A stretch of 55,642 nucleotides of DNA from the IMG/VR virus record IMGVR_UViG_3300037042_000951, positions 1-55,642 of that record; one strand, 5' to 3'. Positions 1 through 55,642 of this stretch are shown piece after piece. Position 1 is the stretch's first letter. Each line of letters opens with the position of its first letter. Both the position numbers and the translations under genes were made by a program. A model generated the notes under the pieces. It was not told the origin of the DNA. It was given only the letters and a program-made list of their open reading frames with translations, and did no database searches. Source of the stretch: a virus.

Positions 1-691
1 CGATGACTGAACTCTTAGCTAACGACCGAGGGGATACGAACTGATTCCCTGCTCTCTTTGGATTAAAGATTACAGTATTCTCCTCTTGGTCTCCGCTACG
101 ATAAGACGCTAACCAATTCGGGTGCATAGCTACGCAAGAACGGATTGAACGATGGATACCATTCTCCGATGCCCACAACAACCACTCTTTCGGGCTAGGT
201 TTAGACATCTCAATCTTACACACACGATTCCCTGCATGGGCGAGCATAGAGTCACCGACACCATCTGTTGCATTATTAGATGTTGCAAAGATGATAGACC
301 CCTTGGGTAACGGCTCATCGCCTACCATTCTTTCTAGCATCATACGAGTAAAGATAATCTGTAATAGCTTTGGTGCTTTCATCAACTCGTCAAGGCAGAT
401 GACTTTCTTCTTGCCGTTGCCTAGCTTGAACAGACTCGACACATAGTATTCCAAGGTTCTTGTCTCATGGTTAGGAATAACCATACCAATGTCCGACATG
501 TCTTTGACAGGACAGTCCACATAGATAAAGTCATACTCCGCAGTCCCCAAGTCCTCCTCTAGCATATTCAGTAGGCTAGTCTTACCTACCCCAGGCTCAC
601 TAATAATTACTGGAGTAAGACTCTTACCAATGATAGGAATCGCTTTACGCAATTCGTCAATGGACATTGTTTCGTTTAGATTAAGTTTCAT
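1..691 (-). CDS. MoxR/CobS-like AAA+ ATPase, 3'-truncated by window edge
   Basis: The reading frame starts at the ATG at 691 behind a GGGAGA ribosome site and stays open to base 1, giving 230 residues with the C-terminus missing. A Walker A motif EPGVGKTS lies near residues 32-39, Walker B VICLDEL near 97-103 and a sensor-1-like FATSN near 135-139. The stretch GVGDSMLAHAGNRV that follows is typical of MoxR/CobS-type AAA+ proteins. These ATPases usually act as chaperones with a VWA-domain partner, remodelling or loading metal into a target. The next gene upstream (713-1636) resembles the DUF3150 proteins that accompany such ATPases, so the two probably form one complex. A VWA partner would be expected beyond the edge. 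The family call is firm; the phage role is unknown. Confidence 0.85.
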   Translation of the reverse strand, partial: MKLNLNETMSIDELRKAIPIIGKSLTPVIISEPGVGKTSLLNMLEEDLGTAEYDFIYVDCPVKDMSDIGMVIPNHETRTLEYYVSSLFKLGNGKKKVICLDELMKAPKLLQIIFTRMMLERMVGDEPLPKGSIIFATSNNATDGVGDSMLAHAGNRVCKIEMSKPSPKEWLLWASENGIHRSIRSCVAMHPNWLASYRSGDQEENTVIFNPKRAGNQFVSPRSLAKSSVI

Positions 692-712
692 GTAATTCTC
701 CCTTGTTTAAGT

Positions 713-1636
713 TTAGATTGATTGAAATGCACCGAACTTCGATAGGATGTCATCCACCCCTTGCTTCACGCTTTCACGCACCGCATCGCTTTCTCGAATA
801 TCCTCAGCAGATACACCGCTTAAGACTCTCTCCAACGATACAGACGCTTTGGCTAACTCTTCGTCATTCGTAAGATTGAACGACCTGAAGGTCTCGCACA
901 AGTCCTTAGCCTTATCGACTGTGGTCTCATAAATCTTACGCTTTTTGGTTTTGACTTCTCCATCTGTTGAACTGCTAATCTCGTCAACACCACAACAATG
1001 ACTAATTGACTCCATGACCTCCATGAACTGATTAGCAATATCAGCCATGACTTGTGGAACAATCTCATCATTGACTTGCTTTTGGTATGTAGTTTTTAAG
1101 TCCTCAGCCAAGTCCTGCGCTATGGCACAGCGATAGTCCGACTGTGGAACTTCTGCCACATACAACCTGATGCGGAACTTGTCCTTGATTTGGTCTACCG
1201 ATGGATACTCCCCTCGGTCAAACATATCCCCTTGCTTGAACGCCATGTTAGAAACAATTTGGGGATACTTAGCCAAGAACGCATCACGCAACGCAAAGTA
1301 AGCCTTCTCATGGTGTTGAAACTCTGTTTTGAACTTTGGCAAATTCACAACAGGCAACAACCGCAATGACCCATTCCAATCGTAAGTTGACCTACGAAGC
1401 CAGTTATAAACGGTCTGTCTATAATTGAGCAGTTGCTTATGGGTTGGGTCATCAGCTAAGAGATTCTTTACATACCGCCCTGCTGAATGGTCGGCCTTTT
1501 TAGCCGTTGTTACCTCGTTAGAGATAACTCTATCTTGCTTTGTCGCTGACCAAACGCTTACTTCTGCATTGACCAAGACTGCCGATGTCGCAAGACTAAT
1601 GACATGGTTCGGACTTTCTAACTGAATAACACTCAT
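713..1636 (-). CDS. DUF3150-like protein, partner of the AAA+ ATPase
   Basis: A 307-residue protein starting at an ATG with GAGGTG eight bases upstream. The N-terminal stretch LVNAEVSVWSATKQDR resembles the start of DUF3150 proteins, which are found next to CobS/MoxR-like ATPases in phages and bacteria (recognised from memory). The rest is mixed alpha/beta with a helical C-terminal half and no visible enzyme motif. It lies 21 bases upstream of the ATPase gene on the same strand, so the two are almost certainly co-transcribed. A composite repeat (1660-1689) and an extended -10 promoter candidate (1744-1749) precede it. Function unknown; the family assignment is moderate. Confidence 0.6.
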   Translation of the reverse strand: MSVIQLESPNHVISLATSAVLVNAEVSVWSATKQDRVISNEVTTAKKADHSAGRYVKNLLADDPTHKQLLNYRQTVYNWLRRSTYDWNGSLRLLPVVNLPKFKTEFQHHEKAYFALRDAFLAKYPQIVSNMAFKQGDMFDRGEYPSVDQIKDKFRIRLYVAEVPQSDYRCAIAQDLAEDLKTTYQKQVNDEIVPQVMADIANQFMEVMESISHCCGVDEISSSTDGEVKTKKRKIYETTVDKAKDLCETFRSFNLTNDEELAKASVSLERVLSGVSAEDIRESDAVRESVKQGVDDILSKFGAFQSI

Positions 1637-1659
1637 ATTTCACCTCACTAAGGATTGAC

Positions 1660-1689
1660 TTCAATAACTGTTGAACTGTTATATAACGG
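1660..1689. repeat. Composite palindrome, copy A
   Basis: TTCAATAACTGTTGAA (1660-1675) is followed after two bases by the perfect palindrome GTTATATAAC (1678-1687). The same two-part element with the same spacing occurs at 3504, 4100 and 5083. This copy lies 24 bases upstream of the DUF3150-like gene, in its likely 5' leader. It may be an operator or phage promoter element; no function is shown. Confidence 0.75.
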
Positions 1690-1743
1690 TTCGGCTTAAC
1701 TGCTTACTGATACGACTTAAACATCTTCACTCCCAACAAACAT

Positions 1744-1772
1744 ATTATACCACATACTTTACATATCATAGG
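1744..1772 (-). promoter_or_regulatory. Candidate extended -10 promoter
   Basis: Read on the minus strand, TATAAT (1749-1744) is preceded by TG plus one base, the extended -10 arrangement. No good -35 hexamer lies 17 bases upstream. A near-identical stretch of about 29 bases occurs at 3586-3614 in the same relation to a composite palindrome and a gene start, which supports a conserved role. It would drive the DUF3150-like and ATPase genes. Confidence 0.45.
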
Positions 1773-1791
1773 ACTTTATACATCTTTTTTA

Positions 1792-2253
1792 TTACATCCA
1801 ATCGCAGTTAACTCCACGATAGATGCCAATCCAATCCCAATCATGTTCACCAAAATACTCTTCAGTGATGTCGTTGGTCTCTTCACCGATGCGAACAAAG
1901 ATACCTCCTATATGCTTGTTGCCTTTGGTCTCTCCATTCTTTTCATCTGTGTTCTCAGCCCAATCTTGGGCTAACTGCAACAAAGCCATATGGCACTTCA
2001 CATCGTCATAGTCCTCATACCACTTCACATCTTCAGCGAAGAAGTTCAACGCAAGGTTATCCTCGTCTACCTTCATCTCTGAATCCGAGATTGCTGAGGG
2101 GAACTTAACCTTTGCGTCAGCTAAGAATGTATAGAATGACCCCTTAGCCGACTGTATTTCTTGGTCGCTAGGGAACTCACCCCCTTCTGCTTCTTGTGGG
2201 CTAGGTAACGCAGTAAACCTTATGGTGTAAGCAACTGTTGAACGATAGCCCAT
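1792..2253 (-). CDS. Hypothetical acidic protein, 153 aa
   Basis: The start at 2253 (MGYRSTVAYTI) is preferred over an in-frame ATG further upstream because it sits behind AAGAGGGG and directly after the stop of the preceding gene (2255). The protein is acidic, rich in Trp, Asp and Glu, and ends in WDWIGIYRGVNCDWM. No catalytic motif is recognised. The alternating hydrophobic N-terminal strand and acidic C-terminal half suggest a small compact domain. It is the last gene of a tight run of small minus-strand genes (1792-3479). Similar proteins occur in other phages from memory, but no function can be given. Confidence 0.75.
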   Translation of the reverse strand: MGYRSTVAYTIRFTALPSPQEAEGGEFPSDQEIQSAKGSFYTFLADAKVKFPSAISDSEMKVDEDNLALNFFAEDVKWYEDYDDVKCHMALLQLAQDWAENTDEKNGETKGNKHIGGIFVRIGEETNDITEEYFGEHDWDWIGIYRGVNCDWM

Positions 2254-2254
2254 A

Positions 2255-2551
2255 TTACCCCTCTTGCTTTTTTGATGGGTCGATACTGTCGCTTCCTGAA
2301 ATGCCCTGTTGATTTCTACTTTGAATCGTTCTTTCCGCATTTCGTCGGGCATTGTAGATAGCTTCTTCCGTCTCATACCTTGCTTCCTCCCACATTACTT
2401 GTTCTTGCACTTCACATAGTTCATTGAACTTATCAGCCATGCCTTGCTTGTCGCCACGCTTGTGGGCTTCTACTGCTTCCTTGAGAATTTGCAGTTCTCT
2501 CTTCAAAGAAGTCTTATAAAACTCGGTGATGTCTAGGTCTTTCTTGCTCAT
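2255..2551 (-). CDS. Hypothetical helical protein, 98 aa
   Basis: A 98-residue charged, mostly helical protein rich in Glu, Lys and Gln with coiled-coil character over residues 10-75 and a polar tail (SIDPSKKQEG). Its ATG overlaps the stop of the 26-residue ORF upstream (ATGA), and its own stop lies one base before the next gene's start, so translation is probably coupled. No domain recognised. Confidence 0.75.
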   Translation of the reverse strand: MSKKDLDITEFYKTSLKRELQILKEAVEAHKRGDKQGMADKFNELCEVQEQVMWEEARYETEEAIYNARRNAERTIQSRNQQGISGSDSIDPSKKQEG

Positions 2552-2628
2552 ACCAAACCTCCAATTAAGTTAATCATGAATATCATCAGTAAAACAAATA
2601 AAACTACAGCCCATGCTTTATCTCCCAT
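2548..2628 (-). CDS. Small membrane protein, 26 aa
   Basis: ATG at 2628 lies behind a strong AGGAGG ribosome site. The product is MGDKAWAVVLFVLLMIFMIN plus LIGGLV, essentially one transmembrane helix. Its stop overlaps the next start (ATGA at 2548-2551), as in neighbouring genes. The strong ribosome site and junctions on both sides support it as a real gene despite its length. A role in membrane modification or lysis timing is possible but not shown. Confidence 0.6.
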   Translation of the reverse strand: MGDKAWAVVLFVLLMIFMINLIGGLV

Positions 2629-2731
2629 GAGCTGTCCTCCTAGTAAACCAAGGGATAGGTTTGCGTAGTGTCTGCCCCCCTCGGTTCTTCCTACAATACT
2701 TGTGGTCTACTCGTGGGTCAATCCATTTCAT
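2618..2731 (-). CDS. Small basic protein, 37 aa
   Basis: Starts at 2731 in an ATGA overlap with the preceding stop and ends at 2618, overlapping the next start region. The product begins MKWIDPRVDHKYCRKNRGGQ and is rich in Arg and Lys with one Cys. No motif is recognised. Support comes from the gapless chain of overlapping starts and stops; codon evidence is limited by length. Confidence 0.5.
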   Translation of the reverse strand: MKWIDPRVDHKYCRKNRGGQTLRKPIPWFTRRTAHGR

Positions 2732-2877
2732 TTTGGTTCACTCCCTGTTGAATACAAACCCCATACATAGTCATAGAGAATATCAGTCAGCTTTTCGCTA
2801 TCCTTATACTTCCACCCATCATTCGTTATATATAAAAGCAAGGTGTCCAATGCTTCTAGTTCTTCCTTGGTCATCAT
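2728..2877 (-). CDS. Small acidic protein, 49 aa
   Basis: Start at 2877 overlaps the stop of the zinc-ribbon gene (aaATGA), and the stop overlaps the next ATG. The product starts MMTKEELEALDTLLLYITND and continues with WKYKDSEKL and YDYVWGLY. It is a small helical acidic protein with no recognised family, probably translated by coupling. Confidence 0.6.
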   Translation of the reverse strand: MMTKEELEALDTLLLYITNDGWKYKDSEKLTDILYDYVWGLYSTGSEPK

Positions 2878-3098
2878 TTAACCAACCCTCCCTTGTTGTT
2901 TAATCCAATCAAGTCAGCCCTATCCGTAATCAACATATAGTTCGACTTGTGCATAGGTGCTATGGTTCGCTTCTTGTTAGCCATGTCAGCAATCTCATCA
3001 CCACAAGGCAGACACACCGCATAGCCAATGGCTAATCTCTTAGCGTCGTAGGTATCACCACATAGCTTGCACTGTGGGGTAAAAGTCTCATCAATCAT
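2874..3098 (-). CDS. Small zinc-ribbon protein, 74 aa
   Basis: Two Cys-x2-Cys knuckles, C10/C13 (CKLC) and C29/C32 (CLPC), 16 residues apart, make a typical zinc ribbon. The tail is basic (MANKKRT) and polar. Small phage zinc ribbons often bind nucleic acid or host transcription proteins, but nothing here fixes the target. It overlaps the upstream gene by eight bases and the downstream gene by the ATGA junction. Confidence 0.75.
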   Translation of the reverse strand: MIDETFTPQCKLCGDTYDAKRLAIGYAVCLPCGDEIADMANKKRTIAPMHKSNYMLITDRADLIGLNNKGGLVK

Positions 3099-3285
3099 GG
3101 TTTATCTCCCGTTGTAGTTTTTGCATAATTGTCATCGCCTTCTTGCGCTGAGTGACGCTTGATGAGTCCATATAAAAGTGCGACACAATACTCAAGATGT
3201 AAGTTAAGTCTTCTTTGGTTATAGCTTTGGGTAAACCTTGCCAATCCGTAGCTAGTGCCATTTGCTCCATCTCTTCAAGATTCAT
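3091..3285 (-). CDS. Hypothetical protein, 64 aa
   Basis: A 64-residue helical protein (MNLEEMEQMALATDWQGLPK start) with no recognised motif. Its ATG overlaps the stop of the gene upstream (3282-3285), and its end overlaps the zinc-ribbon start, so it is embedded in the coupled minus-strand run. Confidence 0.7.
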   Translation of the reverse strand: MNLEEMEQMALATDWQGLPKAITKEDLTYILSIVSHFYMDSSSVTQRKKAMTIMQKLQREINHD

Positions 3286-3479
3286 GACTCACCTCCCTGT
3301 TTGCCAAACGACTTCTCGTATGCGTCAAGCCACGCATTGAAGTCCTTCTCGTGTTGCGCCCATTCCTCAGCCTTCAGGTTATCCTGCGCCAAGTCTAGTT
3401 CTAACTGCCGTTGATGCTTTTCCATCTTGGCTAGGTTTTCTTCCCAATACTCGTTGAAGAGTTGTTTCACTCTGCCCAT
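3282..3479 (-). CDS. Hypothetical coiled-coil protein, 65 aa
   Basis: The ATG at 3479 (MGRVKQLFNEYWEENLAKME) is chosen because GGGAGGTG lies just upstream. An in-frame start 36 codons earlier would overlap the composite palindrome (3504-3532) and promoter candidate and lacks a ribosome site. The protein is highly charged and helical throughout, consistent with a coiled coil. It is the first gene of the 3479-1792 run. No function recognised. Confidence 0.7.
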   Translation of the reverse strand: MGRVKQLFNEYWEENLAKMEKHQRQLELDLAQDNLKAEEWAQHEKDFNAWLDAYEKSFGKQGGES

Positions 3480-3503
3480 ATCACACCTCCCGTTATGATT
3501 GAT

Positions 3504-3532
3504 TTCAATAGTCGTTGAACTCTTATTTAAGG
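3504..3532. repeat. Composite palindrome, copy B
   Basis: TTCAATAGTCGTTGAA (3504-3519), two bases, then CTTATTTAAG (3522-3531). Same spacing as copies A, C and D. It lies about 25 bases upstream of the first gene of the small-gene run and about 55 bases downstream of a -10 candidate, the same arrangement as copy A. Confidence 0.75.
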
Positions 3533-3585
3533 AATTGTTCCGACCGCTTGGATTGGCTTCTATTTTGTGCGCCTCTCCAGTAATC

Positions 3586-3614
3586 ATTATACCACATACT
3601 TTACATATAATAGG
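3586..3614 (-). promoter_or_regulatory. Candidate extended -10 promoter
   Basis: Minus-strand TATAAT (3591-3586) preceded by TGG, matching the extended -10 form. The surrounding bases nearly match those at 1744-1772. It would transcribe the small-gene run starting at 3479. No clear -35 box. Confidence 0.45.
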
Positions 3615-3702
3615 CTTCTATCTGACTTTTTTAGGAGGGTCTTCTTGCTGATATTAGGCAAGATGCCAGTTTTTAGCGGTGTAAGTATTTGATATTCCTC
3701 GT

Positions 3703-4060
3703 GTTCTGATGTTCTGATGTCGTTAACTTTACGAATGGAACTGGAACAAGGTTTTTGCGTGGTGAGGGGAACTCTGTAAGTCCTTGTTTTGTATATATAA
3801 TATATATAATATAATAATAATAATAGGGGGCGAAAAGAGATTTGTTCCAATGTTCTGGGTGTTCTGAGGGTATGGTGGGAAAAGTGGGTTTTTGCTTTGC
3901 ACTCGCAAAATTAAGGAAACGACCTGACCAATTTTATTTTCACTTTCCCAAACCACATTTCTTGGTCAGAACACTGGAACACTGGAACAAAACACCGTAA
4001 CTACTTGATTTTGCACGGCTTTTCTTGTTCCAAACTTTGTTCCAGCCACGCTTTGTTCCA
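3703..4060. repeat. Iteron-like repeat region with AT-rich tract, candidate origin
   Basis: This is the core of the longest stretch without a convincing gene (3480-4292). The octamer TTGTTCCA occurs at 3842, 4025, 4037 and 4053, and its complement TGGAACAA at 3742 and 3983. Partial copies TGGAAC lie at 3736 and 3975, and GTTCTGAT is repeated in tandem at 3703 and 3711. A 35-base A/T tract (about 3790-3825) lies in the middle. Iterons flanking an AT-rich tract are the usual form of an initiator-bound replication origin. A control region or remnant of repetitive coding sequence is an alternative. Confidence 0.55.
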
Positions 4061-4099
4061 GAACGACTTCGCCAATACATTGTCTACAAGATGAGGCAC

Positions 4100-4129
4100 T
4101 TCAACACCTGTTGAACTCTTATATAAGGG
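4100..4129. repeat. Composite palindrome, copy C
   Basis: The best-formed copy: TTCAACACCTGTTGAA (4100-4115) is a perfect inverted repeat, followed after two bases by the perfect palindrome CTTATATAAG (4118-4127). Unlike the other copies it does not lead directly into a gene; the iteron region lies downstream on the minus strand. Confidence 0.75.
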
Positions 4130-4209
4130 GCTTGCCTAGGAATGGGCTTGGCGTTTTGCGTTGCGTCAGCAAAGGTATGTATATTAGATGCCACGCTTGA
4201 TTGCGCGCG

Positions 4210-4231
4210 CGAGGACAGATAACTGGTCTCA
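4210..4231. repeat. Second shared box (ATAACTGG), copy 1
   Basis: CGAGGACAGATAACTGGTCT followed by CA matches 19 of 22 bases with 5152-5173. Both copies lie between a minus-strand terminator-like hairpin and a composite palindrome. A weaker match lies near 6499-6517. Function unknown. Confidence 0.5.
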
Positions 4232-4242
4232 TTTTCAGGACA

Positions 4243-4278
4243 CAAAAAAAGGGGAGAGAGCCTAAGCCCTCCCCCCTC
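4243..4278 (-). terminator. Intrinsic terminator after the 4293-4979 gene
   Basis: On the minus strand a G/C-rich hairpin with arms like GGGGGAGGG and CTCTCTCCCC is followed by seven T residues. It begins 15 bases after the stop codon of the 228-residue gene. Confidence 0.7.
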
Positions 4279-4292
4279 AAAAACAATCTAGA

Positions 4293-4979
4293 TTACTTCT
4301 TAAATACAGCGTTGAAAGCCTGTATTGCTTTGTCTAACTTAGTGACATCTGCAAATTCGTCACCCTTAGCCTTAGCATTTTTGCAACGGGTTTTCATGGT
4401 ATCAAAAACCCCCTTATCGTTATAGAGCCATTCCATGAAAGCTAAATTACCTTTGCGTTGAGTAGTTTCACCATTACGCTCTTTCAGGATTTTATTACCC
4501 TCCGCTACTAATTTTTTGTAAGTAGTGGTTTCATACTTGTTGCAATCGGTGCGAATATCTGCAACGATTTTATGCAATGCTGGGCAATGAGTTTCTTTAA
4601 TCTTGCCCGCTTGTTGCTGGGTAAAACTAAACGCATAATCCACCCCGATATTTTTTAACTCAGGCTTTTTAGGCATTTCAATACCCTGTATTTGCATATC
4701 GCTGACCTTGATATACTTATCCTCAATAATGCAATACTGAATAGCGGGATTTAATTCTGAATGTTTACGCTTATAACCAGAGCGTATGCTCAAAATATCC
4801 TCGTCGCTAACATTATCAGGAAAACCCTTTACATGGTCTAACGCCCATGTAGCTAACTGTTTAACAGATTGCAAAACCCCGCCATGCCTATAACCTAAAT
4901 CAGGCAAGCTAGTGGGTTTATTAGAGTTACCAATTACAGCACCTTGCTCAAGGGCATTAACGAGCTTGGTTTTAGTCAT
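4293..4979 (-). CDS. Hypothetical protein, 228 aa
   Basis: A 228-residue Lys-rich protein starting MTKTKLVNALEQGAVIGNSN. It is mostly helical with a basic C-terminal half (residues 120-228). No enzyme or binding motif is recognised. It forms a single-gene unit: a sigma70-like promoter (5050-5078) precedes it and a good terminator (4243-4278) follows. The start has CTCCC/GGGAG-type ribosome sequence (GGGAGAT on the minus strand). Its placement next to the iteron region would fit an origin or repeat-binding role, but that is inference only. Confidence 0.8.
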   Translation of the reverse strand: MTKTKLVNALEQGAVIGNSNKPTSLPDLGYRHGGVLQSVKQLATWALDHVKGFPDNVSDEDILSIRSGYKRKHSELNPAIQYCIIEDKYIKVSDMQIQGIEMPKKPELKNIGVDYAFSFTQQQAGKIKETHCPALHKIVADIRTDCNKYETTTYKKLVAEGNKILKERNGETTQRKGNLAFMEWLYNDKGVFDTMKTRCKNAKAKGDEFADVTKLDKAIQAFNAVFKK

Positions 4980-5049
4980 ATGACTATCTCCCTATTTATG
5001 CAATGAGTGGCAGATTGAAAGTAATCGACATCACTCAAGGCATGGCTAA

Positions 5050-5078
5050 ATTATGCGTTATCCCATGGGATTTGTAAA
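5050..5078 (-). promoter_or_regulatory. Sigma70-like promoter
   Basis: Minus-strand TTTACA (5078-5073), a 17-base spacer, then CATAAT (5055-5050). Both hexamers and the spacer length match the housekeeping consensus well. The same hexamers and spacing occur at 6389-6417. Expected transcript start is near 5043, about 64 bases before the gene start at 4979. Confidence 0.7.
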
Positions 5079-5082
5079 GTAT

Positions 5083-5112
5083 TTCACCTTATGTTGAACC
5101 CTTATTTAAGGA
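5083..5112. repeat. Composite palindrome, copy D
   Basis: TTCACCTTATGTTGAA (5083-5098), two bases, then CTTATTTAAG (5101-5110). Here it lies immediately upstream of the -35 box of the 5050-5078 promoter, where a bound activator or repressor would contact polymerase. Confidence 0.7.
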
Positions 5113-5151
5113 AATGTCTGCAAGCTCGCACACGCACACGAGGCACACGCT

Positions 5152-5173
5152 CGAAGACAAATAACTGGTATCA
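5152..5173. repeat. Second shared box (ATAACTGG), copy 2
   Basis: CGAAGACAAATAACTGGTAT followed by CA. It matches the copy at 4210-4231 at 19 of 22 positions and again lies between a hairpin after a gene end and a composite palindrome. Confidence 0.5.
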
Positions 5174-5175
5174 AA

Positions 5176-5199
5176 CCCCACCACCGAAGTGGCAGGGCT
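5176..5199 (-). terminator. Weak hairpin terminator candidate
   Basis: On the minus strand CCAC-TTCG-GTGG forms a short stem with a UUCG-type loop, extended by a CCC/GGG arm across a small internal loop, followed by only three T residues. It begins just after the stop of the 69-residue gene at 5204. The short T run makes it a weak candidate. Confidence 0.35.
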
Positions 5200-5203
5200 G
5201 AGG

Positions 5204-5413
5204 TTACTGCGTCAATTCAAAGCTTGTTGCAAAGTAATCACAAACACCAGCCCTGATATAAGCATCAGGACCATCACCGATCTGCTTGGCGCGGATCGAA
5301 TCAATAAATACATCCCAATCGTTGCGCTTTACTGGGTCATTCAAGTCAAACCGAATTGTTTGAACATTTTGCATACCCGCTACGCGATACGTTACAACAG
5401 CAAATGATTTCAT
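5204..5413 (-). CDS. Hypothetical protein, 69 aa
   Basis: A 69-residue protein (MKSFAVVTYRVAGMQNVQTI start) with two beta-strand-like N-terminal segments and a helical middle (RNDWDVFIDSIRAKQ). No family recognised. The ribosome site (GGGAGTTAAG) lies in the intergenic repeat 5417-5466, shared with the boundary before the next gene, so this is the last gene of a three-gene run starting at 6336. Confidence 0.75.
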   Translation of the reverse strand: MKSFAVVTYRVAGMQNVQTIRFDLNDPVKRNDWDVFIDSIRAKQIGDGPDAYIRAGVCDYFATSFELTQ

Positions 5414-5416
5414 CTT

Positions 5417-5466
5417 AACTCCCTATTTAAAATGCGGGTGAAGCGCACCCGCTACGCTACTACTTA
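5417..5466 (-). repeat. Intergenic hairpin repeat, copy 1
   Basis: About 50 bases nearly identical to 5804-5853. The minus strand contains GCGGGTG-CGCTT-CACCCGC, a seven-pair hairpin, followed by ATTTTAAATAGGGAGTTAA, which carries the ribosome site of the next gene. No T run follows the hairpin, so it is unlikely to be a simple terminator. Confidence 0.75.
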
Positions 5467-5799
5467 CCAGAGGGACACTTTACTTCCGTCTGCATACACG
5501 ATGTACTGATTACCCTCTTCATCTACATGTTCTGTATATGTGCCTTGGTCAGTACGCTCAACCCACACTGCGCCAATTACTGAGGGAAAGTATTCCTGCC
5601 CAGCACATGGTGGATCATATAAAACACTACCAAAAGAATTAACGATATCTTCGCTAATTGGCTTTACAAATACCCTGCCTGTACTACTAGGCTTATGTGG
5701 TGGTGTGATGCCCTGAACTACTACTAACTCACCACGAAAGGTTTTAACTACATCACCAAGTATTACTGGGCTACCAGTATCTTCGTAAACTAATTGCAT
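5464..5799 (-). CDS. Hypothetical beta-rich protein, 111 aa
   Basis: The start at 5799 (MQLVYEDTGSPVILGDVVKT) is preferred to an upstream in-frame ATG because ATAGGGAGTTAATC lies directly before it. The upstream choice would begin inside the repeated hairpin. The protein is rich in Val, Gly and Thr and reads as a small beta-barrel-like domain (GDVVKTFRGELVVVQGI, then GQEYFPSVIGAVWVER), a pattern also seen in nucleic-acid-binding SH3-like folds. No family is recognised. It is the middle gene of the 6336-5204 run. Confidence 0.75.
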   Translation of the reverse strand: MQLVYEDTGSPVILGDVVKTFRGELVVVQGITPPHKPSSTGRVFVKPISEDIVNSFGSVLYDPPCAGQEYFPSVIGAVWVERTDQGTYTEHVDEEGNQYIVYADGSKVSLW

Positions 5800-5803
5800 G
5801 ATT

Positions 5804-5853
5804 AACTCCCTATTTAAAATGGGGGTGAAGCGCACCCCCTACGCTACTACTTA
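5804..5853 (-). repeat. Intergenic hairpin repeat, copy 2
   Basis: Near-identical to 5417-5466. The hairpin is GGGGGTG-CGCTT-CACCCCC; relative to copy 1 one C-G pair has become G-C on both arms, so pairing is retained. It separates the genes at 5851-6336 and 5464-5799. Confidence 0.75.
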
Positions 5854-6336
5854 GTCACACTGGATTGCGTACTTATCCTGTTTGACTAGCTCACTGCTTA
5901 CTACAACTTTACGGCATGTAGGACTGTCTGACTTTACAGTCGCATCTACTCGGACGTTAAACCCATCAAACTGAAACCGATAAACACGGTTCAGTAGCTC
6001 AGCATAGTCATGAGAGCTAACATCCCTGCTACCATCCAACGTTGCGAAGTACCACAACATACTAGCTAGACGATCGTCTTTAAAACTGTCTAGACCTGCT
6101 ACATAAAAAGCAAGTGACGGCTGACAGTAGGTAGCATCTACTCTGCACACTAGCGAATACTTTTCGCTATCCCAGCGATCACCTACAGGTTCAGGGCAAA
6201 CCATCTTGATGATGTGAGTCAACTGACGGCGCACTGCTTGCAACTGCTTGGCATTATTGCCTAGGCTATTACGGCTACGGATAATGTCTGCCTTGGCTTC
6301 GTCTAACAACTGTACTGCTGATGAAGTATTCTTCAT
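5851..6336 (-). CDS. Hypothetical protein, 161 aa
   Basis: A 161-residue protein with a helical N-terminal region (residues 1-45) and a mixed C-terminal part containing four Cys (MVCPEP, SLVCRVDATYCQP, PTCRK) plus a terminal Cys. The Cys spacing does not form a clear zinc site. Start at 6336 behind CAGGGAGATTCAA. It is the first gene after the divergent region and is preceded by a sigma70-like promoter (6389-6417), so it is probably expressed early. Function unknown. Confidence 0.75.
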   Translation of the reverse strand: MKNTSSAVQLLDEAKADIIRSRNSLGNNAKQLQAVRRQLTHIIKMVCPEPVGDRWDSEKYSLVCRVDATYCQPSLAFYVAGLDSFKDDRLASMLWYFATLDGSRDVSSHDYAELLNRVYRFQFDGFNVRVDATVKSDSPTCRKVVVSSELVKQDKYAIQCD

Positions 6337-6388
6337 TTGAATCTCCCTGTTGGGTTACTGGATCAAGCCAATCTCGATCCATGACTAA

Positions 6389-6417
6389 ATTATGCCTTAG
6401 CTGATAGGATTTGTAAA
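6389..6417 (-). promoter_or_regulatory. Sigma70-like promoter for the leftward block
   Basis: Minus-strand TTTACA (6417-6412), a 17-base spacer, then CATAAT (6394-6389). Flanking bases are also similar to the promoter at 5050-5078. Expected start is near 6382, about 46 bases before the gene at 6336. Confidence 0.7.
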
Positions 6418-6424
6418 GTATTTG

Positions 6425-6832
6425 GCTGGGCGCGACCCCACCTACCCCCATCCCCCCATTTGGCTCAGATGGGACCCGCTCACCCCACACCCCATAAAGA
6501 ACACAAATAACTCCTCATTTTTCCAAATACACTCGGCATTAAGTACGTAGCCTTTCCTCTCCTAAACATTTCTCTAACCACATTTACTGAGTCATAAGTG
6601 GTGAATTTCCTCTAAGAATTGGCAGCAAGACGTACCTAGCCTTCCCATCATCTATAACACCCTCCCCCCATACATTCATAACCCCCACCCCCGTTAATTA
6701 ACACTAAAAGACTTTACATATATCTCGTTTATAGAAACACCCCCCGTCATCTTTTTTCAAGGTACTTGTTTCCTCTAATATTATTTTGTTGTACACTTCA
6801 GACATCTAGGGTTTTACGATGACCGAGAGTAG
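6425..6832. other. Divergent intergenic region between leftward and rightward blocks
   Basis: About 400 bases without a supported gene apart from a nine-codon leader ORF at its right edge. The left part is C-rich on the plus strand with runs such as CCCCCATCCCCCC; the right part is AT-rich. A weak match to the ATAACT box lies near 6499-6517. The late plus-strand block must be transcribed from here or upstream, but I see no convincing plus-strand -35/-10 pair, so a phage-specific or activator-dependent promoter is possible. Confidence 0.5.
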
Positions 6833-6845
6833 ATGGAAAATATAA
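6819..6845 (+). CDS. Possible leader ORF overlapping the terS start
   Basis: ATG at 6819 has AGGG about eight bases upstream and encodes MTESRWKI before a stop at 6845, overlapping the start of the terminase gene (6833) in another frame. It could couple or attenuate terS translation, or be chance. Confidence 0.25.
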   Translation: MTESRWKI

Positions 6846-7393
6846 TCATTCCTCATATAGAAGAGGACGTACCGCTTCCAGCCAACGCTACCGAAGCCTT
6901 TCCAGAACTGTCTCCAAAAGAAGAGCTAGACGCCAGAGCAAGGACAATTACATTACTTGCCGAATTAAACAACACCCCACTTTATCCCACTGCTGAGCAT
7001 GTGGCACAGGCAACACAAATTGCCACTCAAATGATGAATGATCCAAAGGCTAGACCTGAGTTTAAGAACTATCCCAATGAGACATTGGCTTATTTGGCAG
7101 GTATGGTGTCCCAAATGAACGTGCAACTTGTGGACGACCTAGCTGAAATGAAGATGTATGTGGTCAATAAGCTGCTTTATGAGGTAGAACATGCTTCAAA
7201 TGCCAAAGATAGGCTCAGAGCCTTACGGGATTTGGGTGAAGTAGACGGAATTGACGCATTTAAGAAGCGTTCTGAGGTCACAATGAAGGTACAAAGCATC
7301 GAAGAGGTCGAAAAAGAGCTATTTGAGACGCTTTCTAGTCTAAAAAGTAAGGCAATTGACGTAGAAGTTAGAGAAGTCAAGCCTAAAAAATGA
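6833..7393 (+). CDS. terS: Terminase small subunit (probable)
   Basis: A 186-residue acidic, helical protein directly before the large terminase, with stop and start overlapping (ATGA at 7390). The middle has a helix-rich region (residues 45-140) that could form the oligomer core, and the stretch AKDRLRALRDLGEVDGIDAF is like that of small subunits in aquatic phages (from memory). The small subunit recognises phage DNA and feeds it to the large subunit during packaging. No classic helix-turn-helix is obvious; the call rests mainly on position, size and helical composition. It opens the late block. Confidence 0.65.
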   Translation: MENIIIPHIEEDVPLPANATEAFPELSPKEELDARARTITLLAELNNTPLYPTAEHVAQATQIATQMMNDPKARPEFKNYPNETLAYLAGMVSQMNVQLVDDLAEMKMYVVNKLLYEVEHASNAKDRLRALRDLGEVDGIDAFKKRSEVTMKVQSIEEVEKELFETLSSLKSKAIDVEVREVKPKK

Positions 7394-8916
7394 GCGCCCA
7401 GCGTAAATTAACTAAAGAAGACATCGCAGAGATTGAAAAAGCGGTCCCTGGTATGCCGCCAGACGAGAAAAGGCGGACTTTAAAGCTACTCAAGACTTAT
7501 AAATCTGAAACTGTTAAGAAAGACGGCAAGGAAAACTTCCTTGAGTTTATTGACCATGTATATCCAGGCTATAAAGTAGGTGAACACCATGCGAAATTGG
7601 CTAGAATCTTTGAAGAAATCGCTGCAGGCAAGAAGAAGCGGGTTGTTGTTAACATTGCGCCGCGTCATGGTAAGTCAGAACTTATATCCTACCTCGCTCC
7701 TGCCTGGTTCTTGGGTAAGTATCCACATAAGAAGGTCATTATGGCTTCGCATACGGCTGATCTTGCTGTCAATTTCGGTCGTAGAGTTAGGAATCTCGTG
7801 GGTTCAGACTCTTATAAAGAAATATTTCCAGCGGTAGAACTGCAAGCCGACAGTAAATCGGCATCTAGATGGGGGACTAACTACAATGGAGAATACTTTG
7901 CTATTGGTGTTGGTGGTGCTTTGGCTGGTCGTGGTGCAGATCTATTTATCATTGACGACCCTCACTCTGAGCAAGACGCTAAACAGGGCAGAGCTGACGT
8001 TTTTCTACCAGCTTGGGAGTGGTTTCAATCTGGTCCTATTCAGCGTCTTATGCCTGGCGGGGCTATTATTGTCGTGATGACCCGTTGGTCAAAGCTTGAT
8101 TTGACAGGGCAAATTGTCAATCATATGGTCAAAAATGAGGATGCAGAAGACTGGGAAATAGTAGATTTTCCTGCGATTATGCCTTCAGGTAAACCGCTTT
8201 GGCCCGAATTCTGGTCTCTTGAAGAGTTATTAGCAAAGAAGGCTTCTTTGGATGTGCGGTACTGGAATGCCCAGTATCTACAACAACCTACCTCAGAAGA
8301 AGGCGCTTTAATTAAACGGGAATGGTGGCAAATTTGGGAAAAAGATGACCCACCCATGTGCGAATTTGTCATTATGTCTTTAGACGCAGCTCAGGAGGCA
8401 AACAATCGTGCGGATTACAATGCGCTCACAACGTGGGGGGTGTTTCTCAACGAAGAAACGAACAACTACAACATTATCCTACTCAATTCCATTAAAAAAC
8501 GGTTGGAGTTCCCAGACCTCAAAAAGCTTGTACTTGAAGAGTATAAGGAGTGGGAGCCAGATGCGTTTATGGTTGAAAAGAAGTCCAATGGGGCGGCTCT
8601 CTACCAGGAATTACGGCGCATGGGTGTACCAGTCGGGGAATTCACACCTGGCAAAGGTCAAGACAAAATCTCTCGCGTTAATGCTGTATCAGATTTGTTC
8701 TCAGCAGGGATTGTCTGGTCGCCAGAGCATCGGTGGGCGAAGGAAGTAATTGAAGAATGTAATGATTTCCCTAGCGGAGCGAACGACGATTTGGTAGACT
8801 CCACTACACTAGCCCTATTAAGATTTAGGCAGGGTGGATTTATTCGCCTGCCCAGTGACGAACCAGAAGACGATTTTTTATATAAATACGGCAGACGTAA
8901 AGCTGCGTATTACTAA
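7390..8916 (+). CDS. terL: Terminase large subunit
   Basis: A 508-residue ATPase-nuclease that drives DNA into the prohead and cuts it. Walker A APRHGKSE is at residues 90-97, Walker B LFIIDDPHSE at 185-194 with the Asp-Asp pair at 189-190, and a coupling-type TRW motif at 231-233. The C-terminal RNase H-like nuclease shows the expected acids: D332 in MSLDAAQ, E396 in FMVEKKSNG and the ANDDLVDS cluster at 464-471. Length is normal for the family. The start overlaps the terS stop by four bases. The call is firm; packaging type (headful likely) is inference. Confidence 0.95.
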   Translation: MSAQRKLTKEDIAEIEKAVPGMPPDEKRRTLKLLKTYKSETVKKDGKENFLEFIDHVYPGYKVGEHHAKLARIFEEIAAGKKKRVVVNIAPRHGKSELISYLAPAWFLGKYPHKKVIMASHTADLAVNFGRRVRNLVGSDSYKEIFPAVELQADSKSASRWGTNYNGEYFAIGVGGALAGRGADLFIIDDPHSEQDAKQGRADVFLPAWEWFQSGPIQRLMPGGAIIVVMTRWSKLDLTGQIVNHMVKNEDAEDWEIVDFPAIMPSGKPLWPEFWSLEELLAKKASLDVRYWNAQYLQQPTSEEGALIKREWWQIWEKDDPPMCEFVIMSLDAAQEANNRADYNALTTWGVFLNEETNNYNIILLNSIKKRLEFPDLKKLVLEEYKEWEPDAFMVEKKSNGAALYQELRRMGVPVGEFTPGKGQDKISRVNAVSDLFSAGIVWSPEHRWAKEVIEECNDFPSGANDDLVDSTTLALLRFRQGGFIRLPSDEPEDDFLYKYGRRKAAYY

Positions 8917-8925
8917 GGATAGATT

Positions 8926-11451
8926 ATGTCGATAGATAAAGCCCTGTATCAAGCCCCCGTCGGATTAGATTCGATTGTTGAAGAAGACCCAATTGAGATC
9001 GAGATCGAAGACCCAGAATCAGTAAAAATCGCTATGGGTGGTATGGAGATTGAGATTGAGCCTGAAGAAGAAACAGCCGATGATTTTGACGCCAACCTTG
9101 CGGAGTATATGAGTGAGGGTGAGCTTACTGAAATTGTAGGTGATTTATTAGGCGATTTTGACGACGACATCTCGGCTCGTAAAGATTGGATTCAGACTTA
9201 TGTAGATGGACTTGAGCTACTCGGCATGAAGATGGAAGACCGAACAGAACCTTGGGAAGGTGCTTGTGGAGTCTATCACCCATTGCTCTCCGAGGCTTTA
9301 GTAAAGTTTCAATCTGAGACCATTATGGAGACTTTCCCTTCAGCAGGTCCAGTAAAGACTGTGATTATCGGTAAAGAGACTCCACAGATTAAAGAAGCGG
9401 CTCAGCGTGTCCAAGATGACATGAATCATCAGTTAACAGATGTGATGCAGGAATACAGACCTGAACATGAAAGAATGATATGGGGCTTGGGTTTGGCGGG
9501 TAATGCGTTTAAGAAAGTGTATTACGACCCACATTTAGAGCGCCAAGTTTCTATGTTTATTCCAGCAGAAGACATCGTGGTTCCTTACGGTGCTTCTAAT
9601 TTACAAAGCTCCCCACGCGTGACCCATGTTATGCGCAAGACAGAGAACGAAGTTAAACGGCTTCAGTTTGCGGGCTTTTACCGAGATGTTGAACTAGACA
9701 CCCCCAGCGGTAGTTTGGATGAAGTTGAGAAAAAGATTGCGGAGAAGATGGGCTTTAGAGCTACATCGGACGACCGCTATAAGTTATTAGAGATGCACGT
9801 AGACCTTGATCTACCTGGCTATGAGGACAAGGATGAAGACGGAGAGATGACAGGTATTGCACTACCTTATGTTATAACGATTGAAAAAGGTACGCAGACT
9901 GTTCTATCTATCCGCAGAAACTGGAGACCTGAAGATGAAACCAAGCAAAAAAGGCAACACTTTGTACATTATGGCTATGTGCCTGGTTTTGGTTTTTATT
10001 GCTTCGGGCTTATTCATTTGGTTGGCGCCTTTGCTAAGTCGAGTACTAGTATTATCCGACAACTCGTTGATGCAGGGACATTATCAAATCTGCCAGGTGG
10101 CTTTAAGACCCGTGGCTTGCGGGTCAAAGGAGATGACACACCGATAAGTCCAGGAGAGTTCCGTGATGTAGACGTACCAAGCGGAGCAATCAAAGACAAC
10201 TTAATGACCTTGCCATACAAAGAGCCTAGCCAGGTTTTGTATAGTTTACTTGGAACCATTGTTGAAGAAGGCAGACGCTTTGCATCGGCAGGGGATATGA
10301 AGATTAGTGATATGAGCGGACAGGCTCCTGTGGGGACGACTCTGGCAATTTTAGAGAGAACCCTGAAGGTGATGAGTGCGGTTCAGTCAAGAGTCCATTA
10401 TTCGATGAAACAAGAGTTACGCTTGTTAAAGGAAATAATCCGTGACTATACGCCAGATGAATACAGCTATACCCCAGAAGAAGGTACGCCAAGAGCCAAA
10501 AAAGCGGACTATGACATGGTGGACGTTATTCCAGTCAGTGATCCTAATGCAGCGACGATGGCGCAGAAGATCGTTCAGTACCAAGCGGTTCTCCAGCTGG
10601 CTCAAGGCGCGCCCCAGATCTACAACTTACCGCAATTACACCGCCAGATGCTCGACGTCCTTGGGATCAGGAATGCCCAGAAGCTTATCCCGCTACAGGA
10701 AGACCAGAAACCGCGCGATCCTGTTTCGGAGAACATGGATGCGATGCGCAATAAACCGCTAAAAGCGTTTATGTATCAAGACCACGATGCGCATTTGATG
10801 GCTCACAATAACTTCTTGCAAGACCCCACTACGGCGGCAATACTAGGACAGAACCCCATGGCGCAGCAAATAACCGCTGCGATGCAAGCTCATATTGCGG
10901 AACATTTTGGCTTTAAATATCGTCAACTTATTGAACAGCAAGTTGGTGGACCGATACCTTATGTTGATATGGACGATGATGAAGCGTCTCTGCCACAAGA
11001 GTATGAGTTGGAGCTTTCCCGTTTAGTAGCTCAAGCTTCTCAGCAATTACTCACACAAAACCAAGCTGCTGCAGCGCAACAAGAAGCTCAGCAACAGGCA
11101 GAAGACCCAATTATCCAGATGCAGATTAAAGAATTGGAGATTAAAGCCGCAGAATTGCAACGCAAAATCGCAAAAGATACTAGCGATATTCAGAATGAAA
11201 GAGAGCGTTTATTAATTGATAAATTGCGTGTAGAAGGGCAATTAGAGCTTGAATCACACAAATTAGGTGTCCAAATCGCTAAAGATAAAGACCTCGCAGA
11301 CCGCAAAGAAACGGTAGAAGGTACAAAGATGGGTATAGATATTGTTAAAGCGAAAGACCAAATCAATGCCCAAAAGCTACAAATAGCCTCTCAATTAGCT
11401 ATAGCGGAGAGTAATAAAGGAAGTAATAAAGCCGAGAAAGGCAACAAATGA
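8926..11451 (+). CDS. Portal protein, P22-like
   Basis: An 841-residue portal forming the dodecameric DNA gate at the capsid vertex. The N-terminus is strongly acidic with repeated EIEIE-type stretches. The stretch DIVVPYGASNLQSSPRVTH near residues 216-234 and the helical stem region (residues 440-510) match the large P22-type portals seen in aquatic podoviruses. The last 150 residues are a long coiled coil rich in Gln, Lys and Glu, comparable to the helical barrel of P22-type portals. It follows the terminase with AAGGAT as ribosome site. Confidence 0.88.
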   Translation: MSIDKALYQAPVGLDSIVEEDPIEIEIEDPESVKIAMGGMEIEIEPEEETADDFDANLAEYMSEGELTEIVGDLLGDFDDDISARKDWIQTYVDGLELLGMKMEDRTEPWEGACGVYHPLLSEALVKFQSETIMETFPSAGPVKTVIIGKETPQIKEAAQRVQDDMNHQLTDVMQEYRPEHERMIWGLGLAGNAFKKVYYDPHLERQVSMFIPAEDIVVPYGASNLQSSPRVTHVMRKTENEVKRLQFAGFYRDVELDTPSGSLDEVEKKIAEKMGFRATSDDRYKLLEMHVDLDLPGYEDKDEDGEMTGIALPYVITIEKGTQTVLSIRRNWRPEDETKQKRQHFVHYGYVPGFGFYCFGLIHLVGAFAKSSTSIIRQLVDAGTLSNLPGGFKTRGLRVKGDDTPISPGEFRDVDVPSGAIKDNLMTLPYKEPSQVLYSLLGTIVEEGRRFASAGDMKISDMSGQAPVGTTLAILERTLKVMSAVQSRVHYSMKQELRLLKEIIRDYTPDEYSYTPEEGTPRAKKADYDMVDVIPVSDPNAATMAQKIVQYQAVLQLAQGAPQIYNLPQLHRQMLDVLGIRNAQKLIPLQEDQKPRDPVSENMDAMRNKPLKAFMYQDHDAHLMAHNNFLQDPTTAAILGQNPMAQQITAAMQAHIAEHFGFKYRQLIEQQVGGPIPYVDMDDDEASLPQEYELELSRLVAQASQQLLTQNQAAAAQQEAQQQAEDPIIQMQIKELEIKAAELQRKIAKDTSDIQNERERLLIDKLRVEGQLELESHKLGVQIAKDKDLADRKETVEGTKMGIDIVKAKDQINAQKLQIASQLAIAESNKGSNKAEKGNK

Positions 11452-11633
11452 CAGGGTTAGAACTTTTAGTTAAGCAGTTAGATGAAAAGACAGAGCAGTT
11501 AAAAGAATCGGTAGTTATAGGTAATTTAGATCACGTTCAGTATCAAAGGCTTTGTGGAGAGATTAGAGGTCTGCTCCTTGCAAAGGGTTACGTATTAGAC
11601 CTCAGAGACAAATTGGAGAACACGGATGAGTGA
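11448..11633 (+). CDS. Small helical protein after portal, 61 aa
   Basis: A 61-residue protein starting MTGLELLVKQLDEKTEQLKE, entirely helical and coiled-coil-like. Its start overlaps the portal stop (ATGA) and its end overlaps the co-chaperonin start by eight bases, so it is translationally coupled on both sides. Short helical proteins in this position are common in related phages, but the role is unknown; a head assembly factor is possible. Confidence 0.75.
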   Translation: MTGLELLVKQLDEKTEQLKESVVIGNLDHVQYQRLCGEIRGLLLAKGYVLDLRDKLENTDE

Positions 11634-12030
11634 AACGTTAGACTTAAATAAGGCGGTAGATTTGGCGCAGCTGCTTGATAAGTCAAGTGAAGAAAAGGCA
11701 ACACAACTCCCTAAACCTTCTGGGTATCGCATTTTGTGCGCTATTCCTGAGGTAGAGAAAGAGTTTGACAGTGGGATTTTAAAAGCAGACGAAACCCTAA
11801 GATACGACGAATTGTTGACGACCGTATTGTTTGTCGTAGATTTAGGTCCAGATTGCTATAAAGACCCAACCCGTTTCCCAACTGGGGCTTGGTGTAAAAA
11901 AGGTGATTTTGTCCTTGTTAGACCTAACGCTGGCACTAGATTGGTTATTCACGGGCGCGAGTTCCGCATTATTAACGATGATTCTGTGGAAGGCGTAGTT
12001 GACGATCCCCGTGGCATTAAACGTAAATAA
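11626..12030 (+). CDS. GroES-like co-chaperonin (Cpn10 fold)
   Basis: A 134-residue protein whose residues 31-128 follow the Cpn10 layout: opening strand GYRILCAIPEV, a mobile-loop region FDSGILKADETLRYDE, a middle strand VLFVVDLGPDCY, then KKGDFVLVRPNAGTRL and the closing segments FRIINDDSVEGVV. In GroES the mobile loop binds GroEL; here the hydrophobic GIL in the loop fits. Phage co-chaperonins such as T4 gp31 adapt host GroEL to fold the capsid protein, and the position between portal and scaffold fits that. The N-terminal 30 residues are an extra acidic helix absent from standard GroES. Confidence 0.75.
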   Translation: MSETLDLNKAVDLAQLLDKSSEEKATQLPKPSGYRILCAIPEVEKEFDSGILKADETLRYDELLTTVLFVVDLGPDCYKDPTRFPTGAWCKKGDFVLVRPNAGTRLVIHGREFRIINDDSVEGVVDDPRGIKRK

Positions 12031-12042
12031 GGAGAAGACGAT

Positions 12043-13047
12043 ATGGATAACTATAAGTTTCCTGATGAAGTAGATGACGTAAAAGATGAGGGTAAACCCG
12101 TAGAAGAGGAAGTAGAATCTAAGGGTAAACCCGTAGAAGACGAAGACAAGATCGAAATTGAGATTGAAGATGACACCCCTGTTGAAGATAGAGGTCGTAA
12201 AACTTCAAAACCTGATTTTGTCGAAAAAGTCGAAAAAGATGAATTAGACCAATATTCCCAAGAAGCACGAAGCAAAATTGATGCTTTTAGGAAGTTTTAT
12301 CATGATGAGCGTAGGGAGAAAGAAAAAGCCTTACGAGAGCAGCAAGAAGCTGTTCAAGTAGCTAAAAGCCTCTACGAAGAGATAAAACAGCTTAAAGGTA
12401 GGGTCAATTCTAGCGACGAAGCAGCAGTTAACTCCTTTAAAACAAGTGCCGAGCAGGAATTGGCAATGGCTAAGAAGGAATATAAAGAGGCTTATGACGC
12501 TGGAGATTCGGAAAAATTAGTCGAAGCACAGGATAAATTAACCTCCGCTAAGATGAAAATTGACAAAGCCTCTAGCTACGCTGAAAATATAAATCAACGA
12601 AGGGCTTTACAAGAGCAAGAAAATGAAGTAAAAATACCTCAACAGACGGAAGCAGCGCCTGTCCGTGACCAAAAAGCTTCGGCTTGGCAAGAGCGTAACT
12701 CTTGGTTTGGTCAAGATGACGAAATGACAAGCCTAGCCCTAGGGCTACACGAGAAGCTTGTCAAAGAAAACGGACTAGCATATGCAACCACTGACGAGTA
12801 TTACAAGCGCATAGATGAAACTATGCGTAGGCGATTTCCTGAAAACTTTCAGGATGAAAAAGTAGACGATGGTAGAAACGATGAAAAGGTAGCGGCTCGT
12901 GTAAAACCGAGTACCGTTGTTGCACCTGCGAGTAGAAGTACTTCTTCTAAAAAGATAAAATTGAATACGTCACAGTTATCTATAGCGAAGAAGCTAGGTC
13001 TAACCCCAGAGCAATACGCCCGTGAACTTTTAAAAATGGAGGCTTAA
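12043..13047 (+). CDS. Capsid scaffolding protein (probable)
   Basis: A 334-residue, highly charged protein with an acidic N-terminus (residues 1-60), a long coiled-coil centre (about 80-200) and a basic C-terminal part ending in LSIAKKLGLTPEQYARELLK. This charge layout and the position between portal and capsid genes are those of podovirus scaffolds, which template prohead assembly and then leave. Strong ribosome site AAGGAG. The C-terminal helix would be the capsid-binding end by analogy. Confidence 0.7.
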   Translation: MDNYKFPDEVDDVKDEGKPVEEEVESKGKPVEDEDKIEIEIEDDTPVEDRGRKTSKPDFVEKVEKDELDQYSQEARSKIDAFRKFYHDERREKEKALREQQEAVQVAKSLYEEIKQLKGRVNSSDEAAVNSFKTSAEQELAMAKKEYKEAYDAGDSEKLVEAQDKLTSAKMKIDKASSYAENINQRRALQEQENEVKIPQQTEAAPVRDQKASAWQERNSWFGQDDEMTSLALGLHEKLVKENGLAYATTDEYYKRIDETMRRRFPENFQDEKVDDGRNDEKVAARVKPSTVVAPASRSTSSKKIKLNTSQLSIAKKLGLTPEQYARELLKMEA

Positions 13048-13497
13048 ATGCCAACAAACAGATTGCAAAGAGAAGTAGATAACCGTGAAGTAGCTGAGCG
13101 TCCTAAACAGTGGATGCCCCCCGATCTTCTCCCTGAGCCTGATAAACAGGCTGGTTATGCGTATCGTTGGATTCGTGTTTCAATGCTGGACAAGCCAGAC
13201 CCACGCAATATCTCATCGAAACTGAGAGAAGGTTGGGAGCCTGTCACGTTGGAAGAGCAACCCAAATTCAAACTGTTAGCTAATCCCAGTGGTCAGTTTA
13301 AAGACAACATTGAGATTGGCGGGTTATTGCTTTGCAAGACTCCCGAAGCATTTGTTGAACAACGGAAGGCTCATTACGACAAGCTAACCGCCCAACAGAC
13401 GGAGGCTGTAGACAATAATCTCATGCGCCAAAGCGACGCAAGGATGCCCCTCTTTAACGAGAGAAAGTCCTCAAGTAGCTTTGGAAAAGGAACTTAA
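13048..13497 (+). CDS. Head-module hypothetical protein, 149 aa
   Basis: A polar, Pro- and Arg-rich 149-residue protein. The segment GYAYRWIRVSMLDKPDPRNI and GWEPVT resemble a short conserved protein found next to capsid genes in other aquatic phages (from memory). It starts directly after the scaffold stop and precedes the first capsid-type gene. A role in head assembly or a virion component is likely, but no motif defines it. Confidence 0.65.
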   Translation: MPTNRLQREVDNREVAERPKQWMPPDLLPEPDKQAGYAYRWIRVSMLDKPDPRNISSKLREGWEPVTLEEQPKFKLLANPSGQFKDNIEIGGLLLCKTPEAFVEQRKAHYDKLTAQQTEAVDNNLMRQSDARMPLFNERKSSSSFGKGT

Positions 13498-13514
13498 TTT
13501 TTTAGGAGATTTAA

Positions 13515-14414
13515 ATGGCTTATCCTATTATTGACGCCCCGTACGGGCTGAAGCCCATTAATCTTATTGGTGGACAAGTATTTGCTGGATCGACTCGCAA
13601 TATTCCGATTCAGTACGCATTTAACACCAATATTTTTTATGGCGATGTTGTAGGTATTGAGCGTGGTTTTGCCGTGCGTTGTGATCTGACACTTGGTAAT
13701 GCCACTATCCGTGGTGCTGCAGGTACTGGAATTGTTGGTGTATTTTTAGGTTGCACATTCACTAACCCTGTAACTAAGCAAAAGCAGTTTACTCAATTTT
13801 GGCCCGCTGGTACTTTGGCTGGTGACGCAGTTGCTATTGTGACTGACGATCCAGATACATTGTTCCGTACTGCGGTAGTTGGTGCTGGTGGTACTACCGC
13901 TATTGCTTCTGTTGCACGTATGGACATCGGTCAAAACGTTGAAGGCTCTAACTTGGCTGGTAACATCAATACTGGTAATTCGTCTAACGCTATCGTAGCT
14001 GCTAGCGCAGCGAATACTTCAACTTTACCTTTACGTATTGTTGACGTTGTTCCTGACACAGCTATTGTTGCTACAGCGGTTTTATCTAGTGGCGGCGGTG
14101 GTACAGCTTTATCTTGTACTGGTCTTACAAGAACGCTCCCACTTGGAACGGATGTTGCGTATTTAGCTGCTAATGGTCAACTAATTGGTACTGGCTCGCG
14201 TGTTTCAGCCGCTGTAGCAGGCACTGGAACACAGACTGTTAACATCAATTCCCAGGCTGTAACGGTTAATTCCCCGTTAGGTACTTCCTCTACGGCTATT
14301 ACTATTCCAGCAGCAAGCACTATGGTATTTACGATTTATCAAGAAGCGATTGTAAAATTCAATTTTGGTAATCATAGTTACTATAGCAATACTACCAACT
14401 CAGCTACAATATAA
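13515..14414 (+). CDS. Virion protein, probable capsid-associated or decoration protein
   Basis: A 299-residue beta-rich protein. It begins MAYPIIDAPYGLKPINLIGG and contains FLGCTFTNPVTKQKQFTQFW and TLAGDAVAIVTDDPDT, a pattern seen next to major capsid genes in many uncultured aquatic phages. The C-terminal half is Thr-, Ser- and Ala-rich with short strands ending in a FNFGNHSYY segment. Composition (few charged residues, no helices) fits a surface or decoration protein. It has its own GGAG ribosome site and precedes the major capsid gene. Confidence 0.65.
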   Translation: MAYPIIDAPYGLKPINLIGGQVFAGSTRNIPIQYAFNTNIFYGDVVGIERGFAVRCDLTLGNATIRGAAGTGIVGVFLGCTFTNPVTKQKQFTQFWPAGTLAGDAVAIVTDDPDTLFRTAVVGAGGTTAIASVARMDIGQNVEGSNLAGNINTGNSSNAIVAASAANTSTLPLRIVDVVPDTAIVATAVLSSGGGGTALSCTGLTRTLPLGTDVAYLAANGQLIGTGSRVSAAVAGTGTQTVNINSQAVTVNSPLGTSSTAITIPAASTMVFTIYQEAIVKFNFGNHSYYSNTTNSATI

Positions 14415-14424
14415 GGAGCTATAA

Positions 14425-15336
14425 ATGGCTATTTCACGCGCACAACTATTGAAAGAGCTCCTTCCTGGCTTGAACGCCTTGTTCGGCTTGGAGTATGCTC
14501 GCTACGGTGAAGAACACAAAGAGATCTACGAAACTGAGACCTCTGAGCGTTCTTTTGAAGAAGAAACAAAACTGTCTGGATTCTCAGCTGCACCAGTCAA
14601 AAACGAAGGTTCTGCCATCGCTTATGACAATGCACAAGAGGCTTGGACAGCTCGCTACAACCACGAAACTATCGCCCTTGGCTTTAGCTTGACTGAAGAG
14701 GCAATTGAGGACAACCTCTATGATTCTTTAGCTGCTCGCTATACCAAAGGTCTGGCTCGTGCTATGTCTTATACCAAGCAGGTAAAAGCTGCTGCTGTAT
14801 TGAATAACGGCTTCTCATCTGCTTATGTAGGTGGTGATGGCGTTTCTCTGTTCAGCACTGCTCACCCACTAGTATCTGGCTCAACTAACAGTAACACCCC
14901 AGCCACTCAAGCTGATTTGAACGAAACTTCGTTGGAAAACGCAGTTATTCAGATCGCCGCTTGGACGGATGAGCGTGGTCTGTTGATCGCTGCCAAACCT
15001 AAGAAGTTGGTAATCCCACCCGCACTCATGTTCGTGGCAACTCGTTTGCTTGAGACTGAATTGCGTGTTGGTACCAACAATAACGACATCAATGCAATTA
15101 AGAACAATGGCTCGATTCCAGATGGTTACACTGTTAACCACTTCTTGACCGACACAAACGCATGGTTCTTGACCACTGATGTACCTAACGGTATGAAGCA
15201 TTTTGTACGTACACCATTGAGCAATTCAATGGACGGTGACTTTGACACTGGCAACGTGCGTTACAAGACCCGTGAGCGTTATAGCTTTGGTTGGTCTGAC
15301 CCACTCGGAATGTATGGATCGAGCGGTTCAATCTAA
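14425..15336 (+). CDS. Major capsid protein, HK97 fold
   Basis: A 303-residue protein with the order expected for Mu gpT-like HK97-fold capsid proteins: helical N-arm, an E-loop-like region (residues 30-70), a spine helix near 85-125 containing SLAARYTKGLARAMSYTKQV, and FSTAHPLVSG followed by beta-rich A- and P-domains ending in RERYSFGWSDPLGMYG. Ribosome site AAGGAG. Codon use is smooth with many common codons, as expected for the most expressed gene. A strong terminator lies five bases after the stop, limiting downstream expression. Confidence 0.85.
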   Translation: MAISRAQLLKELLPGLNALFGLEYARYGEEHKEIYETETSERSFEEETKLSGFSAAPVKNEGSAIAYDNAQEAWTARYNHETIALGFSLTEEAIEDNLYDSLAARYTKGLARAMSYTKQVKAAAVLNNGFSSAYVGGDGVSLFSTAHPLVSGSTNSNTPATQADLNETSLENAVIQIAAWTDERGLLIAAKPKKLVIPPALMFVATRLLETELRVGTNNNDINAIKNNGSIPDGYTVNHFLTDTNAWFLTTDVPNGMKHFVRTPLSNSMDGDFDTGNVRYKTRERYSFGWSDPLGMYGSSGSI

Positions 15337-15340
15337 AAGA

Positions 15341-15366
15341 AAGGGGGCCAAAAACCCCCTTTTTTA
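15341..15366 (+). terminator. Strong intrinsic terminator after major capsid gene
   Basis: GGGGG-CCAAAAA-CCCCC (15343-15359) is followed by six or seven T residues. It lies directly after the capsid stop and probably lowers expression of the genes downstream relative to capsid. Confidence 0.85.
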
Positions 15367-15483
15367 TTTGCTTTATTTATAATTTGGTGTAGTATTTAAT
15401 TATCTGGGTGATTACCTGTACTGGACTGCCCCAGCAGACGATGCAACGATTGGTACAGGAACTTTTGCATAAGGATTATTATC

Positions 15484-16158
15484 ATGGCACGTTCTACATT
15501 TGAAGGTCCGATTCTATCGGGTGATGTTCGTTTTGGTCCACAACGTAACGTAGGTTACGTAGTTTTAACTCAACAAGCTAATATCTTGTTAACTAATACA
15601 ACCCCAAATACCGTAGCCTATGGCGGTGCTTCTGGTCAATTTGTTGCCTCTAATGGTATTCCTAATTCAAACGGTACCGTATTTACGCCTGGTACCAACA
15701 CACCAGCTACTATTACTGCGGATACCTCAACAGCGCAATATCGTGGTGTTGTTTTTTATATACCAGTAGGTAGCTCACTTAAAAACGTATATATTGACAC
15801 CGTTGTACTTCCAACCAATGCTGGTAATTCAATTACCGTACAACCTTATGTCTCCAATACATTTGCTACTTCAACTGGAGCATTGGCTACTATGGCTACC
15901 CTATCAGGAGTAGGGCGTACAGTTGGCACATTTACTGCAGCGCAAATGGCATTTGGAACTTCATTTGCTACCCCGCTAGATGTGCCAGGAATTAATGGAA
16001 ATCCTGGTTTGTCTCAAGTGGTTGTAACTATCGGTATGACAGCAGGCAGTGGTTTAACTACTATTAATGCTGGGCAGTTAGTTGTGACAATCCAGTACAG
16101 ACAGCCTGATCCAAACATTGGTAGTGCAACTGCTTATCCATTTGGTAACTTTGACTAA
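15484..16158 (+). CDS. Virion structural protein, 224 aa
   Basis: A beta-rich 224-residue protein starting MARSTFEGPILSGDVRFGPQ, a start pattern shared by proteins encoded just after capsid genes in uncultured aquatic phages (from memory). It is low in charge and rich in Thr, Asn, Val and Gly, with a VVFYIPVGSSLKNVYIDTVV strand pair, suggesting a surface beta-sandwich such as a decoration or head-fibre protein. Ribosome site AAGGAT. It sits between two terminators (15341 and 16171), so it forms its own short unit. Confidence 0.65.
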   Translation: MARSTFEGPILSGDVRFGPQRNVGYVVLTQQANILLTNTTPNTVAYGGASGQFVASNGIPNSNGTVFTPGTNTPATITADTSTAQYRGVVFYIPVGSSLKNVYIDTVVLPTNAGNSITVQPYVSNTFATSTGALATMATLSGVGRTVGTFTAAQMAFGTSFATPLDVPGINGNPGLSQVVVTIGMTAGSGLTTINAGQLVVTIQYRQPDPNIGSATAYPFGNFD

Positions 16159-16170
16159 TTGATCCGAATT

Positions 16171-16193
16171 GGGGGGAATGTTCCCCCCTTTTT
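16171..16193 (+). terminator. Intrinsic terminator
   Basis: GGGGGGAATGTTCCCCCC (16171-16188) is a perfect inverted repeat followed by five T residues, 12 bases after the stop of the 224-residue virion gene. Confidence 0.85.
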
Positions 16194-16213
16194 AAAAAAT
16201 TTAAGGAGATATC

Positions 16214-19075
16214 ATGTCAGGATGGACAGTAGTAGACACAGCAACAAATAAATCGCTACCTGTAGGCGGCACACAAAATTCGGGTACAGGTGTTCCCTAT
16301 ACTGCGCCTGTACCTTGGTCACAAGACCCCGTACAGAAAATGCGGGTTTCAACACCTCAGTCGTTAGTTGATACGGACTTTGAATATGGTACTCAACCTA
16401 CCAAATGGGAGTCTATTGCCCTTCAAAATAACCGTCAAAGCTGCTATTACATTGCGCAGCAGCCTATAAACGTTACTTCTATTGTGGGTAACAGCAATGG
16501 TCAAGGCACAGTAAACATTACATTTACGGGGACTATTCCTAATAACACACCTATTTATATTCAAAACTCTCTACTCTCCACTATTAATGGTTGGGCGTGG
16601 GTTTATAATGGTGGAACAAATACTACAGTTATAGCATTTATAGCTCCGCCACTTGCAGGCACTCTTGGTATTATTAATGGTCAACAATACTATCGTGCTA
16701 CACTAAGCTACGTTTATCTTGGTTATTTTTACTCTACAGGCAGTATATATGTTACCAATATACAGATTCTTAGTGGTGTCTCAACTATAATTACTACTAA
16801 TGAATCTCACGGTTTAAGTGCTGGCAGTTATGTTTATTTAAACTCTGCTCGCATTTTTGGTACTAGTAACTTAGGTGGGGCGTATATCGTTGAGTCAGTC
16901 CCTAATTACAATCAACTTTATATAAGAACTAACGGTTTTACTTCTAACTTTGGTATTTCGTTTTTTAACACACAAGTTCTTTATGCTCGTCCAGCTGGAT
17001 ATGTTGAACCTCGTACTTTTGATGGGGGTGTAGCGTTTTCAGCAGGCGCAGCAGTTCCTAATACACAGTTGATCCGCCAAACAAGACGTTATTTCCGTTA
17101 TCAGTCTGGTAAAGGTCTGCAGTTTTCTACTGGTTCGTGTTTAAAACCAGCACTGTTTGTAAATAGTCTTAATAGTCTTGGTGGCGGTACTGTCCAAGTT
17201 ATTACTCGCTATAACCATAACTTAGTGGTCGGTACACGAATTCAAGTTCAGGGTGCTAATCAAGGTTACTTTAACGGTACATTTACAGTTACCGCTATAA
17301 TTTCACCAACTCAATTTTATTATGTAATTTCTTCAAGTGGTGTAATCCCTCCTGGTCTTGCAACAGGTCCTGGAATTAGAGTTACCCCGTTATCTTGGTA
17401 TGGTTCTGTTAGCCGTCTTGGTATGTTTGACCAACAGAATGGTATGTTCTTTGAGTATGATGGACAGCAGCTATATGCAGTTTTGCGCAATAGCATAAAT
17501 CAAATTAGCGGTACTGTTCAAGTATTTCAAGGTTTTTCACAAGTTAATGGCACTGGAACAGCGTTTACAACTCAGCTGCAGCCAGGTCAGTTTATCGTTA
17601 TTCGTGGACAAACCTATCGTATAGTTGACATTAATAGTGATACTTTACTGTATGTAAGCCCAGAGTATCGTGGGCAATCAACTTTTGACGCGCTTGTTTC
17701 TCAGACTGTTGATTTAAGAATCCCACAGTCTCAATGGAATTTAGATAGATGTGATGGCACAGGTCCTTCTGGCTACAACATTGATCTAACCCGTATGCAG
17801 ATGTGGTACATCGACTACTCTTGGTATGGTGCTGGTTTTATTCGTTATGGACTTCGTGGTACTAACGGTCAAGTTACTTATGTACACCAAATCCAGAACA
17901 ACAATAGACAGTTTGAAGCCTATATGCGTTCGGGTAACATGGGTGCTCACTACGAGTTGTCTAGCCTTGGACCAATAACATATCCAGTACAGCAGCTTGG
18001 AGCTAGTTCAGCAGCTCTTACTGCAGATGTATCAAACACGGCTACTACCCTCCCAGTTAACTTCACTGGTTCATTTAACACTGGCGGCGGTATAGTACAA
18101 ATTACTTCAGGGACTACTGAATATATTAGTTATTCTGGTATATCAGGACTTAATTTAACTGGCTGCGTTCGTGGTTTTGGCGGTACTAGGGCAAATGACT
18201 ATGTTAATGGAACCACTGTTACACCATCATCAATACAACTAGCTGACGCAACGGGGTTCCCACCTTCTGGTACTCTAAAAGTATCACAAGCGTTTAACGT
18301 CACTGAGTATATAAGTTACGCAGCTATAACAAGTAATGGTATTGCTTATGGTTTAATTAGAGGCGTTACTGGCGGTTTTCCAAGTGCGTTTAATTTCACT
18401 GGCGGTACGACCGTTTCTCTTGAACTAGCTTCTCCAGATGCTGTACCTTCTTTATCACATTGGGGTTCATCTGTAATTATGGATGGTCGCTTTGATGATG
18501 ATAAGTCGTTAATTTTTAACTACGGTACCGCACCATTAACAACTAATACGTCTACCACTCAACTTACTCCAATTCTTGCTATCCGTGTTGCACCATCTGT
18601 GGATAATGGTACTACTGGAGTACTTGGGGCAAGAGAAGTTATTAACCGTATGCAGTTAGAGTTAGTTCAATTAGGTATTTATGCAACTGGACCGTTATTG
18701 GTTAACTTAGTTTTAAACGGATTTGCTACAAATTTTAGTGGTCAGTTTACTTCGCCAATAACACAGGGTGTTGGGGCTTATACATCATCATTGGCTCAAA
18801 TCGCTGTAAATAATCTTAACTCTGCACAGTTACAAGGTGGTGAGTCTGTATCAGCTGCGTTTACCAATACAAACGGTGAAACGACCCTAGATTTGTCTGG
18901 AGTTCGTGATTTGGGCAACTCGATTATAGGTGGCGGCATATCCAACTCTGTACCGTCTTCTTATGCTGGTGTTTACCCAGATGGTCCAGACATTTTGTAT
19001 GTATGTGTAACTCCTTTGACAGCAACGGCTATTACAGTTAATGCTCGTTTGTCTTGGAAAGAAGCACAGGCTTAA
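16214..19075 (+). CDS. Large multidomain virion protein, 953 aa
   Basis: A 953-residue, almost entirely beta-rich protein. It carries several inserted small domains: AHG-type modules near residues 190-240 (ESHGLSAGSYVYL) and 327-375 (YNHNLVVGTRIQVQ), a beta-barrel-like segment near 445-488, and two similar modules near 600-668 and 671-731 with EYISYSGI / EYISYAAI cores. The stretch MQMWYIDYSWYGAGFIRYGL near 535-555 is conserved in similar proteins of aquatic phages (from memory). It probably coats the capsid or forms a vertex fibre. Ribosome site AAGGAG, directly after a terminator. Confidence 0.6.
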   Translation: MSGWTVVDTATNKSLPVGGTQNSGTGVPYTAPVPWSQDPVQKMRVSTPQSLVDTDFEYGTQPTKWESIALQNNRQSCYYIAQQPINVTSIVGNSNGQGTVNITFTGTIPNNTPIYIQNSLLSTINGWAWVYNGGTNTTVIAFIAPPLAGTLGIINGQQYYRATLSYVYLGYFYSTGSIYVTNIQILSGVSTIITTNESHGLSAGSYVYLNSARIFGTSNLGGAYIVESVPNYNQLYIRTNGFTSNFGISFFNTQVLYARPAGYVEPRTFDGGVAFSAGAAVPNTQLIRQTRRYFRYQSGKGLQFSTGSCLKPALFVNSLNSLGGGTVQVITRYNHNLVVGTRIQVQGANQGYFNGTFTVTAIISPTQFYYVISSSGVIPPGLATGPGIRVTPLSWYGSVSRLGMFDQQNGMFFEYDGQQLYAVLRNSINQISGTVQVFQGFSQVNGTGTAFTTQLQPGQFIVIRGQTYRIVDINSDTLLYVSPEYRGQSTFDALVSQTVDLRIPQSQWNLDRCDGTGPSGYNIDLTRMQMWYIDYSWYGAGFIRYGLRGTNGQVTYVHQIQNNNRQFEAYMRSGNMGAHYELSSLGPITYPVQQLGASSAALTADVSNTATTLPVNFTGSFNTGGGIVQITSGTTEYISYSGISGLNLTGCVRGFGGTRANDYVNGTTVTPSSIQLADATGFPPSGTLKVSQAFNVTEYISYAAITSNGIAYGLIRGVTGGFPSAFNFTGGTTVSLELASPDAVPSLSHWGSSVIMDGRFDDDKSLIFNYGTAPLTTNTSTTQLTPILAIRVAPSVDNGTTGVLGAREVINRMQLELVQLGIYATGPLLVNLVLNGFATNFSGQFTSPITQGVGAYTSSLAQIAVNNLNSAQLQGGESVSAAFTNTNGETTLDLSGVRDLGNSIIGGGISNSVPSSYAGVYPDGPDILYVCVTPLTATAITVNARLSWKEAQA

Positions 19076-19078
19076 TGT

Positions 19079-19399
19079 ATGGCAAAGTCTCCCGCATGGA
19101 CTCGCAAAGAAGGTAAGAACCCTGAAGGCGGCTTAAATGCCAAGGGCAGGGCGTCTTACAATGCTGCTAACCCTGGGAAACCAGGGCTAAAGCGTCCACA
19201 GCCAGAAGGTGGCTCAAGGCGGGATTCGTTCTGCGCTCGCATGAAGGGTATGAAACGTAAGTTAACTTCAGCCAAAACAGCTAACGACCCAGATAGTCGC
19301 ATCAACAAGTCTTTACGGGCTTGGAACTGCAAAGAAGGTGGGGCTGTTCGTGGCGGCGGCTGCGAGATTCGTGGCAAGACCAAAGGGAGAATGGTATGA
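19079..19399 (+). CDS. Small basic protein, DUF6321-like, with KGKTKGRMV-type tail
   Basis: A 106-residue strongly basic protein. AWTRKEGKNPEGGLNAKGRA followed by RRDSFCARMKGM resembles the DUF6321 family of aquatic phages and giant viruses (from memory). The C-terminus CEIRGKTKGRMV is a variant of the tail shared with the genes at 19396, 20521 and 21316. It starts three bases after the previous stop and its stop overlaps the next start. Its charge suggests nucleic-acid binding or packaging inside the virion, but this is inference. Confidence 0.65.
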   Translation: MAKSPAWTRKEGKNPEGGLNAKGRASYNAANPGKPGLKRPQPEGGSRRDSFCARMKGMKRKLTSAKTANDPDSRINKSLRAWNCKEGGAVRGGGCEIRGKTKGRMV

Positions 19400-19932
19400 G
19401 ACTTACAGGTCTTAATAAATCAATAACAAATGCGCTTGGGAAACTATCCCCCCAACCTAAACAAACAATTGTAAAAGGTCCTATAGGGTTTCCCGCTGGC
19501 GGTATGGGCGCTGCAATGAGAGGTGGTAGTGGCTTAACCCCAGTCGCAAGTCAAAGTGGTAGTGGCTTAACCCCAGTCGCAAGTCAAAGTGGTAGTGGCT
19601 TAACCCCAGTCGCAAGTCAAAGTGGTAGTGCTATGGGAATTACTCCCCCACCTGGAGGTGCTGGTTTAGCTTCTATGTCAACACAGCAAATGCAAGGGAT
19701 ACTAAAAGGAACGCCAGTAGGTTACTCTGGGCCTAAAATGACAAGTTTTTTTGGAAACAAACCACTTGCACGACACCAATTACAACAACCACCAACGCGT
19801 ATGAAAGAAGGTGGTTCAGTTAAAAATAAAACTAGCAGTAAAACCTACAAATCTGGTGGTTCTGTATCATCTGCCTCTAAACGTGCTGATGGCTGTGCTA
19901 TTAAAGGTAAGACCAGAGGAAAAATGGTATGA
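19396..19932 (+). CDS. Small basic protein with triple 11-residue repeat and shared C-terminal tail
   Basis: The start at 19396 is chosen because it overlaps the previous stop (ATGA); an earlier in-frame ATG would overlap the upstream gene by 79 bases. The 178-residue product has a Gly/Pro-rich N-terminal half, three identical copies of GSGLTPVASQS (residues 44-76), a central linker, then GGSVSSASKRADG and CAIKGKTRGKMV at the very end. That tail is nearly the same in the genes at 20521 and 21316. No known domain. Confidence 0.65.
   Translation: MRLTGLNKSITNALGKLSPQPKQTIVKGPIGFPAGGMGAAMRGGSGLTPVASQSGSGLTPVASQSGSGLTPVASQSGSAMGITPPPGGAGLASMSTQQMQGILKGTPVGYSGPKMTSFFGNKPLARHQLQQPPTRMKEGGSVKNKTSSKTYKSGGSVSSASKRADGCAIKGKTRGKMV
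19525..19623 (+). repeat. Three identical 33-bp tandem repeats in coding sequence
   Basis: Units at 19525-19557, 19558-19590 and 19591-19623 are identical at DNA level and encode GSGLTPVASQS. The lack of any silent change means the expansion is recent, so copy number may vary in the population. Confidence 0.9.
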
Positions 19933-20162
19933 ATGCGTTGGAACTTTGGACTGGCGGACTTACAATATTTATAGCGTTTATTGGGTACGTCATGCACGAA
20001 AAATTCAACGAACTAAAACGAATTGATATTCTATTAAACAAGACAAGAGAAGAGGTAGCCCGTGAAAACGTTACTAAAACAGAAGTTAAAAACATTATGG
20101 AGCACATTGATGCTCGCTTTAACAAGCTTGAAAGCAAAATTGACCAGCTTATTCAAAAGTAA
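19929..20162 (+). CDS. Membrane-anchored coiled-coil protein, 77 aa
   Basis: One N-terminal membrane helix (residues 5-23, LWTGGLTIFIAFIGYVMHE) followed by a charged coiled coil to the end (EHIDARFNKLESKIDQLIQK). This layout resembles small holin-like or virion membrane-anchor proteins; a similar layout occurs in the lysis cassette at 32180. Its start overlaps the previous stop (ATGA). A holin, antiholin or structural role cannot be separated by sequence alone. Confidence 0.65.
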   Translation: MNALELWTGGLTIFIAFIGYVMHEKFNELKRIDILLNKTREEVARENVTKTEVKNIMEHIDARFNKLESKIDQLIQK

Positions 20163-20165
20163 ATA

Positions 20166-20519
20166 ATGCCAAGTACATCTAAAAAGCAACATAAATTCAT
20201 GGCGGCGGTAGCCAAAAATCCATCGTTTGCCAAAAAAGTAGGAGTACCTGCTAGCGTTGGGCAGGAATTTTTAACTGCCGACAAAGGCAAAAAATTCAAT
20301 AAAGGTGGAGCTATGAAACACGAAGACATTAAGATGGACAAGAAGGTTGTCAAAAAAGCCGTTGGTATGCATGATAAACAACAGCATGGTGGTAAAAAAA
20401 CTAATCTAGCTACTCTTAAAAAAGGTGGCTCGGTATTTCGTAAAGCCGCTGACGGTGTTGCTACTAAAGGCAAGACCAAGGCTACTATGATTAAGATGAA
20501 TAAAGGCGGAGCTTGCTAA
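20166..20519 (+). CDS. Small basic two-module protein with ADGVATKGKTKA tail
   Basis: A 117-residue, Lys-rich protein built from short modules. The N-terminal module SKKQHKFMAAVAKNPSFAKK with VGQEFLTADKGKKF is common in aquatic phages, and the second module MDKKVVKKAVGMHDKQQHGG recurs in others (from memory). It then has KKGGSVFRKAADGVATKGKT, a diverged version of the shared tail, and an extra MNKGGAC end. No enzymatic motif. Probable nucleic-acid-associated or packaged protein. Confidence 0.65.
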   Translation: MPSTSKKQHKFMAAVAKNPSFAKKVGVPASVGQEFLTADKGKKFNKGGAMKHEDIKMDKKVVKKAVGMHDKQQHGGKKTNLATLKKGGSVFRKAADGVATKGKTKATMIKMNKGGAC

Positions 20520-20520
20520 T

Positions 20521-21315
20521 ATGAAAAAGAAGATTCGTAAGTTTCAAGAAGGCGGCTTTAGCGCTGAGCAAGAAGAATGGCTAGGCGGAGCTGACCGTAC
20601 TGACCCATATATTTTGGCTCGCATGCGTAGAGCCGTGCCTGATAAGAAACCTATGGCTTCTGAAATGGGGGATGATTCCCCTGCAGGTAAATCTGGTTAT
20701 GGCGAAGAAAATGAATTACCGACCACTACTAGAGTCCCCAACGCCCCCACTAAGACCTCTACTGCGACTGTATCTAAACCCCCTGTTAAAAAACCTAGCC
20801 AAGCAGAAATAGATGCAGAGAAAAAACGCATGGAAGACATTGGCAAAAAGCAAGGTCTAAAAGGGTTTTATCCAGAAGAAATGCTTATTGGCGGCGGTGG
20901 TTTAAAAGTTCTACGGGAAGCAGGTAAAGCATTAGCTGGAAAAATAGCTGGAAACCGTGCATTAAAAGAGTATGTAGTGCCAAAACTACCTGCTCCTTCC
21001 TCTGGCTCTGGTACTCCTGCTTTACCCTCACCTACTCCAAAACTGACTTATGACAAGGCTGGTGCAAGGGCTAAAGCTCGTACCGAGCGGGCAGAAATGC
21101 GTGATGAGACTATGCGTAGAGAAAATGCTGAGCGATACGGCGTAACAGATACTGAAGCCCCTGGATATGAAGCACTACGTGGCGCGTTCATGCGTAAGGG
21201 TGGTAGAGTAAAAACTAAGACCAAATCCTATAAATCTGGCGGTACAGTATCCTCGGCTTCTAAACGAGCAGATGGTATTGCTACCAAAGGTAAAACCCGT
21301 GGGAAGATGTGCTAA
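20521..21315 (+). CDS. Hypothetical protein with shared C-terminal tail, 264 aa
   Basis: A 264-residue basic protein. It starts MKKKIRKFQEGGFSAEQEEW, has a low-complexity Pro/Thr/Lys middle (residues 60-110), a helical segment with a Gly-rich stretch (MLIGGGGLKVLREAGKALAG, about 121-140), then a charged region and the tail YKSGGTVSSASKRADG plus IATKGKTRGKMC. The N-terminal domain has no recognised relatives here; only the tail is shared with neighbours. One base separates it from the previous stop. Confidence 0.65.
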   Translation: MKKKIRKFQEGGFSAEQEEWLGGADRTDPYILARMRRAVPDKKPMASEMGDDSPAGKSGYGEENELPTTTRVPNAPTKTSTATVSKPPVKKPSQAEIDAEKKRMEDIGKKQGLKGFYPEEMLIGGGGLKVLREAGKALAGKIAGNRALKEYVVPKLPAPSSGSGTPALPSPTPKLTYDKAGARAKARTERAEMRDETMRRENAERYGVTDTEAPGYEALRGAFMRKGGRVKTKTKSYKSGGTVSSASKRADGIATKGKTRGKMC

Positions 21316-21849
21316 ATGCCGATTGAGCCTGTAGACCCTTCTAAAAAGGTTGGCGATGGTAAGAGTGATAAATACACTCCTCCCAAGGAAAAGTTCGGAC
21401 CTAGCGAGTACGATAAGGCAGCAGAGAAAGTGAAGCAAGATAACGAAAAACAACAAATTCGCAAGATGGGGGATGCTTTAGATAAAGCAGGTGTACCGCT
21501 CCCTAAAAAAGAGGCGTTCCCAAAAACCACAGCAGCATTTGAAGAAATTGCTAGATCTGATGCAGAGCGTGAAACGCGTAAAGCTAGGGCTGAAGTAAGC
21601 AGGATAGCAGGAGAGCAAAAAGCAAAAGTTAAAGCTGAAAGCCCCCGCACGTATACGGAAAGACTGCAAGATATGGGCAGACTGCCTAAACCTAGCGGTG
21701 CAGTTGGGGCAAAAATTGAACTTGAAAAAGGCATGATGGGTAGTAATATGCCAAAACCTAAGTTAAAAGCTGGTGGAGTAGTATCCTCTGCTTCTAAACG
21801 GGCTGATGGGTGTGCAGTTAAAGGTAAAACTAGAGGAAAAATGGTATGA
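21316..21849 (+). CDS. Hypothetical protein with shared C-terminal tail, 177 aa
   Basis: Begins immediately after the previous stop. The 177-residue product is a charged helical protein (coiled-coil-like, residues 25-120) ending LKAGGVVSSASKRADG plus CAVKGKTRGKMV. The body is unrelated in sequence to the other tail-bearing proteins. The long open frame on the opposite strand here is a composition artefact. Confidence 0.65.
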   Translation: MPIEPVDPSKKVGDGKSDKYTPPKEKFGPSEYDKAAEKVKQDNEKQQIRKMGDALDKAGVPLPKKEAFPKTTAAFEEIARSDAERETRKARAEVSRIAGEQKAKVKAESPRTYTERLQDMGRLPKPSGAVGAKIELEKGMMGSNMPKPKLKAGGVVSSASKRADGCAVKGKTRGKMV

Positions 21850-22118
21850 GACCTAGTCGTGGAATGGGAGCTATAAACCCTTCTAAAATGCCTGGTGCCA
21901 AGAAAAAGGCGCGTAGGGACGACACCGACTTTACCCAATTTAAAGAAGGCGGTAAGGTTAATGCTGCGGGTAATTACACCAAACCCAGTTTGCGTAAGCG
22001 GATTGTTTCTCAGGTGAAAGCAGCTGCAACACATGGTACTGGCGCAGGTCAATGGTCAGCTCGTAAAGCGCAGTTAGTAGCTAAAAAATATAAGGCGGCT
22101 GGCGGTGGCTATAAATGA
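21846..22118 (+). CDS. Small basic protein with QWSARKAQL motif, 90 aa
   Basis: A 90-residue, strongly basic protein. TQFKEGGKVNAAGNYTKPSL leads into KRIVSQVKAAATHGTGAGQW and SARKAQLVAKKYKAAGGGYK, a short domain very common in aquatic phages and also in giant viruses, possibly the DUF5872 family (from memory, unverified). The GG-x-V element before it matches that of the tail-bearing neighbours. ATGA overlaps on both sides. Likely nucleic-acid binding. Confidence 0.7.
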   Translation: MRPSRGMGAINPSKMPGAKKKARRDDTDFTQFKEGGKVNAAGNYTKPSLRKRIVSQVKAAATHGTGAGQWSARKAQLVAKKYKAAGGGYK

Positions 22119-22363
22119 GTGGATTGGCAAAATCTCAGCGTTCTTTAAAGGCTTGGGGAGACCAGAAGTGGACAACCAAGTCAGGGAAGAAGTCGTCCGA
22201 GACAGGAGAAAGGTACCTGCCAAAAAAAGCAATCGAAGCCCTAAGCCCACAGGAGTACGCAGCAACAACACGAGCAAAACGAGCAGGAAAAGCACAGGGA
22301 AAGCAGTTCGTCCCGCAACCAAAAGCAGTAAAAGCAAAAGTAAAACCATTTAGGAAAATTTAA
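22115..22363 (+). CDS. Small basic protein, 82 aa
   Basis: This frame (MSGLAKSQRSLKAWGDQKWT) is chosen over an overlapping one because it overlaps the previous stop by ATGA and contains GERYLPKKAIEALSPQEYAA and TTRAKRAGKAQGKQF, a domain seen in many aquatic phages and giant viruses (from memory). It is strongly basic. With the 90-residue protein before it, it forms a pair of small nucleic-acid-binding-type proteins of unknown role. Confidence 0.7.
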   Translation: MSGLAKSQRSLKAWGDQKWTTKSGKKSSETGERYLPKKAIEALSPQEYAATTRAKRAGKAQGKQFVPQPKAVKAKVKPFRKI

Positions 22364-22377
22364 GAAAGGTATTAAAA

Positions 22378-22659
22378 ATGATTACGTTCACTCTTGATAA
22401 CAGAGCAGCAGAAGCAATGATGGCAACACTTAATGCCAATATCCCAAATGCTTCTTTTGTCCAAGAACTAAATGTTCAATACACTGAACAAACTGTTGTA
22501 GATATAATTGTGCCGCCAGAGCCAGTAGCTGAACCAGCTGAACCAGTAGTTGAGGCTGAGCCAGTAGTTGATGCTGAGCCAGAAACATTAGCTCCTGCTG
22601 AGACGTCAGCCCCACCAGAAGATGCACCAGAGGGATTAATTACGCCAGAGCAAGAGTAA
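22378..22659 (+). CDS. Hypothetical protein with acidic Pro/Glu tail, 93 aa
   Basis: An N-terminal 45-residue beta-alpha segment (MITFTLDNRAAEAMMATLNA) is followed by an acidic Pro/Glu/Ala-rich tail built from imperfect PAEPVV/AEPVVDAE repeats. It is the only acidic protein in the 19-22 kb basic cluster, so it might bind a basic neighbour; that is inference. Ribosome site AAGGTA. Confidence 0.6.
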   Translation: MITFTLDNRAAEAMMATLNANIPNASFVQELNVQYTEQTVVDIIVPPEPVAEPAEPVVEAEPVVDAEPETLAPAETSAPPEDAPEGLITPEQE

Positions 22660-22662
22660 ACC

Positions 22663-23601
22663 ATGACTACATCCAGCACTACTACGTTTAATTTAGACCT
22701 CAATAACCTTGTTGAAGAGGCTTTTGAGCGTTGTGGCGCTGAAATTCGTTCTGGTTATGATATGCGGACTGCCCGCAGGTCTTTAAATTTATTGACTATT
22801 GAGTGGGCAAACCGTGGTATTAACCTGTGGACTATTGAGCAAGGTCAGATTCCAATTGTTACTGGGCAGCTGTCTTACCCCATTCCTTCTGACACAATTG
22901 ATCTTTTAGACCATGTAATTCGTAATGGGTCTGGGCAGAATCAGATAGATATTAATATCAGCCGTATTTCGGAGTCTACTTACTCTACGATTCCTAATAA
23001 GAATGCGCAGGGAAGACCTATTCAAGTCTGGATTAACCGTCAATCGGGTATGACTAACGCAGTTGCAGCAACTACTTTAATAGGGAATGGCACCTCAATT
23101 ATTCAAATTAACCCAACAGATACCACAATTGTAGTTGCCAATGCTTCTGGGTTAGCTACATCTGGCTATATTAAGATTGATTCAGAAACGATTGGTTACT
23201 CAAATGTATCAGGTAATCAACTATTAAATTGTTCTCGTGGGCAAAACAGTACAACCGCAGCCATACATTTTGCAGGCGCTCCTATCTATGTTCAAAACCT
23301 ACCAAATATCAATGTTTGGCCTACTGGAGATGGTGGGGGTCCGTACACATTTGTTTACTGGCGGTTAAGAAGAGTTCAAGATGCTGGTAATGGCGTTACA
23401 GAACAAGATATTCCTTTTAGATTTTTACCTTGTATGGTTGCTGGGTTAGCTTTTTACTTATCCCAAAAGTTACCAGATGCGTTGCCAAGAATGCAGTTTC
23501 TAAAGGCAGAATACGAAGAGCAGTGGTTAATGGCTTCTACAGAAGACAGAGATAAGGCAGCTAACCGATATGTACCTCGAAGTTTATATTATTCGGGGTA
23601 A
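22663..23601 (+). CDS. Head-tail adaptor, P22 gp4-like, with an inserted beta module
   Basis: A 312-residue protein. The N-terminal part (EEAFERCGAEIRSGYDMRTA, WANRGINLWTIEQGQIP) and C-terminal part (YVYWRL-type segment, FRFLPCMVAGLAFYLSQKLP, FLKAEYEEQW) match the helical gp4-like adaptors that seal the portal. Between them, residues about 130-215, lies an inserted beta module (GYIKIDSETIGYSNVSGNQL) of the same type as the EYISYSGI modules of the 953-residue protein. Position after the small protein cluster and before tail genes fits. Confidence 0.75.
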   Translation: MTTSSTTTFNLDLNNLVEEAFERCGAEIRSGYDMRTARRSLNLLTIEWANRGINLWTIEQGQIPIVTGQLSYPIPSDTIDLLDHVIRNGSGQNQIDINISRISESTYSTIPNKNAQGRPIQVWINRQSGMTNAVAATTLIGNGTSIIQINPTDTTIVVANASGLATSGYIKIDSETIGYSNVSGNQLLNCSRGQNSTTAAIHFAGAPIYVQNLPNINVWPTGDGGGPYTFVYWRLRRVQDAGNGVTEQDIPFRFLPCMVAGLAFYLSQKLPDALPRMQFLKAEYEEQWLMASTEDRDKAANRYVPRSLYYSG

Positions 23602-23604
23602 ATC

Positions 23605-24027
23605 GTGCCTAGTAAATTTAGTAGTGGTAAATATGCAATTGCCGAATGTGATCGGTGTGGGCAGCAATATAAGTTAAAACAGCTTAGAAAGCTGATCGTT
23701 AAACAACAAATATACGACATTAAAGTTTGTCCTACTTGTTGGGACCCAGATCAACCGCAGTTATCGTTGGGGCTATATCCAGTAAATGATCCACAGGCAT
23801 TACGAGAGCCAAGACCCGATATTAGCTATGTAAATTCAGGTTTAAATGGCTTACAATTGACTGAAACGATAACCACTAATGTTGACAGTAACGGGCAGGT
23901 TAGTGGGGGTAGTAGAACTATCCAGTGGGGGTGGAACCCTGTGGGCGGGGCTAGTAGTTTTGATAGTGAGCTAACCCCTAATAATTTAATTGCAGTAGGG
24001 CAAGTAGGTACGGTAACGGTAACATAA
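23605..24027 (+). CDS. Zinc-ribbon virion-region protein, 140 aa, GTG start
   Basis: Starts at a GTG. Two knuckles, C15/C18 (CDRC) and C42/C45 (CPTC), form a zinc ribbon; the rest is beta-rich and Gly/Ser-rich to the end. It lies between the gp4-like adaptor and small basic proteins. Similar proteins occur in aquatic phages at this place (from memory). A structural adaptor role is possible; no evidence for transcriptional function. Confidence 0.65.
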   Translation: MPSKFSSGKYAIAECDRCGQQYKLKQLRKLIVKQQIYDIKVCPTCWDPDQPQLSLGLYPVNDPQALREPRPDISYVNSGLNGLQLTETITTNVDSNGQVSGGSRTIQWGWNPVGGASSFDSELTPNNLIAVGQVGTVTVT

Positions 24028-24037
24028 GGAGATTATT

Positions 24038-24220
24038 GTGGGATACAAAAAAGATGCAGATGGCGTAGTTAGCAAAGGTAAGACTGATGCTAAAGTTTTC
24101 CCTAATGACGGTGCAAAAATCGTTGATAAGGGTCCAAAAGGTAGCAAAAGTAGCCTTAATAAGAATATGAAGTCTATGGGTCGTAATATGGCTCGTTGCG
24201 CTAATCAAAGGGGTCGATAA
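24038..24220 (+). CDS. Small basic protein with N-terminal KGKT motif, 60 aa, GTG start
   Basis: GTG start with AAGGAG six bases upstream. The product begins MGYKKDADGVVSKGKTDAKV, which places the ADG-x-x-x-KGKT element of the shared tail at the N-terminus, and ends MGRNMARCANQRGR. Its last base overlaps the next start. Basic; function unknown. Confidence 0.6.
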   Translation: MGYKKDADGVVSKGKTDAKVFPNDGAKIVDKGPKGSKSSLNKNMKSMGRNMARCANQRGR

Positions 24221-24513
24221 TGGCTAAGTACTCTAAAAAAGTAATGGGTAAAGAAGTTGGCAACGCTGAAGTATATGCTGAGCCACATACCATGTCAGGT
24301 AAAAAAATTGGTACAAAAGAGGCTATGAAGGCTGTTAGCCGTCCCCCTGATCCAAACACCTTGTTGGCTAAACAATCGACTCCAGGTGGGCAGAACGTTG
24401 CTCGTGTCAGCATGGGTGATCCAGCTAGTGATAATGTCAAAACAACTGGTATCAAAATGAGGGGCACGGGCGCAGCAACTAAAGGTGTGATGTCTCGTGG
24501 ACCAATGGGCTAA
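24220..24513 (+). CDS. Small basic protein, 97 aa
   Basis: A 97-residue Lys/Gly-rich protein (MAKYSKKVMGKEVGNAEVYA start) ending MRGTGAATKGVMSRGPMG, which again carries an ATKG element close to the C-terminus. Start overlaps the previous stop (TAATG). No domain recognised. Confidence 0.6.
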   Translation: MAKYSKKVMGKEVGNAEVYAEPHTMSGKKIGTKEAMKAVSRPPDPNTLLAKQSTPGGQNVARVSMGDPASDNVKTTGIKMRGTGAATKGVMSRGPMG

Positions 24514-24525
24514 GGGTAAACCCTA

Positions 24526-25218
24526 ATGAACTACACTACTTTATTTACGACGATTAAGGGGTACGTTGAGAACGACTTTCCAGCTGCGTCATATACAAAC
24601 GTAGCGGGTACAGGCACGACTGGACTAACTTCTACGGAGCAAATTAATACATTTATTAGGCAGGCTGAACAACGTATATACAACACAGTACAGCTTCCAG
24701 CTTTAAGAAAAAATGTAACAGGTGCGTGTTTAGCAGGTAATCAATACCTAGGTATGCCTTCTGATTGGCTAGCTATGTTTTCTTTGGCTGTTATTCAACC
24801 TTCTGGCAGTATTACTGGAGGGCAGTCATTCTTACTTAATAAAGATGTAGAGTTTATTAGAGAGTCGTTTCCTTTCCCAGCTGTCGTCGGTGTGCCGTCT
24901 CATTACGCTATTTTTGACTCTAATACGTGTATTTTGGGACCAACTCCAGACAGTAGCTATTCGTTTGAAATGCACTATTACTATTATCCAGAAAGCATAG
25001 TTACGTCTAATAATACTTGGCTTGGTAATAATTTTGACTCAGCTTTGCTTTATGGTTCTTTATTAGAGGGCTACACCTATATGAAGGGTGAGGCAGATGT
25101 AATTGCAAACTATCAAAAAAGGTACGATGAGTCTATGGCGTTACTGAAACAATTAGGTGATGGCAAAGATCGACAAGATATGTACCGCACAGGTCAAGTA
25201 AGGTACCCAGTCAAATGA
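24526..25218 (+). CDS. Tail adaptor protein, gp11/gp6-like
   Basis: A 230-residue protein. FIRQAEQRIYNTVQLPALRK, the strand GNQYLGMPSDWLAMFSLAV and the helical end LLYGSLLEGYTYMKGEADVI are typical of the short-tail adaptors (T7 gp11- or SU10-type) that bridge portal and tail in podoviruses. It is followed by small tail genes with overlapping ends. The broad role is likely; the exact family is not certain by eye. Confidence 0.7.
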   Translation: MNYTTLFTTIKGYVENDFPAASYTNVAGTGTTGLTSTEQINTFIRQAEQRIYNTVQLPALRKNVTGACLAGNQYLGMPSDWLAMFSLAVIQPSGSITGGQSFLLNKDVEFIRESFPFPAVVGVPSHYAIFDSNTCILGPTPDSSYSFEMHYYYYPESIVTSNNTWLGNNFDSALLYGSLLEGYTYMKGEADVIANYQKRYDESMALLKQLGDGKDRQDMYRTGQVRYPVK

Positions 25219-25508
25219 TAATTACACAAGAAAATGGCACTGCTGTTGTAGGAAACGTGTTTGTACGGACTGTGGACAACCGTGGTCTTACACCAGAAGA
25301 ACTTGCAGAAACAGCACTTGATAAGATTCTTTACGTTGGAGATCAATCTCACCCAGCAATTCGTGAACAGGCTTTAGTTTTTAAAGAACATATCCGTGAG
25401 ATATTAGTAGTTTATATGAAAGAAGCGGTTAAAAACGATCGGGCGACTATTGCGAATAAATTAAAAAACGCTGGGCATCCTGAATTAATTAGTTTATTAG
25501 GAGAATAA
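25215..25508 (+). CDS. Small tail-region protein, 97 aa
   Basis: A helical 97-residue protein with a conserved-looking segment LGE end and ILYVGDQSHPAIREQALVFK in the middle; such short proteins follow the adaptor gene in related phages (from memory). The start overlaps the adaptor stop by four bases. Possibly a tail assembly factor. Confidence 0.65.
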   Translation: MIITQENGTAVVGNVFVRTVDNRGLTPEELAETALDKILYVGDQSHPAIREQALVFKEHIREILVVYMKEAVKNDRATIANKLKNAGHPELISLLGE

Positions 25509-25509
25509 A

Positions 25510-25968
25510 ATGGCATTTTCTGGCAATTTCATGTGTACAAGTTTTAAACAACAGATTTTAGAAGCGGTGCATGACTTTCGCGGTGGTGGTGGTGGAGACT
25601 CTTTTTACTGTGCGCTGTATGATAATAGCGCTAATTTTACAGCAAATACCACCACATATACTTCAGTTAACGAAGTCCCAAATTCTGGATCCTATGTTGC
25701 TGGAGGGGGTCTGTTAGTCAATGTGTCTCCAACTACTAATGCCCCTGTAGGAACAACTGCGTTTCCAAGTTTTACTAACTTTTCTTGGACTAGCGCTACT
25801 ATTAATGCATATGGTGCGATGATTTATAACAGTACCCCAACACATACTTATACAAATCCTTCTGTAGTTATTTTGGATTTTGGGGGGCCAAAAAGCTCTG
25901 TATCAGGTACATTTCAAATTGTTTTTCCAGCAGCAACCGCTTCTACGGCGATTATTAGAATCGCTTAA
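25510..25968 (+). CDS. Tail or fibre beta protein, 152 aa
   Basis: A beta-rich 152-residue protein starting MAFSGNFMCTSFKQQILEAV and running through Thr/Ser-rich strands (YGAMIYNSTPTHTYTNPSVV) to IVFPAATASTAIIRIA. This pattern is seen in small fibre-region proteins of aquatic phages (from memory). It starts one base after the previous stop. Likely part of the tail spike or fibre base. Confidence 0.6.
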   Translation: MAFSGNFMCTSFKQQILEAVHDFRGGGGGDSFYCALYDNSANFTANTTTYTSVNEVPNSGSYVAGGGLLVNVSPTTNAPVGTTAFPSFTNFSWTSATINAYGAMIYNSTPTHTYTNPSVVILDFGGPKSSVSGTFQIVFPAATASTAIIRIA

Positions 25969-25980
25969 CAGGAAAACATA

Positions 25981-28077
25981 ATGGCGGACCGCTATTGGGT
26001 AGGTGGTACAGATGATTGGAGTTCTACCGCTGGTACTAAATGGGCTACCACTTCTGGTGGGGCTGGCGGAGCTAGTGTACCAACTAATGCTGATGATGTA
26101 TTTTTTGATGCGGCTTCAGGCGCAATTACTGTAACTATTTTAGGGACTGCAACTTGTCGTAATTTAAATTTTACAGGTTTTACGGGTAGCATGGGCAGTT
26201 TTAATGGGACGGTTCCCGTTTTAGTTGTTACGGGCAACCTTACTTTAAGTGCCACAATGGGTAATTTTGGTGATGGGTTTGGTGCCTGCCGAATTGTCCC
26301 ACCCAATATAGCTGTCACAATAACGACTAACGGAAAACAGTCTAGTTGGAATGGTTTTATTACCGCAAACGCAAGAGGGTTAACATTTGATAACAGTGGT
26401 GCTGGTAGTAGTGCATCAATTACGCTTTTAGATGATTTAAAAGTTCAAAGAGCCTATTTAACTGGTCGTGTTAGTTTAAATTTAAATAATTTTTCACTAG
26501 ATTTAATATCTGGTAGTACTGGACTTATAATTAATTGTGGTTCTATAGGACCTACACTAAATTTTGGCGCTACTGGAAAAATTATAGTACGAACTGGTGG
26601 GTCAGTACAAGTAGGTTTTTTTGCTAGCAGTGGTTTTTCAAATGTTACTTTTACAGGATCAAAACTTGTTTCTGTTGACATACTTAGTGCTACAACTTTA
26701 ATACAAAGTAGTGGGACTGTACCAACCTACGGCACTGCTGCACAAGCGCTTAATTATGTTTCGACTGCCGCTAACCAAGGATCGTTTTATTTTTATACTG
26801 CGGAAGATATAGATTGGAGTCTTGGTACTGGAGCTATACGAGCAGATAGAGCTTCTAATTTTATTTATGGAAATTGGAATTCAGGCACAAAAAATATAAG
26901 TAAAACACCAATTGCCGCCAACGCCTGTGCTGTAAATTTTGCAGCTAGTTCAGGTACAAAAACTATAAGTGGCACGGGAACATGGAGCGGTATTTCAATA
27001 GTTGTACAGCCTCAAGCAGCGGGTGTAACGTATAACTTAGGGACGGGCATAACACAAAATGCAGGAAATCAAAGATCTACTTTTACTTGGGCACCATTGG
27101 GTGGGGTTGCCTCAACTTTTAACACAAATAATTACCCAATTATAACAGGCGGTTTTGAAGCTAGTGGGGGTACATGTAATCTTGGTCTTACAGGAATATT
27201 TAGTTATGGCACTAATTTTGGTTCTCCAACTCCATACCTTGTTTCATTTGGTCCTGGTGTTAACGCTAGTAGTGCTACCATATATGCAGCAAATGCTAGT
27301 AGTAGATTATTAGCTAGTAACATGACAATTGGTACGTTGGATATATTGACTTCTTTAACAGTAACTATACCTCCTACTAGTTCAAATTTAACTTTTAATA
27401 ATATTACTAATAATACTGGGGCAACTAATACACAGATTGATTTTCCGTCAGGTGTAACAACTACTGTTAATAATTTTAACTATGGCGGACAAGCAACACC
27501 ATCACTTAATGTAGTACGTATAAGAAGCACTACTCCAGGAACAAGAGCTATATTAAGTAAAGCTAGTGGGACAGTTAATGCTAGCTATGTAGATATTCAA
27601 GATTCTGAGGCTACTGGAGGTGCTACTTGGACAGCGTTAGCTTCAAATGGAAACATAGACTCAGGTAATAATATTGGATGGGATTTTGGTACTACCGTAG
27701 TTAATGTAACAGGAGTAGCTGCGACGGGACAAGTTGGCACGGTACTTGTAGCGTTTGGAAACGTAGCTGTTAACGTTACGGGAGTTAGTGCTACAGGAGA
27801 AGTTGGAATAGTAACAGTACCTACGCTTGTAGAAGTAGTTGGAGTTCAAGCCACAGGAGAAGTTGGCATCGTTACTGTTTTTACTAGCACCGATGCTAAC
27901 GTAAATCTAATTGGCGTTCAAGCCACAGGAGAAGTTGGTATTTTATTCTTTTACCAATGGAGCATAATAATTGATACGCAAGACCCTGGTTGGGTTCCAG
28001 TTAACGATTTACAAACCCCTACTTGGGCTACAATTAACCCAAATACTTCACCCGTCTGGACAGACGTTGTTATATAA
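25981..28077 (+). CDS. Tail fibre/adhesin-like protein, 698 aa
   Basis: A 698-residue beta-rich protein. The N-terminal part (MADRYWVGGTDDWSSTAGTK, then DDVFFDAASGAITVTI) opens a long repetitive stretch consistent with a right-handed beta-helix. Near the end are four imperfect repeats of the form GVxATGEVGxVTV (nt 27700-27950), then a Trp-rich C-terminal block (WSIIIDTQDPGWVPVNDLQT). Such repeats and Trp-rich ends are typical of phage fibre proteins. Ribosome site AGGAAA. Probable receptor-binding or fibre subunit. Confidence 0.65.
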   Translation: MADRYWVGGTDDWSSTAGTKWATTSGGAGGASVPTNADDVFFDAASGAITVTILGTATCRNLNFTGFTGSMGSFNGTVPVLVVTGNLTLSATMGNFGDGFGACRIVPPNIAVTITTNGKQSSWNGFITANARGLTFDNSGAGSSASITLLDDLKVQRAYLTGRVSLNLNNFSLDLISGSTGLIINCGSIGPTLNFGATGKIIVRTGGSVQVGFFASSGFSNVTFTGSKLVSVDILSATTLIQSSGTVPTYGTAAQALNYVSTAANQGSFYFYTAEDIDWSLGTGAIRADRASNFIYGNWNSGTKNISKTPIAANACAVNFAASSGTKTISGTGTWSGISIVVQPQAAGVTYNLGTGITQNAGNQRSTFTWAPLGGVASTFNTNNYPIITGGFEASGGTCNLGLTGIFSYGTNFGSPTPYLVSFGPGVNASSATIYAANASSRLLASNMTIGTLDILTSLTVTIPPTSSNLTFNNITNNTGATNTQIDFPSGVTTTVNNFNYGGQATPSLNVVRIRSTTPGTRAILSKASGTVNASYVDIQDSEATGGATWTALASNGNIDSGNNIGWDFGTTVVNVTGVAATGQVGTVLVAFGNVAVNVTGVSATGEVGIVTVPTLVEVVGVQATGEVGIVTVFTSTDANVNLIGVQATGEVGILFFYQWSIIIDTQDPGWVPVNDLQTPTWATINPNTSPVWTDVVI

Positions 28078-28088
28078 AGGTAAACAAA

Positions 28089-28922
28089 ATGCCATATTCT
28101 TCTTTAAAACTCGATTTAATGGTTACTGGTACCCAAAACAACCTTTGGGGGGACATTACAAATCTTAATATTGGAACAGCGCTTGAAGAAGCTATTGTTG
28201 GTAGAGCATCAGTAGTAATAGCTAATCCGCCAGCGTCTCCTCTAGCTGCAGATTTAACTTTAGTTGATTCCCCTGCTAGTCAAGTGGCTAGACATTTTAT
28301 ATTAGATATAACTTCAGCGGGCACTTTAGTTTCTACGCAAACTGTTCAAGTACCATCAATTGATAAGCCCTACATTATAGAAAACAACACTACAGGCGGG
28401 CAAGCGCTTTTAATTAAAACTGCTGGTGGTGCTGGAGTTACAGTCCCAGCTGGTACTAAAACACTAGTGTATGCATACAATGATGGTGTATCTAATAACG
28501 TAGTTTATGGAATTAATTACCTAAGTGCTCCTACTATTACAGGAGGAACTTTTACAGGCCCAACATTAAGCCAACCTATAACTAACGGTGGTAAATTAGT
28601 AGTAAGTGCTCTTGGTACTTTATTTACAGGTACAACAACTATTAATCTAGCAATTGCTCAGGTCTATACAGCCACTATAACTGCTAGTAATGTAATTACT
28701 TTTGCGTTTTCTAATGCACCACCAGCTGGGCAGTCTCAAGTAGTTTTACTACGATTAACAAACGGCGGTAGCGGAACAATAGTCTGGCCCGCAGGTACTA
28801 AGTTTGCAAACGGAGGCACTGCTCCATCTCTAACAATATCTGGCGTAGATATGCTAGGTATTTATTATGACGTTACTACAACTACATATATGGTATTTGT
28901 TATTGGGACAGACATACAATGA
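28089..28922 (+). CDS. Tail fibre-like protein, 277 aa
   Basis: A beta-rich 277-residue protein beginning MPYSSLKLDLMVTGTQNNLW, with a short helical collar-like segment (NIGTALEEAIVGRASVVIAN) and Thr/Gly-rich strands to the end (TTTTYMVFVIGTDIQ). The N-terminal GTQNNLWGDITNLNI segment is typical of fibre proteins in aquatic phages (from memory). Its stop overlaps the start of the RCC1-like gene. Confidence 0.65.
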   Translation: MPYSSLKLDLMVTGTQNNLWGDITNLNIGTALEEAIVGRASVVIANPPASPLAADLTLVDSPASQVARHFILDITSAGTLVSTQTVQVPSIDKPYIIENNTTGGQALLIKTAGGAGVTVPAGTKTLVYAYNDGVSNNVVYGINYLSAPTITGGTFTGPTLSQPITNGGKLVVSALGTLFTGTTTINLAIAQVYTATITASNVITFAFSNAPPAGQSQVVLLRLTNGGSGTIVWPAGTKFANGGTAPSLTISGVDMLGIYYDVTTTTYMVFVIGTDIQ

Positions 28923-31456
28923 GTTCTGAACTTTTAATTATGGGTAGTTCACCACAGTCTTATACATTAGATGCGTGGGGTCAAAACCCAAGGGGACAGC
29001 TTGGAGAAAATCCACATTATTTTGGGTTTCAACAACTAACAACAGGGGCGTTATCTACAGAAAATTTTGTTCAAGTCGAGAGTTGTGGTTTTGCTCATTT
29101 TGCTTTAACTAGCGGGGGAAACTTATATGGCTGGGGCAATTCAGAAGCTATAGGAAGTGGTGTTTTTCTTAATTATGTTAGTTATTTAACACCCCAGTTA
29201 GTATTGTCTAATGTAGCCAAGTTTTCTATTGGGAATGGGCAGTTTGCTTCTCCCTCCGCTGATTATATAGTTATGGCTATTAAAACAGACGGCACTTTAT
29301 GGATGACAGGAAACACTAATTACAATTGGGGGAGAACCTCGTTTACATATGCTACAGATTGGAATATATGGACCCAAGTAAATACGGTTGGGTCAATTTG
29401 TCAAAAAGTATCAGTTTCTAAAAATGATTTTGGGACTAGTAGTTTATTTGCGTTATTACTAAAAACTGACGGCACTATGTGGGCTATAGGAAACAATGCT
29501 AATGGGCAGCTAGGGCAAGGCAATACAACTAGTAATTTTGCTGTTTTTCAGCAAGTAAAAGGTACTGGTGGGGTTGGATTTTTAACTAACGTTGTTGATA
29601 TATCTGCAGGCGGATACAGTTCATATGCTGTTATTAGTTCTGGCGCTGCTTATGGGTGGGGGCTTAACAGTAATGGAGAAGTTGGTGATGGGACTACGTT
29701 TCCAACCAATGTAACTTCGCCTTCACAGATTAAGTATGGGGCTGTTTTAGGTGGTGCTAATGTATCTACAGCTGAAAAAATATTTGCATGGAGTAGGGGT
29801 GCATACATAACTGTAACGCCAGGATCAGGTCCAGTTGCCTATCAATTAAAAACTAATTTATATGGGTGGGGTAAAGCAGATAGTACTAACCTCGCACTAA
29901 CTGATTTTTGGGCTGGTTCTAGTACAACTGCTGCGCTACCTATAATCGGGGCTAAAAATTCAATAGGTGCACTTCTTCCTGAGCCACTTACTGTTACTAA
30001 AGTGATGGGGTCTTTATTTGCAAATACAGCAATTATAACTAGTGGTGGTTTGTTGCTTAATTGGGGTGGTATTGCTAATAATGCGTGGGGGCAAGCTGGT
30101 AGAAGCGAAGCTCTTCAATATGGCAGTATTTTATACCCAACAGCTGTAGATGCTGCCACAAATTGGTCTTTTATACCTGAAGTAGAAGCTGCTACAAACG
30201 ATTTTACCTATGGGTTTAGCGCACCCGCAGCTCATACGTTAGCTGGCAAGTCAAATAATAAAATTTATGGAACAGGGGCTAATATTCAACAGTCATTCGG
30301 TATATATAATAAAAATAATAGCCCTACTCAAATTGGAACAAATCGCCAATGGATAACTTTATCTTCTGGTGATGACGAAGTTAGTCTATTTATAAATAAT
30401 CAAGGTGAACTTTATGGTGTTGGAAATAACACTCTTTCGCCACTTGGAAATTTAGGAAGTCCATCTCGCTTTTCGCCTACACAGTTATCTGCCATAACTA
30501 CTCCGTGGGTTGACGTTTCTACAAATGGTTATTCAAGCGCAGCTATTCTTAAAGGCGGTATTTTATATGCTTGGGGATATAACAATCAAGGCGAGTGTGG
30601 TTCTGGTGTACCAACTATTACTTCAATTTCGCAAGTAATAAACTATACTGGGGGACTTCCAACTAGTGGAGCATTATCTGTATTTATGGGTGGCTTTATT
30701 AGTCAGGGGTGGAGTTCTGTTCTTTACGATAACGGAAAAGTTTATACTTCTGGCAGTAATTTATATTATACGCTTGGTAATGGCGGTGGTGGCATTTTTA
30801 ACCGTGTTTTTTTTGCTCCAGTTCAAGATTACACTTTTAATGATTTACAAAATGTAGAAAAAGTTTGGTATGGTTATGCCCATGCTTTCGCTAAATTAAG
30901 TGTCGGTGATCCAGCATCTGGTGGCAACAATATATTTGCGTGGGGGGATAATAGTACAGGCGCACTAGGAGTTGGAAACACAAGTGTTTATACTCGTGCA
31001 ACACCATCTGGTGTATATAATCCTTTCCTTGAAATAACAAAAATTGTAGGTGGAGATGGATTTTCTATAGTCCTTTTTGCTGACGGAACCGTTGAAGCGA
31101 CGGGGACAAATACTTATGGGCAGTTAGGTAACGGCACTACCACGAATACTACGGTATTTGCTCCTGTAAGAAATTCAACTAATACGGCGGATTTAATTGA
31201 TGTTGTTGATATTGGTGCTACCCGCGACTCCGCATTTGCTGTTCTCTCAAATGGTGACGTTTTCTTATGGGGGAGAAACACTATAAATACTGGGTTTCCA
31301 GCTAAAACAGCTGATCCTTATTATGGGCTTCTTGTTCCAAGTGACAACACAGCGTTTTTTACATTACCTACATTAGTTGGAAATTACCCAAACGTAGCTT
31401 CTATACCAACAACTCCTACAGCAATTAATGCTGCTTTTTTATTAAGGAATATATGA
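28919..31456 (+). CDS. RCC1/BLIP-II-like beta-propeller protein, 845 aa
   Basis: An 845-residue protein with many repeats of the RCC1 type: LxxWGxNxxGQLGxG followed by a strand. Clear copies include DAWGQNPRGQLGEN, WAIGNNANGQLGQG, YGWGLNSNGEVGDG, YAWGYNNQGECGSG, FAWGDNSTGALGVG and EATGTNTYGQLGNG. RCC1 repeats fold as a seven-bladed propeller; the number of copies here could make two. In phages such a domain is best read as a tail-associated receptor-binding protein, given its place between a fibre gene and a small possible fibre chaperone. The start overlaps the previous stop. Confidence 0.8.
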   Translation: MSSELLIMGSSPQSYTLDAWGQNPRGQLGENPHYFGFQQLTTGALSTENFVQVESCGFAHFALTSGGNLYGWGNSEAIGSGVFLNYVSYLTPQLVLSNVAKFSIGNGQFASPSADYIVMAIKTDGTLWMTGNTNYNWGRTSFTYATDWNIWTQVNTVGSICQKVSVSKNDFGTSSLFALLLKTDGTMWAIGNNANGQLGQGNTTSNFAVFQQVKGTGGVGFLTNVVDISAGGYSSYAVISSGAAYGWGLNSNGEVGDGTTFPTNVTSPSQIKYGAVLGGANVSTAEKIFAWSRGAYITVTPGSGPVAYQLKTNLYGWGKADSTNLALTDFWAGSSTTAALPIIGAKNSIGALLPEPLTVTKVMGSLFANTAIITSGGLLLNWGGIANNAWGQAGRSEALQYGSILYPTAVDAATNWSFIPEVEAATNDFTYGFSAPAAHTLAGKSNNKIYGTGANIQQSFGIYNKNNSPTQIGTNRQWITLSSGDDEVSLFINNQGELYGVGNNTLSPLGNLGSPSRFSPTQLSAITTPWVDVSTNGYSSAAILKGGILYAWGYNNQGECGSGVPTITSISQVINYTGGLPTSGALSVFMGGFISQGWSSVLYDNGKVYTSGSNLYYTLGNGGGGIFNRVFFAPVQDYTFNDLQNVEKVWYGYAHAFAKLSVGDPASGGNNIFAWGDNSTGALGVGNTSVYTRATPSGVYNPFLEITKIVGGDGFSIVLFADGTVEATGTNTYGQLGNGTTTNTTVFAPVRNSTNTADLIDVVDIGATRDSAFAVLSNGDVFLWGRNTINTGFPAKTADPYYGLLVPSDNTAFFTLPTLVGNYPNVASIPTTPTAINAAFLLRNI

Positions 31457-31713
31457 AATACGTAAAAATTGAAAACGGGGAAATTGTCTGGGGGCCAGCA
31501 TTTATTCCAAGAACGTGGAAAAACATAAGCGGGTTTCATAACTTATCTCCAGAAGCGCTTAAAGAACTTGGATGGCTACCGTTTATTGACGCTGAACCTC
31601 CATACCCTAATTTTATAAAACTAAATGTTACTTATGAGATAAACGAAGAAAATGTATTAGAAAAATGTGAGTTTCAAGAAGTAATACCTGAAGAACCAGA
31701 ACAAAAAACTTGA
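31453..31713 (+). CDS. Possible tail fibre assembly protein, 86 aa
   Basis: An 86-residue acidic protein (MKYVKIENGEIVWGPAFIPR, then NISGFHNLSPEALKELGWLP). The ENGEIV start and ELGWLP segment resemble short fibre-chaperone-type proteins. It overlaps the RCC1-like gene (ATGA) and ends in an acidic EEPEQKT tail. Moderate support. Confidence 0.55.
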   Translation: MKYVKIENGEIVWGPAFIPRTWKNISGFHNLSPEALKELGWLPFIDAEPPYPNFIKLNVTYEINEENVLEKCEFQEVIPEEPEQKT

Positions 31714-31730
31714 GGTGTAAAAATTGAGCT

Positions 31731-32183
31731 ATGTCAGACGAACTTGGATTAGGGGCTGGTGCCAAGGGTATCAGCGAAGGGTTTAAGACTGGTCGAGAGG
31801 CTGGGCGGGAAATCGCCAAGAACATTGAAGATGTTCATAAGGAAGCAGTAGATGTAGCAAAGCAGCAAGCAAATGCAAAGATTCGTGAGCGTAGAGAAGC
31901 AGAGTTTAGGAAGGAACGGGCAATATTTAAAGCCCTTGAAGAGTACCGACACCGTAAGAAAATATCGGACGAAGAGTATAAGTTAAGGGTAGATTTTATT
32001 AAGCAGTACGGCACAAAAGAGTGGCAGAAGCTGATAGACATCAAGACGGAGATTGAGAAGCTAGAGAAAGAAGACCGCAAGTATTTTGATGCGGAGTTGG
32101 AAAAAGTTAAGTGGGTGCAATTCTGGTGTTTCTTAGCGGCTGCATGGATTGCTTATTTTATTGTATGGGGGTCTAAAAGATGA
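31731..32183 (+). CDS. C-terminally membrane-anchored coiled-coil protein, 150 aa
   Basis: A highly charged helical protein (residues 20-125) with one membrane helix near the C-terminus (WVQFWCFLAAAWIAYFIVWG). It leads the lysis cassette, overlapping the next gene by four bases. It may be a spanin-like, holin-like or tail protein; no lipobox or cleavable signal is present. Confidence 0.6.
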   Translation: MSDELGLGAGAKGISEGFKTGREAGREIAKNIEDVHKEAVDVAKQQANAKIRERREAEFRKERAIFKALEEYRHRKKISDEEYKLRVDFIKQYGTKEWQKLIDIKTEIEKLEKEDRKYFDAELEKVKWVQFWCFLAAAWIAYFIVWGSKR

Positions 32184-32440
32184 ATATGCAAGATCTTTTA
32201 AAAGCGGTTATTCCTATTGTGGTTGTTTGCTTAGGCTGGTTGCTTGGTCAGGTATCGTCATTCCAAACCCGTCTTACTCAGATTGAAGGCAAGATGCCAT
32301 CCCTAATTACCAACGAGGGCGTACCAACCGACAGCCCAATATCCGCAGAACGCAGAACCAAGATGAAAGAAGAATTTTACAAAGAACTAAACGATCTTAA
32401 TGTACGGGTCAAACTCCTTGAAGAAAGAGCAAAAAAATGA
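32180..32440 (+). CDS. N-terminally membrane-anchored protein, lysis-associated, 86 aa
   Basis: One N-terminal membrane helix (residues 9-25, AVIPIVVVCLGWLLGQV) followed by a polar, coiled-coil tail (ELNDLNVRVKLLEERAKK). It is embedded between two other lysis-type genes with ATGA overlaps at both ends. Holin modulator or spanin-like are both possible; the family is not certain. Confidence 0.6.
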   Translation: MNMQDLLKAVIPIVVVCLGWLLGQVSSFQTRLTQIEGKMPSLITNEGVPTDSPISAERRTKMKEEFYKELNDLNVRVKLLEERAKK

Positions 32441-32919
32441 TTACCCTGTTTACTACCCTTATATCGTTCCTGTCAGGGGGATTGCCTAACCTACTAGGAT
32501 TCTTCCAAGACAAATCCGACAAAAAGCATGAGATGGACATGGCTCGTTTGCAGACGGAACGGGAACTCCAGATGATGGAGAGAGGCTTTCAAGCTCAAGC
32601 CCATGTAGAAGAGATCAAGACCCAGCAGATAGAGATGCAGACCCAAGCCCAAGAAAGGGCGTCTTTGTATGCTCACGACATCGAGATTGGCAAGGGTGCT
32701 TCTCAGTGGGTTACAAATTCACGGGCTATGGTTAGACCAGCCATTACCTATGGTATGTTCATCATGTTTATGTTTGTGGAGATCTTTGGGTTCTGGTTTG
32801 CCTTTCATCGGGAAGTGGCTTTTGACGTAGCCCTAAACCTCCTATGGGATGATGAGACCCAGATTATCTGGGCAAGTATTGTTTCTTTCTGGTTTGGCAC
32901 ACAGGCGTTCAAGAAGTGA
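32437..32919 (+). CDS. Holin, 3TM (GTA-type) family, probable
   Basis: A 160-residue protein. An N-terminal hydrophobic segment (MITLFTTLISFLSGGLPNLL), a charged helix (residues 27-85), then GASQWVTNSRAMVRPAITYG and two membrane helices (about 102-124 and 140-157, ending SFWFGTQAFKK). This order matches the holins of three transmembrane segments used for virion release, which open the inner membrane to endolysin. It lies just before the endolysin. Confidence 0.7.
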   Translation: MITLFTTLISFLSGGLPNLLGFFQDKSDKKHEMDMARLQTERELQMMERGFQAQAHVEEIKTQQIEMQTQAQERASLYAHDIEIGKGASQWVTNSRAMVRPAITYGMFIMFMFVEIFGFWFAFHREVAFDVALNLLWDDETQIIWASIVSFWFGTQAFKK

Positions 32920-33023
32920 ACGAGTTTATTGCCTTATTTAATGCTTATCCTTTTGGCGTTTGCCTTGGATTAGCAGTTTTTATTAACTACACTTTTTTAC
33001 TAATTGTCCATGCGTGTGAGTGA
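32916..33023 (+). CDS. Small membrane protein overlapping endolysin start, 35 aa, GTG start
   Basis: A GTG at 32916 overlaps the holin stop and opens a frame to 33023: a 35-residue peptide with one membrane helix (FGVCLGLAVFINYTFLLIV) and polar ends. It overlaps the first codons of the endolysin, which itself has no visible ribosome site, so reading through this frame could couple endolysin translation to holin translation. No homology is recognised. Confidence 0.45.
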   Translation: MNEFIALFNAYPFGVCLGLAVFINYTFLLIVHACE

Positions 33024-33486
33024 TAAAGCCATCAAAATGATTAAGCACCACGAGGGTGTCCGTCAGCGTCCATACCGCTGTCCCGCTAAATTGTGGACGA
33101 TTGGTGTCGGGCATGTACTCTACCCACGGCAGGGTGCTTTAAAAATAGATGAACGGGATAGTACCCCACTGGAATACAAAGATGACCGTACCTTTTCGAT
33201 GGAGGAAGTAGATGACATTCTTAGAGATGACCTTAATCGCTTTGAGCGAGGTGTTGAACGCTACTGTCCCGTTAAGCTCACTCAAGGTCAGTTCGATGCT
33301 CTTGTATCTTTTAGCTTTAATGTTGGTCTGGGAACACTACAGCGCTCAACCCTCCGTCAGAAGGTTATTCGGGGCGAAATGGAAGAGGCGGCAGAGGAGT
33401 TCTTGAAATATACGCTGGCTGGGGGTAAAGTACTGAAAGGCTTAGTCACTCGCAGAAACGACGAACGAGCATTATTTTTATCTTAG
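33010..33486 (+). CDS. Endolysin, T4-type lysozyme (GH24)
   Basis: A muramidase that cleaves the glycan strand of peptidoglycan. The catalytic triad spacing Glu-8-Cys-5-Thr is seen as E15 (HHEG), C24 (YRCP) and T30 (WTIGVGH), the Cys form found in many phage lysozymes. The WTIGVGH and NVGLGTLQRSTL segments and the C-terminal RRNDERALF match GH24. No signal peptide, so export depends on the holin. The start is the ATG at 33010; a TTG two codons earlier is possible. It closes the lysis cassette. Confidence 0.9.
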   Translation: MRVSDKAIKMIKHHEGVRQRPYRCPAKLWTIGVGHVLYPRQGALKIDERDSTPLEYKDDRTFSMEEVDDILRDDLNRFERGVERYCPVKLTQGQFDALVSFSFNVGLGTLQRSTLRQKVIRGEMEEAAEEFLKYTLAGGKVLKGLVTRRNDERALFLS

Positions 33487-33497
33487 GGTAAACCCGT

Positions 33498-35390
33498 ATG
33501 CCATTTATTAAAGTACAACTAAAACCAGGTGTTAACAGAGACCAAACCAATTACACCAACGAGGGTGGGTGGTATGAGTGCGACAAAATTCGGTTTAGAT
33601 CTGGGATGCCGCAAAAAATAGGTGGATGGTTAAAAGCTGTTTTTACAGCTTTAATTGGCACATGCCGTCAAATGTTTGGTTGGTATACTACTTTTGGTGA
33701 TAACCTTTTAGCTCTTGGCACAAACATAAAAGTTTATATAGATGCAGGTGGTGCTTTCTACGATATTACGCCGTTGCGTCAAACAACTGCTCCTGGGGAT
33801 ATTACATTTTCTGCAGTAACAATAGCTCCTTTTTCATCTACTATTACTGTAACTGACGCAGCTCATGGTTGTGTTGACGGTTCGTACGTAACATATAGTG
33901 GTGCAGTATCCTTGGGTGGCAATATTACAGCTGCGGTTCTAAACCAAGAATATGTAGTTGATCTTGTTATATCTAGTAGTCAATACACAATAACTGCAAA
34001 GAATACTAGTGGCGTTACGGTTATTTCTAACGCTTCTGATATTGGAAACGGTGGTGTTCTTACAGTAGGGCGGTACCAAATAAACCCAGGTGCGGCTGGT
34101 GGAACTTATGGTTATGGCTGGGGTACTGGGACTTGGGGTCGTGGCACATGGGGTTCTCCGTCAAGTGTGCCTTATATTAATGCTCAAACAGACTGGATAT
34201 TTGCCAATTTTAATAACGATTTATTAATGAATCGTAGAGAGAACAATAGAGGTCCTATTTATATATGGGAACGGGGCGTCTTATCTACTCCAGGAGTAGC
34301 GTTAGTAACTAGGGCAGTTTTGTTATCTTCTATTGCAGGTGCGTCTGATGTTCCTGCAGAAGTTGGGATTATCTTAGTTTCTCAGAACGATAAACATTTA
34401 CTTGCTTTTGGTGCTACTGAGTACGCAGGTGCTACTTATAACCCCCTGTTAATACGCTGGGCAAACCAAGATGAGCCAGAAAATTGGACTCCTTTAGTTA
34501 CTAATTCAGCAGGATTTTTACAAGTTTCTCGTGGTTCTAGGATTATTACAGCACTCCCAACCCGCCAAGAGATACTAGTATTTACAGATACTACTCTTAA
34601 TTCTTTGCAGTTCCTTGGCACTACAGATGTATTTGGTATACAAGAACTGTCAGACAATATTTCTGTGGCTAGTGTTAGGTCTGTCACTATGGCTAGTAAC
34701 GTAGTTTACTGGATGGGAATTGACAAATTTTATGCCTATAACGGTAGAGTAGAAACACTGCCATGTACACTTCGTAATCATGTTTTCCAAAACTTAAACT
34801 ACGACCAATTAGATCAAATTATTTGTGGCACAAATGAAGGCTGGAATGAAGTATGGTGGTTCTACCCAACAGCTAATAGTTCAACCAATGATGCATATGT
34901 TATTTATAGTCATGTAGATAAAATTTGGTATTACGGGTCTATAAATAGAACCGCTTGGATAGATAATCCATTACGCCAGTATCCCCAAGCAGTGGGCGGG
35001 CAGTATTTGTATAACCACGAAGAAGGCATTAACGATGACATAGCGCCTATGAATGCTTATATTAGATCTTCCGATTTTGATTTAGCAGAGGGCGAAAACT
35101 ATATGCTTCTAAGACGTTTGATACCAGATGTGGAATTTGGGGGTTCTACTGCCGCAACGCCAGCTGTTGATATCACTCTTTACCCAAGAAACTATCCAGG
35201 AACTGCATCATTTAATGGAGCAGTCAATACTAGACCTATTATCGAAACTTCAGCAAATATCTATACAGAACAAGTATTTATAAGAAGCCGTGCTCGGCAA
35301 ATGGCGCTTCAAATAGCGTCTGATGAGTTAGGTGTTCAATGGCAATTAGGTAGTCCTCGGATAGATGCTAGACCAGATGGAAAACAATAA
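33498..35390 (+). CDS. Tail accessory protein, P22 gp10-like, with inserted module
   Basis: A 630-residue protein starting MPFIKVQLKPGVNRDQTNYT with NEGGWYECDKIRFRSGMPQK, a strong signature of the gp10-like packaged-DNA stabilisation proteins of short-tailed phages, folded largely as a beta-propeller. An inserted AHG-type module (ITVTDAAHGCVDGSYVTYSG, about residues 115-195) is of the same kind as those in the 953-residue virion protein. It helps close the tail after DNA is packaged. It begins 11 bases after the endolysin stop. Confidence 0.75.
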   Translation: MPFIKVQLKPGVNRDQTNYTNEGGWYECDKIRFRSGMPQKIGGWLKAVFTALIGTCRQMFGWYTTFGDNLLALGTNIKVYIDAGGAFYDITPLRQTTAPGDITFSAVTIAPFSSTITVTDAAHGCVDGSYVTYSGAVSLGGNITAAVLNQEYVVDLVISSSQYTITAKNTSGVTVISNASDIGNGGVLTVGRYQINPGAAGGTYGYGWGTGTWGRGTWGSPSSVPYINAQTDWIFANFNNDLLMNRRENNRGPIYIWERGVLSTPGVALVTRAVLLSSIAGASDVPAEVGIILVSQNDKHLLAFGATEYAGATYNPLLIRWANQDEPENWTPLVTNSAGFLQVSRGSRIITALPTRQEILVFTDTTLNSLQFLGTTDVFGIQELSDNISVASVRSVTMASNVVYWMGIDKFYAYNGRVETLPCTLRNHVFQNLNYDQLDQIICGTNEGWNEVWWFYPTANSSTNDAYVIYSHVDKIWYYGSINRTAWIDNPLRQYPQAVGGQYLYNHEEGINDDIAPMNAYIRSSDFDLAEGENYMLLRRLIPDVEFGGSTAATPAVDITLYPRNYPGTASFNGAVNTRPIIETSANIYTEQVFIRSRARQMALQIASDELGVQWQLGSPRIDARPDGKQ

Positions 35391-35662
35391 TGTCTTTATA
35401 TAACATTCGTGCCCCTTCGTTACCAGTTCAACCTGACGAGTATGACAATCGTCAAATGGATCAATTCCAAAATGCTTTGCGTTTGTATTTTAATCGTTTA
35501 GATGACTATAACTCTCAAGCGTCTGTTGTGCCTAGTGGGACTACAGCGGACAGACCAACATTAAGTTTACAGATTGGTCAGTATTATTTTGACACTACGA
35601 TAGGACGTCCAATTTGGTGGAACGGTACTAATTGGATAAATGCTGCTGGAACTGTAGTTTAA
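35390..35662 (+). CDS. Small tail protein, 90 aa
   Basis: Starts on the last base of the previous stop (TAATG). The 90-residue product has a helical N-terminal half (NRQMDQFQNALRLYFNRLDD) and a C-terminal PTLSLQIGQYYFDTTIGRPI plus WWNGTNWINAAG, a segment common at the tips of fibre and tail proteins. It may be a fibre-base or tail-tip component. Confidence 0.65.
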   Translation: MSLYNIRAPSLPVQPDEYDNRQMDQFQNALRLYFNRLDDYNSQASVVPSGTTADRPTLSLQIGQYYFDTTIGRPIWWNGTNWINAAGTVV

Positions 35663-35711
35663 AAGGTAATAAGATGATAAACTCTAACCCAAATAACCCT
35701 AAGAGGCTTGT
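35663..35711 (+). other. Short gap before ejection genes
   Basis: Forty-nine bases without a gene between the 90-residue tail gene and the ejection-protein gene. I see no hairpin with a T run and no clear promoter; it probably serves only as a leader. Confidence 0.4.
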
Positions 35712-37631
35712 ATGGCAGGCTTAAAATCACTCGCTCAAGAACTTCAAAGCAAAGGTCGCGATGGCGACACTATTCTTGCTCATATTAATCCTCAAGAAGC
35801 GGGTATTTTAAAAGCCCTTGGCGGTTCTGGAACTATTAACCCGCATACGGGTTTACCCGAATTTCGTTTTTGGAAATCAGTAGCCAATGCTGTTGCCGCT
35901 CCGTTTAGAGCAGTTAATGAGGTTATTAAAGCCGTTCCTGTTATTGGTCCAGCCATTGACAGAGGTCTAGTAAGTCTTGACAAAGCCGTAGGAAGTGCTA
36001 TCCCTGGGGGCTGGAATACCTTAGCTCAGACAGCTTTAGCCTTTACTCCTATTGGGTTGCCAGCAAAAGTAGGTCTTGCAGCCTTGGGCGGTAGCGGGGC
36101 TTTTGGAAAAGAAGGTAAATTTAATCTTCAACGCGCCCTTATGAGTGGCGCTATGGCTTATGGTATGAATCAGCTAACCGCTGGTCTTCAAAATGCTGGC
36201 ACTACGTCAACGGCGTTATCAAGTGCTGATGTAGTACCAATGGATGCTCTTTCTGATGTTACAGGTAGCGCAGTTGGTTCTGGAGGGGTTAATGCCGCTA
36301 CGGGAGAAATAGGTAGCGGATTGGCTGGTAATGCAAGTGGTTATATGGGTGCTGATATGCCAGTATCCGATGTGCTTGGTAATGTATCTGGATACGATGT
36401 TGGAGCGCCATTAGGATCACCTCAGTCTATTGGCTCAGAACTTATGAGAGGCAATATTGGTAATGTTGCAGAAAGAGGAATAGCTAGTGTAAAAGACACA
36501 CTAGGTTCAATGTCAATGCCATCAATGCCCTCAATGCCCTCAATGCCCTCAATGTCTGATCTGGGAACTACGGGAACTAACTTGTCCGCTGCTGGAGAAG
36601 GTTTTAAGAATCTTACTGGGTTTGGACCTGAGGGATTTAGTGGAATAGGAGAAGCCGCTACTAAGTTTGCTGCGCCTGTAACAACTAAAGGTATGGCAGC
36701 TCTTGGAATTGGTGCTATGGGTCTGTCTGCTTTAGATGAGCAACAAAAAATGCTTGATGAACAATATGCGTCAGGAAACATAGCTCAAGCAGAATACGAT
36801 GCAGGAACAGCAAGAATCAATGAATCTCGTGCCCGTAGTGAACAGGCTATGAGGGATAACCCATATCAGTTTTACGCTGGAGGGGATGTAGAATTTTCTG
36901 AAGGCGACCAAGTGAGGGGCTATGCTGCTGGTGGGCAGATTAAAAGTTATGCTAATGGTGGTCCTCTTGGCGCTATTGGAGCGCAACAAACTGCACAGAC
37001 TCAGTCTTCTTTTGCGCAAAGTCCTTACGAAAGTAGTCATCCATATGATATGGGTGATACGTTTGGTAAAGCCACACAAAGCTTTCCTAGTACACAACAA
37101 GCAATAGGTTTATCAGGCAATGGTTTAATGAGTATGTTTAACCCACCTGCACAACAAGCAATAGGTCTATCAGGCAATGATTTAATGGATATGTTTAAGC
37201 CACCTGCACAACAAAGCTATCCTAGTGCTAATCAAAACCCAAATACAGGTGTAGGTAGTTTTGCGGGTCCTAGCTCATTTTATGGTGGCGGCGGCGGGGG
37301 CGGGGGCGGTGGTAGTGGAGGGGCTTTCCCACTAGAAGGTCAATATGGTATTGTAAAAATGGCGGCTGGTGGTATGCCCCCACGGTTTTTATCAGGTGGT
37401 GGCGATGGCATGAGCGACTCTATTAGAGCAAATATCGAAGGAAAACAAGAAGCTAGACTAGCAGATGGGGAATTTGTAATCCCTGCTGATGTAGTGTCGC
37501 ACCTTGGTAACGGTTCTTCCAAGGCTGGTGCAAAACAGTTATATAGCATGATGGATAGAGTGCGCCAAGCTAGAGTAGGTACTAAAAAGCAAGGTAAACA
37601 AATTAACTCACGCAAATTAATGGCTGCGTAA
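35712..37631 (+). CDS. Putative ejection/internal virion protein, 639 aa
   Basis: A 639-residue protein with a hydrophobic, Ala/Gly-rich N-terminal part (residues 50-160, several amphipathic or membrane-prone helices), a low-complexity middle (MPSMPSMPSMPS repeats, then polyglycine) and a conserved-looking end RLADGEFVIPADVVSHLGNG with KQLYSMMDRVRQAR. It also has two GG-x-[VI] elements (GYAAGGQIKSYANGG). Its place with the transglycosylase and giant protein points to an ejected protein that helps DNA cross the cell envelope. Confidence 0.6.
   Translation: MAGLKSLAQELQSKGRDGDTILAHINPQEAGILKALGGSGTINPHTGLPEFRFWKSVANAVAAPFRAVNEVIKAVPVIGPAIDRGLVSLDKAVGSAIPGGWNTLAQTALAFTPIGLPAKVGLAALGGSGAFGKEGKFNLQRALMSGAMAYGMNQLTAGLQNAGTTSTALSSADVVPMDALSDVTGSAVGSGGVNAATGEIGSGLAGNASGYMGADMPVSDVLGNVSGYDVGAPLGSPQSIGSELMRGNIGNVAERGIASVKDTLGSMSMPSMPSMPSMPSMSDLGTTGTNLSAAGEGFKNLTGFGPEGFSGIGEAATKFAAPVTTKGMAALGIGAMGLSALDEQQKMLDEQYASGNIAQAEYDAGTARINESRARSEQAMRDNPYQFYAGGDVEFSEGDQVRGYAAGGQIKSYANGGPLGAIGAQQTAQTQSSFAQSPYESSHPYDMGDTFGKATQSFPSTQQAIGLSGNGLMSMFNPPAQQAIGLSGNDLMDMFKPPAQQSYPSANQNPNTGVGSFAGPSSFYGGGGGGGGGGSGGAFPLEGQYGIVKMAAGGMPPRFLSGGGDGMSDSIRANIEGKQEARLADGEFVIPADVVSHLGNGSSKAGAKQLYSMMDRVRQARVGTKKQGKQINSRKLMAA
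36507..36555 (+). repeat. Tandem 9-bp repeat (TCAATGCCC) in coding sequence
   Basis: At least four near-identical nine-base units encode SMP repeats in the ejection-type protein. In-frame length changes would be tolerated, so this may be a variable tract. Confidence 0.75.
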
Positions 37632-37641
37632 AGGATAAATT

Positions 37642-38559
37642 ATGGCAACTACAACAACTACAGTCACAGGACAACAGTCGATCCCAACCGAGTTAATGCC
37701 GTTCTTTACAGGTACGGGCACTGCGGGTCAACCTGGTTATTCTCCTGGTTTATTACCTAAAGCCCAAGAAATATTTTCTAAAAACTATGCAACTGGTTAT
37801 GGAACTGATTTTATAAATAGTGGTTTAGCAGGATCGGGCCGTGTTGCTAGTTTGCAACCAAATCAGGTACAAGTCGGTCAAGAACTTAAAGGTATGACCA
37901 CTCCAAAGCAGTTCCAAACTGGGTATGGTTCAGCGCAACTAGGTCTAGGGGCTTTAGGGTCTATGTTAAGCCCTGAAATGACTCAGATGTACATGTCTCC
38001 TTATATGCAAAACGTGCTTGATGTTAATAAAGCAGAAGCTATGCGAGAGGCCCAAAAAGGATTAGTAGGTCAAAATATGGCAGCTGCCCGTCAAGGAACA
38101 TATGGTGGGGCTAGAAACGCCCTAATGATGTCTGAAGCAGACCGAAATCTACAAACTAAACTTGGTCAAATTCAAGCTCAAGGCATGCAGGGTGCATTTG
38201 ATGCAGCGCAAAAAGCTCAGTTAGCTCAAGCCCAGCAGTATGGACAGTTAGGGGATGTATTAACTAAATCAGGTATATCTCAGCAAGGTGCGGATATTGA
38301 CCGTCTTAAAACTCTAGGAGCTTACGGCGACTTAGAAAGAGGTATTCAGCAACAAAATATTGACGCTAGATATCAAGACTTTCTTAAAAGAATTGGCTTT
38401 GATCAAGAACAACTTGGTAGTATGGCTGACATCCTCCGTGGTGTGCCAATTGCTAAAACGGGTGAATCTTCCTCTACTACAACTCCCCCGCCTAGTTTTG
38501 CTAGTCAACTAGCTGGTATGGGATTGTCAGGTCTGTCTTTATATAACATGTTTAAATAA
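37642..38559 (+). CDS. Putative ejection protein, 305 aa
   Basis: A Gln-, Ala- and Gly-rich, mostly helical 305-residue protein (QNMAAARQGTYGGARNALMM, then AAQKAQLAQAQQYGQLGDVL). Such low-charge helical proteins beside transglycosylase genes are typical of podovirus injection proteins (compare P22 gp16/gp20 by analogy). The C-terminus ends in GMGLSGLSLYNMFK. No enzyme motif. Confidence 0.6.
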   Translation: MATTTTTVTGQQSIPTELMPFFTGTGTAGQPGYSPGLLPKAQEIFSKNYATGYGTDFINSGLAGSGRVASLQPNQVQVGQELKGMTTPKQFQTGYGSAQLGLGALGSMLSPEMTQMYMSPYMQNVLDVNKAEAMREAQKGLVGQNMAAARQGTYGGARNALMMSEADRNLQTKLGQIQAQGMQGAFDAAQKAQLAQAQQYGQLGDVLTKSGISQQGADIDRLKTLGAYGDLERGIQQQNIDARYQDFLKRIGFDQEQLGSMADILRGVPIAKTGESSSTTTPPPSFASQLAGMGLSGLSLYNMFK

Positions 38560-38568
38560 GAGGCAATT

Positions 38569-40467
38569 ATGAGTTTATCCCAAGCCCTTAAAGAAACAGT
38601 ACACGACAGTAAAAATCTAGATCTGTTAGCTAATTTGCCACAAACTTTGATTATTCAGATGGGGCAAAGAAAAGAACTTACGCCTGAAGAAGTTACTTTA
38701 ATTATTGGTAAAAAAGGGCAGCAAATTGAAGAGGCGGCGCAACGCAAAGCATTAGCACAGGTCAGCGAACAACCCATGCCAAGCGTCATAGAACAGAAGA
38801 TGATGCAGATTGCTCAGGCTGAGAACCCAGCTCCAGAGCCACAAATGCAGCCACAAATGATGGCTGAAGCACCTATGCCTCAGTTACCAGAAGAGGTAGG
38901 TATTGCCCAGAACCCCGTGCCCCCTATGCAGATGGCTGGTGGCGGAATTATTTCGTTTAGTGGCGAAGATGGTAGCTACGTTGAAGAAGACGATGACGAC
39001 GACGAGACTGATGCTCTAATCTTCGGTTTGTTGCAAAAGATGCGATCTAGTTCAGGTCGGGCTACTCCAAGCGTTGGTATTGCTAGTGGGTATGAAGATA
39101 GAGAAGAGCGCTCAGGCGATATGGTAGACCGTCTACGAGCACAGATTATGGCTAAAGAAAGTGGTGGACGACGCTATGATAAGTCTGGCAAATTGCTTAC
39201 CTCTTCTAAAGGGGCTGAAGGCGAAATGCAGGTTATGCCCTACACCGCAAGAGACCCAGGTTTTGGTATTAGACCAGCTAGAGACGGCAGTCCTGACGAG
39301 CTACGGCGCGTAGGTGATGAGTATGCAGAGGCTATGTATAACCGCTACGGTGACTCTAAACTGGCTATGATTGCCTACAACATGGGACCTGGAGCTACTG
39401 ATAAATGGCTGGCTTCTGGCGCTGACCCACGCAGGCTACCAAAAGAAACCCAAGGGTATATCCGTGGCGTAAGCCTTGCCGAAGGTGGCGAGGTTAAAGG
39501 CTATGCAGGACCAGAAGGTAGCGTAGTAGAAACGGAAGAGCCAAGTTCTGTATTTGATAGGCTATTCGGGGGCGGTGATCGCCTTAAAGAGTATCAAGAT
39601 AGATTAGCTAGACAACAAGAATTTGAGCGGGTTACTCGTGAGCAACCTGGATTCTTCCAAAAGACTACTAGCGCAGAACGTAACAAAGCTGAAGCTGACT
39701 TAGCTGCCGCAGAAGCAGCACGTAGAGGACCACGTTCTGCTAAACCTTCTGGGGAAACTTTTGTAGACCCAAATATTACTGCACTGCAAAAAAGAAAAGA
39801 TTACGACAAAAAAATAGATACTAGCGGAGAGGGGGTTCAAAACTTAGTCGCTGCTAAAAAAGAAGAACTAACTCCAGAGCAAGAGCTGTTTAACGAAATA
39901 CGTGCTGACATGAAGGCACGAAGAGCAGCTTTAGCAGAAGATAGGAAGATGGATAAGTGGCGAGCTGGTTTAGCTGCTGGCGCTAAAATGATGATGAATA
40001 CATCTCCTTATACTATGGTAGGACTTGGTAGTGGGGTTGATGCAGGAGCGCAGTCTATGGCTGAGTCTAAAAAACTTCGTGCCGCAGAAGAAGCTGGCAT
40101 TGCCACTGGAATGGGTAGCCTGTATAAAAATCAATTGATTTCAAAACTAAAAGATGCACAAATATCTGATACCAAAGCATTTAGAGAAACCCAATTAAAT
40201 GACGCTCGAATCAAATCCACAGAAACTAGATTAGCTGAAGCGCTTAGAAACCCTAATAATCTACGCCAACAACAAATGCTTGATATTTACGAAATGCAAT
40301 TTAGTCAAGGCAAATTAGATAAAGATAAACTGCCTGAGCTTCAAAGACTAAGAGCTTGGCGAACAAATCTTGAGGCGGGTATTAGAAATAGAATGGCATC
40401 TGGTGGTGGCGGTGCGGGATATACACCAACTCAAACACAAACTGCGGCTCTTAACAAGTATTCATAA
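38569..40467 (+). CDS. Virion transglycosylase/ejection protein, 632 aa
   Basis: An SLT-type lytic transglycosylase domain lies at about residues 185-300: catalytic Glu197 in AKESGG, then GEMQVMP (218-224), AYNMGPG (269-275) and Y297 near the end of the fold. It would cut peptidoglycan during DNA entry. The N-terminal 180 residues are Pro/Gln/Met-rich with an acidic run (EEDDDDDET), and the C-terminal half is helical. GG-x-[IV] elements occur at MAGGGII and AEGGEV. Flanked by other ejection-type genes. Confidence 0.8.
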   Translation: MSLSQALKETVHDSKNLDLLANLPQTLIIQMGQRKELTPEEVTLIIGKKGQQIEEAAQRKALAQVSEQPMPSVIEQKMMQIAQAENPAPEPQMQPQMMAEAPMPQLPEEVGIAQNPVPPMQMAGGGIISFSGEDGSYVEEDDDDDETDALIFGLLQKMRSSSGRATPSVGIASGYEDREERSGDMVDRLRAQIMAKESGGRRYDKSGKLLTSSKGAEGEMQVMPYTARDPGFGIRPARDGSPDELRRVGDEYAEAMYNRYGDSKLAMIAYNMGPGATDKWLASGADPRRLPKETQGYIRGVSLAEGGEVKGYAGPEGSVVETEEPSSVFDRLFGGGDRLKEYQDRLARQQEFERVTREQPGFFQKTTSAERNKAEADLAAAEAARRGPRSAKPSGETFVDPNITALQKRKDYDKKIDTSGEGVQNLVAAKKEELTPEQELFNEIRADMKARRAALAEDRKMDKWRAGLAAGAKMMMNTSPYTMVGLGSGVDAGAQSMAESKKLRAAEEAGIATGMGSLYKNQLISKLKDAQISDTKAFRETQLNDARIKSTETRLAEALRNPNNLRQQQMLDIYEMQFSQGKLDKDKLPELQRLRAWRTNLEAGIRNRMASGGGGAGYTPTQTQTAALNKYS

Positions 40468-40469
40468 CT

Positions 40470-43400
40470 ATGGCTGATTTACAACAGCTATATAGCGCCC
40501 TAGAAAAAGCGGATGCTGCTGGTGATGTTGCGTCTGCTAAACAACTAGCCGACTGGATACGTGCTGAACAAGGCGGATTTAGCCCAGCTGCACCAGAAAA
40601 ACTTGAACTACCCCCTGTAGAGCCAGCAACTGGTTTCAGTTCTTTTATTCCCGCCGTTAAACGTGGCGCGTTGGGTCTCCAGTCGCTTGTGGCAGACGTA
40701 GCACCAGCAATGGCTGGGCGTGTAGCAGAGCGTCTAAATGTACCTGGCGCAAAAGAATATGCTGACCGCCAGATGCGTGAGGCTCAGGAAGCCCAAGAGT
40801 ATATACAACAGCGCTATCCCTCAGCCGTATCTAGTTATAAAGACATCAAGGGCGGGGGCGACTTACTAACATACGTAGTTGAGTCGGTTGGCGAGTTACT
40901 TCCTTCAATGATTCCTTCTGTATTAACGGGTGGCGCAGCGGGTATTGCTGGGCGTGGTGCAGCCATTGCAGCTAGAGAGGCGGCTGAAAAAGCTTCGTTA
41001 GAGACCGCTAAGAAGAGCCTGCTCACGTACAGTGGGTCTAAGCTTTCCCAACAGGAATTAGTTAATTTAGCCACGGCAGACGCTATTAAAGCGGGCCAGG
41101 CTGCAGCACAGAGAGCGGTGCTCAAGTATCAAGCTGCTGGTGCAATAGGCGGTTCGGCTATGCAGAACGTACCTGAGGTTTATCAGAATATTGCTGAAGA
41201 AACAGGCAAGGAAGACCTTGGCGCTGCCCTTCTATTTGGCGGCTTTAACTCTGTACTAGATGCCATTACGCCTATAACCTTACTACGCAAAGCCAAAGGT
41301 GTTGGTCTTACCGAGAAAGAACTTATTGGCGCATGGTACAAGCGGGCAGGCAAAGGGGTATTAACTGGGTTTGCTACAGAAGGCGCAACGGAAGCAGTCC
41401 AAGAGATGTCGTCAGCTGCAGCTGAAAAGTTTGTTGACGAGAATAAGAACTTCTTTACTGAGAAGAATTTTGAGCGGTTTATCAATGCTGGACTCAAGGG
41501 TGGTATTGGTGGTGGCGCAGTTAGTGGTGTGGCAAACATACCGTTTGGTAGAAAAGAAGAACCACCTACGCCTTCTATACCTGAAACCCCTGAAGCCGTT
41601 ACCCCTGCAATGCCTGGCGCAGAGCCTGCTAAACAAGGTGCGCTTTCAAACGATGACATAGAGAAGTTTTTAAATCCTGAGGCAAAAGAAGAAGTTAAAA
41701 AAGAAGAAGCCAAGAAAGTAGACCTTGATTCAGATACTTTTGATATGCCTACTGCTTCAGAAAAAATTGCATCGCTAAAAGCAGATAACGACAGAATTCA
41801 GAATAAACTAGCTACAGGGCAATATAAAAACGCCCCAGCAGTTAGTGCTGCAAATGCAAAGATTGCTAGGCAGAAGACAGAGATAGAAACACTTGAAGCT
41901 AAATTAGCTGAAGGAGATAAAAATGTTACTGACAGAACTGACGTTACAGGAGGTGGAGTTAGCGCTGAAGTATCTGGCGGACCCAAACCAAGTGGAACCC
42001 CCGAAGAAATTGCAGCATCTGAGCGATCTGGAGTGGTTGACGCTGGAAGTGCTGCAGAGCAGGCTGCTGTTGGAGATGCAAAACAGCAAGGTACATTAAC
42101 TTCAACAAAAGTAATCCACGACAAAGAAAAAGATGTATGGAATTACAACGATGATAAAGAATTAGTTGAATCTGCGGGACCAACAACAGCTATACAACAC
42201 AAGTCGGGTATTGCTAAAGAACAAGGTATTACTAAAACATACATTGATGGCAATAGAGTTACTTTTGAACTAGACAACGGTGGGGACATTGCCGTTAAAT
42301 TTAATAAAGGTAGAACCTCTGTATATTTAAACAAACCAGACAAAATGATGGGTTTTAGACCTGCTGGGTCTTTTCATGAAGACATTGACAATATACAAAA
42401 AGACAGCACTACTTTTGGGTTTGATAAATTACAAGATTTTGTACCGCCTAAACTTGCAAAAGCAATTCAAAATGCAGCCAAGAATATTAGTAGCTCCACA
42501 AAAGAAGTTGCAGATCCTTCTGAATTTATTAAACCTTTCTTAAAAGAAGCTGTAGATTCTGACGGGTACTCTGCCTTATGGGGTGAAAGAGAAAAAAGCG
42601 CTGAACAATTTAAAAAAGAATTACAAGGACAAGGAACTGCGCCTACTACCAAAAAAACAGTTACTCCTACTACAACTAAAAAAGAAGAAGCTCCAGTAGA
42701 CCAAGCTACTTTAGTAATACCGCCTGGAGACAAAGAAGTAGCAACAGAAGTAACTCCGCCAAAGGCTGAATTTAAAGGTGAATCTGCGTTTACCTCAGGG
42801 ACAGAAAGACGGTTTATCGAGCCTAAAGTAACTGAAGAAACTTTATATCCTAAAGCTATTGCTTTACGAGAAGCACAAAAATCAAAGCCAAAACCTACTG
42901 TTGAAGAAGTTGCTAAAACTAAACAATCTGTCAAAAACGTTAAAGAGGCGGCAACAGATGTAATTTCTGGTAAAACAGCTGATAGATATAATGCTTTAAC
43001 CCCAGAAGAAAAGGCTATGGTGGACACCGCCGTAGCAAAATACAAGTCGCTATTGGAGTTTAAAGAAGCTAAACCCATGAGCAAGCGGAAGGAAAAACCT
43101 CCGCCAGGCGTTATTTATAAGCCAAGACAGTACAACAAAATACTCAAAGAAGAAAAAGCCGCAGCTGAGAAAGCCGCTACTGAACCTCCTGTACCTAAAA
43201 AACTGTCTCTGATAGAGGAAAGGATGGCTGAGCTTAGAGCTATTCCTTCTTATGGTTCCGCTAATCTAGAAGCAATAGAGGGATTGCGTGGCGGTACTAC
43301 GATTGGGCTTATGTCCAACCTAATGCATGGCGACTTGCGTGGTGCGCTGCAAGAAATAGTTCAAGATACATCTGGGCAATTTACTAAGCTAGATAGAATG

Positions 43401-46400
43401 GTAGCTAAACGCCTACTACAATCAGACACCCTACCTACCCTGCGTGTAGTGCCAACCAGCGAACTTAATGGTAAATTGGGGCAGTATGATGCAGCTACAG
43501 ATATAGCTTCTATTAGTGAAGACGCAATGACTTCACATGTTGTGCTACACGAGACACTACACGGATTTACCCTAGCTATCATCAAAGCGCACAAAGATGG
43601 AGTCAAGTTTAACCAAGGTGTTGCTAATCTTGAGAAGTTATACAACCATTTAAAAGAGACCTATCCAGACTTAAAAGATAAATATGGCATGAAGAACCTT
43701 GCAGAATTTGTCTCTGAGGCTATGTCTAACCCTGAATTCCAAGAGCAGTTAAATGCTCTCCCATACGAGCGTGGCAACTTAGTAATTAATGCTTTTGTTG
43801 AATTTGTTAAAGATGTTTTAAATGTACTTGGTATTGGTCCAGGTAAAGACTTTACAGCCCTAGCTTATGCCCTAGTGTCCGCAGAAAGTATATTAACTGA
43901 GGGGCGTAGATTAGAGGCTACAAACCCACCACCAGCAACGGCAGCCCTTGCACCAGATGCTACTGCTAGACCAGAACCTGAGCCACCTACATACAAAGAA
44001 GGAACTACCAATCTAAAAGAGTGGGCAACAAGCATACCTAAGGTTGCTGATACACCCGCTGCGTCAATTAAAAAAGCGCTTGGGGAAAATGAACGATATG
44101 GCACATTTCAACTCGTGGCAAAACTTTTACAAAATAGTCGCCGTGCTATACAAAACTGGGAGAACCGTCTAGAAAAAGCTAAAAAGATTATGTATTACGG
44201 CGAGAACCAAAACAATATATTTGGCGATATTAGCGCTTCTTCTGGTAGAGCTGAACACTTTTTTAACTTCTACCTTGCTACGGCTTCCAAAGATTTATAT
44301 GATGCAATTGGTAGATATGCTAACGCACGAGGTTTGTCAGATCAAGACGCTCTTATAGAATTACAACAAGTATTTGTTTCACTCCACGAACCAGAGCGCC
44401 GTAGAGCTAAGTATGTATTAAATGTTCCGTTGCCTTTAGAAGCAGCTATGGAACGTAAGAAGATTATGTCTTTGGTCAGGTCTAATCAGATCAATGAAGA
44501 ACAAGCTGAACGACTGAGAGCAAGACTAGACGCATTGGTAGAAAACCCTGCTAATAAATTAAAAGAAGGTGTTAAGGGATATGGCGCAAACCCAGATGAA
44601 GGATTTTCTTATCTTCCTCAAGACGAACAATCAGCCTACTATAACGTAGTCAGCGGAATTGACCCTAAAGTATTTAAGATGGCTATAACAGAACTATATG
44701 AGCCAAATAAAGCGTTAATTGACCCTATACAAAAAGCTATTAAAGTACTCCAAAAAGGAACTAAAGAGCTAGACACAAGAGCTAACTATTGGGCGCAACC
44801 TGTTAATAACGTAGTTGCATTTTACGGGTACGACAATTACGTGCCGTTTAAAGGTAAGCCTGGAGAAACACAAAGCAAAATAGATGACGAGTTAGAACCT
44901 CATGGCAAAGTTAATGGTAGAGAATTACAAGAAGCACCTTTTGCGTTTGAAGGTCGTTTATCTGATCCTGATAATCCTTTGCTACAGACTTTGGCTGACG
45001 GAGTTCGGTCCGCTTTACGTGCTGGGCGTGGCGGCACTATGTATGGGGCTGATGGTAAACCTCTACTAGATAGTAAGGGCGAGCCTACCCAGTTTGGTAC
45101 AACACACGCTATAGTAAACGCAATTAAACAAGGCTTGATTGAAGGCAAGCCTGTAGAGACTATAAGCTTTGCGCAACGGTATGATGCTGCAGTTTTAGAA
45201 AAGCTAAAACAAAAAGGCGAAAACAACTTCTTCCACTACAAACCAGACGGCAGTATTGAGATATGGTCAATTGAAGATAAGGCTCTAAGAGAAGCAATAC
45301 GCCGTACCTATCAACAAAACAATCCTTTAGTGGACACATTCTCTAGAATCACCAGCTGGATTGGTCAAGGACATACTCGCTACAACCCTGCTTTTGCGCC
45401 TAAGAACTTCGTTGCTGATACTTTGGCTAACGCTGGAATTATTGGTGCTGAACTAGGTGTAAGCAAGTTTGGGGGAGTTATAGGAGAAGTAGCTAAAAAC
45501 GGTCTAGGCAAAGCCTTCACGTTCTCACGGTTGTATGGCGCTAAGAATTTTGCAGAAATAGAACGTTTAGCCAAAACTGATGACTACATCAAAGACATGT
45601 ATGAGTATGTCAAGGGTGGTGGAAAAGTATCTTACGTATCAGGTATTGGTGCGCAAAGCCAATTCCAAAGGATGCAAGAGACGCTTGGAAGATCCAAAAT
45701 AGCCTCCACTAAGGAACAGATTGATTCAGTTATTGATACCTTCTGGGCAGAGCCTTTTGAATTGGCAAGCCGTGTAGCCGCTTATAGGGTGACTAAAGCA
45801 GATTACATTAACAACCAAAAAATGAGTCCAGAAGCAGCTAAGACAAAAGCTATTTCATACGTCAAGAACCTAGCTAACTTTGAACAGACAGGTGATTACG
45901 GTAAAGCGTTGGGTGCATTCTTCGTGTTCTTCCGTGCGTCAGCAACTGGAGCAGTTAGAGCCATTGATGCTTTAGCGCCAATATTTGTAGACCCAAATAC
46001 TGAATTCCTAAGATTGCCAGAGTCAGTACGCTTGGACCCAGAGGCTAAGAAAACTTTCTTTGAGAATCATTACAAGCAACGCCGCACCGCCCAAGCCATG
46101 TTAGCTGCAATTGCTGGTACTGGGGTAATGGTTTATTACATGGCGCTACTAATGTCTGACGATGATGACGAAGGAAGAAACAGAACCGCTATAGATGACA
46201 TGGATAGATGGACTAGGTTTGCACGGTTCCCCATCCCAGGTACAGATGTAATCGTTCAGATTCCTTGGGGCTTTGGACTGGGTGCTTTTGCTGCAGCTGG
46301 GGCACAGGTCGCTTCGCTATTAGTAGGCAACAGTTCTTTTGGGCAAGTCTTTAACAATATTAAAGATGTTGGCATGGACTCTTTCCTGCCTTTACCTACG

Positions 46401-47114
46401 TCAAAAATTAACATGTTTGAGAACCCAGCAGCTTGGGCAATGGATTCAATTACCCCTTCGATTGCTAGACCGTTCTTTGAGTATGCGATGAACTTAGATG
46501 GATTAGGCAGAGAGATTTATAACAACCGTCAATCCCGTGTAGGAGATGCCTATACAGGCGGGGATAATATCCCTGAGCTATACAAAGATGCCGCTAGAAT
46601 GCTTGCAAACATTACAAATGGAGGCATAGACGTAAGCCCTAACACCATGTATTTCTTTGCAAACAATTATGTGGACGGTCTATCTAGGATTATCCATAAC
46701 AGCTACGGTATCGGTATGACAGCAGCAGGTCAGAAGCAGTTTAATCCCAAGACCGACACCATGATTCTTGATAGCTTCTTTGGCGCACCGTCTAACGTAG
46801 ATGCTAGAGAGTTCTCTAAGGTCGAGAACCAGATCAAAGAAAAAGAACGTAAGTTAAATATGTTCAAGAGCGACCCAATCCGCTATGCCGAGTATGTAGC
46901 TGCTAATCCGTTTGACGAAACCATCGTACAGATATACAACCAAAGTGTTGGGACAGGTTTAAATAAACTACGGGAACAGTCAAACATGTATCGTAAGATG
47001 CCTGACCTTAGCCCAAAAGATCGTAAAGAATTAGTTGATATGATTAAAGCTCAAGAGAACTTGTACAAGAGGCATTTAATAGGTGTGTTTGAAGCGTACG
47101 ATATTACGCCTTAA
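40470..47114 (+). CDS. Giant internal virion/ejection protein with zincin motif and LPD-like regions, 2214 aa
   Basis: The longest gene of the window. After a short N-terminal helix come hydrophobic and Ala-rich helices (about residues 55-300). A low-complexity Lys/Glu/Pro-rich linker (about 365-960) precedes a zincin-like site: HETLH at 1027-1031, with EFVSEA at 1079-1084 offering a third ligand. The C-terminal third contains an LPD38-like stretch (RYNPAFAPKNFVADTLANAG near 1636) and a membrane helix near 1875-1895. Polyvalent proteins like this are ejected into the host, so a protease may act on host targets. The stop overlaps the stop of the convergent gene. Confidence 0.75.
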   Translation: MADLQQLYSALEKADAAGDVASAKQLADWIRAEQGGFSPAAPEKLELPPVEPATGFSSFIPAVKRGALGLQSLVADVAPAMAGRVAERLNVPGAKEYADRQMREAQEAQEYIQQRYPSAVSSYKDIKGGGDLLTYVVESVGELLPSMIPSVLTGGAAGIAGRGAAIAAREAAEKASLETAKKSLLTYSGSKLSQQELVNLATADAIKAGQAAAQRAVLKYQAAGAIGGSAMQNVPEVYQNIAEETGKEDLGAALLFGGFNSVLDAITPITLLRKAKGVGLTEKELIGAWYKRAGKGVLTGFATEGATEAVQEMSSAAAEKFVDENKNFFTEKNFERFINAGLKGGIGGGAVSGVANIPFGRKEEPPTPSIPETPEAVTPAMPGAEPAKQGALSNDDIEKFLNPEAKEEVKKEEAKKVDLDSDTFDMPTASEKIASLKADNDRIQNKLATGQYKNAPAVSAANAKIARQKTEIETLEAKLAEGDKNVTDRTDVTGGGVSAEVSGGPKPSGTPEEIAASERSGVVDAGSAAEQAAVGDAKQQGTLTSTKVIHDKEKDVWNYNDDKELVESAGPTTAIQHKSGIAKEQGITKTYIDGNRVTFELDNGGDIAVKFNKGRTSVYLNKPDKMMGFRPAGSFHEDIDNIQKDSTTFGFDKLQDFVPPKLAKAIQNAAKNISSSTKEVADPSEFIKPFLKEAVDSDGYSALWGEREKSAEQFKKELQGQGTAPTTKKTVTPTTTKKEEAPVDQATLVIPPGDKEVATEVTPPKAEFKGESAFTSGTERRFIEPKVTEETLYPKAIALREAQKSKPKPTVEEVAKTKQSVKNVKEAATDVISGKTADRYNALTPEEKAMVDTAVAKYKSLLEFKEAKPMSKRKEKPPPGVIYKPRQYNKILKEEKAAAEKAATEPPVPKKLSLIEERMAELRAIPSYGSANLEAIEGLRGGTTIGLMSNLMHGDLRGALQEIVQDTSGQFTKLDRMVAKRLLQSDTLPTLRVVPTSELNGKLGQYDAATDIASISEDAMTSHVVLHETLHGFTLAIIKAHKDGVKFNQGVANLEKLYNHLKETYPDLKDKYGMKNLAEFVSEAMSNPEFQEQLNALPYERGNLVINAFVEFVKDVLNVLGIGPGKDFTALAYALVSAESILTEGRRLEATNPPPATAALAPDATARPEPEPPTYKEGTTNLKEWATSIPKVADTPAASIKKALGENERYGTFQLVAKLLQNSRRAIQNWENRLEKAKKIMYYGENQNNIFGDISASSGRAEHFFNFYLATASKDLYDAIGRYANARGLSDQDALIELQQVFVSLHEPERRRAKYVLNVPLPLEAAMERKKIMSLVRSNQINEEQAERLRARLDALVENPANKLKEGVKGYGANPDEGFSYLPQDEQSAYYNVVSGIDPKVFKMAITELYEPNKALIDPIQKAIKVLQKGTKELDTRANYWAQPVNNVVAFYGYDNYVPFKGKPGETQSKIDDELEPHGKVNGRELQEAPFAFEGRLSDPDNPLLQTLADGVRSALRAGRGGTMYGADGKPLLDSKGEPTQFGTTHAIVNAIKQGLIEGKPVETISFAQRYDAAVLEKLKQKGENNFFHYKPDGSIEIWSIEDKALREAIRRTYQQNNPLVDTFSRITSWIGQGHTRYNPAFAPKNFVADTLANAGIIGAELGVSKFGGVIGEVAKNGLGKAFTFSRLYGAKNFAEIERLAKTDDYIKDMYEYVKGGGKVSYVSGIGAQSQFQRMQETLGRSKIASTKEQIDSVIDTFWAEPFELASRVAAYRVTKADYINNQKMSPEAAKTKAISYVKNLANFEQTGDYGKALGAFFVFFRASATGAVRAIDALAPIFVDPNTEFLRLPESVRLDPEAKKTFFENHYKQRRTAQAMLAAIAGTGVMVYYMALLMSDDDDEGRNRTAIDDMDRWTRFARFPIPGTDVIVQIPWGFGLGAFAAAGAQVASLLVGNSSFGQVFNNIKDVGMDSFLPLPTSKINMFENPAAWAMDSITPSIARPFFEYAMNLDGLGREIYNNRQSRVGDAYTGGDNIPELYKDAARMLANITNGGIDVSPNTMYFFANNYVDGLSRIIHNSYGIGMTAAGQKQFNPKTDTMILDSFFGAPSNVDAREFSKVENQIKEKERKLNMFKSDPIRYAEYVAANPFDETIVQIYNQSVGTGLNKLREQSNMYRKMPDLSPKDRKELVDMIKAQENLYKRHLIGVFEAYDITP

Positions 47115-47317
47115 CCAACTCGCCACACACGAATACCCATGATGCCGTCTTTCATAGCGGCAAAAGCTTTGACTCTTAGGTTATGTTTTTTAGAGGCTTC
47201 AACTACGGAGTAAATAGCCTCGGCAGACTTTAGAGTGGGGATAAAGAAACTATCCCCGACCTCCATGCCGTCAAACGGAAACAACCAGATTGGCTCACTG
47301 AACAGATTGTTGCTCAT
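47111..47317 (-). CDS. Hypothetical protein, 68 aa
   Basis: The start at 47317 (MSNNLFSEPIWLFPFDGMEV) overlaps the end of the primase-helicase gene by 23 bases; an earlier in-frame start would overlap far more. The product has a compact alpha/beta look (GDSFFIPTLKSAEAIYSVVE, RVKAFAAMKDGIMGIRVWRV). Small proteins of this kind follow phage replication genes. Its stop overlaps the stop of the giant plus-strand gene. Function unknown. Confidence 0.7.
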   Translation of the reverse strand: MSNNLFSEPIWLFPFDGMEVGDSFFIPTLKSAEAIYSVVEASKKHNLRVKAFAAMKDGIMGIRVWRVG

Positions 47318-50204
47318 CAGATACAGGTATAAGTGGTACAGATTTAAAGAAATAGCAGTTGACGTTAACGCTATCTGGCGCACCCTTCCAACCAGACGCT
47401 AAACGCTTTTTATCTTTCTTATCCAAAACACCTTTCTTCTTCATAACATGCAAGAAATTCTCTTCGCTATACCCATGCTCAGCTAGCCATTTGGTCATGG
47501 TCATTGTAGACACATAGGACATTCCCTCATCCAAGTCAACGCGCACCGCTAGTTTCCTATGGGGGGAGGGGGTAGATATAACCTTGTCGTTGACAATTGC
47601 TAGCGTAGCGCCTATGTGGTCTAAGAAAAACTCTCCTAACACGCTTTCAAAGTCGGTGTCATTAATTGCGTTACCACCGTCTTTCTTGGCAAGCATCAAG
47701 CTAACCATGACGTCATATATCCTGTCTAAGTCATAGTCAATTAGACCCGCATCTTTGGCAATCTCGCCACCTGTCATGCATACAGAGATTAAATCTTCGT
47801 AGTATCTGTTAACTGCGTCATTACCAAAGTCTTTCTTAAAACGTTTTACCCATAAGTCCATCTGTTTTAATATTCTGTCTTCACCCCATAGAATCATTTT
47901 GTGGGCATATATCGGACCAGCATGCCCATAGTTTTTACGAAACTCGTCAAATATTTCTTTACCTTTCTCAGGGTGGTCTTTGAGTATTTGTGGCTTGTGT
48001 ACAAACAACTCCACCATACGAGCAGTCTCACCGTAGGGGGTGGACTTCTTTTTCTTAACAATACCAATAAGGGCGTGGTTAGTTGTATAAAAGCCGATGG
48101 TAGAAGAAGTTATGTCTTGAGAACGCTCAGCCATACTTGTGCCTGAGAGCCGCATCTTGGCTTCTCCTTGAGCAATCCTATGAATAAACTTACCGACTGC
48201 CGCAGGGTCCTTATCACCCGCTTCGTCAATACCAACTAAGATATTCTTAGATGTCATAATCCTAGTATGTGCCGCGTTATCTGTTGTTTCAAACACACTT
48301 AGCTTTTTAGGGTTGCCCCAGACGCTTAGCGCCGCATACAACGAACCAGTCTTGGCTGAACCAGACTCACCCTCATAAGAAAGCGACACTCCATCGGTAG
48401 AAGCAAACTGCATCAAGGGCGCACCGAATCCAGTCAAAGCACCGAAAGCATGCATCTCCAACCCTGGGAGATCGCTTAATTGTTGCGCTGCCCATTTCCA
48501 CTTCTCAAAGTCACCTTTCTTAACCAACGCTTTTGTTACGTTAGCGGCATTAGGAGAAGTAGGAGCATCTCTGCCTTCTGGTCCTGTCTCTTCTGTAACC
48601 TCAAGGCTACCAATAACGAATGTCTGATTGTCGTCATGCCACCCCATTTGGTTGCGCATAATTTCAGCAGGTCCAGAATTTTGGAAATATCTTCCCCATT
48701 TCATAACATACTCCGATACTTGTTTAGCGTAGTTTTGGTTAAAGAATACGCCGTTGCCAGTCAATATCTTCCTGCAATCTTCTGGAGCGTATACCGTCTT
48801 CATAGAAATCATAAACTCACGGATGCCGTCATTAGGTAGGTGCAAACGCAACATAAGGCACTCACCATCATTAGGACTGTAGATACGGCGGTAAGCATAG
48901 AAGTCATGCTCCGATAGCAACACGGCATCTACATCGTGGTATTTCTTGGTTTCTTTGTCAAACTTAGCAGGTGGTTGGAAGTAGATACCCCCGTTTATTC
49001 CACGGACAAATGGTGCTAAGTATTCTGGGAACTCTGGAACTTTTTTGGAATTCGTAGTCTTCCGAACTGGGTCCGCCTTATCTGACGGGCTTTCTGAGGT
49101 GGGTTCGTCATGTTCTGGTTCTGGCTCGTCTCCTTCTGTTCTGGCTGTATTGAGGACTCTGGCGAGCTTGATTGGGTTTCCGAGTTTACGGTTGGGGCAT
49201 CCGTCACAGATGCCTGGGTTGCGCGCATCAAAAGTAGCGCAGGTATGCGGACCGCTTTTTTCGACACTTAGTATGGTCTCCAATTTTTTGTTAACTGTAT
49301 CAGGAGAATAACCGACATAGTCTTTAGATACTAGGTGTACCATCTCCTCCTTGTTTTCGCAGTGCGCTGCGATGGTCATAACGCTATGCCATATGGGTTC
49401 TTCTAAATGCTCAGCGTTCTCAAATGCGTACTGAATCTGCGCACATCCTTTTCCCTCGGCAGTTAGTTCTAGGATTCTAGGGAAGCTATTGACAAAGTTG
49501 TCTAGCTTACGCATCTTCTTAGTTTCTTCGTCCAGACCCTTTGGTATAAGACTTAATACATTGTTGCTTGGGGCTTCTATGTGTCCTAGAAAATCCTTGA
49601 AAGACTCGAAATCATACTGATGAAACTCAGTATCTATGAACTTAGCTTGTGATGGTGGGTCAGTTTTATAGTTCAGGGAGTCAGGCACACGCATGATTCG
49701 TGCCGCCTCTGCCATTACCGCTGGGTCTGCAAGCAGTCTCTCTAGTACATAATCCTTGAACTTAAGCGCATAGGGCATGTAGTCATTAATCTTGACCTCT
49801 TCGTTTAGCAACCAATATGCATGTATGCCCGTGCCTGAGTCAATGCGCACAGGTGGGGGTAGTTCGCTTTCTGCTAGAAATTTATCCAGCGCTTTAAGCG
49901 CGTCTTCCTTAGTAGCATAACCCTTACCACTCTCAGCCTTATCTTCACCAACATCCAGATCAATAAAGAACGAACGAAAGTATACGCAATCATCCTTCTT
50001 ACGGCTATAACCCTCGAACGTACCCAACGCAACATAGGTATTCCAACCTTTCTTTTTAAATACTTCAACTTGTTTTAATAAATCATCAATACTCTCGGCA
50101 AACTTATTTGTAACTTTGCCCTTGCCAGCCTCACCTTGCTCTATCCCAGTAGCGCAATAAACGCCCTGCGTAGCCAATGCTTTCTCATAAAATTGTTTTA
50201 ACAT
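47295..50204 (-). CDS. Primase-helicase: AEP-like primase fused to DUF927-type ATPase
   Basis: About 970 residues. An N-terminal archaeo-eukaryotic-type primase core shows FFIDLDVG (metal-binding Asp82 and Asp84), SGTGIHAYW (His128) and ARIMRVPDSLNYK near 165-177. A Cys cluster follows (TCATFDARNPGICDGCPNRK). The C-terminal part is a DUF927-type helicase with Walker A GESGSAKTGS near 610 and Walker B-type NILVGIDEAGD near 650. It would prime and unwind phage DNA, as a primase-helicase. I take the ATG at 50204; a GTG three codons earlier (50213) is also possible, and neither has a clear ribosome site. A terminator hairpin lies just upstream. Confidence 0.85.
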   Translation of the reverse strand: MLKQFYEKALATQGVYCATGIEQGEAGKGKVTNKFAESIDDLLKQVEVFKKKGWNTYVALGTFEGYSRKKDDCVYFRSFFIDLDVGEDKAESGKGYATKEDALKALDKFLAESELPPPVRIDSGTGIHAYWLLNEEVKINDYMPYALKFKDYVLERLLADPAVMAEAARIMRVPDSLNYKTDPPSQAKFIDTEFHQYDFESFKDFLGHIEAPSNNVLSLIPKGLDEETKKMRKLDNFVNSFPRILELTAEGKGCAQIQYAFENAEHLEEPIWHSVMTIAAHCENKEEMVHLVSKDYVGYSPDTVNKKLETILSVEKSGPHTCATFDARNPGICDGCPNRKLGNPIKLARVLNTARTEGDEPEPEHDEPTSESPSDKADPVRKTTNSKKVPEFPEYLAPFVRGINGGIYFQPPAKFDKETKKYHDVDAVLLSEHDFYAYRRIYSPNDGECLMLRLHLPNDGIREFMISMKTVYAPEDCRKILTGNGVFFNQNYAKQVSEYVMKWGRYFQNSGPAEIMRNQMGWHDDNQTFVIGSLEVTEETGPEGRDAPTSPNAANVTKALVKKGDFEKWKWAAQQLSDLPGLEMHAFGALTGFGAPLMQFASTDGVSLSYEGESGSAKTGSLYAALSVWGNPKKLSVFETTDNAAHTRIMTSKNILVGIDEAGDKDPAAVGKFIHRIAQGEAKMRLSGTSMAERSQDITSSTIGFYTTNHALIGIVKKKKSTPYGETARMVELFVHKPQILKDHPEKGKEIFDEFRKNYGHAGPIYAHKMILWGEDRILKQMDLWVKRFKKDFGNDAVNRYYEDLISVCMTGGEIAKDAGLIDYDLDRIYDVMVSLMLAKKDGGNAINDTDFESVLGEFFLDHIGATLAIVNDKVISTPSPHRKLAVRVDLDEGMSYVSTMTMTKWLAEHGYSEENFLHVMKKKGVLDKKDKKRLASGWKGAPDSVNVNCYFFKSVPLIPVSDEQQSVQ

Positions 50205-50216
50205 ATATGGCACAGT

Positions 50217-50241
50217 CTAAAAAGCCGAGTTTCCTCGGCTT
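50217..50241 (-). terminator. Intrinsic terminator before primase-helicase
   Basis: On the minus strand AGCCGAG-GAAA-CTCGGCT is a seven-pair stem with a GNRA-type loop, followed by five T residues. It lies after the HTH gene and about 15 bases before the primase-helicase start, so read-through or a nearby start must supply that gene. Confidence 0.8.
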
Positions 50242-50309
50242 GGTTAATGGGTGGGGTGGACTAGGTAGTTTGTTATTTCATCCTTTCAGCAATCATGCGC
50301 CCCGTTGTT

Positions 50310-50618
50310 TTAATCTTCTTTAAGCATGTCCTCAATATAGTTTTTTGCTTCTACTAAATTTCTAGCTGGTAACAAACCAGACTTTATATCTTTCTCTACT
50401 AGACTCATAAAAGCATCAACTAGTTGTATACGCTTTGGTCGTATAGGACCGCCACGAAACCAAGTATGTAGAGCCATCCGTGATATGTTAAATACTTTGC
50501 AAACATAACTAGCAGGTAAGTTAGCTTCAACACATAGCTTCGCTAACGCCTGTCCAGTCATAATTGCATCAGGCTTACTTAAAGTTAATAAAAACTTATT
50601 ACTATAGCTTCGTGGCAT
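50310..50618 (-). CDS. HTH DNA-binding protein, 102 aa
   Basis: Residues 22-55 read as a helix-turn-helix: GQALAKLCVEANLPASYVCK then VFNISRMALHTWFRG, with the recognition helix SRMALHTWF. The rest is helical and basic (RPKRIQLVDAFMSLVEKDIK). It is the only clear sequence-specific regulator in the window and thus the prime candidate to bind the composite palindromes at 1.6-5.1 kb, though nothing directly links them. It follows the four-Cys gene by eight bases and is followed by a terminator. Confidence 0.75.
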   Translation of the reverse strand: MPRSYSNKFLLTLSKPDAIMTGQALAKLCVEANLPASYVCKVFNISRMALHTWFRGGPIRPKRIQLVDAFMSLVEKDIKSGLLPARNLVEAKNYIEDMLKED

Positions 50619-50626
50619 ACCTTGTC

Positions 50627-51481
50627 CTACGCTTTCTTAGACCACTTCTTGACGATGTCAGTAACATCGTTGCCTTCAGCTTTAACTGCTTTAGGCGCAC
50701 TCTCACGCTTTACTGGCTCAGCAGCTTCTGGAGCAGCAACTTCATCTGCACCGCCATCTTGCTGATATACAGTTAACTTCACTGCATTCTCTGCAGTCGC
50801 ACTCTTGCCTTGTGCTTTAACCGTTTCGTAGTCTTCTTCAGCAACGGCAGCTGATGGTGAGAACAAGACTTTGGCATACTTAGTCTTTGTATCAAACTGC
50901 ATCTTAGTTACAACACGCCCTGCGCTAACATTGTTTTGAGCGAGCATATTGATATAAGCCTTGAAGGGCCAACGACCACCGTCTTCTTTACCGAAAGCTG
51001 ACGTAGCTGGGATTACTAACTGCATGATGTCACCCTTTGGATCGTTAGGAAGAACAACCGCAGTTCTCCAAGACAAACGACACGCAGTACCTGTACCGCC
51101 TGTACCTGAACCTTTTGCACTGTTAGGGCATTGGTCACAAGTAGTAGCTACTGGGCTTTTAACATCCGCATCGGGCTTCTTAGAGTCAGACGACCAGCAG
51201 GTAGGAGAAACTTTCTCTCCCTCTTTGTATGCTTCTGCATAGAAAGTACGGCTTGGGTCATGCGCCATCTTCACAAAAATAATGTTCATATGACGGTCTT
51301 CAATAGCACCAATCTCTTTGCCGTTAGCCATCTTACGGAATACACCGCCAGCGATTGAGATACGTTTGTTACCGCTAGTAGTAGCTACACTACCACCTGC
51401 AACGGCTAATGTATCCTCATCCAATCCTGTTGTAACTAGGGCTGGGTTGCTTTTTAATAAAACTGATAATTCGTTACTCAT
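50627..51481 (-). CDS. Four-Cys protein of the replication region, 284 aa
   Basis: A 284-residue protein with four Cys in a pattern C95-x19-C115-x2-C118-x15-C134 (PTCW, TTCDQCP, TACRLSW), likely one metal site. The flanking sequence is beta-rich (residues 35-90 and 135-215), and the C-terminal 70 residues are a Lys/Ala/Glu linker ending DIVKKWSKKA. The position between helicase and primase-helicase genes and the beta-rich layout would fit an ssDNA-binding protein, but no OB-fold can be confirmed by eye. Confidence 0.6.
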   Translation of the reverse strand: MSNELSVLLKSNPALVTTGLDEDTLAVAGGSVATTSGNKRISIAGGVFRKMANGKEIGAIEDRHMNIIFVKMAHDPSRTFYAEAYKEGEKVSPTCWSSDSKKPDADVKSPVATTCDQCPNSAKGSGTGGTGTACRLSWRTAVVLPNDPKGDIMQLVIPATSAFGKEDGGRWPFKAYINMLAQNNVSAGRVVTKMQFDTKTKYAKVLFSPSAAVAEEDYETVKAQGKSATAENAVKLTVYQQDGGADEVAAPEAAEPVKRESAPKAVKAEGNDVTDIVKKWSKKA

Positions 51482-51505
51482 AATTTAACTCCACTAAATA
51501 GACTA

Positions 51506-51904
51506 TTAGGAAACGCTTGTTGGTTTACGCACGGTAACACCAAACTCACGCATAACATTCACACCAGGAGGTAGACCTTCGTCTTGTCTCTCAGTGATGA
51601 ATTCTTTGAAATTACCCTGATGGATACGGCGCTCTAGAAGTTCTAAGGCTTGGTGTTCAAGCACATAGTCTCTAAAGTGTTCCCAATCCGTGCAGAAGTA
51701 ACGTTCGGTTAATTTGCGAATCACAGTACCTTTGTCTGTCTTGATACTTGTCGCATTTGTTTCATTGCAGATAGATAACAGAGCTTGTTCTAGCCTAGCC
51801 ATCTCTTCTTTTACTACAGCATCTTTTGCTTCCCACTCATTACGCAAACGGTCACGCTCATTCCTTAACGTAATAAATGTTTCTACTAACTGATCGGTGT
51901 TCAT
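51506..51904 (-). CDS. Hypothetical protein, replication region, 132 aa
   Basis: An N-terminal coiled coil (residues 5-45, RNERDRLRNEWEAKDAVVKE) followed by a compact region with IKTDKGTVIRKLTERYFCTD and ending VMREFGVTVRKP. Similar short proteins sit beside replication genes in other phages (from memory). The start overlaps the helicase stop by four bases. Confidence 0.65.
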   Translation of the reverse strand: MNTDQLVETFITLRNERDRLRNEWEAKDAVVKEEMARLEQALLSICNETNATSIKTDKGTVIRKLTERYFCTDWEHFRDYVLEHQALELLERRIHQGNFKEFITERQDEGLPPGVNVMREFGVTVRKPTSVS

Positions 51905-53478
51905 TTGTTTTCTCCTAAACCGAGTTCTGACTTATATAAATCAACTAATTTTTCATGCATATCTACTTTATTTTGCAACACTTCGTACATCCTTCTTTCA
52001 ACTGGAGAACCTTGCAAATGCACTACTGTCATCTTGTTCTTTTGACCTACCCTGTCAATGCGAGCAATACATTGTAAGTACGTTTCAACACTAGTAACAG
52101 GAGACCAAAACACTACAGTATTAGCAGCTGTAAGCGTTACTCCATGACTCGCAGCTTGCGGTTGTATTACAAGGATTCTTGGGTTGTCTGCTTCTTGAAA
52201 TCTGTTGATGATTAGACTGCGTTCTTTTGCAGGTACATCCCCATTGATAACTTCGTTTGTGATTCCCTCCTCTGTTAAGAACTTACAAACTAACTGTATC
52301 GTGTGTCGATACGGTACAAAAATAATTAGCTTGTGTTCTGTCTCTTCGATAACTTCTAGTAGAGCGTTCTTGCGTGGTGCTATATCGAACTCAACTACCT
52401 CCCTTTCATCAGTATATACTGCCCCTCCTGATAATTGCAATAGCTTATTTAAATTTGTTGCAGCATTTACTGTAGTGATTTGTTCACCTGCCGCTTGTAT
52501 AAGCATATCTTTCTTGAGAGCGTTATAGAACTTGGTAGCCTGTGGTGACAGTGGTACTTCTCGTGTCTGATACATCACATCAGGCAAATCTAAACACTCA
52601 TTTTTTGTAAAACGAATTGCTGGTTGCAGTGCATCAAATACTTTTTGCTTTGCATCATTTTTTGGAATCCACTTAAACCGTGATAGTTGATGCATAACTT
52701 TATCTTTCCACACTGTCATTGTGCGTGGCACATTCTGTGGCGATACGAGTTTGGCTATACCAAATGCATCTATTGGTGATTGTGAGGCGGGTGTCCCTGT
52801 TAACATCCACAACCTCGTGGTTGGTTTCATCAATTTAGCTAATGCTTTCCATCTTTTAGTCGTAACGTTTTTATAAGCGTTTGCTTCATCAATCACTATT
52901 AGGTCAAACCCTATTTTTTCTAACTCATTGAAAACTATACTGACACCGTCGTAGTTTATGATGATGAACTCATAGTCTCCTTGAAGAATCTTTTTACGCT
53001 TGTCTGGGCTACCGTACGCTACAGCAACTCGTCTATGCATTGCAGTTTTAAAAATATCCGCTTGCCATGCTGAATACATAATTGACAGCGGACATATCAC
53101 TAACACTTTTTTGACATGGTTCTGAGTCATCAAGTAATCAGCAGCCCAAATAACAGATGATGTCTTTCCTGTTCCTGCTTCGTTAAAACAAAACGCGCGC
53201 ATGTTAATAGACAGGAACGCTGAAGTAACTCTTTGGTGATCGAAAGGCTTAAACAGTCCAGGCCAGTTGTAGTTAGCCGTTATGGGTGAGGGTAGTGGCT
53301 TGTTAAACTTAATTAGCCGATTAAGCAGGGTTAGTTCTTCTACACCCCAATAAACCAAAACTTCTGAGAGATTCCCTTTAGTCTCTATAAGTTCGCTTTT
53401 CTCTATGTTGTTTATTACGCTTGGCACAAGGTCTGTTGGGAGCGTAAAGCGAACTGCTGTGTTATCTACTATTTTCAT
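51901..53478 (-). CDS. SNF2-type SF2 helicase/ATPase
   Basis: A 525-residue SF2 ATPase. Motif I NEAGTGKT at 99-106, motif II DEAN at 197-200 (a variant of DEAH/DEAD), motif III TGTP at 227-230, and motif VI QCIARIDRVGQ in the second RecA lobe, with the VFWSPVTSVETYLQ segment typical of SNF2 proteins. Phage SNF2 helicases remodel protein-DNA complexes or branched DNA during replication and repair. Start behind AAGGAAAAC. A hairpin and a terminator-like stem lie upstream. Confidence 0.9.
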   Translation of the reverse strand: MKIVDNTAVRFTLPTDLVPSVINNIEKSELIETKGNLSEVLVYWGVEELTLLNRLIKFNKPLPSPITANYNWPGLFKPFDHQRVTSAFLSINMRAFCFNEAGTGKTSSVIWAADYLMTQNHVKKVLVICPLSIMYSAWQADIFKTAMHRRVAVAYGSPDKRKKILQGDYEFIIINYDGVSIVFNELEKIGFDLIVIDEANAYKNVTTKRWKALAKLMKPTTRLWMLTGTPASQSPIDAFGIAKLVSPQNVPRTMTVWKDKVMHQLSRFKWIPKNDAKQKVFDALQPAIRFTKNECLDLPDVMYQTREVPLSPQATKFYNALKKDMLIQAAGEQITTVNAATNLNKLLQLSGGAVYTDEREVVEFDIAPRKNALLEVIEETEHKLIIFVPYRHTIQLVCKFLTEEGITNEVINGDVPAKERSLIINRFQEADNPRILVIQPQAASHGVTLTAANTVVFWSPVTSVETYLQCIARIDRVGQKNKMTVVHLQGSPVERRMYEVLQNKVDMHEKLVDLYKSELGLGENK

Positions 53479-53502
53479 GTTTTCCTTAACTAAGTTTTAA
53501 CT

Positions 53503-53522
53503 AAAACCCCTTACGGGGGTTA
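53503..53522 (-). terminator. Short intrinsic terminator
   Basis: Minus-strand CCCC-GTAA-GGGG followed by TTTTA, just upstream of the SNF2 leader. It is small but well formed and would end transcripts of the HNH-like gene. Confidence 0.5.
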
Positions 53523-53527
53523 GTCGT

Positions 53528-53574
53528 CTAGCCCATTACCACCCAAACAGGGAGGTAAAAAGTGGTACGGCTAG
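53528..53574. other. Long interrupted hairpin in the intergenic region
   Basis: CTAGCC-CAT-TACCAC (53528-53542) pairs with GTGGTA-C-GGCTAG (53562-53574), giving two six-pair helices with a 3x1 internal loop and a 19-base loop holding GGGAGGT. It lies between the HNH-like and SNF2 genes. It may be an RNA element or a protein-binding cruciform site. Confidence 0.5.
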
Positions 53575-53665
53575 CTGACATGGTTTAAGCCTGAGAATCA
53601 CCAAAGGCAAGCTTGTTTGTTACCCACTCATGTCTTACGGTAAACAAATACTTTACACTAAAACT

Positions 53666-53977
53666 TTACTTTTTGCGCTCTTTTTTGCTGGTTTCAGATA
53701 CCAAATTACCCTTAGAGTCCCGCTTAAAAGACCGATTTTTAGCCACCGTAGTAATGTAGACCCCCTGTTTATTAGAGCCTCCCTTGTCTAGTGCCTTGCG
53801 GTGGGCTACATCTTTGCCCTCTCGTGCATCTGCCTTGCCGTTGCCGTTGCCATCAGGCATCTTCTTGTCTACGCCCCGTCTAGCTCGCTGGCGTTCCATA
53901 CGATTGCCATGCTCTCCACGAGCCTTTTGTTGCTGGTATTCCTTCTTGTAAGGTCTTGGTTTAGTAACGTAGGGCAT
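53666..53977 (-). CDS. HNH-like small basic protein with EF-hand-type loop, 103 aa
   Basis: The start at 53977 has AAGGAG upstream and overlaps the stop of the nuclease gene by one base. The basic N-terminus (residues 8-40) leads to DGNGNGKADARE (42-53), which fits a 12-position EF-hand loop (Asp1, Asn3, Asn5, Gly6, Asp9, Glu12). Then DVAHRKALDKGGSN (56-69) and KNRSF (80-84) match the small HNH-like pattern of aquatic phages, except that the Asp usually before the His is Ala here. Nuclease activity is uncertain. Confidence 0.6.
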   Translation of the reverse strand: MPYVTKPRPYKKEYQQQKARGEHGNRMERQRARRGVDKKMPDGNGNGKADAREGKDVAHRKALDKGGSNKQGVYITTVAKNRSFKRDSKGNLVSETSKKERKK

Positions 53978-54630
53978 TATCTCTCCTTGTGATGTTCGCA
54001 AGACCTAACTGGACACCACCCACATAGCCCCGTAGGATTCGCTTGCCATGTATCATTTTCGTACGAATAGGTCAAACGAGCAAGGTCTGGGGTAAAAGCA
54101 TCCCAAAGTTCATCCTTAGTCTCACGGTTATATTCCTCTGTAATAAAACTATTATTCATGACGAACATCAGTCCAGCCTTGACGTTATTGACTTGGGGGA
54201 AATGTTCAAAGACCATCAGCGCCATGAGCTTTAACTGCTTTGGGTCCGCATATTTATTGCTACCCGTCTTGTAATCAACAATAAAGGCATCCTCGCCATC
54301 GACTACTAGGAAGTCAACTATACCCCTTACCCAACAGTCTTCTGCGCTCCATTTACAGGCTTTCTTGTCAAAATTAAGTGCCATACGAAGCTCAGGGTGG
54401 AATTCCCCAGGTATTTCTTTAAGGCTGTCCATCAATGGAGCAAATCTCTGATAGTTTTCTGCTAACGGTTCTCCGTCTTTGATATAGTTTTCCAATGCCT
54501 TGTGGACTTGGTTTCCGTAGAGAATCTGTTGAGTCATCTCCTTCTGATAGTTCTTGAGGACCTTGACTTCTTGATACTGCTTTGGGCAATTTATATAATC
54601 TTTGAGAGAGGAGAATGACCAAGTAAACAT
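53977..54630 (-). CDS. Cas4/RecB-like PD-(D/E)XK exonuclease
   Basis: A 217-residue nuclease. SFSSLKDYINCPKQY opens the fold, H43 follows in GNQVHKALE, and the catalytic core is D106 (RGIVDF), D119 and K121 (AFIVDYKTG) with Q132. C15 plus the C-terminal C203, C206 and C211 (CGWCPVRSC) make a Cas4-type Fe-S cluster site. Single-domain Cas4-like nucleases are common in phages and act on DNA ends in recombination. It is near the helicase and primase genes. Confidence 0.85.
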   Translation of the reverse strand: MFTWSFSSLKDYINCPKQYQEVKVLKNYQKEMTQQILYGNQVHKALENYIKDGEPLAENYQRFAPLMDSLKEIPGEFHPELRMALNFDKKACKWSAEDCWVRGIVDFLVVDGEDAFIVDYKTGSNKYADPKQLKLMALMVFEHFPQVNNVKAGLMFVMNNSFITEEYNRETKDELWDAFTPDLARLTYSYENDTWQANPTGLCGWCPVRSCEHHKER

Positions 54631-54650
54631 AACTATTCCTTAACTGAGTT

Positions 54651-54917
54651 TCACTTTATATATTTTGGCATACAAGTAACGTCAACGGGTGCTTCAGATA
54701 AAAAACCGTTTACCTTACGTCTTGTAGTAATAACTACAGGTCTTGTGCCAGCCGATTCGCAATCCATAATAGCGTTAATCATTTCATTACGGGTCATAAC
54801 ATAGGTACTCTTATCTACAAGAACTTCTGTATTAGGTAGCCTTGCTATAGGATCACTATTAAACATGGAACATCCACTTAATATACTTACTGCTGATATA
54901 ACTAATACCTTTTTCAT
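54651..54917 (-). CDS. Small lipoprotein, 88 aa
   Basis: A short signal sequence ends in a lipobox (SILSGC, Cys16), so the product should be lipidated at the membrane. The mature part is about 70 residues with two more Cys (DCES, VTCMPK) that could form a disulfide. Ribosome site GGGAGTTAAG. It overlaps the preceding secreted-protein gene by four bases. Possible roles are superinfection exclusion or an outer-membrane spanin partner; nothing decides between them. Confidence 0.7.
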   Translation of the reverse strand: MKKVLVISAVSILSGCSMFNSDPIARLPNTEVLVDKSTYVMTRNEMINAIMDCESAGTRPVVITTRRKVNGFLSEAPVDVTCMPKYIK

Positions 54918-55189
54918 CTTAACTCCCTTTGGTTAAAAAACCCATGTGAATACGTTCGCAAGCTTTCGTAGGGTAAGCTCACAACAACCCTTGATTCATC
55001 CGATGCCCAACAACCTGCTGTAGTTTTACCATCTGCTTGATAAACATAAACTATGTAAGTTTTTGGTATGTCGCAGGGTATATCTGTTAAAGCAACAGTT
55101 GCGTTCTTAAGCTTTCCTTGGGCTATGACACCCTGAGCTAATATATTTGTACTTACCAGCAATAGCAGTGTTACTAAATATCTTTTCAT
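54914..55189 (-). CDS. Small secreted protein with signal peptide, 91 aa
   Basis: The ATG at 55189 is preferred to one two codons earlier because it overlaps the previous stop (TAATG) and is six bases from GGGAG. An N-terminal signal peptide (MKRYLVTLLLLVSTNILAQG) precedes a mature part with two Cys (DIPCDIP, AGCWASD) and strands such as TYIVYVYQADG. The two Cys could bond in the periplasm. It forms a pair with the lipoprotein gene. Confidence 0.7.
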   Translation of the reverse strand: MKRYLVTLLLLVSTNILAQGVIAQGKLKNATVALTDIPCDIPKTYIVYVYQADGKTTAGCWASDESRVVVSLPYESLRTYSHGFFNQRELR

Positions 55190-55410
55190 TAGCATCTCCC
55201 ATCCATAAGATTTTCTACTTCCCGTTTTAGTCTAACATTTTCTTTTTGAAGATTGTTTATTTCTTCAAGCAGTAATTGCATCTGTTGACGCAACATCTCT
55301 TCACGAGTTTCCTGTTCTATGTAGTCTCCTAGCGTTTTTACACTAGCACCGCTATCTACAATATGTGGGGGTGATGCGTTCTGTCTGTCCTCAGTTGTCC
55401 AAGTTGTCAT
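55189..55410 (-). CDS. Coiled-coil protein, 73 aa
   Basis: A 73-residue charged helical protein: a Thr/Asp-rich start, then a coiled coil from residue 33 to the end (REEMLRQQMQLLLEEINNLQ, KENVRLKREVENLMDGRC). Starts in an ATGA overlap with the gene upstream. No function recognised. Confidence 0.7.
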   Translation of the reverse strand: MTTWTTEDRQNASPPHIVDSGASVKTLGDYIEQETREEMLRQQMQLLLEEINNLQKENVRLKREVENLMDGRC

Positions 55411-55565
55411 TTCTTTTGTGCCTTTCTCAGTTCTTTAATTTCTTCAAGCATTTTTTCCATTAGGTCTGCGCAGTAGCCAACAAAAGGAAATTTGGTTGTT
55501 CCATCAGCAACACTGCGTGCCAGCCCAATAGTATTTTCAACTGTTCGTATGCTCACCTTTCTCAT
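55407..55565 (-). CDS. Small helical protein, 52 aa
   Basis: Starts at 55565 and ends in an ATGA overlap at 55407. The product begins MRKVSIRTVENTIGLARSVA and ends in a charged helix (MEKMLEEIKELRKAQKK). The overlap at both ends with neighbouring genes supports it. No family recognised. Confidence 0.6.
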   Translation of the reverse strand: MRKVSIRTVENTIGLARSVADGTTKFPFVGYCADLMEKMLEEIKELRKAQKK

Positions 55566-55642
55566 TTCTCTTGTGCCTTTCCTGTTTCACAAAACATCTG
55601 CTTGCTAAACGCATCCAATACCGCTTGCCTTGTTCTGTCATC
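55562..55642 (-). CDS. C-terminal fragment of an unidentified gene, cut by window edge
   Basis: The last 26 codons (DDRTRQAVLDAFSKQMFCET then GKAQEK) run in from beyond the right edge and stop in an ATGA overlap with the next gene at 55562-55565. The overlap favours this frame over the two others. The gene cannot be identified. Confidence 0.55.
   Translation of the reverse strand, partial: DDRTRQAVLDAFSKQMFCETGKAQEK

Follow-up and report, generated by a model that had tools for sequence, protein, structure and literature searches.

A shared peptide tail on genes between the capsid and adaptor genes

In the 55,642-base viral record analysed here as a whole (the window), three plus-strand genes, 19396..19932 (slot gene 1, 178 aa), 20521..21315 (slot gene 2, 264 aa) and 21316..21849 (slot gene 3, 177 aa), share the end K-x-GG-x-V-SSASKRADG-x-A-x-KGKTRGKM-[VC]. 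The core of this tag is R-A-D-G-[CI]-A-x-[KR]-G-K-T-[KR]-G-x-[MFI], which K-x-GG-x-V precedes. The individual tags are KSGGSVSSASKRADGCAIKGKTRGKMV (19849..19929), KSGGTVSSASKRADGIATKGKTRGKMC (21232..21312) and KAGGVVSSASKRADGCAVKGKTRGKMV (21766..21846) on slot genes 1, 2 and 3, respectively, and the end of the third also holds the putative ribosome-binding site and the start overlap of the 21846 gene. Slot gene 1 starts at the ATG at 19396, which overlaps the preceding stop; a longer open reading frame with a TTG start is a product of the ORF lister. Its body, which contains three SGSGLTPVASQ repeats, is unique, and a Pfam/PHROG search with it gave one chance-level match and nothing more. Among the matches listed, slot gene 2 had relatives only in contigs L050 and L006 (first 120 loci, see below), and the body of slot gene 3 had one, in L117. 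A sequence-only reading of this DNA had described a common tail on differing bodies, and indeed no common family was found for the three bodies, nor any match to one another, in PHROG/Pfam and profile searches.

That reading listed six copies in all, at 19396, 20521, 21316, 19079, 20166 and 24038, and each was recovered. The gene at 19079..19399 encodes a DUF6321 protein (PF19846, E 1.8e-18, 67.4 bits against a curated cut-off of 28.5) with a diverged, optional tag, KEGGAVRGGGCEIRGKTKGRMV, at 19331-19396; since the domain match stops at residue 82, the tail lies outside the domain. The KKQ protein, at 20166..20519 (phrog_16759, 7e-18; phrog_22033, virion structural, 5.5e-9), has a C-proximal tag, KKGGSVFRKAADGVATKGKTKATMIKMNKGGAC, at 20418-20516. 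A 60-aa protein at 24038..24220 bears an N-terminal copy, ADGVVSKGKT (24056-24085), and the 97-aa protein that follows (24220..24513) ends in a second, related tag, RGTGAATKGVMSRGPMG (24460-24510). All lie on the plus strand. A tail profile was built from pattern-found tails of the first 120 loci and the window; at most 3 of its 107 rows are the strict tails of the window, so that the E-values for the window are slightly flattered. Searched against ~10,000 ORFs, it gave 1e-12 to 5e-12 for the three best copies (5e-12, 2.7e-12 and 1.4e-12 for slot genes 1 to 3), 2e-5 for 20166 and 0.0035 for 19079; the 24038 copy scored 0.57, weak alone, but its family has the motif in dozens of relatives. The motif DNA pattern had five matches in the whole record, all within 19,885-24,084 and on one strand, and its reversed control had none.

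The tagged genes are flanked by head genes, again on the plus strand. Upstream of the slot lie a scaffold-like protein with a strongly acidic N-terminus (12043..13047), assigned by its sequence and its position before the major capsid protein (MCP), and the MCP itself (14425..15336; phrog_371, 6.7e-23), which shares 70% identity with the protein annotated as MCP in Planktothrix phage Pag-Yong1. Within the interval, a small membrane/coiled-coil-like protein (19929..20162) is conserved and never tagged, and two conserved small basic proteins, also never tagged (21846..22363; phrog_17747 and phrog_14910), close the variable slot. The adaptor-like protein g22663 (22663..23601) lies downstream and matches PF24175, SU10_adaptor, at 28.9 bits against a cut-off of 27.

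Distribution of the tag and gene order

We scanned IMG/VR with the DNA pattern ADG-x-A-x-[K/R]-GKT, which returned at least 120 stretches, and with two narrower patterns that returned at least 120 each; the second and third scans picked contigs by tail type. After dereplication, all scans together gave at least 604 motif copies on at least 284 contigs, and among the matches listed 393 of 604 copies stood exactly five residues from the stop (121 of 231 among those listed for the first 120 loci). In these first 120 loci the tail profile placed 185 of the listed copies at the C-terminus, 97 C-proximally, 36 at the N-terminus and 6 internally, and tandem copies also occur. Since motif copies are found C-proximally, in tandem and at the N-terminus, a free C-terminus would not be needed in every context.

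Because the scan patterns fix the core residues, a separate sample was drawn by way of the MCP. Its 33 loci that span the interval included 32 with the motif and 27 whose tail was strict and C-terminal, and among 46 distinct tails G-13, G-8, K-7, T-6, D-14 and G-4 were each retained in 37-41; as this sample consists of the closest MCPs, the figures describe this clade and not all phages. Sixteen long phage records (~1 Mb) gave matches in 13, and where one record had several, they sat close together.

Gene order, read with the window proteins as queries, was the same in more than 100 contigs: portal, GroES-like, scaffold-like, the 13048 and 13515 genes, MCP, (cement), DUF6321, membrane/coiled-coil and KKQ, and then 1-4 tagged genes, g21846, g22115, g22663, g23605, the protein with the N-terminal motif, g24220 and an adaptor. 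The tagged genes are confined to this late capsid-to-adaptor interval, late being meant by gene position, and the tag was never seen on the MCP, the adaptor, the scaffold or other conserved neighbours in the contigs compared. The proposal of a portable tail was borne out: in very many uncultured phages, proteins with unrelated bodies have it, and their genes form a cluster that lies between the capsid and adaptor genes.

Relatives of the MCP, with identities of 57-70%, were found in Pag-Yong1, the Pelagibacter phages HTVC023P and HTVC027P, DSL-LC04 and Roseobacter phage CRP-902. Among the cultured or named relatives examined, the sole recognisable tail was a degenerate one in Pag-Yong1 (UMO75986.1, RDGCAKRGRTKGRFI, profile E 5.5e-4), so that the strict tag belongs to a clade with no isolate among these relatives. 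Searches of 50,697 phage records by tblastn gave no matches, either to the 27-aa tail or to two versions of the second tag, and in 84,980 species genomes the only matches detected were in four MAG contigs.

The tag is retained when the body is replaced

Among the matches listed, 505 slot bodies fell into 140-245 clusters depending on the threshold, the exact number being soft because single linkage at the loosest setting chains 223 of the 505. Turnover of the bodies was rapid. Contig pairs whose g22663 proteins were 95-100% identical had a slot-body homologue in 51 of 165 cases (31%), and at 85-95% identity the figure was 81 of 886 (9%); DUF6321, g21846, g23605 and KKQ were present in practically all pair comparisons, with a median identity of 78-95%.

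Near-identical contigs showed how the replacement is bounded. L180 and L212 have ~94% DNA identity over ~7.5 kb with one replaced stretch, the body of a tagged gene, and homology returns in the last 87 bases of that gene, the 29 codons of the tail. Two further swaps of this kind were seen between L253 and L324, with similar ones in L026/L101 and L083/L222; the edges are sharp and lie at the start codon and at the tail. Over all pairs, 48 genes had a replaced body and a homologous 3' end with a median length of 26 codons (interquartile range 21-29), from which we take the constant unit to be ~25 residues, including the K-x-GG-x-V lead. The DUF6321 proteins are bimodal: among the matches listed, 177 stop at W-x-C and 47 carry exactly 23 more residues, which are the tail. 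The tag is therefore a separable module that is present or absent as a unit and is kept through replacement of the body.

The core is conserved as a peptide and the end of the tag overlaps a translation signal

The codons for SASKRADG had been said to differ among the three best copies, and several third positions are indeed unlike. In tail pairs from one phage, the codons of invariant residues agreed in 47% of cases, against 0.365 expected from the codon usage of the contig, and in a low-identity subset, chosen as such, agreement was 32%. With third positions free and codons near random, the motif core is kept as a peptide, and the codon comparison upholds the claim that the tails are not recent DNA copies.

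The last codons behave differently at one position. Glycine at -4 is GGA or GGG in 67% of 433 tails; the corresponding figures are 11% at -13, 2% at -8 and, for background ORFs, 27%. In 428 of 450 tails a downstream ATG lies close to the stop, mostly overlapping it by one or four bases. In the KSGGSVSSASKRADGCAIKGKTRGKMV tag, AGAGGA at 19915-19920 forms a Shine-Dalgarno sequence 8 nt before the ATG of the next gene at 19929. Judged from these features, the last codons of the tag double as the ribosome-binding site of the next gene, which the sequence-only reading had overlooked. The conservation of the final residues may thus come partly from this site, and, since the tag end holds it, a body could be exchanged between start codon and tag without harm downstream.

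Strict tails of one phage also resemble each other beyond the invariant residues. With one pair per contig, codon identity no higher than 0.45 and GC-binned shuffles (n=72), agreement at -10 was 0.42 against 0.29 (5 of 2000 shuffles as high) and at -9 it was 0.71 against 0.56 (6 of 2000); positions -12 and -3 gave no excess in the same test. A scan that was not selected on tail type showed a like trend, and strict tails paired with C-proximal or N-terminal copies gave no agreement signal, the pairs being ordered by type. The agreement at -10 and -9 fits one common partner, which would predict it, and old duplication or gene conversion could explain part of it. In a nearest-neighbour test of which flanking protein predicts the K/R state, g13515 was highest (60 of 83) but unconvincing, the answers being unstable, and the test named no partner; for tail type, the MCP failed to beat chance in one set out of two.

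The tagged proteins, the KKQ module and their neighbours

The tagged bodies have a median length of 108 residues and are basic, and large hydrophobic residues make up ~0.21 of them compared with 0.30-0.35 in the MCP and adaptors; they look mostly disordered. When 96 tagged proteins were searched with Pfam and PHROG, no function came to light apart from the KKQ module and, in two members, DUF6496; no body matched a known effector, no homology to decoration proteins was seen and no domain covered the tail. AlphaFold predicted the DUF6321 tail to be disordered (pLDDT <50), and KKQ to have an ordered N-terminus and a loose remainder. Foldseek with the KKQ model returned noise only (best E = 2), and sequence searches of solved structures with the MCP, DUF6321, KKQ and the second adaptor gave nothing useful.

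The 43-aa N-terminal module of KKQ is 72% identical to PHIKZ165.1 of phiKZ and ~55% identical to the N-termini of 121Q gp51 and of the CBB and GAP32 homologues, and is common to virion proteins of jumbo phages. In CBB the homologue bears the annotation FDG95_gp322, similar to GAP32_317, and the numbering agrees with the published one, in which IF-3 is CBB_318 (PMC5259590); in GAP32, IF-3 likewise lies four genes ahead of 317. CBB virions yielded 30 peptides of CBB_322, a coverage of 43.6% (PMC5259590). Through this homology, CBB_322 comes closest here to virion evidence, and it concerns the module beside the tag, not the tag.

The tail has a net charge of ~+5.6, and the neighbours DUF6321, KKQ, g21846 and g22115 are all strongly basic; the first 80 residues of the scaffold average -12 in 72 relatives.

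A proposed docking tag for head assembly

We favour, at a little short of an even chance, the explanation that the peptide is a docking tag by which exchangeable proteins reach one shared partner in head assembly, loading into the head being the likeliest purpose. Evidence for a docking tag includes the following: unrelated bodies carry one tail in one syntenic late interval; the bodies turn over while their neighbours stay and the DUF6321 tail is all-or-none; KKQ, with its C-proximal tag, shares its N-terminal module with the virion protein CBB_322; and the tail is predicted to be disordered and is opposite in charge to the scaffold N-terminus. Small and basic proteins, mostly disordered and quickly replaced, would be routed by the C-terminal tag to a single partner as the head assembles. 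This partner would be a component of the assembling head, at first guess the acidic scaffold or the inner capsid, and the acidic scaffold N-terminus is a plausible receptor. The tagged proteins would then enter the head as the T4 internal proteins do, and their bodies might vary by serving against varying hosts once delivered. The sequence-only reading had suggested a targeting or packaging signal; this is still the best inference, aided by body-swapping, the all-or-none DUF6321 tail and the KKQ module.

A docking peptide might instead serve proteins of the capsid exterior or of the neck, or proteins that act solely as assembly factors. The same genomic and motif evidence, a slot between cement-like and adaptor genes, and disordered, basic bodies all suit this alternative, which we nevertheless think unlikely, as fast turnover and small basic bodies are nearer to T4 internal proteins than to decoration proteins, to which the searched proteins showed no homology. 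It is unlikely that the tag is a basic peptide which binds nucleic acid, or neutralises charge, and condenses the packaged DNA: the charge of the tail and the basicity of the four neighbours would be expected, but Asp, Gly and Thr are about as strictly retained as the basic residues in the MCP-selected sample, the tail is an all-or-none unit of 23 residues, and position -10, which agrees among the strict tails of one phage, is mostly uncharged.

Conservation at the DNA level, with the tail acting as the ribosome-binding site of the next gene and as a homology anchor for recombination, would account for the codon bias at -4, the nearby ATG and the restart of homology in the tail at swapped bodies. 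However, the bias affects only one of three glycine positions, the core is retained as a peptide with codons near random, and N-terminal and C-proximal copies cannot act as such a site; DNA-level conservation is already insufficient as the sole cause, and we regard this reading as very improbable. That a single family includes all the tagged proteins as ordinary, if diverged, members, or that the tail belongs to a known domain, is scarcely credible, for although disordered bodies diverge fast, which weakens homology searches, and loose single linkage unites 223 of the 505 bodies, contigs 94% identical in DNA have wholly different bodies with sharp edges, the tail is outside any Pfam/PHROG domain and one and the same DUF6321 body is found both with the tail and lacking it; neither full-length homology nor a single known domain, the two findings by which the earlier proposal could have failed, was seen.

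Comparison with known systems

The internal proteins of T4 are small and basic, with bodies that are not conserved among relatives and a shared terminal capsid-targeting peptide, CTS (PMC9026906). IPI-IPIII with their CTS resemble the proteins described here in having a short constant terminal peptide on several small basic proteins, late head genes and an arms-race reading: the tagged proteins have a constant terminal peptide on non-homologous bodies, and by position their genes lie in the late head morphogenesis region. The CTS, however, is N-terminal, ~10 residues long and removed by the gp21 protease, whereas the tag is ~25 residues long, has no known cleavage and is mostly C-terminal (the 393 of 604 listed copies five residues from the stop). 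Lacking N-terminal placement, a defining feature of the T4 CTS family, the tag falls outside that family. In P1, an N-terminal packaging signal directs DarB to the capsid (PMC9024508). The likeness lies in a terminal peptide that, in our case, would direct proteins to the capsid; the P1 signal is N-terminal with no consensus among Dar proteins, while here one consensus is found on many bodies. The N-terminal position of the T4 and P1 signals, the disordered look of the bodies and their want of a match to a known effector, and the motif copies away from the C-terminus speak against the explanation that we favour.

The cargo-loading peptide of encapsulins, like the tag, is a C-terminal peptide appended to unrelated bodies, and is bound by a capsid-type shell. 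Encapsulin shells are genome-free and their cargo consists of folded enzymes; the MCP here matches a phage head protein family, phrog_371. Polymorphic toxins likewise combine constant and exchangeable parts, but their constant module is a large N-terminal trafficking region, and here it is a short C-terminal peptide.

By mechanism class, the tag would be a variant of terminal-tag cargo targeting. Its sequence and architecture match no described Pfam/PHROG family, and the open papers searched name neither DUF6321 nor such a tag; judged from these databases and papers, neither the tag nor its body-swapping seems to have been described. Should the tag serve in cargo loading, it would pick out a large set of exchangeable and so far unannotated phage proteins, the body families of this small sample already numbering in the hundreds; the bodies would be candidates for a part in early host takeover or counter-defence among aquatic phages, and the tag a portable C-terminal one for studying protein loading into phage heads. 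Whatever the destination, replacement of the body with a kept C-terminus shows cassette exchange in a tight late operon that leaves the next gene unharmed, and it accounts for many small basic phage proteins that would otherwise be orphans.

More tentatively, and with a probability well below even, we envisage a cargo cassette in a widespread family of aquatic podovirus-like phages, in which a C-terminal tag matched to one receptor would load 1-4 disposable proteins into the head, bodies would be swapped by recombination from start codon to tag, the tag DNA would provide both homology and the ribosome-binding site, and RGxGAATKG would be a parallel tag elsewhere. RGxGAATKG has a similar R-x-x-G-x-A-x-K-G core, usually ends eight residues ahead of the stop and is likewise found on several bodies, including that of the window gene at 24220, but it differs in spacing and end and occurs mostly in one family (g24220) and in contigs lacking the ADG tag.

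Additional tails and modules

A second C-terminal tag, RGxGAATKG, was found in the window at 24460-24510 and at loci L416, L446, L450, L470, L480 and L483, and in 132 of 144 cases it stops 8 residues short of the stop codon. Its carriers are for the most part relatives of g24220 (a 97-residue window protein), together with other bodies, and it is also present in contigs in which no ADG motif was seen. In four slot proteins (L060:3321-3866, L061:2943-3596, L100:7406-7981 and L152:4023-4472) the usual ending is replaced, after the same GG-x-V lead, by GWGxARG[AS][RK]xxK.., which is possibly a third exchangeable tail.

The final codons of the tails generally encode the Shine-Dalgarno sequence and start overlap of the next gene, as at window 19915-19931; a strong bias to GGA/GGG codons was detected only at the glycine at position -4, counted from the C-terminal end.

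The first tagged gene contains three tandem copies of a ~33-base unit (SGSGLTPVASQ; window 19525-19630). The variable interval of some contigs holds ORFs resembling HNH endonucleases, called by eye from CxxC motifs (L146:4213-4707, L215:9435-9845, L310:9547-10005 and L311:6760-7206), and these putative endonucleases might drive body exchange.

The 43-residue module of the KKQ gene (window 20166-20297) is shared with phiKZ PHIKZ165.1, where it is free-standing, and also forms the N-termini of virion proteins in Rak2-like jumbo phages; given these occurrences, it may be a virion module that is portable in its own right.

Elsewhere, window 28919-31456 encodes a large RCC1-like repeat protein (phrog_4219, 3e-40); Rak2-like jumbo phages have RCC1-like proteins in their virions (PMC5259590). 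The first part of a 2,214-residue protein (window 40470-47114) weakly resembles both a virion RNA polymerase (phrog_2206, 6.5e-4) and the virion structural protein phrog_6958.
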